NCBI GenBank assembly: GCA_937871785.1
Contig: CALMON010000215.1
Span: 6,551 to 56,910, forward strand
Direction: 5' to 3'
DNA from: an uncultured Granulicella sp.
Lineage (GTDB): Bacteria > Acidobacteriota > Terriglobia > Terriglobales > Acidobacteriaceae
Length of the DNA stretch: 50,360 nt
The translations under genes and the position numbers were made by a program. Below the pieces are notes generated by a model. It made no database searches. It saw nothing but the letters and a program-made list of their open reading frames with translations, and was not told where the DNA came from. Below, piece by piece: positions 1 to 50,360 of the stretch. How positions within the stretch are numbered: the stretch's first letter is position 1; the number at the start of each line of letters is the position of its first letter.

Positions 1-8
1 AATTCACT

Positions 9-2225
9 CTACGGCAGCGCAAACGCGATGAGCGAGTCCCCAACCGGCGTGCCAAACAGCCCATGGCCACCCGCCGCGATCACCACGTATTGCCGGCCGT
101 TCCAGGTGTAGCTCATCGGCGTCGACTGCGCCGGAACCGGCAGCGCGCCGCGCCACAGCTCCGCTCCCGTGGCGGCGTCGAAGGCGCGCAGCAGCGGCTC
201 TTCGGTGGCCGCCGTAAACACGAGCCCCGAGGCCGTCACCATGTCGCCGCCCAGGTTCACCGTGCCGGTCGGCAGGCTACCCTGGCCATGAACGTCGGCA
301 CGACGCACGTCGGCGCGCGTGCCCAGCGGCGCTTCAAACACCTTTTTGCCCGTGTTCAGGTTGATAGCCGAAACCGTTCCCCACGGCATCGGCGTGCACG
401 GCACATGACTCTTTGGCGAGGTAAACGGCGCGCGCAGCATGGTGTACGGCGTGCCCAGTTGTGGGCCGAACTCGGTGCCGAAGTGCTCCGCTTTGCGCGC
501 GACCTCCATAGCCTTGTAGCCCTTTTTGGCGTTGGTGCGCACAAGAAACAGCATCGCGCCACCCGCCAGCAGCACCACCAGCGCCGCGTAGCCTGCGCCG
601 GCCCCGCCCTTCCGTTCCTGCCCGCGCTGCCGCACCTGCGCCAGCAGCAGCAACAGCACCAGCGCCGCCGTTACCGCCGCGACGATGTACTGCTGGTGCG
701 ACTCCGCATAGGCCAGCACCGTTCCGGAGCGGCCCTTCCGCGGCGACAGCGTCACCACAAACCCATAGCGATTGGTGTTCGCGTACAGCACGCCACTGGC
801 GGGATCGAACGCCGCGCCGCCCCAGTTCACGCCGCCCAGGTTTCCCGGGTATTCCAACGAGCCGCGCAGCGACGGCGGCGTATACATGCCCTCGTACCGC
901 AGCCCGGCGAGCATCTTGCGGCAGGCGGCATTGTCCTCCGCGGACCCTCCCAGCATCGCGGCGGCATCCAGCGTGACAGGTGCCAGCGAGTCCACCTGCT
1001 CGAACGGCTGCGTCGGCGAGGTCGTTTCGCCCGCGACATCGGTTTGCGGCACCGCCCGCTCGTCGACCGGAAAAAGCGGCGCTCCCGTCAGGCGGTTCAG
1101 CACAAACAGCAGACCCTGCTTGGTCGTGATCGCGATCGCCGGGATAGACGCTTTGCCGTCCGGCCCGCGCCAGGTGAACAGCAGCGGCTCCGCCGCCACG
1201 TCGTAGTCCCACAGGTCATGGTGCGAGGTTTGAAACCCCCACACGCGCTGGCCGGAGCGCGCGTCGAGTGCGACGACGGAGTTCGCGTCACGGTCGTCGC
1301 CAGGGCGCAGGCCGCCGAAGAAATCCGGGCTCGGCGAACCCGTCGGCACAAACACGAGCCTGTGCTCCACGTCGGCGGAAAGCACGCTCCAGGCATTGGC
1401 CGCGCCCGTCCGCAGCGTCTGTCCGGCAGCCCACGGAATGGGGTCCCAGCCCCACACCTGCGCTCCGGTTTCGGCGTCATACCCGCGCACCACGCCGCTT
1501 TCCGTGTTCACCCGCTGGTTGTCGATAATGCCCGACCCCACGATGACCACGTTACGCACCACTGTCGGCGGCGAGGTGTTGTAGTACACGTCGCCGCTCG
1601 AAATGTCGATGCCATGCGTCAGGTCGACCTCGCCACCGCTACCGAAGCCCGCGCAGCGCTGCCCGTTTGCAGCGTCGAGCGCGATCAGGCGCGCGTCCAT
1701 GGTTGCGACAAAAATCCGAGCCGCACAGGGCCCCGGAAGTCCGCCCGAGATCCCGCGCCAGGTCGCCACACCGCGCGAGGTCAGCAGGCCGGCGTCGAGG
1801 TTGCGCTTCAGTTGCGGGTCGAACATCCAGTTCTGCCGCCCCGTCGCCGGATCAAGCGAGAACACCTCGTCGTACGGCGACGTCAGGTAAAGCGACGCGC
1901 CAAACAGCACCGGAGTCGCCTCAAACGAGGAGTTCGCGGCCCCCTTGCGACCCTTCGCAATCGCCCCTGTGTGGAACGTCCATGCCGGGGCGAGCTGCCC
2001 CACGTTGCCGCGCGTAATCTGCGTGGCGGCCGTATACCGCATGCCGCCGGGGTCTCCACCGTAGGTCGGCCAGCCGGCGGTTTGCGCGCCTGAAGCGGGA
2101 GGTTGCGTGCCGGTCGACGCAGTTTGGGCGGCGCTCACGCCGTACGTCCCCGCGACGCAAATTCCCGCGCAAAGAGTCGCGGCCACAGCCCGGAAAGCGA
2201 GACGAATCGGAAAAAGGGAACGCAT
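9..2225 (-). CDS. PQQ-dependent dehydrogenase (quinoprotein, glucose dehydrogenase-like) with inserted membrane hairpin
   Basis: A 738-residue protein with an N-terminal signal peptide (about residues 1-33, hydrophobic core then a small-residue cleavage region). The mature part opens with WPTYGGDPGGMRYTAATQI (about residue 52) and carries HHDLWDYD near residue 333; both are hallmarks of the eight-bladed quinoprotein propeller of membrane glucose/alcohol dehydrogenases, which oxidise sugars or alcohols in the periplasm using PQQ. No CxxCH haem motif is present, so electrons would go to quinone or a separate cytochrome. Unusually, two strongly hydrophobic segments (about residues 511-531 and 545-563) interrupt the propeller before its last blades; glucose dehydrogenases normally have their helices at the N terminus. 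The ATG start is supported by AAGGAGG six bases upstream. The substrate cannot be told from sequence. No PQQ biosynthesis genes are in the window. Confidence 0.85.
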   Translation of the reverse strand: MRSLFPIRLAFRAVAATLCAGICVAGTYGVSAAQTASTGTQPPASGAQTAGWPTYGGDPGGMRYTAATQITRGNVGQLAPAWTFHTGAIAKGRKGAANSSFEATPVLFGASLYLTSPYDEVFSLDPATGRQNWMFDPQLKRNLDAGLLTSRGVATWRGISGGLPGPCAARIFVATMDARLIALDAANGQRCAGFGSGGEVDLTHGIDISSGDVYYNTSPPTVVRNVVIVGSGIIDNQRVNTESGVVRGYDAETGAQVWGWDPIPWAAGQTLRTGAANAWSVLSADVEHRLVFVPTGSPSPDFFGGLRPGDDRDANSVVALDARSGQRVWGFQTSHHDLWDYDVAAEPLLFTWRGPDGKASIPAIAITTKQGLLFVLNRLTGAPLFPVDERAVPQTDVAGETTSPTQPFEQVDSLAPVTLDAAAMLGGSAEDNAACRKMLAGLRYEGMYTPPSLRGSLEYPGNLGGVNWGGAAFDPASGVLYANTNRYGFVVTLSPRKGRSGTVLAYAESHQQYIVAAVTAALVLLLLLAQVRQRGQERKGGAGAGYAALVVLLAGGAMLFLVRTNAKKGYKAMEVARKAEHFGTEFGPQLGTPYTMLRAPFTSPKSHVPCTPMPWGTVSAINLNTGKKVFEAPLGTRADVRRADVHGQGSLPTGTVNLGGDMVTASGLVFTAATEEPLLRAFDAATGAELWRGALPVPAQSTPMSYTWNGRQYVVIAAGGHGLFGTPVGDSLIAFALP

Positions 2226-2410
2226 AAGCCGCCTCCTTCCAGACTACCAGCGTGCCATAAAGCTTCGGCCTCTCCAGGCAAGGTGGCTTTCGTCCTATGC
2301 CGCGCGCGTATGTTCCCGTGCACCAGTCTGATCGCAATGATCCTCAAAGGAAGCGGGCGCCCCTTTCTTTAAGTCGACTAAGGCCACAAAGATACCCGTT
2401 GGTTGTGGCA

Positions 2411-2440
2411 GGAAATAGGGGCTTTCAGGCCCCTGCTTCC
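2411..2440 (-). terminator. Hairpin downstream of photolyase, possible weak terminator
   Basis: AGGGGC (2417-2422) and GCCCCT (2429-2434) form a 6-bp stem with a six-base loop, extended by GGAA/TTCC at the outer edges. It lies in the 341-bp gap between the end of the photolyase gene and the start of the PQQ dehydrogenase. There is no clear T-run on the minus strand, so the terminator role is inferred only from position. No confident promoter for the dehydrogenase gene was seen in this gap. Confidence 0.35.
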
Positions 2441-2539
2441 TCCCGAAACGCAGAGACGTTATGCAGTCTCCTCTGCCCTCCAGAGTCGATGGTCGTCCCT
2501 GAGTTATAAGCTCTTGGCCCTGAGTCTTGAAAGCGCTAA

Positions 2540-2560
2540 GCCCTGAGCCCTGAGCCCTGA
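2540..2560. repeat. Three tandem GCCCTGA heptamers
   Basis: GCCCTGA occurs three times in direct succession at 2540-2560, just outside the 3' end of the photolyase gene. A further GCCCTGA lies at about 2517. The period of seven is seen in the sequence; no function is proposed. Confidence 0.6.
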
Positions 2561-2566
2561 AACAAC

Positions 2567-4075
2567 CTACCCCCGCGTCATCTCCGGAAGCCCCTGCACC
2601 ATGTCCATATACGCCTTCGCGTCGAACTTCTTCGCGGTGCTTGCGCCGGACATATACCGCCGTTTGCCGAACACCGGCCGAGAGCCCCACGCGCGGTCAA
2701 ACTTGCCCAGCGCCGCCCACGCGCACCCCGAGTAACCGTTCGGGTCGCGGCCATCGAGAAAGTAGCGGTCGTTGAGCCAGATCATGATGTCGAGCGCGGT
2801 CGCCGCGTCCGGGGTCCATTCGACGATCTTTTTGCCCCAGTACATGCGCAGGAAATTATGCATCCAGCCGTGCCGCACCATCTGCATCTGCGCGGCGTTC
2901 CACAGCTCGTCGTAGGTTTTGCCCGCTTCCATCTGCTCGCGTGTGTAGAGCACGTCGCGGCGATCGCGGTCGTGCTCGGCAATGGTGGCGCGGGCCCAGT
3001 TGTCGGCACAGCCGGGGTTGTCGTAGTCCGGCTGGTAGCGCACAAAGTTGATGCTCAGCTCGCGCCACGCAATCAGCTCGTTGAAGTAGCTGTCGCGCGC
3101 GGGCTGCAGCCGCGGGTTGGCCTTGGCCGCGTTGTCCACCGCAAGCGCGATGGTCTGCGGGCCGATGTGGCCGTAATGCAGATACGGCGACATCGCGCTT
3201 GTGCCGTCGAGCTCCGGATGATTGCGCCGGCCCACGTAATCCGAAAGCATCTTGCCGGTAAACCGCTCCAGCCGCGCCATCGCTGCGTGGTGGCCGCCAT
3301 GCCAGGCGGACACCGGGCCGACGCTGCGGTCGAAATCCTTCCAGCCGGCGGTGATGTCGGCGTGGACGTCGTCGCGGCGCAGCCCCCGCGGCATCTTCCA
3401 GGCGACCTCCGCGTGGGGGTTGTCAAATGGCTGCAGGTATTCCGGCAGCGCACGGTACAGCCGTGGCCGAGCCACCCCGGCGCTGAACTGCGCCTTGCCC
3501 AGCAGCTTCGACGGCACCACCACGTCGGCGTCCACCGTCCAGAACGGGATGCGGAGCGACTCGGCGATCTGGACGCGCCAGCGCTCCGGCTCGCGCATCG
3601 GGTTCTCGTCGCCTACCACCATGGCGGCGTGCGCGTCGGCGAAGAACTCGAGGTGGTCGCAGTCCGGGGCGCGGCGCATGACAAAGCCGACACCCCGCGC
3701 GGCGCAATCTTCTTCAATATCCGGCAAGCCCTGGTTGAGAAACACGTAGTGGCGCAGGTTGGCGTGCGGAAAATTGCTGATCGCCGCAAAATACGCCACC
3801 ACCGGCAAGCCAAGCGCATTGCCGAGAGCGATGGCGCAGTCGAGCGCGTGGTTGTCGCGGCCGCGTTCGGCGCGCTGCATCCAGTACACGATGCACTTGC
3901 CCCCGGGGTCGGGCAGGCCGGCGCGGCGGACGCTCACGCGCGGGTTGGCGGCCAGTTCGCGCAGGGCTTTCGGGGTGGCCGGGTCGGCAATCAGATCTTC
4001 GGCCAGCCTGGCGTAAGCGGCATCTTTGGCCTGCTGGGCGGTAGGTTCGGTTTGGGGCTTCGTAGGGCGCGGCAT
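2567..4075 (-). CDS. phr: Class II deoxyribodipyrimidine photolyase (CPD photolyase)
   Basis: A 502-residue soluble flavoprotein expected to split cyclobutane pyrimidine dimers using blue light and FAD. Class II features are visible: an N-terminal Rossmann part with IVYWMQRAERGRDNHALD (about residues 63-80) and PHANLRHYVFLNQGLPDIEE, and a C-terminal FAD/DNA-binding part with WGKKIVEWTP (about residue 410) and NDRYFLDGRDPNGYSGCAW (about 430-448). Length is normal for the class. A charged N-terminal extension of some 20 residues precedes the fold. The gene diverges from the acetyltransferase gene, with 66 bp between the starts. No convincing Shine-Dalgarno precedes the ATG, so the start is less certain than the identity. 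Confidence 0.92.
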   Translation of the reverse strand: MPRPTKPQTEPTAQQAKDAAYARLAEDLIADPATPKALRELAANPRVSVRRAGLPDPGGKCIVYWMQRAERGRDNHALDCAIALGNALGLPVVAYFAAISNFPHANLRHYVFLNQGLPDIEEDCAARGVGFVMRRAPDCDHLEFFADAHAAMVVGDENPMREPERWRVQIAESLRIPFWTVDADVVVPSKLLGKAQFSAGVARPRLYRALPEYLQPFDNPHAEVAWKMPRGLRRDDVHADITAGWKDFDRSVGPVSAWHGGHHAAMARLERFTGKMLSDYVGRRNHPELDGTSAMSPYLHYGHIGPQTIALAVDNAAKANPRLQPARDSYFNELIAWRELSINFVRYQPDYDNPGCADNWARATIAEHDRDRRDVLYTREQMEAGKTYDELWNAAQMQMVRHGWMHNFLRMYWGKKIVEWTPDAATALDIMIWLNDRYFLDGRDPNGYSGCAWAALGKFDRAWGSRPVFGKRRYMSGASTAKKFDAKAYMDMVQGLPEMTRG

Positions 4076-4141
4076 AGATTCGATTCTGAGGCTATCCCGT
4101 CCTCAGCGGTTTCTCCTATGATCAAGGCAGGAGTCGGAGCG

Positions 4142-4777
4142 ATGTCTATCGAAGCTGTAAACACTGTAGCCACAAACTCCGACAGGACGGAAAGCCCACC
4201 GAAACAGCCCTTTCAGCAGTTCGGCGCGGAACCTGTGGCCGAAGCCGTCAGGCTGCGGCGAGCGACCGCCGCCGATGCAAAAACTCTCGGCGTCGTAGGC
4301 GCGGCGACGTTTCTCGAAGCCTTTACTTGGGCATTGCCCGGAGCGGATATGGTCGACTTCGTCACCCGGCACCACACCGAAGCGGCCTACGCGGCGTACC
4401 TCCTGCAGCCGGACACGCGCATTACGCTGGCGGTCACGGGAAACGACGCGCCGGTCGGCTACGCCATGGTTTGTGCCCCCGACTTTCCGAGTTTCGACGT
4501 GCTGCCATCGGATACCGAGTTGAAGCGAATCTACCTGTTCTCGCGCTTTCGCCGCGGTAACGGCGCGCCCGGACCGGGAAACGCGCAACGCCTGATGAAC
4601 GCCGCGCTCGCCGACGCCCGCGCGCTCGGCCGCACGCGCCTTCTGCTCGGCACCCACGCCGGCAACGAGCGCGCCATTCGCTTCTACCTTCGTAACGGGT
4701 TCACGCAGGTCGGCCGCCGGACGTTTGTCGTCGGCGAGCAGGTGTGCGAAGACTTCATCTTTGGGCGGCCGCTATGA
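4142..4777 (+). CDS. GNAT-family N-acetyltransferase
   Basis: A 211-residue protein with a GNAT fold in its C-terminal 170 residues. The region around RRGNGAPGPGNAQRLMNAA resembles the R/Q-x-x-G-x-G/A acetyl-CoA pyrophosphate loop, followed by GTHAGNERAIRFYLRNGFTQVG, the usual motif B with the conserved N and Y. It should transfer an acetyl group from acetyl-CoA to an amine; the substrate is unknown. The start at 4142 is chosen because AGGAG lies eight bases upstream; an in-frame ATG at 4118 lacks such a site. The first 35 residues look disordered. Its stop codon overlaps the start of the next gene (ATGA), so the two are probably co-translated. Confidence 0.8.
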   Translation: MSIEAVNTVATNSDRTESPPKQPFQQFGAEPVAEAVRLRRATAADAKTLGVVGAATFLEAFTWALPGADMVDFVTRHHTEAAYAAYLLQPDTRITLAVTGNDAPVGYAMVCAPDFPSFDVLPSDTELKRIYLFSRFRRGNGAPGPGNAQRLMNAALADARALGRTRLLLGTHAGNERAIRFYLRNGFTQVGRRTFVVGEQVCEDFIFGRPL

Positions 4778-5109
4778 AGCTTGTGTCTTCCGGCGTTCGC
4801 GGCATGGGCACGCGCAAGAGCCGTCAAGCACCCACCCTTGTTCCCGGAACGAAGAATGTTCACGCTCAACTGCTCGTTGCCGCCACCGGCATGCCTTCGA
4901 CAAGCATGGAAGGCCAGCGCATCTATCGGATGCGCTGCTGCCGGGCTGCCTGCGCCGACACCGCCGCCGGGGCCAGGGGTGTACCTGACGCCGAGTGCGG
5001 CTTCGAGTACGGCGCCAACGGCACCGACGTCCACCTGCGTCGCTGCCCGAAGTGCCAGGCAGGCGCTCCCGGCGAGCCCCTGCCCGAACGCCCGTCGATG
5101 CTCTTCTGA
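4774..5109 (+). CDS. Small Cys-rich, zinc-ribbon-like protein
   Basis: A 111-residue protein whose ATG overlaps the stop of the acetyltransferase gene, suggesting translational coupling. The C-terminal half has six cysteines (RCCRAAC, ECGFEYG, RRCPKC) ending in RRCPKCQAGAPGEPLP, which resembles a short zinc ribbon or rubredoxin-like knuckle. The first expected CxxC is degenerate, since only the second Cys of that pair is present. The N-terminal 40 residues look unstructured; an internal ATG at 4891 would give a shorter 72-residue form matching only the Cys-rich part. I do not recognise a specific function. Opposite-strand reading frames of similar length exist here, so this call rests on the Cys pattern and the ATGA overlap. 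Confidence 0.5.
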   Translation: MKLVSSGVRGMGTRKSRQAPTLVPGTKNVHAQLLVAATGMPSTSMEGQRIYRMRCCRAACADTAAGARGVPDAECGFEYGANGTDVHLRRCPKCQAGAPGEPLPERPSMLF

Positions 5110-5156
5110 GAGCCCGATACGCGCGCCGGCATCTGAAAACCGCGCTCTACGCTCAA

Positions 5157-5184
5157 AGGAGAACCGCTCCAGAGCAAATCTCCT
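5157..5184. repeat. 28-bp imperfect palindrome in convergent intergenic region
   Basis: AGGAGA (5157-5162) pairs with TCTCCT (5179-5184), and inside it GCTC (5166-5169) pairs with GAGC (5172-5175). It lies between the ends of two convergent genes. The left part, GGAGAACCGCTC followed by c/t and AG, recurs at 13179-13193, again near the 3' end of a minus-strand gene, which hints at an interspersed element. A second imperfect hairpin (TGTTTT/AAAACA flanked by GGCG/GCC) lies at about 5211-5240. Confidence 0.5.
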
Positions 5185-5280
5185 GTTACCGTGAACCGGA
5201 AGATCGTGCGGCGCATGTTTTCTGGAGAAAAAACACGCCATGAAACCTTTGACTCGCTCTACACCAGCAGGAGATTGGCT

Positions 5281-8200
5281 CTAGAAGTTGTACTTCGCGC
5301 CGAACTGCACCGTGCGCTTCGGCCCGGCAGATGTGACCTGGCCGTATTGCGTGGAGGTGATGGCCGTCACGACGTTCGACAGGTTCGTGTGGTTGAAGGT
5401 GTTGAACGACTCGGCGCGAAGCTGGAAGTTCTGCCGTTCGCGAATGCGGATGTTCTTGTAGAAGCTGAGGTCGAAGTCCTCGTAGCCCGGCCCGATGATG
5501 TTGCCGATAGGCGCATTTCCAGCGCGGACCTGCGAAGCGGGGGTAGACACGAAGGCGCTCTTTGCGAACCACTGCGCGATCGTATGGGGCGCGCCGTTGT
5601 TGGGGTCGGCCACAACGTCGGGCCGCGGCCCGCCAGGTCCGGTCAGCAAGCCAAGGCCTCCCGGGTCGACTCCCGCCGTGGTGGCCGTGAGGTACTGCCC
5701 GGTGCCGAAGAACACAGCCCCATTGAACTGGTATCCGCCCAGAGCGTGGCCGAGCAGACCGTGCTGGTTGCGATAAAACGGCAGCGGATACACAAAGCTG
5801 GCGTTGAAAATCGCGCTGCGGTTGAAGGCCGTCGGACCGTACTCCGCGCGAAGGTTGGCGTTGTTCTGCGGTGTGCGGGCGTTTGTGAGCGCTTTTGAAA
5901 ATGTATAGTTCGCTGTAAAGATGGTGCCGTTCTTCAAGCGCTCGCGCAGCGACACCTGCAGGCTGTTGTAGTTGGAAACGAAGCCGTCGTAGCTCGTCGT
6001 AATGGCACTGTAGCCCGCGTAAGGGCGCAGCACGTTGAGCGACTGCGTATTGCCGGCGGTGACGCCACCCGGCGAAATACCGAGGAATTTGAAGGCGGGC
6101 GTGGCATAAGCCCCCGCAACCGGCTGGTTGCCGTCGATGTTCGCGTTCTGGTGCACGCCGTTGCTTCCGTAATACCCGACGTCCAGAACCAGACCCTGCC
6201 GAATGGCCTGCTGCAGGTCGAGGCTGTACGACTCGTTGTACGGCAGCTTGGCGTCTGTTTGCGACGCCTGCAGAACGTTCGGCGCGGCGGACAGGACAGG
6301 TACCCCGTTGCCCGGGTTATTGAACGATGGGTTCTGGATGGTGGCCGTAACGACGTTTGGCGCATCCTGGTTGGTCGCAAACTTGGCGGGATTTGCAATC
6401 TGCGCCAGGTAGTAGATGCCGAATCCGCCGCGCAGCGAGGTCGTCCCGTTGCCGTGGACGTCGTACGTGAAGCCGAACCGGGGAGCGAAATTGTCCTCGG
6501 GTGAGCTTTGCACACTCTGCCCGTAGGGCGAATTCAGCCCGCCCTGGATGATGCCGTTCAGAGGATCGTAGGCGTGCGGAGTCACGCCACCGGCGCAGGG
6601 CGCCGCGGTGCAGATGGCTCCGGTAGAGTCGATCGCCGGCGCATTGGCCGGATTGAAGACGCGCGGATCGAAGTTGAGCACGCGCGTAAACGGGTGGCCG
6701 GGCTGCGTCGCGCTGGTGGGCGAGACGTAGTAGGAGTAGCGGACGCCGAGAGACAGTGAAAGCCGGGCCGTGGCATGGAAGTCGTCCTGCACGTAGCCTT
6801 CGTAGAAGTCGGTTTCGTTGGCTCCGGCGGCATCTACGTTGGTCTGGGTAAAGCTGCTCGGTGAACCGACGAGGAAGTTCGCGAAGTTCTGCGCGAAGGC
6901 GGTCGACCCCGGATAGGCCGTCGCGTTGAAGACGAAATTACCCGCATTGGCGCCGGCGCCGTTGCCTCCGCCGCGCTGCAGCTCAATGTTGAAGCCGCCC
7001 TTGATGGTGTGCCGGCCGAGCGCGTTGGTGTTGTTGATAAAGATCTGCGACACCGGATTGCGCTCGTCGTACGGGCTGCTGACGACGTAGTTCGAGCCGC
7101 CCAACTGGAGGTGCGGAATCTGGTCGAGAGCGTTGACGTACGGAAGCTGAACCTGGACGTCGGGCGAGTTCGCCTTTTGCAGCAGACCGACACCCTTCAC
7201 TGTGATCCAGTTGGCGCGGGTCGCATAGCCGCCTTCGAACACGTGGTTTGCGCCGAGCACATAGGTGAAGTGACCGAGCCAGTTGGTCGACCCGTTAGTG
7301 ATGGCCGAGGTCGCTACGCCCGGGATCTGCGATGTTACCTGGAAGCCGTCCGGAGCGAGGTTGTGGAACGGGTCGTCCAGGTAGCGGAAGAAGACACTCA
7401 ATTTGCTGTTGAACTGGTGATCGATGCGGATGATCGTTTGCGTTTCGTTGTTGGTTCCGTTGACGTTGAAGATCAGGCCCTGCACGTCGGTCGGGCTGTT
7501 CGGCAGCGGCACGTGGTTGATGACGTCGGTCAGGTATTCCTGGGCCACCGGGTTGAAGGTATTTGGGGCGATCGACTTGGTGGGGTTGATGCAGTTGCCC
7601 TGCGAATACGCCGCGCAGATGGTCGCGGTAAAGTTGCCCTGGCGCTGGGCCGCGGTGGGGATGTTGCTGATGTTTTGCGGCGTTCCCGTTTCGCTGCGCA
7701 GGAACTGCTGGCCGAAGAAGAAGAAGGTCTTGCTGGCCCCGCGGCTCATCAGCCTGGGGATGTACACCGGGCCGCCGACGGCGTAGCCGTAGTCGTAGTA
7801 GCGGCTGAACGGAACCGCCACCCCGGAGGCCTTGTTGAACGGATCGTTCGCGTTGAAGATCTGCGAGCGGCCGAAGCCGAAGGCGGTGCCGTGAAAATTG
7901 CTTGTACCCGCCTTGGTCTGCACGCTGACGAATGCCGCGCCCGGACCGCCGAAATCCGCGCCGTACAGCGCGCGCTGCAGGTTGATTTCCTGGATGAAGT
8001 CGATGCCCGGGAAGACGACCGGCTGCTGGCCGGCGCGCTTCAGGGTGTCGGCGCCGTCGAGGAAGTAGCCGTTCGACGCGGTACCGTTGCCGTTGACCGA
8101 GAACTGCTGCGTATTGACCGCGCCTGTCGGACGGATGTTACCGCGGTCGTTGGTGCCGCCCGGGATGGTGCCGCTGATGCCGGGCTGGATGCTCAACAAC

Positions 8201-8724
8201 TGGATATAGTTACGGCTGCTGAGGGGCAGCTCCGTAATCTGCTCCGTATCGATCAGCGTGCTGGCGGCGGCGGAATCGAGCTGCGGTTGCAGGCTGCCGG
8301 CCGTCACCTCAATCTGCTGGTCCTCCGCACCCACAGCCAGAACGACCGGGACGGTGGACGGCTGACCGACGTGGACCTCGAGCCCGTCGACCGTGATCGT
8401 CTTGAACCCGGGAGCGGCGACCGTGACGGAGTACGTTCCGATGGTAAGCAGCGGCGCGGTGAACTGGCCGACAGAGTCGGTTTTGATCGTGCGCGATTTC
8501 AGCTTTTCATCGCTGTTGGTGATCGTCACCATGGCCTTCGGCACGACGGCCCCGGTCGCGTCGCGAACCCTTCCGTCGATTTCGCCGGTGAGGACCTGCG
8601 CGTGCGCCGAAGGCGAAACGAGGCCGGCCAGGCAAACACCAGCGGCCAGGCCGAGCGCCGGAATCGCCAGGCGCAGAGAAAGGGTGGAGGTGCGGGTGAA
8701 CTTCGTCATCGTTGTAACCTTCAT
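5281..8724 (-). CDS. Oar-like TonB-dependent outer-membrane receptor with carboxypeptidase-regulatory-like domain
   Basis: An outer-membrane beta-barrel protein of 1147 residues. After a signal peptide (about residues 1-43, ending SAHA) comes a CarboxypepD_reg-like domain (about 46-130, with GRVRDATGAVVPKAMVTITN), then a plug with LPLSSRNYIQLLSIQPGISG, then a long barrel ending in FGAKYNF with the terminal Phe expected of outer-membrane proteins. This Oar-type layout is expanded in Acidobacteria; ligands are mostly unknown. The start at 8724 has GGAG six bases upstream; a second ATG lies 15 bases further in. It follows the NHL/Ig gene by 92 bp on the same strand and is probably co-transcribed with it. 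No SusD-like partner is adjacent. Confidence 0.88.
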   Translation of the reverse strand: MKVTTMTKFTRTSTLSLRLAIPALGLAAGVCLAGLVSPSAHAQVLTGEIDGRVRDATGAVVPKAMVTITNSDEKLKSRTIKTDSVGQFTAPLLTIGTYSVTVAAPGFKTITVDGLEVHVGQPSTVPVVLAVGAEDQQIEVTAGSLQPQLDSAAASTLIDTEQITELPLSSRNYIQLLSIQPGISGTIPGGTNDRGNIRPTGAVNTQQFSVNGNGTASNGYFLDGADTLKRAGQQPVVFPGIDFIQEINLQRALYGADFGGPGAAFVSVQTKAGTSNFHGTAFGFGRSQIFNANDPFNKASGVAVPFSRYYDYGYAVGGPVYIPRLMSRGASKTFFFFGQQFLRSETGTPQNISNIPTAAQRQGNFTATICAAYSQGNCINPTKSIAPNTFNPVAQEYLTDVINHVPLPNSPTDVQGLIFNVNGTNNETQTIIRIDHQFNSKLSVFFRYLDDPFHNLAPDGFQVTSQIPGVATSAITNGSTNWLGHFTYVLGANHVFEGGYATRANWITVKGVGLLQKANSPDVQVQLPYVNALDQIPHLQLGGSNYVVSSPYDERNPVSQIFINNTNALGRHTIKGGFNIELQRGGGNGAGANAGNFVFNATAYPGSTAFAQNFANFLVGSPSSFTQTNVDAAGANETDFYEGYVQDDFHATARLSLSLGVRYSYYVSPTSATQPGHPFTRVLNFDPRVFNPANAPAIDSTGAICTAAPCAGGVTPHAYDPLNGIIQGGLNSPYGQSVQSSPEDNFAPRFGFTYDVHGNGTTSLRGGFGIYYLAQIANPAKFATNQDAPNVVTATIQNPSFNNPGNGVPVLSAAPNVLQASQTDAKLPYNESYSLDLQQAIRQGLVLDVGYYGSNGVHQNANIDGNQPVAGAYATPAFKFLGISPGGVTAGNTQSLNVLRPYAGYSAITTSYDGFVSNYNSLQVSLRERLKNGTIFTANYTFSKALTNARTPQNNANLRAEYGPTAFNRSAIFNASFVYPLPFYRNQHGLLGHALGGYQFNGAVFFGTGQYLTATTAGVDPGGLGLLTGPGGPRPDVVADPNNGAPHTIAQWFAKSAFVSTPASQVRAGNAPIGNIIGPGYEDFDLSFYKNIRIRERQNFQLRAESFNTFNHTNLSNVVTAITSTQYGQVTSAGPKRTVQFGAKYNF

Positions 8725-8776
8725 AACTTGCTCCACAGCTCTAAACAGCTCAAAGTATTGGCAGATCGCGCAGGGC

Positions 8777-8799
8777 TCGACCGGGGATAGCGCGGTCGA
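8777..8799 (-). other. Intercistronic hairpin between NHL/Ig gene and TonB receptor gene
   Basis: TCGACCG (8777-8783) and CGGTCGA (8793-8799) form a perfect 7-bp stem with a nine-base loop. There is no T-run on the minus strand, so it is more likely an RNA-processing, stability or attenuation element than a full terminator. Confidence 0.45.
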
Positions 8800-8816
8800 A
8801 CGTGCGCGCCACCCTC

Positions 8817-11800
8817 TTAGTTGTTGCCCGGGTAGCCGGTCACGTAGACCAGCACGTTCGCAGACGACGTCACCGTCCCTGAAGTCGCCGTGACGGTGAC
8901 GTTGTAGTTGCCGGCAATCAGCCCCGTGGACGAGCCTCCGCAGCCGCTGGTCGCCCCCAACGCCGCCAGGAGAACCAGAGCCAGGGCCGGCCATGCCAAC
9001 TTGCGTCGCTTACGGAAGAACACCAGCATCCCGAGAGGCAGCAGCGTGGCGAACACCGTTTCGGACCGGGTGAAGAGCTGGCTCGAATGCGTTGCCGCCG
9101 TGACCGTGAGAGTGGTGGCCACCGGAGCGCCCGAAGCATTGGGAGACACCGTGGCCGGGTTGAGGGCGCAGGTCAGAACCGGGTTGGACGTCGTGCAGGT
9201 AACCTGGATGGCCGCGCTCAGGCCGCCGCCTGGAAGAACCGAGACGGGAACCGAACCGCTACCTCCGGGCGAAACCGTCAAAGCCGCCGGATTGGTGCTG
9301 ATCGTAATGTTCTGCACGACGCCCGTCCCCACCGTGTTGGTGAAGGCAAACGACACCGGCGTGGCGACGCCGGCGGCCGTGGCCTGCACGGTAAAGCTGC
9401 CCGCGAACGCGTTGGCCGTCAGGAGTGAAGACGCTGCCGTGCCGGCGACTCCGGTGGTGGCCGTCGTGCTCGCCTGGCCGGCAAACGCGCCGCTCGCCCC
9501 CGTTGCCGCGGGAGCGGTAAAGGTGACCACCACACCGGCGACCGAGTTGCCGAAGGCGTCGAACGCCTGCACCACCAGGGGCGCGGTGAACGACCCGAGG
9601 ATGTTGGCCGACTGCGGCGTTCCTGAAACAGCCGCCAGCCGGGCCGCGGCACCGGCCCCGACCGTGGTCGAAGACGTCGTCGTGATCGACGTGGTGACGG
9701 TGTCGGTCGCCGTGACGGTCTGGATGCCGGCCGTCGCCAACTGCACCGTGAAGGTGTGCGTGCCGTTATCTGCCGCGGTGAACGTATAGTTCGCCGGCAG
9801 CACGGCCTGCTTGTCCGAGCTCGTCAGATGTAGCGTCCCCGTATACAGTGCGTTCGGGTTGGTGACCGACACGACGAACGGGATACCGGTGCCCGCCACC
9901 GCCGTTTTCGGCAGGGTGGAGGTTGCCGTGTAGACGAACGCGCTGCTTCCGGAAACGGCGATCGCCTGCGCCGAGCCAGTGACTGCCTGCGAGTTGTCCG
10001 CGATCCGGATGTTGCCGGCGTATGTGCCTGCCGCGGGAGGGCTGAAGACAACCGAGATCTGGCAATTGGCCGCCGGAGTCAACGTCAGCGCCGCCGTGGT
10101 GCAGTCGGTGCCGCTGCCGGTGGGGCTGTCGGTAAACGGCGTGGGCAGCGTTACACTGGCCACGTTCAGGGCCTGGTTGCCGATGTTTTCGAGCAGCACA
10201 AGCTGCGGCGCGCTGGTGGCCCTGGGGTTGGTCGTCGGGAATGGCAGCACACCGGCGGCGACGTTGATGCCGCGGATGGCGCTGTTGGCTGTGTCCGCGA
10301 TCAGCAGGTTGCCGCGCCCGTCGAGAGCCACGGCGCGAGGACCGTTGAGAGCGGCGCTTGTGGCCGGCCCGCCGTCGCCCGTGAAGCTTTGGGCGGTGGA
10401 GCCGGCGGCCGTGATGACCTGCCCGCCGGAAATCTGGCGAATGCGGTTGTTGCCGGAGTCCGCGACGTAAATGTTGGAGGCCGCGTCGGCCGCGAGGCCG
10501 GCCGGCGCGCTGAAGTTGGTCGACAGCGCAGCGCCGTCGCCGTTGAAGCCCGCGCTGCCGCCACCGGCCAGGGTGGAAATGCTGGCCTGTGCTGTGGTCG
10601 CGTTGAAGCTTACCTGCCGCACCCGGTTGTTGCCGGTGTCGGCGATGTAGACGACGTTGTTGTTATCGACCGCCACACCCAGCGGTCCGGAAAGATTCGC
10701 GATCTGGGCCGGTCCACCGTCGCCCTGAAAGGTCGTGGAGCCAGTTCCCGCGAACGTCGTGATCGTGGCGGAGCGCAGACCGACGGAGCGGATCACGTTA
10801 TTGCCGCTATCGGCCACCAGCAACAGGCCGCCCGGGGTGAGCGCCAGGGCCGAGGGCGCGGTCAGTTGCGCGGCGGTGGCAAGACCGCCGTCCCCGGCAA
10901 AGCCCGCGGTTCCCGTCCCGGCATAAGCGGAAATCAGGCCCGTTGTGACGCTTACGAGGCGAATGCGGTTGTTGCCGGTGTCGGCGATGTACACGTTTCC
11001 GGCGCCATCGACCGCAATCCCGGCAGGCCCGTTGAGCAAAGCCGCGGTCGCTGCGGCGCCGTCGCCCGTGTTGCCGGCAGCGCCGGTACCCGCGATCCTG
11101 ACGATGACTCCAGAGGCTGCGATCACCTCGCGAACCTCGTTGTTACGGGTGTCCGCGATATAGGTATTGCCCAGGCTGTCGACCGCCACGCTCGCAGGAG
11201 CATTGACCAGAGCGGCAGCAGCGGCGGCGGTATCGCCCGAGTTGCCGGCCGTACCGGTGCCGGCAACCGTGCCGATCTTGCCCGGCAGCAGCCCGGCGGC
11301 GGGGGCCAGACCGATGCCGACGAGTTGCTCTGAATACGACAGACCGGCGCTATCTGTAAAGACCAGGGGCGCGCGGCGGGTGCCGCCCTGCGTCGGCGTA
11401 AACGTTACCGCGATGGTGCAAAGCGTGCCCGCGGCCACCGCTGTTCCCGCGGCGCAGTTGGTGGAAGCGGCTGCCGAAAAGTCCGCGTAGCCCGCCGGCA
11501 CGCCGAAGCTGCCGACCGTGATCGCGTTCGTCACGCGCGCCAGTACCGTCTGCGTGACGGACGTGCCGACGGCCAGGGGGACGCCGCCGAAATTGCCGGT
11601 CGGCGAAACCGCGCGGACTTCCTTGTCGCCCGCATCGGTGATCAGCACGTCGCCCGAGGCGGCGAGTTCCACGTCATAGGGCACGCTGAGCGTGGCCGCT
11701 GCCGGCAAGCCGCCATCCCCCGCGCCCAGGGTCGTCGTCGACCCGTTGCCCGAATACAGGCTCAGTGTCGGAACCCCCGAAGCGCTCGTCGCCGCCGGCG

Positions 11801-12848
11801 TTACGAGGACCACCCGGTTGTTCACGCGGTCGGCGATGTACAGATTGTTCGCGGCGTCGATCGCGATGTGCTGCGGCGAGTTGAGCAGCGACTGATTGGC
11901 CGCGCCGCCGGCCGCAATCGTAAATCCGGCCGTACCCGTACCGGCGTAGATCGTAATGATCCCCGAAGCGAGGTTGACCACCCGGACATCGTTGAAATTT
12001 CCTTCCGAAATGTACAGGTTGCCCAGCGAATCGAGAGCCAGACCGAACGGCGCCGCCAGGTTGGACGACGTCGCCTGCACCCCGGTGCCGGGGCTGGTGC
12101 CGCTGCCCGCGGTGCCGGTACCCGCCACGATCGTGACCGTGCCGCCCTTGGGGCCGACGCGAACCACCGACGGCGTTCCTCCGGCAACGATCGCGTACAG
12201 GTTGCCGGCCGCGTCGAAGATAATATCCTGCGGCGAGCGGATGGGGCTGCCCGTCGCGGTGCCGCCGGAACTAGCCGCGACTGCTTTGAAGTTGCCGGCG
12301 TAGTCCTCGATCAGGCCGGTTGTTCCGCTCACGCGGCGGACAAGATTGTTGCCGGAGTCCGCGATGTACATATCGCCGGCGAAGAAGCGGACCGCCTTGG
12401 GCGCGTTCAGCGTGGCCTGTTTGGCGGGGCAGCCGTCACCGACCGTGTCGGCGTTCGGGTTCAGCGAAGCAACGGGGTTAGTGCACAGCGTGGCCGGGGT
12501 CGGCTGGCCGGCTACCGTCGTAATCATGCCGGTGACCGCGTCGACGCGCCGGATGACGTTGTTACCGGTGTCGGCGATATATAGATTGCCGAAGGCGTCG
12601 GTGGTGGCGGCGTCCACCGCGGTGCTGATGGAGGCGGCCGTGGCCAGGCCGCCATCGCCCGTGTAGGCCCCGGTTTTGTTACCGGCAATCGTGTTGATCA
12701 CGGACGGAAACGTGACGTTCTGGCCGAAAGCGGCCACCGTGCAGGCGCCAAGAAGGACGGCCAGGGCCGCGGCGCGGCGTGTCGAGCGCAAACGGAGGCG
12801 CGAAAGCGCGGAACCAGGCCGGGTCGAAGACGATGTGTGGAGGTGCAT
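8817..12848 (-). CDS. Giant secreted NHL-repeat/Ig-like protein with acidobacterial C-terminal anchor
   Basis: A 1343-residue secreted protein. A signal peptide (ends near AAFGQ) precedes twelve NHL-type units (for example GNLYIADTGNNVIRRV). They fall into two groups of six, each followed by a HYDIN/ASPM-like beta-sandwich (approximately 11600-11290 and 10250-9940). Two Ig-like segments follow, the second (VVQAFDAFGNSVAGVVVTF) resembling a Big_1 domain. The C terminus has LLPLGMLVFFRKRRK, a hydrophobic stretch and GCGGSS, then a short beta-rich end (GNYNVTVTATSGT). Function is unknown; NHL propellers usually bind proteins or glycans. Two consecutive ATGs exist; the second (12848) is seven bases after AAGGAG and is preferred. 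A near-consensus promoter lies upstream. Confidence 0.8.
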   Translation of the reverse strand: MHLHTSSSTRPGSALSRLRLRSTRRAAALAVLLGACTVAAFGQNVTFPSVINTIAGNKTGAYTGDGGLATAASISTAVDAATTDAFGNLYIADTGNNVIRRVDAVTGMITTVAGQPTPATLCTNPVASLNPNADTVGDGCPAKQATLNAPKAVRFFAGDMYIADSGNNLVRRVSGTTGLIEDYAGNFKAVAASSGGTATGSPIRSPQDIIFDAAGNLYAIVAGGTPSVVRVGPKGGTVTIVAGTGTAGSGTSPGTGVQATSSNLAAPFGLALDSLGNLYISEGNFNDVRVVNLASGIITIYAGTGTAGFTIAAGGAANQSLLNSPQHIAIDAANNLYIADRVNNRVVLVTPAATSASGVPTLSLYSGNGSTTTLGAGDGGLPAAATLSVPYDVELAASGDVLITDAGDKEVRAVSPTGNFGGVPLAVGTSVTQTVLARVTNAITVGSFGVPAGYADFSAAASTNCAAGTAVAAGTLCTIAVTFTPTQGGTRRAPLVFTDSAGLSYSEQLVGIGLAPAAGLLPGKIGTVAGTGTAGNSGDTAAAAAALVNAPASVAVDSLGNTYIADTRNNEVREVIAASGVIVRIAGTGAAGNTGDGAAATAALLNGPAGIAVDGAGNVYIADTGNNRIRLVSVTTGLISAYAGTGTAGFAGDGGLATAAQLTAPSALALTPGGLLLVADSGNNVIRSVGLRSATITTFAGTGSTTFQGDGGPAQIANLSGPLGVAVDNNNVVYIADTGNNRVRQVSFNATTAQASISTLAGGGSAGFNGDGAALSTNFSAPAGLAADAASNIYVADSGNNRIRQISGGQVITAAGSTAQSFTGDGGPATSAALNGPRAVALDGRGNLLIADTANSAIRGINVAAGVLPFPTTNPRATSAPQLVLLENIGNQALNVASVTLPTPFTDSPTGSGTDCTTAALTLTPAANCQISVVFSPPAAGTYAGNIRIADNSQAVTGSAQAIAVSGSSAFVYTATSTLPKTAVAGTGIPFVVSVTNPNALYTGTLHLTSSDKQAVLPANYTFTAADNGTHTFTVQLATAGIQTVTATDTVTTSITTTSSTTVGAGAAARLAAVSGTPQSANILGSFTAPLVVQAFDAFGNSVAGVVVTFTAPAATGASGAFAGQASTTATTGVAGTAASSLLTANAFAGSFTVQATAAGVATPVSFAFTNTVGTGVVQNITISTNPAALTVSPGGSGSVPVSVLPGGGLSAAIQVTCTTSNPVLTCALNPATVSPNASGAPVATTLTVTAATHSSQLFTRSETVFATLLPLGMLVFFRKRRKLAWPALALVLLAALGATSGCGGSSTGLIAGNYNVTVTATSGTVTSSANVLVYVTGYPGNN

Positions 12849-12940
12849 CATGGAGCTCCTTGCAAGCTGAACCGGCACACTCTGGGTCCGGGCGCGCAAT
12901 GGTTTCGCGCGGGACAAACAGGAGATGGGCTAGCAGCGAT

Positions 12941-12970
12941 TTTATAGACTATAGATATTCCGGCTGTCAA
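12941..12970 (-). promoter_or_regulatory. Sigma70-type promoter for the NHL/Ig and TonB receptor genes
   Basis: Read on the minus strand, a perfect TTGACA (12970-12965) is followed after 18 bases by TATAAA (12946-12941). Transcription would start near 12934, giving a leader of about 85 bases with the AAGGAG ribosome site at 12861-12856. This is the best promoter-like match I found in the window. Confidence 0.65.
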
Positions 12971-13270
12971 GCAGTATGTCGTCGCATTTGCGTGGCGCTG
13001 CGACTCAGCCAACGCCCTTGAGATTTCTGGGCAGACACGAGCCTTTCACGCCGAACCATGGAGGCACGGTGAGTCCAGAGCGGATTTTGGCTCGGTATAG
13101 AGCTGCTCTCACTTTTCGTGTTAGTCATTCCACAGCGGAGCGGGTACTTCGGCTGGTACGCAAGGCACTACATCATAGGGAGAACCGCTCTAGCATGTAG
13201 CGCGCTTGGGGGGTAGCTGTTCTTGCCTTTGGGCTGAAGGCACCCGTCTCGTAACGGCCCAGCGCGAAGC
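12971..13270. other. Intergenic stretch without a recognisable gene
   Basis: Between the NHL/Ig promoter and the end of the glucosidase gene I see no convincing coding sequence. The stretch holds the partial repeat copy at 13179-13193. It also shares the string TTCTTGCCTTT (about 13220) with the hairpin-repeat region near 16073. Confidence 0.5.
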
Positions 13271-15958
13271 CTATCGCTCACTACGCCGTATCGACCCGGC
13301 AATCAGCGCGGTCCAGCCGGTCTGGTGGCTGGCCCCCAGGCCGCGCCCTGTGTCGCCGCAAAAATACTCCGAAAACAGCAGCAGGTCGCGCCAGTGCGGA
13401 TCGTCGCGATAGCACGCCTCGTCGCCGTGCGTGGGACGCATGCCGTGCTCGTCGCGGCGAAACATGCGCAGCAGCCGCGCATCCACATCCTCCGCCACCT
13501 CGGCGAACGTATGCATCTGCCCGCTGCCGGCCGGGTATTCCACCGTGTACTCGCCGCCGAACGCCACGCCGTACTGGTCCATCGCGTCGCGAAACAGGAT
13601 GTTCATGGGCATCCACACCGGGCCGCGCCAGTTGCTGTTGCCGCCGAACAAACGGCTGTCGCTTTCGCCGGGAAGGTACTGCACCTCGTACTTTTTGCCC
13701 CCGGTCTTGAGCATGTACGGCTCGTCTTCATGGAAGCGCGACAGCGAGCGCACCCCCCAGGGAGAAAGAAACTCCGCCTCGTCGAACGCGTAGCGCAGCA
13801 GCCGTGAAAGCCTGTCCTTCGGCACGATCGAAAGGTAAAGGTCGCCGGTGTGGTCGGGGTCTTTCGTTTCAACGCCCAGCACATGCCGGCCCAGCATCGG
13901 CTTGTGCTTCAGAAACCAGTCGAGCCGCCGGCGAAAGTCAGGGACCCGCTCCAGGTGACCGTGGTCGATCACCGCCACCCCGAACAGCGGCACCAGCCCG
14001 ACGACCGAGCGGATCATCAGGTCCTGGCTTTTGCCGTCGCCCGTGCGCAGCCGGTCGAAATAGAACCCGATCTCGTCGTCCCACAGTCCGTTGCCGCCGT
14101 GATGGTTTATCGCTTCCACGATGGCGACGTAGTGCTCCAGGAACTTGGTCGCAATGTCCTCATACACCGGCCGCGTCTGCGCCAGTTCCAATGCCAGCTT
14201 CAGCATCGACGCGCAATACAAGCCCATCCACGCCGTGCCGTCGGCCTGCTCCAGCCGTTGCCCTTCCATCAGCATGGACCGGTCGAACACCCCGATGTTG
14301 TCGAGGCCCAGAAATCCCCCGCCAAACAGGTTGCGGCCGTTGGCGTCCTCGCGGTTCACCCACCAGGTAAAGTTCAGCAGCAGCTTCTGGAAACAGCGCT
14401 CCAGAAAGTCGGTATCGCCCTTACCGTCGCGCTGCAGCCGTTCCTTCCGGTACACATGCAGCACCGCCCAGGCGTGCACGGGAGGGTTCGCGTCGCTGAA
14501 CGCATACTCATACGCGGGAAGCTGCCCGTTGGGGTTCAGGTACCACTCGCGCAGCAGCAACATCAACTGCGCCTTAGCGTATTCGCTGTCGAGATCGGCC
14601 ATCGCAACGACATGAAACGCCGTGTCCCACGCGGCAAACCAGGGGTATTCCCACTTGTCCGGGACCGACAGCACGTCCTTGCAGTACAGGTTCGCCCAGC
14701 CGGCGTTGCGGCCGCTTTTGCGCTCTTCCGGCGGCGCGGGCTGCCCGGGGTCGCCCGCCATCCACTGCTCCGCTACGTAGTTATAGAACTGCTTGGACCA
14801 CAGCAGCCCCGCATAGGCCTGCCGCGCGATGTTGCGGTCGTCGTCGGTCAGTTTGGGGGAAAGCCGTGCCGCGTAGAACTCGTCGGCTTCCCGCTTCCTG
14901 TCGGCGAACACGGCGTCGATCTCCGCCTCGGTCAGCGGCGCGGCCGCCGCCTGATCGGTGCGCACCAGCCGCAGCGTAATCACCTCGGACGCCCCGGCGG
15001 CCACCGTCGACCGCAAAACATACGCGCACTTGGTGCCGGTACCCGCGGCATTGACCGCCTCGTCTTCGCCGTGGACGACGTAGCGGTCGAAGGCATCCTT
15101 CGTATAGGCGATGCCCTCGGGCGAACCATCCTTATGGCCTTTCCAGCGCGCAAAATTCGTCTCGTTGTCCGTAAACGCGATCTCCGGAGCCGCCTTGCGC
15201 TCGCCGAGCTCGGCCGAGCACAGCTCAAAGCGGAACTCCCCGAGCGTGGCTTCCCGCACCTCGACGTGGTCTCCCCGGTCGGTCATCGAGGCCCGCTGCG
15301 CGTCGTGCTCGGCCTGCGGACGCCACGACCACTTATTGCGCAAGGTCAGGGTCGGCAGCAGAACCAGACGCGCTTCGACGGCGGCGCGATTGGTCGCCGT
15401 GATGCGGATCAGCATGTCCTCGACGTCGCGCTTGGCATACTCGATGGTCACATCGAAATAGCGATTCTCTTTGAAGATGCCGGTGTCGAGCAGCTCGTAC
15501 TCATGTTTCTTGAGTCCGCGAGCCTTGTTGGTCGCGCGCAGATCGTCGTACGGAAACGCCTTCTGCGGATACTTGTACAGCGCCTTGGCGTAGCTCCCGG
15601 TCGGCGTCGCGTCCAGGTAGTAGTAGAGCTCCTTGACGTCTTCGCCATGGTTGCCTTCGCCGTTCGTGAGCCCGAACAGCCGCTCCTTCAGGTGCTCGTC
15701 CGCGCCGTTCCACAGCGAGGTGGAAAAGCACAGCCGGCACTCGCGGTCGGTCCAGCCGAGCAGGCCGTCCTCGCCCCAGCGGTACGCCCGGTACGCTCCC
15801 ATTTCATACGGAAACGACGCCCAACTATCGCCGTCGGCCGAGTAGTCCTCGCGCACGGTACCCCATTGCCGCTCGGGAAGGTACGTTCCCCAGCGCTGCC
15901 AGTTGGCTTCGCGGGCTACTCCCAGCGCAATGCGCCGATCTTCTGCGGTGTCGAACAT
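13271..15958 (-). CDS. GH63-like (MGH1-type) glucosidase
   Basis: An 895-residue protein without a signal peptide, so probably cytoplasmic. The N-terminal part (RQWGTVREDYSADGDSWASF) and the C-terminal part (SNWRGPVWMPMNILFRDAMD) match the large bacterial glucosidases related to GH63 mannosyl-oligosaccharide glucosidase, which have an (alpha/alpha)6 barrel and hydrolyse alpha-glucosides such as glucosylglycerate or small oligosaccharides. Length is typical of that group. I cannot name the catalytic acids with confidence. The ATG at 15958 has no clear ribosome site. It stands alone on its strand, with a 289-bp gap upstream. Its link to the maltodextrin locus some 9 kb away is possible but not shown. 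Confidence 0.82.
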   Translation of the reverse strand: MFDTAEDRRIALGVAREANWQRWGTYLPERQWGTVREDYSADGDSWASFPYEMGAYRAYRWGEDGLLGWTDRECRLCFSTSLWNGADEHLKERLFGLTNGEGNHGEDVKELYYYLDATPTGSYAKALYKYPQKAFPYDDLRATNKARGLKKHEYELLDTGIFKENRYFDVTIEYAKRDVEDMLIRITATNRAAVEARLVLLPTLTLRNKWSWRPQAEHDAQRASMTDRGDHVEVREATLGEFRFELCSAELGERKAAPEIAFTDNETNFARWKGHKDGSPEGIAYTKDAFDRYVVHGEDEAVNAAGTGTKCAYVLRSTVAAGASEVITLRLVRTDQAAAAPLTEAEIDAVFADRKREADEFYAARLSPKLTDDDRNIARQAYAGLLWSKQFYNYVAEQWMAGDPGQPAPPEERKSGRNAGWANLYCKDVLSVPDKWEYPWFAAWDTAFHVVAMADLDSEYAKAQLMLLLREWYLNPNGQLPAYEYAFSDANPPVHAWAVLHVYRKERLQRDGKGDTDFLERCFQKLLLNFTWWVNREDANGRNLFGGGFLGLDNIGVFDRSMLMEGQRLEQADGTAWMGLYCASMLKLALELAQTRPVYEDIATKFLEHYVAIVEAINHHGGNGLWDDEIGFYFDRLRTGDGKSQDLMIRSVVGLVPLFGVAVIDHGHLERVPDFRRRLDWFLKHKPMLGRHVLGVETKDPDHTGDLYLSIVPKDRLSRLLRYAFDEAEFLSPWGVRSLSRFHEDEPYMLKTGGKKYEVQYLPGESDSRLFGGNSNWRGPVWMPMNILFRDAMDQYGVAFGGEYTVEYPAGSGQMHTFAEVAEDVDARLLRMFRRDEHGMRPTHGDEACYRDDPHWRDLLLFSEYFCGDTGRGLGASHQTGWTALIAGSIRRSER

Positions 15959-16091
15959 GGGACGTCAGCCTTTGGGAATGAAATCGTCAGCGGTGGGTAT
16001 CAGATGCGTCGAACGCGAAGACGTCGCTGTTCTTGAAGGGTGGAGTCGCTGTCCTCAAGGGCAAAGCAGGTTCTTGCCTTTCTTGTTTGTC

Positions 16092-16132
16092 ATCCCGCAG
16101 GGATCTGCGCTTGCTTCGTTCCCGCAGGAACG
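16092..16132. repeat. Double-hairpin intergenic repeat
   Basis: Two adjacent perfect hairpins: ATCCC-GCA-GGGAT (16092-16104) and CGTTCC-CGCA-GGAACG (16117-16132). The pattern GTCATCCCGCAGGGATCTGCG resembles short intergenic repeats I associate with Acidobacteriaceae genomes; that is recollection, not a search. It lies in the 289-bp gap between the glucosidase start and the end of the molybdopterin oxidoreductase gene, where no gene is evident. Confidence 0.5.
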
Positions 16133-16247
16133 GGTGCAGCTCAGCGGAACGATAACAAAAGGGCAACGGCACACCCACCGGACCACGGAGCCGAAGCAGC
16201 ATGCGCCTCTTCAGGCCCGGGGCCACCTCCTTCGTCACACCGCAACC

Positions 16248-17813
16248 CTACAGCCCGGCGTACCAGTCGTACCCCAGCTTGGTCCAGTAGTCGTCCGGCT
16301 TGTCGTTGGTATACGCAATCAACCCGATCCGCTTGATCTGCTTGTACCCATACTTCAGCGGCGTGTGCAGCCGCAGTGGAGCGCCGTGGAACTGGGTCAG
16401 CGGCTGCCCCATCATCTCCGTCACCAGCAGCGTTTGCGGATGCCGCAGAACGTGGAGGTCGTAGCCGACGTAATAATCGCCATCGGGCGTTTCCATGTAC
16501 ACGTACTTCGGTTCCTTGCCGTCGATCAACTCCGGCGGATAGGCGTCCAGAAAATCCGACATCCGGATGCCCGCCCAATGCACAATCTGGCTCCAGCCTT
16601 CAATACACTTGAACTGCGTCACCAGCTCATGCCGCGGAAACTTTGTGATGTCCGGCATCTCCAGCAGCAGCCCCGGCGTGCCGGCGCGCAGCGTCGAGTC
16701 GCTTTCACCGGCTTCCTCCATGCCGCGCGGCTTGCGGCCGAGATGGTCGTCGTCCTCATCGTCGCCATGTTTCCTGGAGTCGTCGCCCTGCTTGGACTGG
16801 TCGTTCTTGGCCTGGTCCTGCATTTTGGCGGGAGCCATCTTTTGCGACGTGTCGCTCGCATCGCTCTTGTCGTTGTTGTCGCCCTGGCCCTGCGCCGGGT
16901 TCCTGCCCGGAGCGGGCGGCGCGGCTTTGCCCGGAGCGGTCGCGGGAGCTTTGCCGGGAGTCGCTCCTTTGGAGGCGTGTCCGGCGTTCGGTGGAGCCTG
17001 GCCCTTTGCCGGTGGCGGAGCCGGAGCCGCGCCCGGTGCCGGAGACCCGCCAGCCGGAGGAGCTCCCCCCGGAGCTGCCCCGTCCGGATGCGCTTCCTTG
17101 CTGGGGTCGAGCTTGGTATTGTGGCCGGGGTCTTCGTTGTCCTTCTTGTCGGAATACTCGTAGTTCCAGGCCGTCACGTCCTTCACGTACAAGGGGCTTG
17201 CTTTGTCGTTGCGCACGCCGACCATCTGCAGCCGGTAGGTCGCCGGCACCAGGGCCTTGCCCAGGCCGTACATCCCGTTGACGCGCAGCGTTTCCGCACG
17301 GCTTAACGGGTAGGTCGGCGCAAGCGCGTGCTCGCGGAACACTTCTTTCGAGCCCTTGGCGTTGAACAGAAAAGCGTCGCGCAGCAGGTTGGGCTGCGTT
17401 TCGTCTTCAGGGCTCAGATTCAGGTACGCGTAAAACCCGCCGATCGCCGCCGCGGCCACGCCGCCAACCAGGAACGAACGCCGTGTGTGCCGGTGCGCTT
17501 CAGCTAGAACGGCCGCGTCGGCCGGGTTGCCGTCGTTTTTCGCCCCGGCTTCGGCCTGCGCGGCGGTCTTGTGCTCGGGCATGGGCCCCCGTTTTTCAGC
17601 CTCACCCTTGTCTTCGTCCTTCGCCTCGGGTTTGCCGTCCGCCTCAGGTTTCTTCTCGTCCGCCGAAGTCGCCTGATCGGACGCCGCGAGAGCCTCGTCC
17701 TGCGTTTTCTGCGCGATCTCTTGCAAATGACCCGGGATGGGCCGCTCGGGGTTGTGTGGAAGCGGCTCGGGCGCGTTTCCTGTGGTTTCGGGCTGCTTTG
17801 TCTCGTCGCTCAT
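16248..17813 (-). CDS. Tat-exported molybdopterin-dependent oxidoreductase (sulfite oxidase/MsrP fold) with disordered insert
   Basis: A 521-residue protein. Residues 1-108 are a charged, low-complexity cytoplasmic segment; HTRRSFLVGG (twin Arg 111-112) and a hydrophobic stretch follow, a Tat signal or anchor. The rest matches the sulfite-oxidase/YedY molybdopterin fold: an N-terminal part to about residue 220, then FKCIEGWS with the probable molybdenum-ligand Cys403, and QFHGAPLRL near the end. Between these lies an insert of some 155 residues (about 221-375), rich in Pro, Ala and Gly and then in Asp, Lys and Gln. Family members are normally around 300 residues. The ATG overlaps the stop of the upstream cytochrome b gene (ATGA), implying a two-subunit enzyme receiving or giving electrons through that cytochrome. 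The substrate is unknown. Confidence 0.82.
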   Translation of the reverse strand: MSDETKQPETTGNAPEPLPHNPERPIPGHLQEIAQKTQDEALAASDQATSADEKKPEADGKPEAKDEDKGEAEKRGPMPEHKTAAQAEAGAKNDGNPADAAVLAEAHRHTRRSFLVGGVAAAAIGGFYAYLNLSPEDETQPNLLRDAFLFNAKGSKEVFREHALAPTYPLSRAETLRVNGMYGLGKALVPATYRLQMVGVRNDKASPLYVKDVTAWNYEYSDKKDNEDPGHNTKLDPSKEAHPDGAAPGGAPPAGGSPAPGAAPAPPPAKGQAPPNAGHASKGATPGKAPATAPGKAAPPAPGRNPAQGQGDNNDKSDASDTSQKMAPAKMQDQAKNDQSKQGDDSRKHGDDEDDDHLGRKPRGMEEAGESDSTLRAGTPGLLLEMPDITKFPRHELVTQFKCIEGWSQIVHWAGIRMSDFLDAYPPELIDGKEPKYVYMETPDGDYYVGYDLHVLRHPQTLLVTEMMGQPLTQFHGAPLRLHTPLKYGYKQIKRIGLIAYTNDKPDDYWTKLGYDWYAGL

Positions 17814-18634
17814 CGCCAGCTCTTTCTTTCCGCGTCAAGCGATACCGCATCGACGCCCTGAATGTCTTCTCCGCTCACCATCGACCGGAAGTTGCTCCAA
17901 CCCGCCGCGATCACCTGGTAGACGTGGATTAAAAAGAATCCCATAAAGCTCATCGTCGTCCAGAAGTGGAGCCACCGCGCCATTTCATACCCGCCGCACA
18001 GCGTGGTCAGCAAGTGCAGTTGCGTCGGCTTCCAGATGGCGAAGCCGGTAAGCACCATCATCACGCCCATCAGCGCGCAGGAGGTGTAGGCGATGCGCTG
18101 GCCGCCGTTGTACTTGGTTTGCGGCGGCAGGCCCTTGCGCAGCCGGAGGTCCACCAGAGTGACCTGAATGGCGTCGCGGAGGCTCGACTTGAGCGGAATC
18201 ACGAACCGCCACTCCCCCGAAAACGCGGTGTACGCCACCCAGGCAAGGCCGTTCACGATAAACACCCACATAAAGAACGAGTGATACCCCAGTCCCTGCG
18301 TGACGTGGTACGGCACATGAAACAGGTTGTAAAACCAATTCGGGAACAAGCGAAGAAGCGTGAACCTGCCAAGCCCGATGCGGTACACGCGGTGCGGGTA
18401 ATTGTAGGCGTTATCGGAGTCGTTCCAATAGATCAGCAGGCCGCTCCACACCATCGTGAACAATACCGGAAAGTTGACCCAATGCATCCAGCGAATGGCC
18501 AGGGGGTGCTTTTCGTCGATCCGGATGGTCGCCTGCGGCTCGGCTTTTTCAGGCGCGGGGGCGGCATCGGGCCTGTCACCGGCCGCAAGCGGCAGGGGAT
18601 TGGCGGGGTTGAGATTGAGGCTGGCATCTGCCAT
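17810..18634 (-). CDS. Membrane cytochrome b subunit (cytochrome b/b6, thiosulfate reductase-like)
   Basis: A 274-residue integral membrane protein with about four to five helices and several conserved His residues suited to b-haem ligation (RWMHWVNF, HVPYHVTQGLGYHSFF, RWLHFWTTMSFMGFFLIHVYQV). It should link the quinone pool to the molybdopterin subunit encoded immediately downstream, whose ATG overlaps its stop. The first 45 residues are Pro/Ala-rich and probably cytoplasmic. The start at 18634 is chosen because AAGGA lies nine bases upstream; longer in-frame starts lack this. It resembles Ni/Fe-hydrogenase and thiosulfate-reductase cytochromes rather than the MsrQ type, so the pair should not be called MsrPQ. 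Confidence 0.82.
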   Translation of the reverse strand: MADASLNLNPANPLPLAAGDRPDAAPAPEKAEPQATIRIDEKHPLAIRWMHWVNFPVLFTMVWSGLLIYWNDSDNAYNYPHRVYRIGLGRFTLLRLFPNWFYNLFHVPYHVTQGLGYHSFFMWVFIVNGLAWVAYTAFSGEWRFVIPLKSSLRDAIQVTLVDLRLRKGLPPQTKYNGGQRIAYTSCALMGVMMVLTGFAIWKPTQLHLLTTLCGGYEMARWLHFWTTMSFMGFFLIHVYQVIAAGWSNFRSMVSGEDIQGVDAVSLDAERKSWR

Positions 18635-18790
18635 AAGTGAGAATCCTTTGCGAGTCTCCCGGGGGTGGCCTGGGAGCGGTGGTCGTCCAAAAATGGTGTG
18701 CCGCAGTGCGTGGAACTGAAGGTGCACTGCTCCCTGCAAACTGCCAAACTCAACGAACACTAACCCTGCATGCCACGTCGTGCGCTTTCG

Positions 18791-20254
18791 TCAGGAAATG
18801 GACCCATCCTGCGCCGACTTCGCCAACGCCCGTTGCTCGCCGAGCAGGCGCGTCAACAACTCCACACCCTTGGCCACCAGGCTGCGCGACGCGGCGGTGA
18901 AGCACAGCCGGAAGTGCTGCGACGCTTTGCCGGCGTTGCGTTCCGGCTCAAACGCGATGCCCGGAGCCACATGCAGACCGTGCGATTCCAGCAGCGCGAA
19001 AAACTCGTCCGGGTCGACCGGATGCAGCAGCTTGCACCACAGGTACAGACCACCGGTAGGGACGCGGCAGCGAATCAGGCCGGCGTCCACCGCCGGCTGC
19101 AAGGCTTCGACCGCGGCTGCGCACAGCTCCGCGTGATGATGGCGAAGCACGGCCAGGTGCCGGTCCATGTCGCCGCTGCGCAGCAGCTCGGCCAGTACCA
19201 ACTGGTTGAGCCCGCCGGTAAACAGGTTCGACCGCATCTTGATCAGCGACAACTGCTTGACCATATATTGCGGAGCTACCAGCCAGCCGATGCGCAGGCC
19301 GGGGGCAAACATCTTCGAAAACGTGCTGAGCGAGATGACCTGCGAGTGCTTGTCGAGCTTGTACAGGCACTCCGGCATCCGGTGCGCGCCGAAATAGGTG
19401 CGGCCATAAACGTCGTCTTCGAGCACCGGGACGCGATACCGGTTGGCGAGTTCCAATAAGCCGACGCGCGTTTTGAGGCTCATCACGCGGCCGGTCGGAT
19501 TCTGAAACGTGGGCATCGTAAATAGAAATTTCGGCCGAAAACGTAGCAGCAGCTCTTCCAACTGGCTCAGCGACCAGTCCGTTCCCCAGGGCAACAGGCG
19601 CGCGCCGGCGGAGCGAAAACTCTGGATCGCTCCCGGGTAGGTCGGCGAGTCGACGACGACGTAATCGCCCGGTTCAATCAGGCAGCGCGCCAGAAGGTCG
19701 ATCGACTCCTGCGCGCCGGCGGTGATCATCACATGCTGCGGCTCGACGCCGCACCAGGACGCCACGGCTTCGCGCAGCTTCCATTGCCCTTCCGTATGCG
19801 CTACCGCCAGGGCGGATGGCAGACTTTCGCGCATCACGCGCTCCACGCTGGCGCGATACACGTCGGTCGGGAAGATTTCGAGTGACGGCGTTCCTGCCGA
19901 CAACGGGTACAGCACGTTGGTGGTTCCCAGCCGCCGCGCCAGCAGTTCCAGCACAGGCTCGTCGAGCGAGTTCGCCATGCTCGACACCTTGCCGCTCCAT
20001 GAAAAGCTTTCCGATGCCGCCGGCAGCGCGCACACAAATGCGCCCTTGCCGCGGAAGCGCCGGATAATGCCTTGTTGCTCCAGTTCGCTGTACGCGGCGG
20101 TGACGGTGTTGCGGCTCACCTTCAGCAGGCTGGCGTATTCGCGCTCGCTCGGCAACCGCTCGGTAGAACGTAAAAGCCCGCTACGGACCTCCCCGGTCAC
20201 GCGCTCGACGACACGCGTGATCAATGAGTCGGGGATAGGCTGTTGTGTTTCCAA
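18791..20254 (-). CDS. MocR-type transcriptional regulator (GntR wHTH fused to PLP aminotransferase domain)
   Basis: A protein of about 487 residues. The N-terminal GntR winged helix (LPSEREYASLLKVSRNTV, about residues 34-51) is followed by a fold-type I aminotransferase domain with the PLP-Lys motif STFSKMFAPGLRIGW (about residue 312). This is the MocR/GabR architecture, in which PLP and an amino compound act as effector; some members are instead enzymes of the 2-aminoadipate aminotransferase type. The TTG at 20254 is preferred. A longer frame reaches 20398, but a strong terminator for the upstream gene (20306-20332) lies inside that extension, and GGAG precedes the TTG by about eleven bases. 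No obvious PLP-pathway target adjoins it. Confidence 0.83.
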   Translation of the reverse strand: METQQPIPDSLITRVVERVTGEVRSGLLRSTERLPSEREYASLLKVSRNTVTAAYSELEQQGIIRRFRGKGAFVCALPAASESFSWSGKVSSMANSLDEPVLELLARRLGTTNVLYPLSAGTPSLEIFPTDVYRASVERVMRESLPSALAVAHTEGQWKLREAVASWCGVEPQHVMITAGAQESIDLLARCLIEPGDYVVVDSPTYPGAIQSFRSAGARLLPWGTDWSLSQLEELLLRFRPKFLFTMPTFQNPTGRVMSLKTRVGLLELANRYRVPVLEDDVYGRTYFGAHRMPECLYKLDKHSQVISLSTFSKMFAPGLRIGWLVAPQYMVKQLSLIKMRSNLFTGGLNQLVLAELLRSGDMDRHLAVLRHHHAELCAAAVEALQPAVDAGLIRCRVPTGGLYLWCKLLHPVDPDEFFALLESHGLHVAPGIAFEPERNAGKASQHFRLCFTAASRSLVAKGVELLTRLLGEQRALAKSAQDGSIS

Positions 20255-20305
20255 GGCGACGCACGCTCCAGGTCCAAGGTTACTTGATGGACGAAGAGCC
20301 GGAGC

Positions 20306-20332
20306 AAAACAAAAGGCCAGTTCAGCACTGGC
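20306..20332 (-). terminator. Rho-independent terminator of the S8 protease gene
   Basis: On the minus strand GCCAGT-GCTGA-ACTGGC (20332-20316) is followed by CTTTTGTTTT (to 20306). It lies about 175 bp after the protease stop codon and upstream of the MocR gene, separating the two units. Confidence 0.8.
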
Positions 20333-20507
20333 TCTTCTCCGGGTCTCCCCCGGCTTCCGAAAGGCGCCACCACGATGGCGCCAAACGGCGAACGCCACGG
20401 TACAAGCGACTTCCGTCGTGTACCGTAGCGCTCGCGGTCAAAGCCTGGAGTCCGACAATGTCCTGCGGTGTCCGATCGATGTACTCCGCCTGATGAGAGG
20501 ACGTCCG

Positions 20508-20972
20508 TTACCGGTCGTTGAAGGAACCCGCGCCCCACATGGCGGTGGCTCCCCACATCGCGGTGGCGCCCCACATCGCCGTGGCTGCTTCGGTGGTGCC
20601 GGCTCCCCACATCGCGGTGCTGGCCTGCGTCGTGCCCGCACCCCACATCGCGGTGCTGGCCTGCGTCGTGCCCGCACCCCACATGGCGGTCGCCCCCCAC
20701 ATGGCGGTGAAGGCCGCGGGGTCGCTTGCGCCCCACATCGCGGTGGCGCCCCACATCGCCGTGAACGCGCTCGGTGTGTTTGCTCCCCACATAGCCGTCG
20801 CGCCCCACATGGCCGTCGCGCCCCACATCGCCGTGTTGGCCGCCGGAGTGGAAGCTCCCCACTTCGCGGTCGCGCCCCACATTGCGGTCTGGCTGGCTAC
20901 CTGGCCGGTAAAGGCGCTTTGCCCGTAGACGCTGCCGGCGCCCCACATGGCAGTCGCGCCCCACATCGCCGT
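20508..20972 (-). repeat. TAMWGA coding repeat in the S8 protease tail
   Basis: Sixteen copies of the six-residue unit TAMWGA (one is TAKWGA) occur between codon 544 and the end of the protease gene. They stand singly or in runs of two or three, separated by six-residue spacers such as STPAAN, NTPSAF, SDPAAF, GTTQAS and GTTEAA. At the DNA level the 36-bp unit 20605-20640 is repeated exactly at 20641-20676, evidence of recent tandem duplication. Confidence 0.95.
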
Positions 20973-22601
20973 TTTGCCGGTCACGAGGAAGACGTTGTTG
21001 GTCGTCGTGTCGTACACGGCGGTGGGCGAAAGCGCGTACCCGGCGGGGAACGGCTTGGTGTCGGTAGTCGCATCCTTTACGGCCGCGTTGATGTCGAGGT
21101 AGCCCGCGCCGATGGTGAACACATCGCTGTGCGCCGTGTACACGATGCCGGTCACAGGGTCGGTCGTCAGGGACGTTTGCGGCAGAACGCTGTGGTTCGC
21201 GTCGCGCATCAGGTACGCCTTTACCGCGTCCGGCGTGAGCGACGGGTTGGCCGACAGCAGCAGAGCCACCGCACCGCTGGTTACGCCGGTCGCCATGCTC
21301 GTTCCGCTCAGCGGCATGTAATCGTTCGACGCCTGCGTGCTGGTCGTGTTCATATAAAAGGACTTCGGCGTCCAGAACTGCGGGTCGTTCTGCGAAATGT
21401 ACGAGTTGTTCAGCAGGTTGCTGATGACCAGGTTGCCCGGTGCGACGAGGTCCGGCTTGGCCGTCTGGTCGAGAAACGTAGGCCCTTTGGAGCTGTAGGT
21501 TGCCATCTGGTCGTCGGCATTCGACGCTGTGCCGTTGGTGCGCACGGCCCCGACGGTGATCACGTACGGGTCGTTGCCGGGAGCTTCAATGGTGCCGTAG
21601 CCTTCGGAATTCAGCGCCTGGTTACGGCCCTCGTTGCCGGCGGCGACGACTACGGTAATGCCAGCCTTCCACGCCTTTTCCACTTCCTGGCAAAGGGGGT
21701 CGAGCGTGTAGCTTTCCCACACCGGCCGCCCCAGCGACAGGTTGATGATTTTGATGTTGTAGATGTCCTTAAGGGCGATGGCGGTTTCGATGGCGGCGAT
21801 CGTTTGCGAATCCGTGCCTGCGCCCGTGTGGTCCAGCACGCGGAGGTTGATCAGGTTCGCGTTGGGCGCGATGCCAAAAAAGGTGCGCGTGTACTTGGGG
21901 TCACCCGACGACTCCGTGCCGTTACCGGCGATCAGCCCGGCGATGTGCGTGCCGTGGCCGTAGCGGTCCTGGCCATCGGTGCCGTAGTCGTTGGGTACGA
22001 AGTTCTGGTTGTACACGATGCGGCTGCCACCGGTCAGGAGCGCCCACCACGGTGAGGTGGCCGGCGTCCCGTCAGGCAGGCCGAGAGCCTTGTACGTGGC
22101 TGGCGTGGCGACGCCGAAATCCTTGCGGAAGGTGATGCCGCTGTCGATCACGGCGATGCCGATGCCGGTGCCGATGTTGCCGGTGGACCACACCGCGGGC
22201 GCGTTGATCGGCTCGGCGGTATATTCGGGCGCCTTCGCAATCGACGGCACCACGTCATGCGCCTTCAAGGGGCGGTCAAGCGACACGTATTTTACGCCGG
22301 GCTCGTTGGCCAGACCTTCGAGCTCCGACTTCGGCATGGTGACCGCGAGCGCATGGATGTGGTGCAAATGCGCCGACATCGCCCCGCCGTGGCGCGCGAT
22401 CGCGCTGTGCTCGGCATCGCCGGGCTGGTCCTCATACTGCACGATCACTGAAACGGTATCGTCCGAAGACATTTTGGCGTCGCGCGAAATCTTGGCGTTT
22501 CCCGGTGCCGTGGAGGCAGTCGTGGAAGGGGCTTGCGCCGAAGCGACGGAAACTGAGGCAAACAGGGCAGAAAGAGCCAGAGCCGAACGGAACGAAGGCA
22601 T
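20508..22601 (-). CDS. Secreted subtilisin-like (S8) serine protease with Trp-Gly repeat tail
   Basis: A 697-residue exported protease. A signal peptide (residues 1-23, ending VASA) and a probable inhibitor-I9-like propeptide precede the S8 domain, in which the triad can be read: Asp153 (AVIDSG), His219 (GHGTHIAG) and Ser435 (SGTSMATG). The oxyanion Asn is in AAGNEG. After the catalytic domain, residues 544-697 consist almost wholly of TAMWGA units with short spacers. S8 proteases of Acidobacteria and some other soil bacteria are known to me to carry similar W-G repeats, but their role is not established. Start: GGAG lies seven bases before the ATG at 22601; an upstream in-frame GTG (22649) has no such site. 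A terminator follows the gene. Confidence 0.92.
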   Translation of the reverse strand: MPSFRSALALSALFASVSVASAQAPSTTASTAPGNAKISRDAKMSSDDTVSVIVQYEDQPGDAEHSAIARHGGAMSAHLHHIHALAVTMPKSELEGLANEPGVKYVSLDRPLKAHDVVPSIAKAPEYTAEPINAPAVWSTGNIGTGIGIAVIDSGITFRKDFGVATPATYKALGLPDGTPATSPWWALLTGGSRIVYNQNFVPNDYGTDGQDRYGHGTHIAGLIAGNGTESSGDPKYTRTFFGIAPNANLINLRVLDHTGAGTDSQTIAAIETAIALKDIYNIKIINLSLGRPVWESYTLDPLCQEVEKAWKAGITVVVAAGNEGRNQALNSEGYGTIEAPGNDPYVITVGAVRTNGTASNADDQMATYSSKGPTFLDQTAKPDLVAPGNLVISNLLNNSYISQNDPQFWTPKSFYMNTTSTQASNDYMPLSGTSMATGVTSGAVALLLSANPSLTPDAVKAYLMRDANHSVLPQTSLTTDPVTGIVYTAHSDVFTIGAGYLDINAAVKDATTDTKPFPAGYALSPTAVYDTTTNNVFLVTGKTAMWGATAMWGAGSVYGQSAFTGQVASQTAMWGATAKWGASTPAANTAMWGATAMWGATAMWGANTPSAFTAMWGATAMWGASDPAAFTAMWGATAMWGAGTTQASTAMWGAGTTQASTAMWGAGTTEAATAMWGATAMWGATAMWGAGSFNDR

Positions 22602-22788
22602 GAGAAAACTCCAGAAACGGAAGTGATGCAAGGGGAAAGCTTTTGACACGATCGGACGGCGCCATAGCCAGGAGCTTTGAAACGTAACAGCGATACAGAC
22701 GACGGATACGTTCTAAAGCAGGTGGAGGCCCGAAGTGTTACAGTCCCAAAAAAGACGCCGTGCAAACTTTGAACGAGGTAGGTTTACA

Positions 22789-22815
22789 GCCCCGAGAGTA
22801 GAGGTCAGTCGGGGC
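22789..22815 (-). terminator. Hairpin downstream of the GH13 gene, possible terminator
   Basis: GCCCCGA (22789-22795) pairs with TCGGGGC (22809-22815) across a 13-base loop, 14 bp after the GH13 stop codon. The only T-run on the minus strand (about 22753-22748) is some 35 bases further on, so this is not a canonical intrinsic terminator. Confidence 0.4.
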
Positions 22816-22829
22816 AGTCGCCATACCAC

Positions 22830-24974
22830 CTAAGTGGGATCCGCCGCAACGGGGGTGGTACGCGCGTCAACCGAGGGCGCAGCGTGGCGAACGACCCTCT
22901 GCTGCGGTTGAGCCGCGCGAGGCGAGGCAGAAGACGCGGCGGAGGCGCGAGCGTCGGCCGGCAGCGCACGCAAAACCAGCACCTCCTCCGGCCCGACGTC
23001 TACCTGTAACGCGCCACTTGCGGCGGCAAGGGGCGCCGCCGGCAACTTCCTGCTGGAGCTGAGCACCGCGGCGAACCGCGTGCAGCCGGCAAGCGCATTG
23101 CCCGTCAGCGGCAGCCTAAGCGTCCGCGCGGATTTCGCTTCGTTCGCGAGCACAATGTATCGGTCGGCGTCGGCGTTTCCCGCCGAATCACTGCCACAGC
23201 CCCGGCTGCCCTCGTCCGTGGTGCGCACGAACGCGATGGCCGTTGCGTCGCCAAACAGCTCCTGCTGCAAGCCGGTCTGCAGCGCCGGCGCGTGCAGACG
23301 GAACTGCATGGCCTGCCGCACCCAGTCGTGGAGCTCGCGCGCGTCACCCGTGCGGCCACTCGCATGGAATGCATTACCGCCGGCCAGCCCCGCGACGCCG
23401 GCAAACTCGCCGGGCATGTCCTTGCGGTTGTCCGGGTCCTCGCCTCCCGTCATGCCGAGCTCGTCGCCGTAATACATCTGCGGCGTGCCGCGAAGGGTCG
23501 TCAGCAGGCCGTAGGCCATCTTCAGCCGCGCAACGTTCATGCCCGGTGCGGATAAAAACCGCGTCGTGTCATGGTTGCCGAAGAACGTCACCAGCCGCTC
23601 CGGATGCGGGTACAGCGCGTCGGCCCGCAGGGTGTCGAACAGCGCGCTCAGCGGCTTCGTGCTGCTTGCCGGGCTGGTACCGCTCGCCACGGTCGTCACG
23701 TTGGCCAGCGTAGACCGCAACGTGCCGAACACGGGAAAGTCGAATGGCGTATAGAGCATCGTGTCGAACGTGCCGTCGCCGCCCACGTTGGCGCGGCCGC
23801 CGGCAAAGAAGCTGGTCACCGCGGGGTCGGTGTCGAACACCTCGCCTACCTCCGTGACGTGCGGGAAGAGCTGCTTCAGCTCGCCGTCATACGCCTGCCA
23901 GAAACTGCGATTGACGTAGGCGTAGGTGTCTATGCGCAGGCCGTCGGCCCCGGTCTGCTCCAGCCACCACTCGGCGTTTTGCCGCAGGTACTTGGCGACG
24001 GCCGGGCTGTCGGTGTTCATGTCCGGCAGCGCGTCGGCAAACCAGCCGGTCAGGGTGCCGACGCGGTCGTGCTCGGAAGAATGTGGGTCCACCAGCGCAT
24101 GGAAGTTGTATTCGGACGCGGGATGGTGTGCCAGCGTACCGTGAAACCAGTCCGGGGCGGGCTCATCCCGCACCCAGGGGTGGTTCGGCCCCACGTGGTT
24201 CGGCACGGTGTCCAAAACCAGCTTCATGCCGCGCGCGTGGAGCTTCGCGGCCAGCGCCTGGAGGTCCGCGAGCGTGCCGTAGTGCTCATCGACGGCGTAG
24301 TAATCCGTGCAATGGTAGCCGTGGTAAGCCTCCGCGCCATGGTTCTGGTAGACGGGCGTCGTCCACACGGTGGTGGCGCCGAGATCCTGCAGGTAATCGA
24401 GATGCTCGGCGACGCCGCGCAGGTCGCCGCCATGCCACCCGCGCACCTTGGCGCGCTCGGCCGCGGCTTCAGGGCTCGCGGCAGAGCTTTTGCCCAGCGG
24501 GCCGTCGTTGCTCAGGTCGCCGTCCGCAAAGCGGTCGGTGACGATCAGGTAGATCACGTCCTTGCCGCTGAATCCGGCGAGCCCGGCCTGTACGCCATTC
24601 GCGGCTCGCGGCGCGGCAAAGGTGTACGGCACCTCCAGCCGGTCGGCGCCGCGCGTCACGCGAAGCTGCACGGTTTCCGCCGTCGCCGGTGCGCCGCCAA
24701 GCCACACCTGCGCCCAGTGGCCGTTTTCCGAAATAACCGTGCGCTCCACCGTGAGCGCCGCATCACTCAACGCAAACGTCGTCCCGCCAAGCCCTTCGCC
24801 GTTGACGAGCAGCATCGGCTTGGGCAGCGTCGCATACCAGTTCGGCGGATCGACCTTGATGATCTTGAGCGCCGGGGCCGTTTGAGCCAGACAAACCGCT
24901 CCGTGGAGACAGGTCGCGAAGAGCGCAAACGCCGTGGAGGCGCGGGCAGCACGCAGCAAGGGGAAACCATTCAT
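22830..24974 (-). CDS. Secreted GH13 alpha-amylase family enzyme (cyclomaltodextrinase/neopullulanase-like)
   Basis: A 714-residue exported alpha-glucan hydrolase. After the signal peptide (about residues 1-31) a beta-sandwich of the cyclomaltodextrinase N-terminal type (KVDPPNWYATLPKPMLLVNG) precedes the GH13 barrel. The conserved regions are visible: LVLDTVPNHV; GLRIDTYAY with nucleophile Asp349; EVGEVF with acid/base Glu378; FFGNHDTTRF with Asp469. It should cut maltodextrins or cyclodextrins in the periplasm or at the cell surface. The last 40 residues are a low-complexity Ala/Ser/Pro tail. The ATG at 24974 has AGGA six bases upstream. It lies 96 bp behind a TonB receptor gene, with a strong terminator between them that would limit read-through. 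Neopullulanase and alpha-amylase remain alternatives. Confidence 0.88.
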   Translation of the reverse strand: MNGFPLLRAARASTAFALFATCLHGAVCLAQTAPALKIIKVDPPNWYATLPKPMLLVNGEGLGGTTFALSDAALTVERTVISENGHWAQVWLGGAPATAETVQLRVTRGADRLEVPYTFAAPRAANGVQAGLAGFSGKDVIYLIVTDRFADGDLSNDGPLGKSSAASPEAAAERAKVRGWHGGDLRGVAEHLDYLQDLGATTVWTTPVYQNHGAEAYHGYHCTDYYAVDEHYGTLADLQALAAKLHARGMKLVLDTVPNHVGPNHPWVRDEPAPDWFHGTLAHHPASEYNFHALVDPHSSEHDRVGTLTGWFADALPDMNTDSPAVAKYLRQNAEWWLEQTGADGLRIDTYAYVNRSFWQAYDGELKQLFPHVTEVGEVFDTDPAVTSFFAGGRANVGGDGTFDTMLYTPFDFPVFGTLRSTLANVTTVASGTSPASSTKPLSALFDTLRADALYPHPERLVTFFGNHDTTRFLSAPGMNVARLKMAYGLLTTLRGTPQMYYGDELGMTGGEDPDNRKDMPGEFAGVAGLAGGNAFHASGRTGDARELHDWVRQAMQFRLHAPALQTGLQQELFGDATAIAFVRTTDEGSRGCGSDSAGNADADRYIVLANEAKSARTLRLPLTGNALAGCTRFAAVLSSSRKLPAAPLAAASGALQVDVGPEEVLVLRALPADARASAASSASPRAAQPQQRVVRHAAPSVDARTTPVAADPT

Positions 24975-25015
24975 CAGAGTCCTATGTAAGAAACATCGTG
25001 GAGAAACCCTACGGC

Positions 25016-25055
25016 GAAAAAGAAAGCGGTACTGCAAACGAGCCGCAGTACCGCT
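25016..25055 (-). terminator. Strong rho-independent terminator after the maltodextrin-locus TonB receptor
   Basis: AGCGGTACTGC (25025-25035) and GCAGTACCGCT (25045-25055) form a perfect 11-bp stem with a nine-base loop. On the minus strand it is followed by TTTCTTTTT (to about 25016). It sits between the receptor stop and the GH13 start, so the GH13 gene either depends on read-through or has its own promoter. Confidence 0.85.
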
Positions 25056-25070
25056 GAGAAGATACCAGGC

Positions 25071-28000
25071 TTAGAAGTTGACGCGAGCCGCGAACTCCAT
25101 CTGCCGTTGCGACAACGTGCGGACACCGCTGATCGTTCCGAATGTCCCTCCCGGGCCGGTGGTATACGTCCCGTTGGCGTTGGCGACGCCGTTGTTGATG
25201 TCGCCGTCGGGGTTAGTGAATTCCGGCGTGTTCAGCACGTTGTAGGCCTGCGCGCGGAGTTGCAGCTTCACCCGTTCGGTAATGGTGAAATCCTTGAACA
25301 CACCTACATCTTCCGATGTGAAGCCGGGGCCGAAGAACTGGTTGCGCTCCACATTTCCCGCACGCTGATAGACGTTGGTGCTGGTACCCACCGTAGCTGT
25401 CGGGGGCGCGCGAAACACGCCGCTAAAGTAGGTGCGGTTGTTGGCGTTGCTCGTGCCGCCAAGCAGAGCACGAGGTACAGGGGTGTACGAGATCACATCC
25501 GCACGGTTGTCGATGTTGCCGATACCGCTGGTGTTGATGTCGAAGGGCGTGCCGCCCTGCACTGTGGTCAACGAATTGATTTGCCAGCCGCCCAGGATTT
25601 CGTTCAGCAGGACGGGCGAGCTGCCGCCGAACCGCTGTCCGTGACCGTAGGGCAGGTTATAGACCAGCGAGCCGACGAAGACGTTTCTCTGGTCCTGGTC
25701 GGAGTTGCCGTAGTTCAGCCGGAACTGCGGTTGTCCGTTAGCGATAAAGAAGCGTCCGCCACCACCGTTGGCACCCGTCGAAAACGCGCCGTTCGAGTTA
25801 TCGAGCGTGTGCGAGAACGTATACGCTCCCGTCACCAGCAGGTTGTTGCCGACATTCCGGTTTACCGAAACCTGCAGGCCGCTGTAGTGGCCCGTTCCTT
25901 CAGCCGAGTTGTAGGTGATCGTCTGCCGGTTGGCATAGGTCATGGCACCGCTGCCAAGTTGCTGGGCGTTCAGGTTGAAGTAGGTGGCGAGGTGGTCGCT
26001 CTTGTTGCCCACATAGGCAATCGTGAGGGACGTAAAGCGGTCGAATTGCTGCTGCACCTGCAGGTCGTACTGCTGGACGGAGCTGTTCTGGTTATTGGGG
26101 TTCGCTCCGATCACGTTCGAACTCGCCAGCAGCGCCGGGGTAACAGCTGCCGCGCCGAAGACCGGCAAAGGCAAAGCCTGGGTAGCAGCAACTGCGTTGT
26201 TGTTGTTCGACCCCGGTGTGTTTTGACCGGTAAAGGTGATCCGGTAGCCGTTGGCGGCCGTGTACGCCTGCACGCCGTTGAAGCCGGGGTTGTTTGAGAA
26301 CTGGTTGCCCACGCCGCCGCGGTCCAGGAAGTAGAAGATGCCGTAGCCGCCGCGCAGCGACGTCTTTCCGTCGCCAAACACGTCGTACGCAAAGCCCACG
26401 CGAGGAGCGATGTTGTTAGTGTCCGTGTTTACGAGCGAGCGGGACGCTCCGTTGACGCCGGCAAACACAAGCTGCTGGGTGGTGGGGTTGTAGTTCGCCT
26501 GGTTGTTGTTCTGCTCATACGGGTAGGTGAACAGATCGTACCGGACACCCAGATTGAGCGTCAGGCGATGATTGACCTTCCAGTCGTCCTGCAGGTAGTA
26601 GCCGGTTTCGTAGTTGAAGGTTTGAAAGTAGGTGCTGGCTGCGCCCACTTCGTAGTCGGAGAAACCGGCGAGGATTTCCGAGGTTTCGTAGCCGGTGAAG
26701 CGTCCTGTGCCGGGGTAATTGGTGCCGCCCAGAATGAAGTATCCCTTGGCATCGTTGCCCTGGAAGAAGTCGACTTCGCGGCGAATGATGTTGGCCCCCG
26801 CCTTGAACGTATGCGGCCCGTGCGAGTACGTGACGTTGTCGGCGAACTGGTAGGTCTTCTCAGGCACTGAATACGGCCCGCCGTCACCGGTGTATTCAAT
26901 CTGGTTGTTGCTTCCGCCAATCAGCGCGCCGCCGCCCAGAAGCGAGTTGCGGTTCGCATTCACGATGCCCAGGTTGGCGGAAACGGGAGTGCCTTCAAAC
27001 GGGTTGACGTAGGCAAATTGCGGACGGACGTAGGCGAAGCGGAACTCGTTGACGATGTTCGGGGTGAAGGTGCGGGTGTAGCCGCCGACCGCCGCGCGAG
27101 GATGGTTGACCGTCGCGCCGGAGGCGAAACCGGCCGGCAGCGCCGTGAACAGGCTGTTGATCGCCTGCGTGTCCTGCCCGTAGCTGTAGCGGACGAAGAG
27201 CTGGTCTTTCTGCGAAAGCCGGTAGTCCAGGCGCACGTTGAAGTCGTTGTAGTTCGAGATATTGCGGCGCACGGCGTAGAAGTTCTGGGTGATGCCGGCG
27301 CGGGTAGGGGCGTCGAAGGCGTTCAGGTACTTGATGCCGGCGGCGTTCTGGCGCGCGGTCGGGATGATGTTGGCCGCGGCCGTTCCCCGGCCGAACTGCT
27401 GGCAGGTGGTCGGGTCGTAAATTCCGCCGGTCACCACAACGGTGTTGGTGCAGCCGGTTTCGCTGGTGAACTGGCTCGGATTCGAGGTGGTGGCGGTGCC
27501 GAGCAGCTCGGTAAAGTTACCCTGCCGCATCAGCGTGGTAGGCACGTTGTGGAACCCGGCATCCTGCGGCTGGCTCTGGCGCAGGGCCTGGTAGTCGCCG
27601 AAAATGAAGAGCTTGTCCTTGATGAGGGGCCCACCCGCCGCGAAGCCGAGCTGCTTGCGCTGGAACGGCGTTGCGGGCAGGCTCGGGTTGAAGTAGTTGC
27701 CGTTCGCTCCACCCAGCCCGGCACTGCGGTAGTACGCAAACAGCGTGCCGTGAATCTGGTTGGTGCCCGAGCGGATCGATGTATTGACGATCGCGCCGCC
27801 CGCCCGGCCAAACTCCGCCGGAGCCACCGCCGTGGTTACGCGGAACTCTTCAATCGAGTCCGGCGACGGAAAGATGACGATGGTGTTCACCAGCGACTCG
27901 TTGTTATCGGTGCCATCCAGCAGGAAGTTGTTCGATTGCGCCCGCAGGCCGTTCACCGTCAACGAGCCGCCGCCACCCGTGCTGTAGCGCAGGGTTTCGG

Positions 28001-28571
28001 CATTGCCGTTGACGCCCGAAGCATCCGAGCCATACGCTCCGCGAGTGACGCCCGGGGTCAAGGTGGCAAGCTGCAGGAAGTTGCGCTGCCCTAGCGGCAG
28101 GTCGACCACCTGCCGGCCCTGGATCACCTCGCCGGTCGACGATGTGGACAGGTCCACGATCGGCGCGGCGTCGGTGACTTCCACGGTTTGCGCGGCCGAG
28201 CCGGCGGACAGCTTGAACTCCACCGTCTGCACCTGCTGGATCTGCAGCTCAAAGCTCTGCGACTGTCCGGCAAAGCCCTGCATTGAGGCGTCGACCTTGT
28301 ATCGCCCGCGCGTCAGGGCGGGGAAGGTAAAGTCGCCGCCGCTGCCGGAAGTCCGGGTTAGGAGGGCGTTGGTATCCGTGTTGGTCAGCGTCACGGTCGC
28401 GCCGGGGATAAACGCTCCAGTGTTGTCGGCCACCGTTCCGGTCACCCGACCTGTATCGGATTGCGCGTGCAGCGCCGTCCACGATCCTGTCGCCGCGCTC
28501 ACGACGCAGCAGGCCATCGCCATCCGTAGTAGCGGTGTGCCCAGCAGGTTCAATCTAAAGTTGGTTTGCAT
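25071..28571 (-). CDS. Oar-like TonB-dependent receptor, probable maltodextrin/alpha-glucan receptor
   Basis: An outer-membrane receptor of 1166 residues: signal peptide (about 1-36, ending LHA), carboxypeptidase-regulatory-like domain (about 40-125, GTVADNTGAFIPGATVTLTN), plug with LPLGQRNFLQLATLTPGVTRG, then a long barrel ending in FAARVNF with terminal Phe. It belongs to the same architecture as the receptor at 5281-8724, but the two sequences clearly differ. The substrate is inferred only from neighbours: a GH13 enzyme downstream, and divergently a membrane regulator, a GH31 alpha-glucosidase and a sugar permease. The ATG at 28571 has GGAGG ten bases upstream; a longer frame to 28610 exists. 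The 247-bp divergent region upstream should hold its promoter; a TTGACA at 28662-28657 has no good -10 partner. Confidence 0.86.
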   Translation of the reverse strand: MQTNFRLNLLGTPLLRMAMACCVVSAATGSWTALHAQSDTGRVTGTVADNTGAFIPGATVTLTNTDTNALLTRTSGSGGDFTFPALTRGRYKVDASMQGFAGQSQSFELQIQQVQTVEFKLSAGSAAQTVEVTDAAPIVDLSTSSTGEVIQGRQVVDLPLGQRNFLQLATLTPGVTRGAYGSDASGVNGNAETLRYSTGGGGSLTVNGLRAQSNNFLLDGTDNNESLVNTIVIFPSPDSIEEFRVTTAVAPAEFGRAGGAIVNTSIRSGTNQIHGTLFAYYRSAGLGGANGNYFNPSLPATPFQRKQLGFAAGGPLIKDKLFIFGDYQALRQSQPQDAGFHNVPTTLMRQGNFTELLGTATTSNPSQFTSETGCTNTVVVTGGIYDPTTCQQFGRGTAAANIIPTARQNAAGIKYLNAFDAPTRAGITQNFYAVRRNISNYNDFNVRLDYRLSQKDQLFVRYSYGQDTQAINSLFTALPAGFASGATVNHPRAAVGGYTRTFTPNIVNEFRFAYVRPQFAYVNPFEGTPVSANLGIVNANRNSLLGGGALIGGSNNQIEYTGDGGPYSVPEKTYQFADNVTYSHGPHTFKAGANIIRREVDFFQGNDAKGYFILGGTNYPGTGRFTGYETSEILAGFSDYEVGAASTYFQTFNYETGYYLQDDWKVNHRLTLNLGVRYDLFTYPYEQNNNQANYNPTTQQLVFAGVNGASRSLVNTDTNNIAPRVGFAYDVFGDGKTSLRGGYGIFYFLDRGGVGNQFSNNPGFNGVQAYTAANGYRITFTGQNTPGSNNNNAVAATQALPLPVFGAAAVTPALLASSNVIGANPNNQNSSVQQYDLQVQQQFDRFTSLTIAYVGNKSDHLATYFNLNAQQLGSGAMTYANRQTITYNSAEGTGHYSGLQVSVNRNVGNNLLVTGAYTFSHTLDNSNGAFSTGANGGGGRFFIANGQPQFRLNYGNSDQDQRNVFVGSLVYNLPYGHGQRFGGSSPVLLNEILGGWQINSLTTVQGGTPFDINTSGIGNIDNRADVISYTPVPRALLGGTSNANNRTYFSGVFRAPPTATVGTSTNVYQRAGNVERNQFFGPGFTSEDVGVFKDFTITERVKLQLRAQAYNVLNTPEFTNPDGDINNGVANANGTYTTGPGGTFGTISGVRTLSQRQMEFAARVNF

Positions 28572-28818
28572 TTCCTTTGTGCCTCCACAATGCCGTTCGG
28601 CATCCAACACCCTGGTTGAAGTGGCGCCCCAGGGGTGTGCGTTCGACGTCGCCCACTGTCAAAGACTTGCCCAGGTCACTGCAACCGATTCGACTTCGTT
28701 TCTGTTTCGTTTTTCCATCGTCTGTTAAGTCGAACGCGGACAACAGTTACAGCCGAAGTGCACCGCCCTTTCCTACCCCGCTACGGCGGTGGTAGAGTCG
28801 TTCTGCGAGTTTTCTTCT

Positions 28819-31149
28819 ATGCCGAGCACCACCAGCAACCCGGCCAACGCAAGAGTCGCCTTCGGGCTCTACGAGGTGGACCTCACCTCCGGTGAGCTTT
28901 GGAAAGCCGGCTATCGGGTGAAGCTGCAAAGCCAGCCCTTCAAGGTGCTGGTCGCGCTGCTGGAGCGCCCCGGACAGGTCGTCACGCGCGAAGAACTGCA
29001 GTTACGCTTGTGGGGCAAGGATACCGTTGTCGACTTCGACCACTCGCTGGGCACCGCCATCAACAAGATTCGCGAAGCGCTCGGCGACTCAGCCGAGAAT
29101 CCACGTTTCGTCGAAACCCTTTCGCGCCGCGGCTACCGCTTTATCGCTCCCGTAAGCCGGGCGGAGTCGGACGAGCCCGCCCCTAGCCGGCTGAAGCCGT
29201 CGATCGAGATTACCCCAGCGCCGTCCTCGGTTCCGGTCCGGCAAGCCGAAGCTGTGGCGACGGAGACCGCCCTGTCGCCGGCAGCGGCTGAAACGGTCGC
29301 GTCTTTTTCCACAGCGGCAGCCCCGGCTTCACCGTCTCTGGTCGCCGTGCGGGCGGAAGCCGCGCCGCCGGAAAGATTTCCGCCCACTCCTTATATAGAG
29401 TTGTCGCAAAATACCGGCATGCGGGGCCGCGGAGCCTCGCTTGTATGGACCGCGCTTGCCGTGTGCCTCGTCGCGCTTGCAGGCCTTGGCGGCTATCTTT
29501 TACATTCCAAACGCTTTCCGTCCGCTCCGCCGCACATCAGTAAGCTGACCCGCACCGGGCATCTGGCGCCAAGCAGCAACAACATGGAGAATCTCGCCGC
29601 CAGCGCTACGGACGGCGTCCACCTGTTTTCTCCAGTGATCGAAAACGGCCATTCCAACATCGCCGCGATCGCCCTTGCCGGGGGCATGGCCGTGCCGCTC
29701 AACATCCCGGCGGAAATTGCCAGTCCCGCGCTTGGCGATATTTCGCCGGACGGCTCGCGCCTGCTGGTCCGCGAGCATCTTTCGCCCGAAAGCGAGCAGC
29801 CGCTCTGGGTGGTGCCGACCCTGGGCGGCTCCGCACAGCGGGTAGGTGGCGCCCTGGCGCATGAGGCCACCTGGATGCCGGACGGCGAAAGCATCCTGTA
29901 TGCTACCGGCAACGACCTGTATGTTACTCATTTGACTGGAAACAATCCGCAACTGTACGCTTCGCTGCCGGGCCGCGCCTTTTGGATGCGCTGGGAGCCG
30001 AACGGCAAACTGCTGCGGTTCAGCATCATCGACCCCGTCGCGCATACGCTGACGCTTTGGCAGCTTTCCCCCGGAGACCGCCGCGCCATCCCCGTTCTGC
30101 CCGGGTTTACGACGCCGCAGTCCGAGTGCTGCGGCGTGTGGACCGCCGATGGCAGCGCCTTTATCTTTCAATCCTCGCACGGCGGCTCGATCGACCTGTG
30201 GAAGCTGCAGGGCGAGTCCACCAGCAGCCCCGTCCGCATCACCGACGGTCCGCTGCAGTTCGAGGCGCCCGTCGCCGCGCGCACCGGAAATCGCGTTTAT
30301 TTTCTCGGTGTGGACGCCCGTTCCGAGCTGCAGCGGGTGACTGCCTACGGTCTGATCCCGGAGAAAAGCTTTATCGCCCCGGCCGTGCGCATCGACTACA
30401 CGCGCGACGGCAAATGGGTGGCCTGGACCGACGACGCCGGCGGACTTTGGCGCGCGCGCACCAATGGCACCGAGCAGCTCCAACTCACTCCCGGGGCGCT
30501 CGACGTCTTTTTGGCGCATTGGTCGCCCGACGGCTCCCGCCTGGCGCTGATGGCGCGCGAGCCGGGGAAAGCGTGGAACATCTACATGATCGGGGCCAAC
30601 GGCAACGATCTGCAGCCCGTGCTGAAAGAGCCGCGCAACTTCGCCGATCCTTCCTGGTCGCCCGACGGACAATCGCTGGTATTTGGCCGGGTGGACGACA
30701 TGATGGGCAAGGAGTCCGACACGCGTACCCTGCAGGTGCTCAACCTGCGCACCGGCCAGATTACCGCTGTGCCGGGCTCGGACAACCTGTTCAGTCCGCG
30801 TTGGTCTCCGGATGGCCGCTACATCGCCGCGCTTTCGCTCGATCAGCGTCACGTCCGCGTGCTCGACCTGACGCAGCACGTCTGGTCGACCCTCGCCGTT
30901 CCTTCAGGGGCCGACCCGGTGTGGAGCTCAGACAGCCGTTTCCTGTACCTGCATGCGTCGCTCGACCCAGCGCAGCCGATTGACCGCGTCTCGATAGCGG
31001 ACGGCAAGGTGCAGGAAGTGGTGCGTCTCGCCGACTCGGTGGGCAACGACGCCGTGGATTACATCTTCGTTGGCCTGACTCCAGACAACGTTCCCTTGAT
31101 CCGCTCGCGGGTATTTACCGGAAATATGTATTCGACCTTGATCAAGTAA
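28819..31149 (+). CDS. Membrane-bound winged-helix regulator with TolB-like beta-propeller
   Basis: A 776-residue protein. Residues about 14-111 form an OmpR/PhoB-type winged helix (KVLVALLERPGQVVTREEL, NPRFVETLSRRGYRFIAPV). A Pro/Ala linker follows, one transmembrane helix (about 207-227), then a large beta-propeller with TolB/WD-like units (SPDGSRLLV, SPDGSRLALMA, SPDGQSLVFGR, SPDGRYIAALS). This CadC-like topology places the DNA-binding domain inside and the propeller outside, so it could sense a periplasmic signal and act directly on DNA; such proteins are abundant in Acidobacteria and mostly uncharacterised. It is divergent from the TonB receptor and upstream of the GH31 and MFS genes, so it is the likely regulator of this locus. 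The ATG at 28819 lacks a clear ribosome site; an upstream GTG (28789) is possible. Confidence 0.85.
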   Translation: MPSTTSNPANARVAFGLYEVDLTSGELWKAGYRVKLQSQPFKVLVALLERPGQVVTREELQLRLWGKDTVVDFDHSLGTAINKIREALGDSAENPRFVETLSRRGYRFIAPVSRAESDEPAPSRLKPSIEITPAPSSVPVRQAEAVATETALSPAAAETVASFSTAAAPASPSLVAVRAEAAPPERFPPTPYIELSQNTGMRGRGASLVWTALAVCLVALAGLGGYLLHSKRFPSAPPHISKLTRTGHLAPSSNNMENLAASATDGVHLFSPVIENGHSNIAAIALAGGMAVPLNIPAEIASPALGDISPDGSRLLVREHLSPESEQPLWVVPTLGGSAQRVGGALAHEATWMPDGESILYATGNDLYVTHLTGNNPQLYASLPGRAFWMRWEPNGKLLRFSIIDPVAHTLTLWQLSPGDRRAIPVLPGFTTPQSECCGVWTADGSAFIFQSSHGGSIDLWKLQGESTSSPVRITDGPLQFEAPVAARTGNRVYFLGVDARSELQRVTAYGLIPEKSFIAPAVRIDYTRDGKWVAWTDDAGGLWRARTNGTEQLQLTPGALDVFLAHWSPDGSRLALMAREPGKAWNIYMIGANGNDLQPVLKEPRNFADPSWSPDGQSLVFGRVDDMMGKESDTRTLQVLNLRTGQITAVPGSDNLFSPRWSPDGRYIAALSLDQRHVRVLDLTQHVWSTLAVPSGADPVWSSDSRFLYLHASLDPAQPIDRVSIADGKVQEVVRLADSVGNDAVDYIFVGLTPDNVPLIRSRVFTGNMYSTLIK

Positions 31150-31318
31150 CACCGGGCCCTTTGCCGTTCTTCGAGCGCTCGCGAGCAGCACCCGGCTCCG
31201 GAAGACATCTTCCTGAAAGTCCCTCATTCGTAAGCCGTTAGTAGAAGAGCAACAAAAGGATGAAGGAAGACCGGAGAGCCGTTGCACCAAGTCCCAAACC
31301 TCGGGCTTACTATGCGAT

Positions 31319-33913
31319 ATGGTTCGCCCGCACTCCGCTCTGATCGTGTCTGCCCGTTTCTACGTCGCGCTTTTGCTTGCCGTCCTGCCCCTTGCTCCAC
31401 CCTGCCTCTTCGCGCAAGAGCAGGTTGCTTCGGCAGGTCAGCCGGTCGGGGGGACGGAGCGCTCCGCGAACGGCCAAACCTTGCGTGTCGACGCTCTGCG
31501 GCCCGACGTTTTGCGCGTGCGGCTTTACCCCGCCGGGGCGCCTGCCGAAGACGCCTCCTGGGCGGTTCTCCCCGCGTCCCGCACGGCGCGGGTTGACGTG
31601 AGCCCCACCTCGGACGGGTTCACCACCTCGGCTCTCGCCGTCAGCATCGCCGCCGACCTGCGCCTGCGCGTCACCGACCGCGCCGGCAACGTGCTGCAGG
31701 AAGACGCCGCTCCCCCGCGCCGCGACGGCACCGCCTTCACCCTTAGCAAGGCGCAAACTCCGGACGACCACTTCTTCGGTCTGGGCGACAAACCCGGACC
31801 GCTCGACCGCGTCGGCATGACGTTTACGCTGTGGAACACGGACAATTTCGGATGGCAGGAGTCGACCGACCCCATCTACAAGTCGATCCCCTTTTTTCTT
31901 GAAGAGCACGCCGGCCGCACCCTCGGCGTGCTGCTCGACAACACCTTCCGCACCGGCTTCGACTTCGGCCACCTGGACCCGAAGCGCTACACGCTTTCAG
32001 CCGCCGACGGCCCCATCGATTACTACCTGCTCTACGGCCCGGAGGCGAAACAGGTCGTCGAGACCTACGCCTGGCTCACCGGCCCCACGCCCCTGCCGCC
32101 GCTCTGGTCGCTGGGGTACCAGCAGTCGCGTTACAGCTACTATCCCCGCGCCAGGGTGGAAGAAGTTGCCGCTCGCCTGCGCGCCGACCGCATCCCCACT
32201 GACGTGATCTGGCTCGACATCGACTACCAGGACCGCAACCGGCCCTTCACCGTCGATCCGCAGCGCTTCCCGAACTTCCCTGGCCTGCTCCACAACCTGG
32301 CCGCCGACCACTTCCACACCGTCCTGATCACCGACCTCCATATAGCCGACCTCCCGAACCAGGGCTACACCCCCTACGACACGGGCGAGGCCGGCGACCA
32401 CTTTGTCAAACGCAACGGAGCGGACTACGTCGGCCCCGTCTGGCCCGGGCCCTCGGTGTTTCCGGATTTTACGCAGGCCAGTACCCGCGTCTGGTGGGGA
32501 GGGCTGTATAAGCAATTCGTCGCCGATGGCGCATCCGGCTTTTGGAACGACATGAACGAGCCCGCCGTCTTCCGCTACCCGTCGAAGACCATGCCGGACG
32601 ACGTGCAACACCGCATTGACGAGCCGAACACCGGCGAAGGCTTCGCGAAGCGCACCGCCACGCATCTTGAAATTCACAACGTCTACGGTATGGAGAACTC
32701 CCGTGGCACCTTTGAAGGTCTGCTTGCCCTGCAGCCGAACGTACGGCCGTTTGTGATGACGCGCGCCAGCTTCGCCGGCGGGCAGCGTTACGCGACCACC
32801 TGGACAGGGGATAACTCTTCCACCTGGAATCACTTACGGCAAACCACGCCGCAGCTCCTGAACCTTGGGCTGAGCGGCTTTGCGATGGCCGGCGCGGACG
32901 TGGGTGGCTTTGCCGGGTCGCCTTCGCCCGACCTCTTGACCCGCTGGCTGATGCTTTCCGCGTTCCAGCCTATCGACCGCGACCACGCCGCCAAGGGCAC
33001 GCGCGACCACGAGCCCTGGGTCGACGGCCCCGCGCACGAGGCGATCCGCCGCCGCTTCATCGAAGAGCGCTACCGGCTGATGCCCTACCTGTACACCACC
33101 GCCGAAGAGATGTCGCGCACCGGCCTGCCTATCCTCCGGCCGCTGTTTCTCGAGTTTCCCCACGCCAATGCCGACGGCCATCCCCTGGACCTCGACGCCC
33201 ACGGCGAGTTCCTTTTTGGGCCGCACCTGCTGGTGGCCGATAACCCGTCGCCTGATGAAGTCGCCCCGTATGAGGTCCACCTTCCTTCCGGCGTCTGGTA
33301 CGACTACTGGACGGGAGCCACGCTCGACCGCCGGGTTTCGGCCGCTTCCGGAACGGGCGCGCTCGACGCTGAAATTCGCGATGCCGGGCCGGCCGCGCTC
33401 GCTCCCCTGATGGTCACCCCCACGCTCGAAAAGCTCCCCGTCTATGTGCGCGCCGGAGCCATCGTGCCCATGCAGCCTCTCACGCAGTCAACCGGCGAAA
33501 CGCCCTCCGGCCCGCTCACGTTGCGGGTATTTGCGCCTGCCGCGACAGCAGCGCCCACCGATGTTTGCCAGGGTGACCTGTACACCGACGACGGCGACTC
33601 TTACAACTTCCGCAAAGGTCAGTATCTGCGCCTGCAATTTAGCTGCACCCGCGCCGCCGACGACAGCCTTACGGTCACGCTTGCCCGGCAGACCGGCAGC
33701 TTTACCCCGTGGTGGACCGCGCTGCGCTTTGAGGTCGTCGGCTTCCCCGCAAAGACCGCCGCCAGCAGCGCCGGCAATTCCCTTGCGCTCGAAACCACTC
33801 CGCTCGGCGTTGCCGTCACCGTTCCCTTTCCGGCAAAGCCGGCTGCCGCGGCGACGGCAAAGCGCAAATCCCCCGCCGTTCCGCCCCAAACCTTCAGCGT
33901 GACCTTTCGGTGA
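31319..33913 (+). CDS. Secreted GH31 alpha-glucosidase
   Basis: An 864-residue glycoside hydrolase with a signal peptide (about residues 1-32, ending LFAQ), a beta-sandwich N-terminal domain and a GH31 barrel. The nucleophile motif GFWNDMNEPAVF places Asp411, and TWTGDNSSTW places the acid/base Asp498. SLGYQQSRYSYYPRARVEEV and VIWLDIDYQDRNRPFTVD are other family signatures. It should release glucose from the non-reducing end of maltooligosaccharides in the periplasm; alpha-xylosidase activity cannot be excluded by eye. It lies 169 bp after the regulator gene; that gap holds the palindrome GGAAGA-CA-TCTTCC (31200-31213). Its stop overlaps a possible GTG start of the permease gene. Confidence 0.92.
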   Translation: MVRPHSALIVSARFYVALLLAVLPLAPPCLFAQEQVASAGQPVGGTERSANGQTLRVDALRPDVLRVRLYPAGAPAEDASWAVLPASRTARVDVSPTSDGFTTSALAVSIAADLRLRVTDRAGNVLQEDAAPPRRDGTAFTLSKAQTPDDHFFGLGDKPGPLDRVGMTFTLWNTDNFGWQESTDPIYKSIPFFLEEHAGRTLGVLLDNTFRTGFDFGHLDPKRYTLSAADGPIDYYLLYGPEAKQVVETYAWLTGPTPLPPLWSLGYQQSRYSYYPRARVEEVAARLRADRIPTDVIWLDIDYQDRNRPFTVDPQRFPNFPGLLHNLAADHFHTVLITDLHIADLPNQGYTPYDTGEAGDHFVKRNGADYVGPVWPGPSVFPDFTQASTRVWWGGLYKQFVADGASGFWNDMNEPAVFRYPSKTMPDDVQHRIDEPNTGEGFAKRTATHLEIHNVYGMENSRGTFEGLLALQPNVRPFVMTRASFAGGQRYATTWTGDNSSTWNHLRQTTPQLLNLGLSGFAMAGADVGGFAGSPSPDLLTRWLMLSAFQPIDRDHAAKGTRDHEPWVDGPAHEAIRRRFIEERYRLMPYLYTTAEEMSRTGLPILRPLFLEFPHANADGHPLDLDAHGEFLFGPHLLVADNPSPDEVAPYEVHLPSGVWYDYWTGATLDRRVSAASGTGALDAEIRDAGPAALAPLMVTPTLEKLPVYVRAGAIVPMQPLTQSTGETPSGPLTLRVFAPAATAAPTDVCQGDLYTDDGDSYNFRKGQYLRLQFSCTRAADDSLTVTLARQTGSFTPWWTALRFEVVGFPAKTAASSAGNSLALETTPLGVAVTVPFPAKPAAAATAKRKSPAVPPQTFSVTFR

Positions 33914-33918
33914 TCCCT

Positions 33919-35238
33919 ATGCAAAAACCGCGCCGCGGCTTTTGGCAAATCTTCAACATGAGCTTCGGCTTTCTGGGCATTCAGTTCGGGTTCGGCCTGC
34001 AACTGGCCAACATGTCTGCCATTTACGAGGTTCTCGGCGCCACCCCGGACAGGCTGCCGCTGCTTTGGCTGGCCGCGCCGCTTTCCGGCCTGCTTATCCA
34101 GCCGCTCATCGGCACCATGAGCGACCGCACCTGGACGCGCCTGGGCCGCCGCCGCCCCTACTTCCTGGTCGGCGCCATCCTGAGCACGGCCATGTTGCTG
34201 CTGATGCCGTCGAGTACCACGCTGTGGATGGCGGCCAGCGCGCTCTGGGTTCTCGACGCTTCGATCAACATCAGCATGGAGCCTTTCCGCGCCTTTGTCG
34301 CCGACCTGCTGCCGGAAGGCCAGCGCACGCTGGGCTTCGCCATGCAGAGCCTTTTCATCGGCCTGGGAGCGGTCGTCGCTTCAGCCCTGCCGTGGCTACT
34401 GGCGAACATCTTTCACGTCGCGCAGACCGCCCTGCCGGGTACGGTGCCGACCACCGTGCGGATCTCCTTCTACATCGGCGCGGCGGCGTTTCTTTCAGCC
34501 GTGCTGTGGACGGTCGCAACCACTCGCGAGATCCCGCCCGAAAACATGGAGCTGTTTCTGGCCGAAAAGCAGAACCATACCGGCTTCGTCGCCACAGTAC
34601 AGGAGATCATCGACGCCTGGACCGCCATGCCGCAGACCATGCTGCGCGTCGGGCTGGTGCAGTTGATGAGCTTTCTAGGGCTGTTCTGCATGTGGCTGTA
34701 CTTTGGCGTAGCCGTGGCGCACAACATTTTTGGCGGCACCAGCCCGAACTCCGCTGCTTACCGCGAAGGGCTGGAATGGGCAGGCCTTTGCGCCGGAACC
34801 TACAACCTGGTCTGCTTCCTGTTTTCGTTCGCGCTACCCTCGCTGGCACGCGCTTTCGGTCGGCGCAACACGCACATTCTGTGCCTGTTATGTGGCGCGC
34901 TGGGGCTGCTGTCGGTGTACTTCATCCGTAGCCGATACATGCTGCTGGCCGGCATGACTGGCGTAGGCATCGCCTGGGCCAGCATTCTTTCGATGCCGTA
35001 CGCCATCCTGGCCGCCGTGCTGCCGCCGCACCGCACAGGGGTCTACATGGGCATCTTCAACTTTTTTATCGTGGTGCCGGAAATCATCGCATCGCTGTTT
35101 TTCGGCTGGTTTGTGCTCCACTTCCTGCACAACGACCGGATGCTCGCCGTCAGTTTCGGAGGCGTCTGCCTGTTTTTCGCGGCCGTGCTGATGGCGCGTG
35201 TCGACGATCCGCAGACTCTGAGTGTCGCCGACCTGTAG
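33919..35238 (+). CDS. MFS sugar permease (SLC45/GPH-like, maltose/sucrose type)
   Basis: A 439-residue inner-membrane transporter with about twelve helices. The cytoplasmic loop MSDRTWTRLGRRRPYFLVG and the N-terminal FWQIFNMSFGFLGIQFGFGLQLANMS match the SLC45-like sugar:proton symporters found beside alpha-glucosidase genes in Gram-negative maltose loci, such as the MalY-type permease of Caulobacter. It would import maltose, glucose or short maltodextrins from the periplasm. It is tightly linked to the GH31 gene: the ATG is five bases after the GH31 stop, and a GTG at 33910 overlaps that stop (GTGA). Either start is plausible. Confidence 0.87.
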   Translation: MQKPRRGFWQIFNMSFGFLGIQFGFGLQLANMSAIYEVLGATPDRLPLLWLAAPLSGLLIQPLIGTMSDRTWTRLGRRRPYFLVGAILSTAMLLLMPSSTTLWMAASALWVLDASINISMEPFRAFVADLLPEGQRTLGFAMQSLFIGLGAVVASALPWLLANIFHVAQTALPGTVPTTVRISFYIGAAAFLSAVLWTVATTREIPPENMELFLAEKQNHTGFVATVQEIIDAWTAMPQTMLRVGLVQLMSFLGLFCMWLYFGVAVAHNIFGGTSPNSAAYREGLEWAGLCAGTYNLVCFLFSFALPSLARAFGRRNTHILCLLCGALGLLSVYFIRSRYMLLAGMTGVGIAWASILSMPYAILAAVLPPHRTGVYMGIFNFFIVVPEIIASLFFGWFVLHFLHNDRMLAVSFGGVCLFFAAVLMARVDDPQTLSVADL

Positions 35239-35380
35239 CGCAGGCCCCGAGGCTGCCTGGAGCAGATTTCGTATCGTTATAGCAGATTCGTACGGCTATT
35301 CAGGGTGCCGAGTCTCAGCGCCCGAAGCCGCGGGCGTTCACCCCATTCTGATGTCTGGACTGAAGCCCGGACCTATCCAG

Positions 35381-35414
35381 AAGCAGGAACGATCAGGAAG
35401 CAGGAACGATCAGG
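35381..35414. repeat. 17-bp tandem direct repeat
   Basis: AAGCAGGAACGATCAGG occurs twice back to back (35381-35397 and 35398-35414) in the 204-bp gap between the permease and the small anchor-protein gene. No gene or terminator is evident in the gap. Confidence 0.8.
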
Positions 35415-35442
35415 ACTGCACCTCGTCGTGGACATCTGAAAA

Positions 35443-35625
35443 CTATCGCCGCTTACGCGCTCCGAAACGTGCTCGCAGGGACTGCACGGCAAACGCGCCT
35501 CCGGCCAATCCGGCCAGGACCAGCGTCGGGTTTTCGGGCGAATCGTCGCATCCGCCCTGCGCGCGAGCGGGAAGTACGGCAAACAGCGACGCGGCAACGG
35601 TCAACATCAACAAGGTCTTTTTCAT
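35443..35625 (-). CDS. Tiny exported protein with PEP-CTERM-like anchor
   Basis: A 60-residue protein consisting of a signal peptide (about 1-22, ending ARA), the short segment CDDSPENPT, a hydrophobic stretch (LVLAGLAGGAFAV, about 35-47) and a basic end (RARFGARKRR). The tripartite motif, hydrophobic helix and basic tail resemble PEP-CTERM-type sorting signals, but here almost nothing lies between the signal peptide and the sorting-like tail. I do not recognise a characterised family. The ATG at 35625 begins MKKTLLMLTVAAS and fits an export signal; no clear ribosome site is visible, and in-frame ATGs lie 9 and 24 bases upstream. It lies 112 bp downstream of manA on the same strand and may share its transcript. 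Confidence 0.55.
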   Translation of the reverse strand: MKKTLLMLTVAASLFAVLPARAQGGCDDSPENPTLVLAGLAGGAFAVQSLRARFGARKRR

Positions 35626-35737
35626 AGAAATCATTTCAGTGGCTCTCATGGTCTGCTTATAAGGACGAAACCCGCGTCCGGTCGGATTGTTGCTCTGCCG
35701 GTTCTGAGCCGTCTTTTTCAGGCCGGTAGGATGGGTG

Positions 35738-36679
35738 TCAGGCACTCGCCGGAGCGAGGATGCGAATCACCACGGCCGCGCAATCCGCGTCGAGCGTGGC
35801 TGGGCCGGCCTCGGCGGGCACGATAAAGGCGTGCCCAGGGGTCAACGCGCTTACCTCCCCGCGCACCACGGCGCGGCAGCCCTCCGTGAGGGAGATCAAG
35901 ACCTGCAGCCGGTGGCCTTCTTCAAGATCCACCGGCACCCCCGGTGCCACATGGAAGCGATCCACCACGAAGTACGAGCACTCCACCAGCCGGTCGAATC
36001 CGTCCATCACCACGGGAGCCACGCGGCCCGCGTCGGTTTCTTCGCGCACCGCGGCCAGACCGGCTTCAATGTGCAGATCGCGGTCGCGGCCGTAGTCGTA
36101 CAGCCGGTAGGTGACATCGCTGTACTGCTGCGTTTCAAGCACCACCATACCCGGACCGACGCCGTGCACAGTGCCGGCGTCGACAAAGATCATGTCGCCG
36201 GCCTTCACGCTCAGCATGCGCATGTGCGCTTCCAACGTGCCGTTGGCGATGGCCGCGCGCAGCCTGGCGGGAGAAAGCGTTTCGCGGAAGCCCACCGCGA
36301 CCTCTGCCCCCGGCTGCGCCGTCAGGATGTACCAGCACTCGGTCTTGCCGCGTGGCTGCCCCAGAGTCGCCTGTGCCAGGGAATCATTCGGATGTACCTG
36401 AATGGAAAGCTTTTCGCGCGGGTACAGCAGCTTGACGAGCAGGGGAAATCCACGCCCCGCTACGTTGGCGAAGCCTTCGCGGTCGGCGGCCGCCAAGGCT
36501 TCCAGCGTCCTTCCGTCATCTTGGGCGACGCAGTCGGCCGCAGTGAGCCATACCTCCCCGACCAGGCTCCCTGCGACAGGCGCAGGATACCAGTCGTGCA
36601 ATCGATTCGACCCCCAAGGCCGCTCCACGAGCTTCGGGATCAGGGTTACGGGCATTCTTGTTACATCTTTGTCAGGCAC
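35738..36679 (-). CDS. manA: Class I mannose-6-phosphate isomerase
   Basis: A 313-residue cytoplasmic cupin enzyme of the short ManA type, interconverting mannose-6-phosphate and fructose-6-phosphate. The zinc-binding residues are visible in IQVHPNDSLA, KTECWYIL and AGTVHGVG. The N terminus LIPKLVERPWGSNRL is typical. The GTG at 36679 is chosen over the ATG at 36655 because an excellent AGGAGG sits about five to six bases before the GTG, while no ribosome site precedes the ATG. It is divergent from the amidotransferase gene and convergent with the permease gene. It may feed hexose phosphates from the sugar locus or supply mannose for cell-surface glycans; the context does not decide. Confidence 0.88.
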   Translation of the reverse strand: MPDKDVTRMPVTLIPKLVERPWGSNRLHDWYPAPVAGSLVGEVWLTAADCVAQDDGRTLEALAAADREGFANVAGRGFPLLVKLLYPREKLSIQVHPNDSLAQATLGQPRGKTECWYILTAQPGAEVAVGFRETLSPARLRAAIANGTLEAHMRMLSVKAGDMIFVDAGTVHGVGPGMVVLETQQYSDVTYRLYDYGRDRDLHIEAGLAAVREETDAGRVAPVVMDGFDRLVECSYFVVDRFHVAPGVPVDLEEGHRLQVLISLTEGCRAVVRGEVSALTPGHAFIVPAEAGPATLDADCAAVVIRILAPASA

Positions 36680-36684
36680 GCGGG

Positions 36685-36694
36685 CCCTCCTCCT
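36685..36694 (-). promoter_or_regulatory. Strong ribosome-binding site deciding a GTG start for manA
   Basis: On the minus strand AGGAGGAGGG (36694-36685) lies five bases before the GTG at 36679. It makes the GTG the preferred start. Confidence 0.75.
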
Positions 36695-37033
36695 GTTTCT
36701 TTCGAACGAAGCTCGGTGTTCCACCCTTCACCATGCGTCCATCATAACGATGGTGGCCGATGTGCATCGTGCCCTACTGTGGTACAGCAACGCTCGTCCC
36801 CGGCGGAGGCTCCGCTTGGAAGTGGGGGGGAGCTTAAAGTCTCGCTCATCGATTGAGGGAGCTCAAACTCATTCTGTTCGTCGCAGAGTCACCTAGTACA
36901 CTTACGCTGCTGGGCAGATTCAGGATGGTTCTTGGCCCGAACTTGCGTGGATTCGCTAAGTCGTCTTGCTGGTGCGATTTACGCCTGCAAGCTGAATCGT
37001 CGCTCTAGCCCGCGGAACCACAGGAGTTAACAG
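36695..37033. other. Divergent intergenic region between manA and the amidotransferase gene
   Basis: No convincing coding sequence. It must hold both promoters, but no clear -35/-10 pair was found. CCATC-ATAAC-GATGG (about 36737-36751) is a small inverted repeat close to the manA start and could be an operator or part of the manA promoter. Confidence 0.4.
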
Positions 37034-37825
37034 GTGAGTGCCATCAAGCGCATAACAAGAATCGCCATCCCCACCCCCACTTGGGCCGACACCGCCTACA
37101 ATGACAGATCCTGGGGCCTGTACGCGCAGGCCGTTGACTCATCCGGAGGCGAAGCCGTCCGCGTGCCTCTCACCTTGGGCCCTTCAGCTTTGCGCAAGCT
37201 TCTTACCGATATTGACGGCATTTGCCTGCCCGGCAGCCCTGCCGATGTCCGACCGGAGCTTTACGGTGCCGCCGCCGACCCGGCTACGGCTCCCGCAGAC
37301 CCTGCTCGCGAGATGATCGACTTCGGACTTCTTGACCATGCGGAGGCTACAGGCAAGCCCGTTCTCGCCATCTGCTTCGGTCTTCAGTCTTTGAACGTGT
37401 GGCGTGGCGGCAGCCTGGTGCAGGACTTAACGCCCGTGCCCGTCAACCACTCCGCGGGAGGTCAGGTCGCTGTCGCTCACACAGCACTGGTGGCCGCTGC
37501 ATCGCGACTCGGCGAGCTCATTGCGGCGTCGCCGCAAACCCTGGCCGAAGCCCCTCTCGAGGAGGGCTTCTACCGTCTTCCCGTCAACACCAGTCATCAC
37601 CAGGCCGTGAGCCGCCCAGGCGACCATCTCCACGTGACCGCTCGCTCACCTGAAGATGGCGTGGTGGAGGCGGTAGAAGGCGAAACGCTGCGCAACGACC
37701 CTGCGCAGATGATGCTAGGCGTGCAGTGGCATCCTGAGCGCAGCTTTGCGATCAGCGCCGTATCGCGCGCCCTCTTCGGGGAGCTCGTGCAAACGGCTAC
37801 CCTCCCGTCGGGAGTCCGCCGGTAG
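37034..37825 (+). CDS. Class I glutamine amidotransferase-like hydrolase (peptidase C26, gamma-glutamyl-GABA hydrolase family)
   Basis: A 263-residue cytoplasmic protein with the class I amidotransferase triad: Cys114 in AICFGLQSLNVWRGG, and His233/Glu235 in QWHPER. DGICLPGSPADVRPELYG is the usual glycine-containing oxyanion region. Family members hydrolyse gamma-glutamyl amides such as gamma-glutamyl-GABA; the real substrate here is unknown, and no putrescine or GABA genes are nearby. The GTG start is supported by AGGAG seven bases upstream. The rsmG gene follows after 36 bp on the same strand. Confidence 0.85.
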   Translation: MSAIKRITRIAIPTPTWADTAYNDRSWGLYAQAVDSSGGEAVRVPLTLGPSALRKLLTDIDGICLPGSPADVRPELYGAAADPATAPADPAREMIDFGLLDHAEATGKPVLAICFGLQSLNVWRGGSLVQDLTPVPVNHSAGGQVAVAHTALVAAASRLGELIAASPQTLAEAPLEEGFYRLPVNTSHHQAVSRPGDHLHVTARSPEDGVVEAVEGETLRNDPAQMMLGVQWHPERSFAISAVSRALFGELVQTATLPSGVRR

Positions 37826-37861
37826 CACCGGACGTACCTCTTGCCAAGAAAGGCCATCGCC

Positions 37862-38476
37862 ATGCCGACACCTGCTCTCTCGCTTGACGAGATACGCTCT
37901 CTGCTCGCCCCGTTTACAGACGAGGTCCATGTTCCAGAAATCCTCTACACACAGCTATCCTCCTATCTCGACCTGCTTCTGCGCTGGAACGGACGCACCA
38001 ACCTGACGGCCATCCGCGATCCGCGCGAGATTGTGACGAGACATTTTGGCGAAAGCCTGTTTGCCGCTTATAAGTTGCGTTCGGTAGCCCCTGACGCGCA
38101 GTCGACTCTCGATTTTGGTTCAGGTGCCGGATTTCCCGGCATTCCACTACAGCTTGCCCTGCCGGAGATGCGTGTGACGCTTGCCGAATCGCAGGGTAAA
38201 AAAGCTGCTTTCCTTCGCGAAGCCATCCGCGTCCTGAAGCTCCCGACGACTCTTTGGGCACGTCGTGCTGAGGAGATGACGCCATCGCAGACATTCGACC
38301 TTGTGACTCTGCGGGCCGTCGACAAAATGGACGATGCTCTCGTGGGGGCACGCGAGCGGCTAACGGCTGAGGGGAAACTGCTGGTGCTTGGCGGAAGCGC
38401 GCTGGCAGACACGCTCTCTGTCACGTACAAAGAGTCCATTCCGCAAAGTGCTCACCGTTTCCTGCTCTTTTGCTAG
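37862..38476 (+). CDS. rsmG: 16S rRNA (guanine527-N7)-methyltransferase RsmG
   Basis: A 204-residue SAM-dependent methyltransferase. The SAM-binding loop LDFGSGAGFPGIPLQLALP and the RWNGRTNLTAIRDPREIVTRHF segment are diagnostic of RsmG (GidB), which methylates G527 of 16S rRNA. The ATG at 37862 has AAAGG eight bases upstream and is preferred over a TTG at 37841. As in many bacteria the gene sits just upstream of parAB, although the usual neighbour mnmG is not present here. Confidence 0.92.
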   Translation: MPTPALSLDEIRSLLAPFTDEVHVPEILYTQLSSYLDLLLRWNGRTNLTAIRDPREIVTRHFGESLFAAYKLRSVAPDAQSTLDFGSGAGFPGIPLQLALPEMRVTLAESQGKKAAFLREAIRVLKLPTTLWARRAEEMTPSQTFDLVTLRAVDKMDDALVGARERLTAEGKLLVLGGSALADTLSVTYKESIPQSAHRFLLFC

Positions 38477-38498
38477 CGTTTGTCGACGTGGCACACAA

Positions 38499-38514
38499 TG
38501 TTCCACATGGAACA
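38499..38514. other. parS-like centromere site 1
   Basis: TGTTCCACATGGAACA differs from the perfect palindrome TGTTCCACGTGGAACA by one central base and matches the bacterial parS consensus TGTTNCACGTGAAACA closely. It lies 22 bp after rsmG and about 690 bp before parA. ParB should nucleate here. Confidence 0.8.
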
Positions 38515-38586
38515 TTTCGTAAAGCATACTGCGGACAATATCGCCGCCGATACCATCGGCGCTCGACAGGCTGCATCGTACGTTGT

Positions 38587-39144
38587 ATGAAGCGCCTTTT
38601 CGCTGTCGCACTCCTGTCAGCCTGCACCGTGCCTGCCTATGCTCTGCCAGGCGAAGCGGCGGCGGTCATCCAGCACTGCGGACGTCCCCACGCCGAAAAC
38701 TTCACCACAAGCGAGGTGACCGGGCGCCCACAGCGTGACCTGATCTACAACAAGCTGACCCTTCACTTTGAACCACAGGAGGGTGGATGGAGCTTTACCA
38801 CGGCATGGGAAGGCCATCTTCCCGTCACCAGGCTCGCCCTCGAGCAATCGCTTCCCTGCTTCCGCTCTGCTATCGAGCAGGTCGCAGCCAGTCCTGCACC
38901 GGTGGTCGATCCGACGATCGCCGCGCAAACGGTAATTCCATCCACCATGTCTCCGTGGACGTTCGGCATTCCCCACCTATGGTTGCTGGTGGTTCTTGTC
39001 GCGGTCACGCTGAGTCTCATGTTGATCCCTCGGCGACGCCGCGAAGCGGCAACGGTCGATAACGGGCCAAAGCGTCTTTACCGCAAGCCCCTGCTCACGA
39101 ATCGGTTTCGTCGCCGCGGTCCACCTTCCGCTCCGCTCTCGTAG
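38587..39144 (+). CDS. Secreted/membrane protein of unknown function between two parS sites
   Basis: A 185-residue protein with a signal peptide (about residues 1-19, ending AYA), a luminal part with three Cys (one in the signal peptide region, others in QHCGRP and LPCFRS), and a C-terminal transmembrane helix (about 139-155, LWLLVVLVAVTLSLMLI) followed by RRRR and a basic cytoplasmic tail. It is probably anchored in the inner membrane with its bulk outside. I do not recognise the family. The ATG at 38587 starts a normal export signal; the reading frame upstream of it crosses parS site 1 and is not needed. It is placed between rsmG and parA. Confidence 0.6.
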   Translation: MKRLFAVALLSACTVPAYALPGEAAAVIQHCGRPHAENFTTSEVTGRPQRDLIYNKLTLHFEPQEGGWSFTTAWEGHLPVTRLALEQSLPCFRSAIEQVAASPAPVVDPTIAAQTVIPSTMSPWTFGIPHLWLLVVLVAVTLSLMLIPRRRREAATVDNGPKRLYRKPLLTNRFRRRGPPSAPLS

Positions 39145-39159
39145 TTCGAGGATGGAAAC

Positions 39160-39175
39160 TGTTCCATGTGGAACA
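39160..39175. other. parS-like centromere site 2
   Basis: TGTTCCATGTGGAACA is the exact reverse complement of the site at 38499-38514, so the two form a mirrored pair 661 bp apart. It lies 17 bp before the parA start and may also allow ParA/ParB autoregulation. Confidence 0.8.
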
Positions 39176-39192
39176 TGCTAGCCTAGGCTTCG

Positions 39193-40089
39193 ATGTCGAA
39201 AGTGTTAGCTATCGTGAATCAGAAGGGTGGCGTGGGCAAAACCACCACGGCCATCAATCTTGCAGCCTGCCTGGCGCTCGAAGGGGTTTCCACTCTTCTG
39301 ATCGACTGCGATCCGCAAGCCAACACCACCGGCGGGCTCGGATTCGCGCGCTCCCAGGACCGCCTCTCGATTTATGACGTTCTTCTGGGCAACGCTTCGG
39401 CTATCGAAGCGACGGTCTCCACCGGAATCGACCGTCTCAGCCTCGTTCCGGGAACGAAAGACATGATCGGGGCGAACGTCGAACTGGTCTCAGCAGAACG
39501 TCGCGAGTACCGCCTTCGTGATGCTCTCGAGCCGATCCGCGACGCCTACACCTTTATCCTGCTCGACTGCCCGCCCGCTCTCGACCTGCTTACCCTGAAC
39601 GCTCTGGTTGCCTCGGACGGCCTGCTCGTGCCGATGCAGGCGGAATACTTCGCGTTGGAAGGCATTTCAGAGCTCATGTCGACTTTGGATCGCGTTTCCG
39701 CCGCCTTCAACCCGTCTCTTGCGCTTGAAGGGGTGCTGCTTACCATGTTCGACGAAAGAACCAATCTGTCGCAGCAGGTTGCCGAAAACCTGCGCGGATT
39801 CTTTGCCGACCGCCTGTTTACAACGACGATTCCCCGCAATATTCGTCTGGCGGAAGCGCCCAGCCATGGGATTCCGGTGGCCTTGTACGATCCGCGTTCT
39901 CGCGGAGCCGAGGCGTATCACGACCTGACCCTTGAACTTCTGGAACGCAACGGAATCGCTTCTCCGACGCCCAGGCCCCGGAAGCGACTGGTCGTCGATC
40001 CTCTTCCGCCAGCCAGATCGGCAGAAGTGCTCGCCGCTGAAGAGGCCGCCCGAAAACGCAAATCGAAACTATGGCCTTTCGGAAAATGA
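39193..40089 (+). CDS. parA: Chromosome-partitioning ATPase ParA (Soj)
   Basis: A 298-residue Walker-type ATPase. [21 protein letters not shown] is the deviant Walker A loop with the signature Lys, [12 protein letters not shown] the A' motif, and [11 protein letters not shown] the Walker B region. It drives ParB-bound origin regions apart by cycling on the nucleoid. Length is a little above the usual 250-265 residues owing to a basic C-terminal tail ([11 protein letters not shown] to [11 protein letters not shown]). parB follows after 28 bp, and the mirrored parS sites lie upstream. Confidence 0.95.
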
Positions 40090-40117
40090 CGAGGCAGGAA
40101 CCCAGAGTGACAACAGC

Positions 40118-41065
40118 ATGACGACAGCCGCCCCGGATTCAAAACGTCGCGCCCTCGGCAAGGGCCTTGAATCGCTTCTTCCCGCACGCCCTGCGCCCCA
40201 GCCTACCGCACCTGCAACGGCTTCCGAGGCCGCGCCGGAACGCGCCGGCAAACCGCTCGAGATCGCGGTCGAGACCATCGAACGCAATCCCTTCCAGACC
40301 CGAACCCACTTCGACGAAGACAAGCTCGGCGAACTGGCGTCTTCGATCGCGGCGTCCGGTGTCGTTCAGCCGATCGTCGTGCGCTCCCTGCCGGGGGGGC
40401 GTTACCAGCTTATTACCGGAGAACGGCGCTGGCTGGCGTCGCAGCGCGCCGGCAAGGCGACCATACCGGCCATCATCCGCGAAGTGGCCGACGAGCAGGC
40501 GATGGAAATGACGATCGTCGAAAACCTGCAGCGCGCGGACCTCAATCCCATGGAGCAGGCGCGCGCGTTCCAGCGGCTTTCGCGAGACTTCCGCATGACG
40601 CAGGAGCAGATGGCGACGCGCACCGGCAAGGATCGCGCGTCGGTCGCCAACTTCCTGCGGCTACTGCGGCTGCCGGAGCCAGTACAGCAGATGGTCGAAG
40701 CCGGGGCGCTTTCCTTCGGCCATGCCCGTGCTCTGCTATCGCTCGAAGACGCAGAGCGGATCGTGGCTGCCGCGCAAAAGGTGCTGACGCTGCATCTCTC
40801 CGTGCGCGGTACGGAAAGCTACGTGGCTGGTCTGCTGCATCCTGAGAACAAGCTGGGCAGCGTGCAGGCCAAGGCCGCTCCCGTACAGGACCCTAACGTA
40901 CGCGAGGCGCAGGATCAGCTTCGGCGCTCGCTCGGGCTCAAGGTGCTGATTGAAGACAAAAAGGGCAGGGGACGCGTCATCATCGAGTACGCCGGCGTGG
41001 ATGATTTCGACGCCATTCTGGCGGCTCTGGCCCACCGCGCGGGCGAAGAAGGAGACCGGGCATGA
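40118..41065 (+). CDS. parB: Chromosome-partitioning protein ParB (Spo0J)
   Basis: A 315-residue centromere-binding CTPase. The N-terminal RRALGKGLESLLP motif, LGELASSIAASGVVQPIVV, the CTP-binding TGERRWLASQRAG and the ENLQRADLNPMEQA segment are all present, followed by the helix-turn-helix (MTQEQMATRTGKDRASVANFLRLL). The C-terminal dimerisation part follows. It should bind the two parS-like sites upstream of parA and spread along DNA. The ATG at 40118 is chosen because the conserved motif starts a few residues later. Its last four bases overlap the start of the methyltransferase gene. Confidence 0.95.
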   Translation: MTTAAPDSKRRALGKGLESLLPARPAPQPTAPATASEAAPERAGKPLEIAVETIERNPFQTRTHFDEDKLGELASSIAASGVVQPIVVRSLPGGRYQLITGERRWLASQRAGKATIPAIIREVADEQAMEMTIVENLQRADLNPMEQARAFQRLSRDFRMTQEQMATRTGKDRASVANFLRLLRLPEPVQQMVEAGALSFGHARALLSLEDAERIVAAAQKVLTLHLSVRGTESYVAGLLHPENKLGSVQAKAAPVQDPNVREAQDQLRRSLGLKVLIEDKKGRGRVIIEYAGVDDFDAILAALAHRAGEEGDRA

Positions 41066-41811
41066 AGGCAACCCGCTTCGAATACCGCTTCCGCTACGCC
41101 CTGCACACCATTCTGTATGTGCTCGGCTTCTTCGCGCCCTGGAACTACGCGCTGCACCTGGACCACGGCAAAACCATCTGGGAATATCTCGCGATCGTGT
41201 TTTTCCAGCACGGCTGGCTGCGCTTTGAGGCCGCCAGCGTCACGCTGCTGCTGCTGGCTATTCTTTTCGGTGGGCTGGGAGCATGGCTGCGCACCTGGGG
41301 AGCGGCGTACCTCGGTGAAGCTGTCGTGCAATCCGGCGACCTGCACGGCGCGGGAGTCGTCGCCGACGGCCCTTATCGCCACGTGCGCAATCCGCTCTAC
41401 CTGGGCACGTTTCTGCACACGCTGGCCCTGGCGCTGATCATGCCGCCTTCCGGAGCGATCTTCACAATCGTCACCATCGGCCTGCTGCAACTACGGCTCA
41501 TTTCCGCGGAAGAGCCGTTTCTCACCGCGAAACTGGGGCAGCCGTACCTCGAGTATTGCACTCACGTGCCGCGCCTCGTCCCTGCGGCCCCGGCAAGGAT
41601 TCCCGCCAGCGGTGTGCCGGCGCGCTGGCCGCAGGCTATGCTGGGAGAAATCTACATGATCGCCGTGCCGGTCGGCTTCGCGATCTTCGGCTGGAGCTAC
41701 AACTCGAACCTGCTGCTGCGCTGCGTGATCGTGGCGTTCGGGCTGTCGCTGCTGAGCATGGCGCTGCGGCCCGGGACGACGTCGCCGTCGGAAGTCGCCG
41801 GAATCCGGTAA
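41062..41811 (+). CDS. Isoprenylcysteine carboxyl methyltransferase (ICMT/PEMT)-like membrane methyltransferase
   Basis: A 249-residue membrane protein with about five or six helices. DGPYRHVRNPLYLGTFLHTL and EEPFLTAKLGQPYLEYCTHVPRLVP are the conserved SAM-binding motifs of the ICMT/phospholipid methyltransferase superfamily. Bacterial members methylate small lipophilic substrates or are uncharacterised. Its ATG overlaps the parB stop (ATGA), so it is translationally coupled to the par operon, an unusual partner. Its stop codon overlaps the T-run of the convergent HU terminator. Confidence 0.82.
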   Translation: MKATRFEYRFRYALHTILYVLGFFAPWNYALHLDHGKTIWEYLAIVFFQHGWLRFEAASVTLLLLAILFGGLGAWLRTWGAAYLGEAVVQSGDLHGAGVVADGPYRHVRNPLYLGTFLHTLALALIMPPSGAIFTIVTIGLLQLRLISAEEPFLTAKLGQPYLEYCTHVPRLVPAAPARIPASGVPARWPQAMLGEIYMIAVPVGFAIFGWSYNSNLLLRCVIVAFGLSLLSMALRPGTTSPSEVAGIR

Positions 41812-41841
41812 AAAAAGCGCCGAAGCCATGGGCCCCGGCGC
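41810..41841 (-). terminator. Rho-independent terminator of the HU gene
   Basis: On the minus strand GCGCCG (41841-41836) and CGGCGC (41822-41817) form the stem, followed by TTTTTTT (41816-41810). The T-run overlaps the stop codon of the convergent methyltransferase gene. Confidence 0.85.
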
Positions 41842-41861
41842 CGCGTACAAGCTTGATCCGC

Positions 41862-42158
41862 TTACTTTTTGGGCGGAGCGATGGTGTCTTTGGCGACCTT
41901 GGCGATGCGGAATTTGACGACCGTTTTGGCCTTGATCTTGATCGGCTCTCCGGTCTGTGGGTTGCGGCCCACACGGGCCTTGCGCTCCGCCTTGACCAGC
42001 TTGCCGATGCCGGGGATGGTGAACTCACCGTTCTTCTTCGTTTCCTTCACGGCCGTTTCGGCCAGCATCTCGAGAAACGAGGCGGACTGCTTGTTGGTGA
42101 GCTCCATCTTTTCCGCCATTGCGCGGACGAGCTGCGTCTTGGTCATACCCTTTGCCAT
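41862..42158 (-). CDS. HU family DNA-binding protein
   Basis: A 98-residue nucleoid protein. MTKTQLVRAMAEKMELTNKQ starts the dimerisation helices, and GIGKLVKAERKARVGRNPQTGEPIKIKAK is the DNA-binding beta-arm with the conserved RNPQTG. The C-terminal PPKK is a short basic tail. The ATG at 42158 has GGGAG five bases upstream. A clear terminator follows the gene and an 8-bp perfect inverted repeat lies 60 bp upstream of the start. The gene is convergent with the parB-linked methyltransferase. Confidence 0.94.
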   Translation of the reverse strand: MAKGMTKTQLVRAMAEKMELTNKQSASFLEMLAETAVKETKKNGEFTIPGIGKLVKAERKARVGRNPQTGEPIKIKAKTVVKFRIAKVAKDTIAPPKK

Positions 42159-42218
42159 GTGTGCTCCCTTTTTTGTACAAAATTGGTGGCGACTTTTTTC
42201 GTCACGAACCGCGACCGT

Positions 42219-42240
42219 TTTCTCTCGTCCGTGAGAGAAA
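42219..42240. promoter_or_regulatory. Perfect inverted repeat upstream of the HU gene
   Basis: TTTCTCTC (42219-42226) and GAGAGAAA (42233-42240) are perfect 8-bp arms around a six-base centre. It lies in the 344-bp gap between the HU start and the DUF2461 gene end, where no gene is seen. Possible roles are operator or 5'-leader hairpin. A TTGACA on the minus strand (42310-42305) lacks a clear -10 partner. Confidence 0.5.
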
Positions 42241-42502
42241 CTCCAGTGTTGACGCGGGCTCAAAGAACTACGCCGCAATTCACCTTCAACCTTCCTGAGA
42301 CGATTGTCAACGGCAATCTTGCCGATTTCTTCTGTTTTCCTAGGTTTTCTTCGCTTTCGAAGCGATTTGACGCGATTTTGCGGGAAATCGGGGCCATTCC
42401 GAGCCGAAACTCGGCCGCGTGCGGCGCGAGCGTGAGCCGCGCAACTACGCACAGAGGCTGTGCCGGAAGGCCGGACAAACGCAGGCAACCCCCCCAGCCG
42501 CC

Positions 42503-43207
42503 TTACAAAAGTGCGCCTGCCTTCTTTTCACCCATGGCGATTGGCTCGTTCAGCATGGCGACCAGGGGTGCGGCGGCCTTGAAGCGCTTCACGATGTCCG
42601 CTACCAGTGTCGGCTGCTCAACCGCGTTCGCCGGCAGCATCGCGTGGAGACCCCAGTTCTGCGCGCGCAGCAGGTCGTCGGCGGGTCCGTCCTTGTCGAA
42701 GCCTTTGGGCGTGCGCGTCAGCATGGCACCGTCGATCGCGGTCAATCCCAGGGCTTTGTTTTTGACCAGCTTCGCATGCAGCGCGCGGTACGCCTCATGG
42801 TGCAGCGCAAGGTGGCGGCGAATGGCCAGAAGCTGATCGCGCTCGGGCATGTACACGCCGGCCGCGACCATCAGGCCTTCGGGAGAGATTTGCAGATAAA
42901 ACCCACCGCCAGAGGTTTTTTCCATGCCGCGCCGAGCCCACCAGGCGGCGAGATTCCGCTTATAGGGCCGCTTGTCTTTGCTGAAGCGGATGTCGCGATA
43001 GATGCGCATCATGATCTTATGCGGAGGCCGTACATGCTCTGGCGCAAAGCCTTCCATGGCGTGGTTGATCTCGTCGATGGCGGCCAGCATGGGTTCCTTC
43101 AACTCGCGCTCGAATACCGGCTTGCGAGCCTCGAACCAGTCGCGGTCGTTGTTTTTCGCCAGGCCGCTTAGAAATTTAAGGGCTGCGGGTTGAAAGTGCG
43201 TTGGCAT
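42503..43207 (-). CDS. DUF2461 domain-containing protein
   Basis: A 234-residue cytoplasmic protein that matches DUF2461 over nearly its full length: FLSGLAKNNDRDWFEARKP at the start, then RIYRDIRFSKDKRPYKRN and GGGFYLQISPEGLMVAAGVY. The family is widespread but has no settled function. The ATG at 43207 is chosen because homology begins at FQPAALKFLSGL; the open frame extends far upstream but is low in plausible protein sequence. No clear ribosome site was seen. Confidence 0.86.
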   Translation of the reverse strand: MPTHFQPAALKFLSGLAKNNDRDWFEARKPVFERELKEPMLAAIDEINHAMEGFAPEHVRPPHKIMMRIYRDIRFSKDKRPYKRNLAAWWARRGMEKTSGGGFYLQISPEGLMVAAGVYMPERDQLLAIRRHLALHHEAYRALHAKLVKNKALGLTAIDGAMLTRTPKGFDKDGPADDLLRAQNWGLHAMLPANAVEQPTLVADIVKRFKAAAPLVAMLNEPIAMGEKKAGALL

Positions 43208-43296
43208 AGGGGTGATCGGAGACGCATTTACGTCCGCTTTGGCGATGGTATCGCGATTCGGGCAAACCCGCCGCGCTGACACCCCCAGGCAACGGT

Positions 43297-45183
43297 CTAC
43301 AGACCCGGAGGCGCGGAGCCACGCGGGACCCGGGTGATCGTGCCGTCCGGAGCGCCCGGTTTGCCATTGTCCGGGGCCGGAACGGCGTTGGGGTAGAGCC
43401 CCGGGATGGGCGCGTTCAGGCGCTGTTCGTCTTCCGGATGCGGAAACGGCTTGCGCGGCATCATGGCCTCGCGCTCGCTGGTGTTCCACAGGAAAATGGC
43501 CTCGACGATGGCTCCCTGTTCGAGATCGGCCGGGTGCAGACGGTCGTTGGTGTCCATGTCCGAGTGGTGCACGCGGGTTTCGTAGTCCATCGGATCCTGG
43601 ATGAACTGGAAGCCGGCGAGCCCCACGGCGTCGAAGCTCAGGTGGTCGGTGCCGCCGGTGTTACGGTTGGTCACCGTGCTCACGCCAAGGTCGTAGAGCG
43701 GCGCCATCCACTGCTCAAAGATGGGAGCTGTGGCATAGTTGCCCTGCGTGTACACGCCGCGCACCTTGCCCGTGCCGTTGTCGAGATTGTAGTAAGCGTC
43801 CAGCTTTTCCCACTCCGGCGTGACCGTCAGCGGCCCATGCGCGCGCTGCAGGTAGGCCGGCTGGCCAGCGTCCGCACCGGCCGCCGGGGCGAACTGGCCG
43901 AAGTGCTGCTTCACATAGCCTGCGGAGCCGAACAGGCCTTCTTCTTCACCGCTCCACAGCGCGATGCGGATGGTCCGCTTCGGGTGCAGGTTCAGCGCCT
44001 TCAGGATGCGCATCGCTTCCATGGCCATGATCGAGCCCGCGCCGTTGTCGGTCGCTCCGGTGCCGGAAATCCAGCTATCGAGGTGACCGCCGACCATGAC
44101 GACCTCGTCCTTCAGCTTGGGGTCGCTGCCGGGAATCTCGGCCACGGTGTCGAAACCGTGCTCGTGGTCGCCGGTAAAGCGCGTGTCGATGTTGACTTCC
44201 ATCTGCACGGGAACGCGGTTGGTGGCGAGCCGTGCCAGCCGGTTGTAGTGCTCGATCATCATCACAGCATTGGGGATGGCGACGGCGTTTTCGCGGGTCT
44301 GCGCGCCGCGTACCAGGTTCGCTCCGTTGTCGTCGAAGATGATGCCGGTGCCGCCGCCGTTGGCGCCGTCGCGGCTGGGGGTGATGATGGCGGCGACGCC
44401 TTCGTCGGTCATCATCTTGAGAGCGCGGGTGCGAAGCTGCGCGAGCCGCGTGCGGTCGGCCAGCAGGCGCTGCAGATCGGCCGGCGCCGGGGTTCCCGCA
44501 CGAGGCTCCTGCGGACCTTCCATGGCATGCAGTTCTTCGTCGGTATAGCGATGAAACAGCGGCTCGGTAATGTCGGGCGTAGCGCGCATGGCGCCGAGCA
44601 GCACGATCTTGCCGGCCAGCTTGCCTTTGAGCGCGTCGAGCTCGCTTGCGTCGGCCAGCGGCACATAGACGACGTCACCCATCACCGGACCCTTGGTCGC
44701 CGGAGACCACGGCGCTGCCTGCATCCACAGCGGTTCAGGGTCGGGCGACACCATGCGCGCCCAGGTGTTGATCTGCTGCCAGCCCATCCCGAACTCGCCC
44801 CAGTCTTCAAGATGCGCGTTTGCCAGGCCATACGCAGTCATGATGTCGCGCGTGTACTCATTGGCCTTCCGCATATTGGGCGAACCGGTCAGGCGCGGGC
44901 CGATGCCGTCCATCAGGCCGCCGGCAAACTGCATCACCTTGCCATGGTTCAGGCCTTCGGCGCGGATGCGCTCGTACATGGCAATATCGAGCGTTTCCGC
45001 CGCGGGCTGCGCGGAATAATAGCCTCCCGGGCGCAAGCCCCGGGCTTCCGCTTTGTCTTCGGTTTGCGGGGCAGTTGAGCCCTTTTTCTGGGCCAGCGTA
45101 ACGGACGGAACGAGGCTTGCTGAAACCACGGCCGCGGCCGCGCCCCAACGCAAAAACGTGCGTGAACAGCTCATAAGCGACAT
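43297..45183 (-). CDS. Secreted M28 family zinc aminopeptidase with PA domain
   Basis: A 628-residue exported peptidase. A signal peptide (about residues 1-31, ending TLAQ) is followed by a helical segment, a protease-associated domain (about 150-330) and an M28 catalytic domain. Zinc-site motifs are visible: GGHLDSW, ATDNGAGS, WSGEEEGLFGS (catalytic Glu pair) and GTDHLSFDAVG. It should release N-terminal amino acids from peptides outside the cytoplasm. The C-terminal 45 residues are Pro/Gly-rich. The start at 45183 has GGAG only two bases upstream, and a second ATG at 45174 is further away, so the exact start is uncertain. Confidence 0.9.
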   Translation of the reverse strand: MSLMSCSRTFLRWGAAAAVVSASLVPSVTLAQKKGSTAPQTEDKAEARGLRPGGYYSAQPAAETLDIAMYERIRAEGLNHGKVMQFAGGLMDGIGPRLTGSPNMRKANEYTRDIMTAYGLANAHLEDWGEFGMGWQQINTWARMVSPDPEPLWMQAAPWSPATKGPVMGDVVYVPLADASELDALKGKLAGKIVLLGAMRATPDITEPLFHRYTDEELHAMEGPQEPRAGTPAPADLQRLLADRTRLAQLRTRALKMMTDEGVAAIITPSRDGANGGGTGIIFDDNGANLVRGAQTRENAVAIPNAVMMIEHYNRLARLATNRVPVQMEVNIDTRFTGDHEHGFDTVAEIPGSDPKLKDEVVMVGGHLDSWISGTGATDNGAGSIMAMEAMRILKALNLHPKRTIRIALWSGEEEGLFGSAGYVKQHFGQFAPAAGADAGQPAYLQRAHGPLTVTPEWEKLDAYYNLDNGTGKVRGVYTQGNYATAPIFEQWMAPLYDLGVSTVTNRNTGGTDHLSFDAVGLAGFQFIQDPMDYETRVHHSDMDTNDRLHPADLEQGAIVEAIFLWNTSEREAMMPRKPFPHPEDEQRLNAPIPGLYPNAVPAPDNGKPGAPDGTITRVPRGSAPPGL

Positions 45184-45310
45184 GACTCCGAAAGGCAGGA
45201 TAAGTGGAAGCCGGTAAGGAGATCATACGGCCTTGCCGGGCCGGGTGATGCGGTTTCCGGGCGAGGGGCCGGTTTTCGCAAGAGGTGAACTGAAAACGCA
45301 GAGACGGACG

Positions 45311-45353
45311 ACTCACAGCTGAGACTGGAGTCGATCGGTTCTCAGTTGTGAGT
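45311..45353. other. Inverted repeat between envelope-protein and M28 genes
   Basis: ACTCACAGCTGAGA (45311-45324) and TCTCAGTTGTGAGT (45340-45353) pair at 13 of 14 positions across 15 bases. A related GTGAGTTGTGAGA string follows at about 45362. It lies 30 bp after the stop of the 185-residue protein gene and could act as its terminator, although the T content after it on the minus strand is low. Confidence 0.45.
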
Positions 45354-45383
45354 TCTCTGTCGTGAGTTGTGAGACACAGCCGC

Positions 45384-45941
45384 CTAGGAAGCCGGCTTGA
45401 GGCAACTCATCGCGCTCACGTGGTCGGCGACGCCGCGGGCTTCATCCAGAGCGGAAGCACTGCTCTGGATCACCTTCACCACGCACACGTTCTCCGCGTC
45501 CACGCGCGCCACCACCAGATAGGAGGTCAGCTTGGACGGATTGGCCGAATCTTCGCTCACGTTCAGCCGCACGGTCAGGGCGATGGGGACCTTGCCTCCG
45601 GCGGCGAGGCGCCACTCCGCGCGGGGGCCGACGGAGTTGAAGTTGGGGCTCACCACTTCCTGATAGCGCAAAGGGTGCTGCCGGCCGTCAGGACTCACAA
45701 CGGTGATCGTTTGGCGAGAGTCCCCGTCCAGCACGCGCAGCTCGAAACCGGCGACGCCCGGGCACACCTGTTCAGAGGCGCCTTCTTCGCGCAGAACCTT
45801 CAGGGTCTTGCACGTCTTCGGGTCGAGCGAGCTATACACGCTGGTATTCGCACCGGCGTTGGGGTGAGCCGCCGGGCTTTGCGCGGAAACGGCCATTGCG
45901 CTGCAGAAAACAAGGGCGGCGGCGAAGCGGAAGAACCTCAT
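45384..45941 (-). CDS. Secreted protein of unknown function
   Basis: A 185-residue protein with a signal peptide (about residues 1-20, ending VSAQ) and a compact, apparently beta-rich body with four Cys (two near residues 43-61, two near the C terminus). No transmembrane helix follows the signal. I do not recognise a family. The start is 15 bp after the stop of the small membrane protein upstream, so the two probably form an operon. The ATG gives a normal signal peptide but has no strong ribosome site. Confidence 0.6.
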   Translation of the reverse strand: MRFFRFAAALVFCSAMAVSAQSPAAHPNAGANTSVYSSLDPKTCKTLKVLREEGASEQVCPGVAGFELRVLDGDSRQTITVVSPDGRQHPLRYQEVVSPNFNSVGPRAEWRLAAGGKVPIALTVRLNVSEDSANPSKLTSYLVVARVDAENVCVVKVIQSSASALDEARGVADHVSAMSCLKPAS

Positions 45942-45956
45942 GCGCTTGAGTCTAGC

Positions 45957-46259
45957 CTACGCGCGGCGCAATTTGCGGCGGGCCCACAGCGTCATCAGGT
46001 AGCTGAACGTCACCAGCAACACCAGTACGCCGACGGGCGCGCCGTAGATTTTGTAGGTCCGGGCAAAATCCGGGGTTTTGCCCGTGCCGATCAGGTAGCC
46101 CAGCATCGCCACGATCGCCACAAACGTGGCGGCAAAGAACGCCGCAAAGCCGGTGGCGGCCGACATCAACAGGGTCTGGAAGAAACCCAGTTCTCCCAGG
46201 GGGACCCCCAGCAAAGTGCCTTCACGGCGCGCACGTTCTACTCCAAATGCATTCGTCAT
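45957..46259 (-). CDS. Small two-helix membrane protein of unknown function
   Basis: A 100-residue protein with two hydrophobic helices (FFAATFVAIVAMLGYLI and VGVLVLLVTFSYLMTLW) and a basic C terminus (ARRKLRRA). The first 30 residues are soluble. Family not recognised. It is divergent from the gene at 46278, with only 18 bp between the start codons, and is followed after 15 bp by the 185-residue secreted protein. A longer open frame exists upstream but would overlap that neighbour entirely. Confidence 0.55.
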   Translation of the reverse strand: MTNAFGVERARREGTLLGVPLGELGFFQTLLMSAATGFAAFFAATFVAIVAMLGYLIGTGKTPDFARTYKIYGAPVGVLVLLVTFSYLMTLWARRKLRRA

Positions 46260-46277
46260 CTCATTTAGAATAGCTCC

Positions 46278-47159
46278 ATGGCAGAAACCGTGCAGACCGG
46301 ACTTGTACGCGCTACACAAGTGGCTCGGGAAGCGGATGTCCGCCGCTCGGCGAATGGACTTCGTTTCGCCACGTTTGGCGAAACCGGCGTCCCCGCCCCC
46401 GATCTCGACAGCATGATCGAGGCCGTACCGCCGTCGATCACCGCCGCCCTCAAGGGCAACACCTACTTTTTTGTACCCCTTGCCCTGCGCGAGCCCGCCG
46501 CGGAAGGCGCTACTGCCACCGCGAAGACCGCGCCCGAGCAGGCCATGGTCGCGGCCGAGTATTCGACCGATCTCGACGAGCAGGCGATCTGCCACCGCAA
46601 CGTGTCGATCGGCAGTGGCCAGCAGGGCATCTTTATTTCCACCCGGTTGATGGGCGACCGCTTTGCGCTGTGCTTTGAGTTCTTCATCAACATCGCGCAC
46701 GCCTTTGTGGACGAAACCGGTGTACCGGAGCGGTTTGCCGCGCTGGCCTGGGAGCAGGCCACCGGTGCGGGCGCAACGGCGGTTCGCGGCGAAACCAGCA
46801 TGGACGCCTGGGAAGCCCGCAACCTCGCGCTGGGCCGGCCGATCCACGCGGAAGAGCCCTCCGCTGTGGCGGCCCCTTCGCCACGCCGTGGCCGCGCCTT
46901 TGCGCTGCCCGCCACGCCGGCAGGCACCGGCGTGATCGATGAAAAGGAACGCGGCAACTTCGTGTCCGCCGCGTTTTCGGACTCGCTGGCGATCTACCTG
47001 CTGTCGCTTACAGTCGACTTCGACTATTCCGAACTGCGCGAGCGCGAGTACCCCCTGCTCGCCGCAGCCGCGCTCGCCACGCGGCTGCGGTTGATCGCGG
47101 AGCTGTTTCCGCCGAACGCCGGGTATGAGTTCGCGGTGAGGTATCGGCGGCGGGCGTAG
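46278..47159 (+). CDS. Conserved-looking protein of unknown function
   Basis: A 293-residue protein without a signal peptide or transmembrane helix. It has well-structured blocks (ICHRNVSIGSGQQGIFISTR, LCFEFFINIAHAFVDETGVP, LREREYPLLAAAALATRLRL) and an Ala/Pro-rich linker at about 190-220. I do not recognise the family. The ATG has no ribosome site; a TAGAAT ends six bases before it, so a leaderless transcript is conceivable. It is convergent with ruvA, with a hairpin between the ends. Confidence 0.65.
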   Translation: MAETVQTGLVRATQVAREADVRRSANGLRFATFGETGVPAPDLDSMIEAVPPSITAALKGNTYFFVPLALREPAAEGATATAKTAPEQAMVAAEYSTDLDEQAICHRNVSIGSGQQGIFISTRLMGDRFALCFEFFINIAHAFVDETGVPERFAALAWEQATGAGATAVRGETSMDAWEARNLALGRPIHAEEPSAVAAPSPRRGRAFALPATPAGTGVIDEKERGNFVSAAFSDSLAIYLLSLTVDFDYSELREREYPLLAAAALATRLRLIAELFPPNAGYEFAVRYRRRA

Positions 47160-47172
47160 ACTCGTACGACAC

Positions 47173-47195
47173 GCTGTTCCTGCCGCTGGAACAGC
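47173..47195. terminator. Hairpin between convergent genes, possible bidirectional terminator
   Basis: GCTGTTCC (47173-47180) and GGAACAGC (47188-47195) form a perfect 8-bp stem with a seven-base loop, midway between the stop codons of the unknown protein and ruvA. No T-run follows on either strand, so termination is inferred from position. Confidence 0.45.
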
Positions 47196-47216
47196 AAAAG
47201 CAGATCCACCCGCCCC

Positions 47217-47819
47217 CTATTTCACCGCCGACATACTCGCCCGGAACAGCCCTTCGAAATCCCCTCGGATCGCCGCATCCTTGGCCGCCGCTTCGACCGC
47301 CTTCTGCGCCACCGGCCGCGGATACCCGAGGTTCACCAGCGCGCTCAGCACGTCGTCCGCAACCGCGCCCAGCGAGGTCGCCGCCGGGGCTGCCGCGCCC
47401 GCGGTAAAGCCCACCAGGTCGTCGAGCTTGTCTTTCAACTCCAGCACAATGCGCTCGGCCGTTTTTTTGCCGACACCCGGAATCTTCGTCAACGTCGTAT
47501 GGTCGAGCCCGCGCACCGCGCCCACGAAGCGCTCGGTCGAAATGCCGCTCAGCACCTTGATGGCCAGCGTCGGTCCGATGCCGGAAACCGCGATCAGCTT
47601 GTGAAAAAGCTCTTTTTCCTGCCGGTCGGAAAAGCCGAAAAACCGCAGCGCGTCTTCGCGCACATGGGTGTGGATGTGGCGCGACGCATCGGCCCCGGCA
47701 GCCGGCAAAGCCACATAGGTCGGCACGGAAATCAGCGCTTCATAGCCCACGCCGCCGCACTCCAGCACCACCCAACCGGGCTCCTTCGCCAACACCCTGC
47801 CCCGCAAATGCGCAATCAT
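47217..47819 (-). CDS. ruvA: Holliday junction DNA helicase subunit RuvA
   Basis: A 200-residue protein of standard length. MIAHLRGRVLAKEPGWVVLECGGVGYEA is the N-terminal OB fold; VSGIGPTLAIKVLSG and IPGVGKKTAERIVLELKDKL are the two helix-hairpin-helix motifs, and the C-terminal domain III that contacts RuvB follows. RuvA binds four-way junctions and loads RuvB for branch migration. It lies 12 bp after the acyltransferase gene on the same strand; ruvB and ruvC are not in the window. Confidence 0.95.
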   Translation of the reverse strand: MIAHLRGRVLAKEPGWVVLECGGVGYEALISVPTYVALPAAGADASRHIHTHVREDALRFFGFSDRQEKELFHKLIAVSGIGPTLAIKVLSGISTERFVGAVRGLDHTTLTKIPGVGKKTAERIVLELKDKLDDLVGFTAGAAAPAATSLGAVADDVLSALVNLGYPRPVAQKAVEAAAKDAAIRGDFEGLFRASMSAVK

Positions 47820-47831
47820 GTCACCAGCCTA

Positions 47832-48698
47832 TCAAGCGGAGCGGCCGCGGAGCGATTCAACCCGTCCAGCCTCCTGCATGTAGGTTCGGGTAATCTCGGC
47901 GCGCACCTGCGCGGTCAGCGCGTCGGCTTCGCGCGCGGCCATGCCGGTGGTCAGGATCGGCTCGCCGACGATCATCTTGAGCGGTCTCGGCCGCAGCGCG
48001 TACACGTGGATCGGCAGCAGCTCATAAGTGCCCACCAGTGTTACCGGGACGATAGGCACGCCGGCCTTGATCGCCATGTAGGCCGCGCCGCTCACCATCT
48101 TTCTCGTTTTCCCGTTCCACGCGCGACCGCCTTCCGGAAATCCCATCATCGGCATGCCTCCGGCCAGCGTGCGCACGCCGCGGCCGAGGCTCGCGATGGC
48201 GGAGCGCGGTGAGGTCTGATCGACCGGAACCTGCCCGCTGTGGTTCAGGTACCAGCCGATGAACGGCACCTTCCACAGCGCCGCCTTGGCCAGGATGCGG
48301 AACTGAAACGGCAGCTTCGCAAACAGCACCGGGGTGTCGTAATAGCTCAGGTGGTTGGAGGCATAGACCGCGACCGGATGCCGCTGCAGCCGCTCGGGGT
48401 GGACGATTTCGACCGGCGAAAGCGCCAGGCGCAGCAGCAGACGAGCCCAGGTGCGCGCGATCGCATGTTGCTGCCGGCCGCTCTTATCCCACAGTCCGGC
48501 CAGCAAAGAAACAGTGCCGAAGAAAATGGTCGCCGCCGCGATCAGCGGGATCAGCAGGAGATACGAAAGCCACTTGAGCCCGAACGGGACATGGTGGTCG
48601 ATGCGATGCTCGGCCACGACGGCGCTCGCGGGCGGCTCTTCCGGCTGCGTCGCCGGCACGGAGCGCCGTTCGGCGGCGGTATCGAGGGTGTCTTGCAT
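47832..48698 (-). CDS. 1-acyl-sn-glycerol-3-phosphate acyltransferase (PlsC-like)
   Basis: A 288-residue membrane-associated acyltransferase making phosphatidic acid from lysophosphatidic acid. The NHLSYYD box (NHx4D), FIGWYLNHSGQVPVD and FPEGGRAWNGK give the PlsC motifs; the last is a variant of the usual FPEGTRS. One or two hydrophobic helices lie near residues 45-70. The start at 48698 is preferred because a purine-rich GGGAGAGAG precedes it; an in-frame ATG 18 bases upstream lacks one. It sits between folC and ruvA in a leftward operon. Confidence 0.88.
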   Translation of the reverse strand: MQDTLDTAAERRSVPATQPEEPPASAVVAEHRIDHHVPFGLKWLSYLLLIPLIAAATIFFGTVSLLAGLWDKSGRQQHAIARTWARLLLRLALSPVEIVHPERLQRHPVAVYASNHLSYYDTPVLFAKLPFQFRILAKAALWKVPFIGWYLNHSGQVPVDQTSPRSAIASLGRGVRTLAGGMPMMGFPEGGRAWNGKTRKMVSGAAYMAIKAGVPIVPVTLVGTYELLPIHVYALRPRPLKMIVGEPILTTGMAAREADALTAQVRAEITRTYMQEAGRVESLRGRSA

Positions 48699-48743
48699 CC
48701 GGCTACTCTCTCCCATCCGGCTAGTGTAGCTGCGTTCGGACGC

Positions 48744-50180
48744 TTACGCACCGATGGCCAGCGCGCGCAGTTCCCCCACCAGAAATACGCTTCCCGTCGC
48801 CACGATCACGCCGCCCGCCGGTGTGACGGCGCGCGCCTGCAGCAGCGCGGCGGGCAGGTGCGGAGCCGCATGGGCAGGCACATCCATCGCATGGGCGACG
48901 GCCAATAACTCTTCCACGGTAGCCGCGCGCGAGTTCTGGATCGGGGCCAGAACGATGTGGTCGTGCGCACGCAGCGGGTCGCCGCCGGCGGAGTCGAACA
49001 GCGGAAACAGCACCTGCGCCAGCTCGCGGACCTGCTTGTCGCGCAGGCAACTGAAGATCAACGTGCGCGGCATCGCTTCGGGCAGTTGCGCCAGCGCGGC
49101 GCGCAGCGTCCAGGCTCCCGCCGGGTTGTGCGCCACGTCGAGCAGCAGCGGGGCGTGCCCCGCCGCTGCTCCATCAGCGGCAATAGCGGCCAGCCACTCC
49201 AGCCTGCCCGGCCACGCCGTTTCCCGCACACCAGCTTCAATGGCTCGATTCGGAATCGCAAAGCCGTGGTTCATGCGCAACTCCACCGCCGTTGCGACGG
49301 CCAGGGCGAGGTTGCGCTGCTGGTGCTGCCCGGCCAGCGGCGAGTCGATCCGCACAACTTCGCCTTCGATCGCAAGCTCATACGCATTCCGCGCCAGGGT
49401 CGAGGCCGTTCCGGGTGCGCGGTTCGCTGCCGCTTGCAGCCGTGTCGGCGGCAGATAGCGCGACGCATCGACACCGCGCACGTTCTTCGCCACGGCCGCT
49501 TCGCCGATGGCGGCGTTGGCTTCGGGATGTTGCGACAGCGTCACAAGAACGCCGCCTTCGCGCAGAATGCCCGCTTTTTCCGCGGCAATCGCGCCGACCG
49601 TCGCGCCCAGGTATTCCATGTGGTCCATGCTGATGTCGGTGATCACCGACACCAGCGGCTCAACGACGTTGGTGGCATCCAGCCGTCCGCCAAGGCCGAC
49701 TTCGAGCACGGCCAACTCCACCCGGGCCTCGGCAAAGCGGCAAAAGGCCACCGCCGTCAGCAGCTCAAAAAAGCTTGGGTAGTTGGGCAGCGAGCCGGCG
49801 TCGACAAGCTCGCGGGCCGCCACGTCGACCTGCGTCAGCAGACGCGCAAAGTCGTCGTCGCCAATCGGCTGTAGCGTTCCCCCGGCTTGGGCCACCTGCA
49901 CCCGCTCGTTCACGCGCAGCAGATGCGGCGAGGTGTACAGCCCCGTGCGCAGGCCCGCCGCCGCCGCAATGCTTGCCAGAGTCGCGGCCGTCGAGCCCTT
50001 GCCGTTGGTGCCCGCGATCAACACCGACGGGAAGCTCGCCTGCGGCTGCCCGAGCCGCTCCAAGAGCCGGCGCACCGCGTCCAGCGTAAACTTACGCGCG
50101 ACTCTGCCCCCCGGGGTTTCTACCGTAAGCAGTTCGGGGCCGAGTTTTGCCAGCAGCGTCAGGGCTTCGTCATACGTCAT
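48744..50180 (-). CDS. folC: Bifunctional folylpolyglutamate synthase/dihydrofolate synthase FolC
   Basis: A 478-residue cytoplasmic Mur-ligase-family enzyme that adds glutamate to dihydropteroate and to folates. VLIAGTNGKGSTAATLASI is the ATP-binding P-loop, TSPHLLRVNERVQV the folate loop, and DISMDHMEYLGATVGAIAAEKAGI the central ligase motif; LLDVAHNPAG begins the C-terminal domain. Length is slightly above the usual 420-440 residues. The ATG at 50180 overlaps the upstream gene by 11 bp; an earlier ATG at 50222 is less likely because it would overlap by over 50 bp. The acyltransferase gene follows after 45 bp. Confidence 0.93.
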   Translation of the reverse strand: MTYDEALTLLAKLGPELLTVETPGGRVARKFTLDAVRRLLERLGQPQASFPSVLIAGTNGKGSTAATLASIAAAAGLRTGLYTSPHLLRVNERVQVAQAGGTLQPIGDDDFARLLTQVDVAARELVDAGSLPNYPSFFELLTAVAFCRFAEARVELAVLEVGLGGRLDATNVVEPLVSVITDISMDHMEYLGATVGAIAAEKAGILREGGVLVTLSQHPEANAAIGEAAVAKNVRGVDASRYLPPTRLQAAANRAPGTASTLARNAYELAIEGEVVRIDSPLAGQHQQRNLALAVATAVELRMNHGFAIPNRAIEAGVRETAWPGRLEWLAAIAADGAAAGHAPLLLDVAHNPAGAWTLRAALAQLPEAMPRTLIFSCLRDKQVRELAQVLFPLFDSAGGDPLRAHDHIVLAPIQNSRAATVEELLAVAHAMDVPAHAAPHLPAALLQARAVTPAGGVIVATGSVFLVGELRALAIGA

Positions 50181-50360
50181 CGGTGGTGGGTCCCCGGCTT
50201 TCGCCTGTTGAACATACTGCATAACAGATGCGCCCCGCGGCTCCCCGGAGTGTCAGTCCGTCCTCGCGGCCGGCAAACAGCCGCGCACTCATCTCGGCGC
50301 TGCCCTGGTCTTCGATGACATGGAGCCCCGCCGCGGCCAGCTCCTGCCGCAACTCTTCGG
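50170..50360 (-). CDS. C-terminal part of a probable class I SAM-dependent methyltransferase (truncated by window edge)
   Basis: The last 62 codons of a gene whose start lies beyond the right edge. The readable sequence EELRQELAAAGLHVIEDQGSA then ARLFAGREDGLTLRGAAGRI resembles the C terminus of putative leucine-carboxyl-methyltransferase-like SAM methyltransferases, which end with a similar FAGR-D-L pattern. This is recognition from a short tail and is uncertain. The stop overlaps the folC start, so the two are probably co-translated. Confidence 0.4.
   Translation of the reverse strand, partial: EELRQELAAAGLHVIEDQGSAEMSARLFAGREDGLTLRGAAGRICYAVCSTGESRGPTTDDV

Follow-up and report, generated by a model that had tools for sequence, protein, structure and literature searches.

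The window, by which we mean the whole stretch of 50,360 nucleotides that was analysed, carries a gene for an S8 subtilase that ends in a tail of tryptophan-glycine (WG) hexads (Table 1). The protein matched the Peptidase_S8 profile with 176.4 bits against a curated cut-off of 21.8, and the catalytic motifs follow in order (DSG at 169, HGTH at 232 and GTSMA at 449). Judged by the profile match and these three motifs, the gene is an S8 subtilase with a complete catalytic domain, in agreement with the earlier note. Its best-matching solved chain by sequence was 3afg (E = 5.9e-37). As read by eye, Met17 (at 22601) is a likelier start than the GTG, and the signal-like N-terminal segment suggests that the protease is probably secreted.

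Table 1. Features of the tailed protease gene and its upstream neighbours, in window positions
Feature	Position	Strand	Remarks
S8 subtilase gene with WG-hexad tail	20508..22649	-	713 aa from GTG; stop codon 20508-20510
Probable Sec signal peptide, residues 17-39	22533..22601	-	read by eye
Putative N-terminal propeptide region	22173..22532	-	suggested by position; no Pfam match
Peptidase_S8 catalytic domain, residues 160-485	21195..22172	-	PF00082, E = 1e-51
Linker between catalytic domain and tail, with GAGYLDI...A[LM]SP-type region	20973..21194	-	region shared by many relatives
Tail, last 154 aa: 16 xAxWGA hexads and spacers	20511..20972	-	15 TAMWGA, 1 TAKWGA
Irregular 16-residue segment GSVYGQSAFTGQVASQ after unit 2	20889..20936	-	contains GSVYG
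Exact 36-bp tandem duplication (TAMWGA+GTTQAS)	20605..20676	-	copies 20605-20640 and 20641-20676
Alpha-amylase-like gene, upstream, co-directional	22830..25037	-	context
Outer-membrane protein, OMP_b-brl_4 and CarboxypepD_reg	25071..28610	-	33 nt before the amylase-like gene

The earlier note had described sixteen TAMWGA-type units in the tail and an exact 36-bp duplication, and both descriptions held when the units were counted and the copies compared. Besides the hexads, the tail has six spacers of six residues each within the array, a segment of 16 residues, and six closing residues (GSFNDR). Identity at an offset of 36 extends over 44 positions (20605-20648), and TRF detected the tail array with periods of 18, 36, 54, 72 and 90. 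The tail has 16 WG dipeptides, compared to a maximum of 8 in 10,000 shuffles of its 154 residues, and 14 WG dipeptides have a partner 6 or 12 residues further on (maximum of 2 in the same 10,000 shuffles). Fifteen of the 16 units are identical short peptides, and no dibasic sites were seen in the spacers.

Upstream, the amylase-like gene is possibly on the same transcript as the protease gene. It lies in a carbohydrate-use neighbourhood (22830-35238) with the outer-membrane protein, a PD40-repeat winged-helix regulator, a GH31 gene and an MFS transporter. The window encodes two large OMP_b-brl_4 proteins with CarboxypepD_reg domains (5281-8994 and 25071-28610), a 1366-aa protein with NHL repeats and ASH-like domains (8817-12917), and a molybdopterin oxidoreductase of the MsrP/sulfite-oxidase type that adjoins a cytochrome b561 gene (16248-18760); a perfect 17-bp tandem repeat of 2.1 copies lies at 35380-35415.

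Next, we looked at the tail across relatives. Related W-G repeats, which the earlier note had mentioned for acidobacterial subtilases, were found on S8 relatives of the same phylum. The sampled loci gave 135 distinct S8 frames, and 131 of these were tailed when at least three W[GS] were required there (80 of 84 frames from S8-seeded loci and 51 of 51 from tail-seeded loci). The four tail-less frames were pieces (three run off their stretch, and one is the 5' part of an interrupted frame), and no complete tail-less relative was present among the 135 sampled frames. Linker and tail were found together in the relatives. In an S8 tree, the window protein groups with L015 (G202; 65% identity over 360 columns), within a set of six that also holds L014, L017, L018 and L136. 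Separately, in one tailed protease of a single-contig genome, we observed a frame change inside the repeats (L117, around 2936-3300).

The hexads have a shared composition. Over 1177 hexads, in which W-G was the search key, position 1 was S, N or T in about 80%, position 2 was A, V or I in 86%, position 3 was V, L, I or M in 95%, and position 6 was D, S, T or N in 76%. The number of units per tail ranged from 5 to 32 with a median of 9 (127 tails, with at least five units required), and 702 of the 1053 WG intervals in these tails were exactly 6 residues long, 879 being multiples of 6. Lag identity was 0.467, 0.453 and 0.410 at lags 6, 12 and 18, respectively, and lag analysis over the 127 tails gave no preference for a 12- or 18-residue coil. 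The array sits at or near the C terminus: at most 20 residues followed the last unit in 107 of 126 closed frames, with a maximum of 77. Many arrays among the relatives have no spacers. Within the window's clade, all 16 rows matched the spacer pattern [SNED][DT]Pxxx, with all matches of L017 being its own TPLWGT-type units and hence no true spacer, and 14 of 16 rows had an S-x-[VL]-Y-[GA] element, of which the window's form is GSVYG. The consensus unit was TALWG[A/K/R] in 11 of the 16 rows.

We then compared the units with each other at the DNA level. Among the 16 window units, 13 are distinct as DNA, and the proportions of synonymous and amino-acid-changing differences were 0.624 (pS) and 0.0089 (pN). 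Apart from the 36-bp duplication, the window units are old as judged from these synonymous differences, with pS read as near saturation. The earlier note had proposed active copy-number change; one recent exact duplication agrees with that, but the age of the other units does not. The medians over 126 tailed genes were 0.609 for pS and 0.15 for pN (irregular units included), and pS exceeded 0.4 in 98 of the 126 and fell below 0.2 in two. All 11 units of L136 are TALWGA, yet they are 11 distinct DNA units. With many synonymous and few amino-acid differences among units, it follows that many of the arrays are old, with their protein sequence maintained.

Furthermore, units resembled each other more closely inside one protein than across nearest relatives. 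The mismatch at positions 1, 2, 3 and 6 was 0.283 within a protein versus 0.456 between nearest relatives (112 query rows, mutual pairs counted twice), an excess in likeness of 0.173, whereas none of 100 shuffles exceeded 0.0085. For close pairs, the values were 0.392 within and 0.409 between at 75-85% S8 identity and 0.350 within and 0.404 between at 85-100%. Because the difference is small for close pairs, the process behind this likeness is not a fast one. Mismatch also grew with the distance between units (0.205 at distance 1 and 0.33 at distance 11), and sister proteins can differ in all of their units (13 of 13 TIIWGD in L103 versus 12 of 12 QIIWGD in L114). Any account of the tail must explain why units are more alike within one protein than among relatives.

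We looked into whether the tail occurs outside S8 proteases. Among 52 stretches retrieved solely for the tail, 46 had it on an S8 frame and six did not. L092 and L127 are contig-end fragments, L106 and L128 are poor matches in low-complexity or stop-ridden frames, and L101 is a broken gene with an S8-like VAIIDSG motif upstream and no S8 profile match. In L120, a 225-aa frame (734-1408) has four WG units after an integrase-like stretch, as read by eye, and has no Pfam match; it is either a real non-S8 carrier or a rearrangement and is the one plausible non-S8 case among the 52 stretches. From the other direction, 86 open reading frames (ORFs) had repeated W[GSAN] hexads and 78 of them matched S8 at an E value below 1e-5. 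We read the remaining eight as five antisense frames, the contig-end fragment L092, the frame-changed piece L117 and L122, a stretch with an unknown base. These results indicate that, within the sample, the tail is nearly restricted to this S8 subfamily.

In the libraries searched, the tail itself matched no described domain. Neither a Pfam family (E up to 10) nor a model or chain in NCBIfam and PDB, sorting-tail models included, matched the window tail; a DUF963 match of the L042 tail (22.7 bits against a cut-off of 21) was read as composition. The earlier note had proposed looking for MWG-repeat tails on other secreted proteins of this genome, and the protease gene gave the one protein match. 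With one mismatch allowed, the DNA pattern had eight matches in the protease gene of this genome, and three single matches elsewhere look like chance. A search with the whole protein (E up to 0.001) matched 81 of 249 genomes of the order; we counted 69 of the 81 as tailed-type (best E of 2.2e-98 or better) and the 12 weaker ones as general S8 proteases. A 30-column profile of the repeat alone matched 42 of 396 genomes of the phylum, and within the window's genus there was a match in G024 and none in 18 other genomes listed. A strict-pattern scan of contigs gave five loci, all with acidobacterial titles; we do not claim restriction to the Acidobacteriota. A DNA pattern of four consecutive-type WG hexads, run against viral contigs, returned at least 120 stretches, and in the 120 listed no four-WG-hexad frame of more than 60 aa matched the S8 profile; as a separate observation, one viral ORF (L203, 13902-14354) holds an array of NAxVxG hexads, some of them NAQVWG, with another residue order. 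On plasmids, tblastn with the whole protein returned 500 records, all below 60% identity and none covering 80% of the query, and repeat queries returned 2 and 13 records, all below 60% identity.

The gene neighbourhoods of the relatives revealed a recurring arrangement, which the earlier note, made from the window alone, could not see. The tailed protease very probably belongs to a conserved module together with a MASE9-HD-GYP-GAF(-GGDEF) membrane protein and a Dpp/Opp-type importer (Pfam names BPD_transp_1 twice, SBP_bac_5, ABC_tran and HD_5/GAF/GGDEF). We inspected 20 larger regions, 13 from the window's clade and 7 picked for earlier hints of a link, and found the order regulator-DppB-DppC-SBP-ATPase-S8 on one strand in 15 of them. 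L299 has the first five module genes and stops before the S8 gene, which follows in L132. The remaining regions are rearranged (L304 and L307), partial (L305) or lack the module (L311). The GGDEF part was not detected in L303, L315 and L317. In L023 (G238:C72), one of two clade members outside the 20, the binding-protein gene lies 1,072 nt away; in the other, L134 (G147:C8), as in the clade member L311, no importer genes turned up.

The link to signalling genes extended beyond these regions. A signalling ORF (MASE9-HD-GYP-GAF-GGDEF-like or sigma-54-linked-like) lay at most 700 nt from 70 of 130 tailed genes, some of the matches covering the sigma-54 part of the L116 query only; the ORF was on the same strand in 41 of 42 downstream cases and divergent in 32 of 35 upstream cases. 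Across 26 genomes, most of them chosen for the protease, there were 30 MASE9 matches in 18 genomes, and 18 of the 30 were no more than about 2 kb from a tailed protease match when positions were compared by hand. Each of 12 genomes had between 1 and 11 HD_5 matches. More distant families gave a mixed picture. In L334-L336 (family code f26), where the association recurs, the protease is flanked by MASE9-HD and sigma-54 ORFs to one side and by SBP/Dpp genes to the other. Signalling genes of the MASE9 and sigma-54 kinds are nearby in L338-L341, and a sigma-54 ORF lies about 3 kb away in L345. The distant stretches L333, L337 and L342-L344 had no module; in L337 and L342-L344 there was at most a single GGDEF or ATPase match at a greater distance.

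We also evaluated whether protease and importer occur together across genomes, counting a binding protein as operon-type at an E value of 3.4e-120 or better (the next group starts at 9.9e-102). Binding protein and tailed protease agreed in 242 of 249 genomes (65 with both and 177 with neither), and the discordant genomes were 4 with the protease only and 3 with the binding protein only (Fisher test, P value = 5.8e-51, which ignores shared ancestry and uses thresholds set after the lists were seen). At least 51 of 68 SBP genes were within 12 kb of a tailed protease match and at least 36 of 68 within 3 kb. In G223 (L326) and G142 (L327), the regulator-importer operon is present and no tailed protease was found; thus the importer can do without the protease. 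G134 has a 3.2-kb contig with the binding protein, the ATPase and then directly MASE9-HD. Where the protease occurs without the binding protein, a MASE9 or MASE9-HD gene adjoins it in G118, G247 and G234, and no MASE9 gene was shown beside it in G229.

In the window's own genome, the arrangement differs. No module gene was found in the 50,360-nt window, and the window protease is not beside an importer. Its assembly comprises 269 contigs at 83% completeness. On contig C90, a MASE9-HD-GAF-GGDEF gene is followed by DppB close to the end of the contig. Contig C24 has DppC, a binding protein (58% to its G024 counterpart) and the ATPase; we infer that C90 and C24 together represent one operon. No S8 start was recognised in the 712 bases after the C24 ATPase, and tblastx against the window gene was unconvincing there. 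The window's genome thus seems to keep the module, with the protease located elsewhere. Among the five relatives in the window's set of the S8 tree, L018 (stretch L311) alone has its protease outside the operon.

As far as our searches go, this is an S8 protease with a previously undescribed tail in an undescribed module; among the papers listed in searches of the open-licence literature, none concerned a WG-hexad tail or a protease-importer-regulator module. Since the complete close relatives that we compared are tailed and the gene is often near the importer and the c-di-GMP-type protein, the tail looks like a conserved working part. The simplest reading is that the protease feeds the importer, because the protease gene rides with a peptide importer. 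Our best overall explanation, to which we give roughly an even chance, is a scavenging subtilase in an importer module, with the hexad tail as a folded domain for retention or binding. The exported subtilase would digest protein outside the cytoplasm, in a presumed scavenging role, and the Dpp/Opp-type importer (two permeases, an SBP_bac_5 binding protein and one ATPase) would take up the released peptides, inward transport being the presumed direction. The hexads, of the form [S/N/T]-[A/V/I]-[V/L/I/M]-W-G-x, may fold as one solenoid-like domain, each giving a short strand with a turn at G-x. The tail would hold the enzyme to its substrate or to the surface of the cell, and the importer could then reach the released peptides. 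Several results speak against this explanation: no family or PDB chain matched the window tail in support of a solenoid, the lag analysis gave no coil preference, the window protease is apart from the importer, G223 and G142 have the regulator-importer operon and no tailed protease was found in them, and no importer or module genes were seen in L311, L134 and several distant stretches. The beta-helix, the adhesive or wall-binding surface and the export or anchoring signal that the earlier note had suggested are likewise candidate readings, for which the family and PDB searches of the window tail gave no match. Retention or substrate binding as the task of the tail is our first choice, though a tentative one that falls a little short of an even chance; sorting or folding in cis come next, and a peptide signal is the boldest reading.

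The tail could instead be a C-terminal signal for export, sorting or assembly by an envelope machine, perhaps removed afterwards, which we consider unlikely. Its position at or near the C terminus and its presence nearly always on S8 proteases in the sample are consistent with such a signal, but other cargo would then be expected, and L120 alone is a plausible non-S8 carrier among the tail-seeded stretches. In addition, no second clear match to the DNA pattern turned up in the window's genome, 5 to 32 units is wide for a signal, and no sorting-tail model matched the window tail. Similarly improbable in our view is an autochaperone or stability domain that acts in cis on the catalytic domain. 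In its favour, the sample has no complete tail-less relative, and linker and tail go together; a docking domain should have a fixed shape, however, and the range of 5 to 32 units is more in keeping with an extended array.

The boldest alternative, and in our judgement quite a remote one, is that the hexads are a self-carried, multi-copy peptide signal, freed by the protein's own subtilase domain or by another protease. The Dpp/Opp-type transporter would re-import the hexads, and the MASE9/HD-GYP/GGDEF protein would read them to give a c-di-GMP response. Kexin and other S8 subtilases process pheromone precursors made of repeats, and the greater likeness of units within a protein than between relatives, though synonymous sites differ widely, points the same way, as do the linked peptide importer and signalling protein. 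Against it, units change slowly in the window's clade, and W and G recur throughout; no dibasic sites were seen in the window spacers, many arrays lack spacers, and the conserved layout looks structural. Moreover, neighbouring units are the most alike, which a ladder or local duplication also gives, and the excess in likeness is small for close pairs. Finally, a neutral low-complexity expansion by slippage, which the earlier note had named as the alternative, would account for the exact 36-bp duplication, the variable unit numbers, the frame change in L117 and the broken gene of L101, but it is contradicted by the high pS and low pN of the window units and of the 126 genes and by the tails kept in 131 of 135 frames, and we practically discard it.

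We compared the protease, its tail and the module with known systems. The window protease shares the complete catalytic domain and the Asp-His-Ser motifs with S8 subtilases (PF00082); its WG-hexad tail is an addition for which the PDB search gave no matching chain. The consensus of left-handed beta-helix hexapeptide repeats, in which three hexads (18 residues) make a triangular coil, is [LIV]-[GAED]-x2-[STAV]-x; the tail shares the period of 6, and, written as W-G-x-x-[A/V/I]-x, its glycine and its small or branched residue fall at the corresponding positions, whereas it differs in having Trp for the aliphatic residue and a position 3 that is also hydrophobic, and no 18-residue superperiod was seen in the sequences of the 127 tails. 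As in yeast alpha-factor-type precursors, there are identical short units with spacers, here linked to a subtilase and a peptide importer; in contrast, the units are fused to the protease, no processing sites were seen, and change within the clade is slow. Like Opp/Dpp importers, the module operon has two permeases, a binding protein and an ATPase, but one ATPase was seen, and a MASE9-HD-GYP protein and a tailed S8 protease are co-encoded.

The repeat tail thereby becomes part of a recurring, testable gene module of protease, peptide importer and c-di-GMP-type protein. If the peptide-signal reading were true, a single protein would be both protease and pheromone precursor in a signalling circuit of Gram-negative bacteria from soil. 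Acidobacteriota are abundant in soils, and the module may bear on how they get nitrogen from protein, or on whether they signal with peptides.
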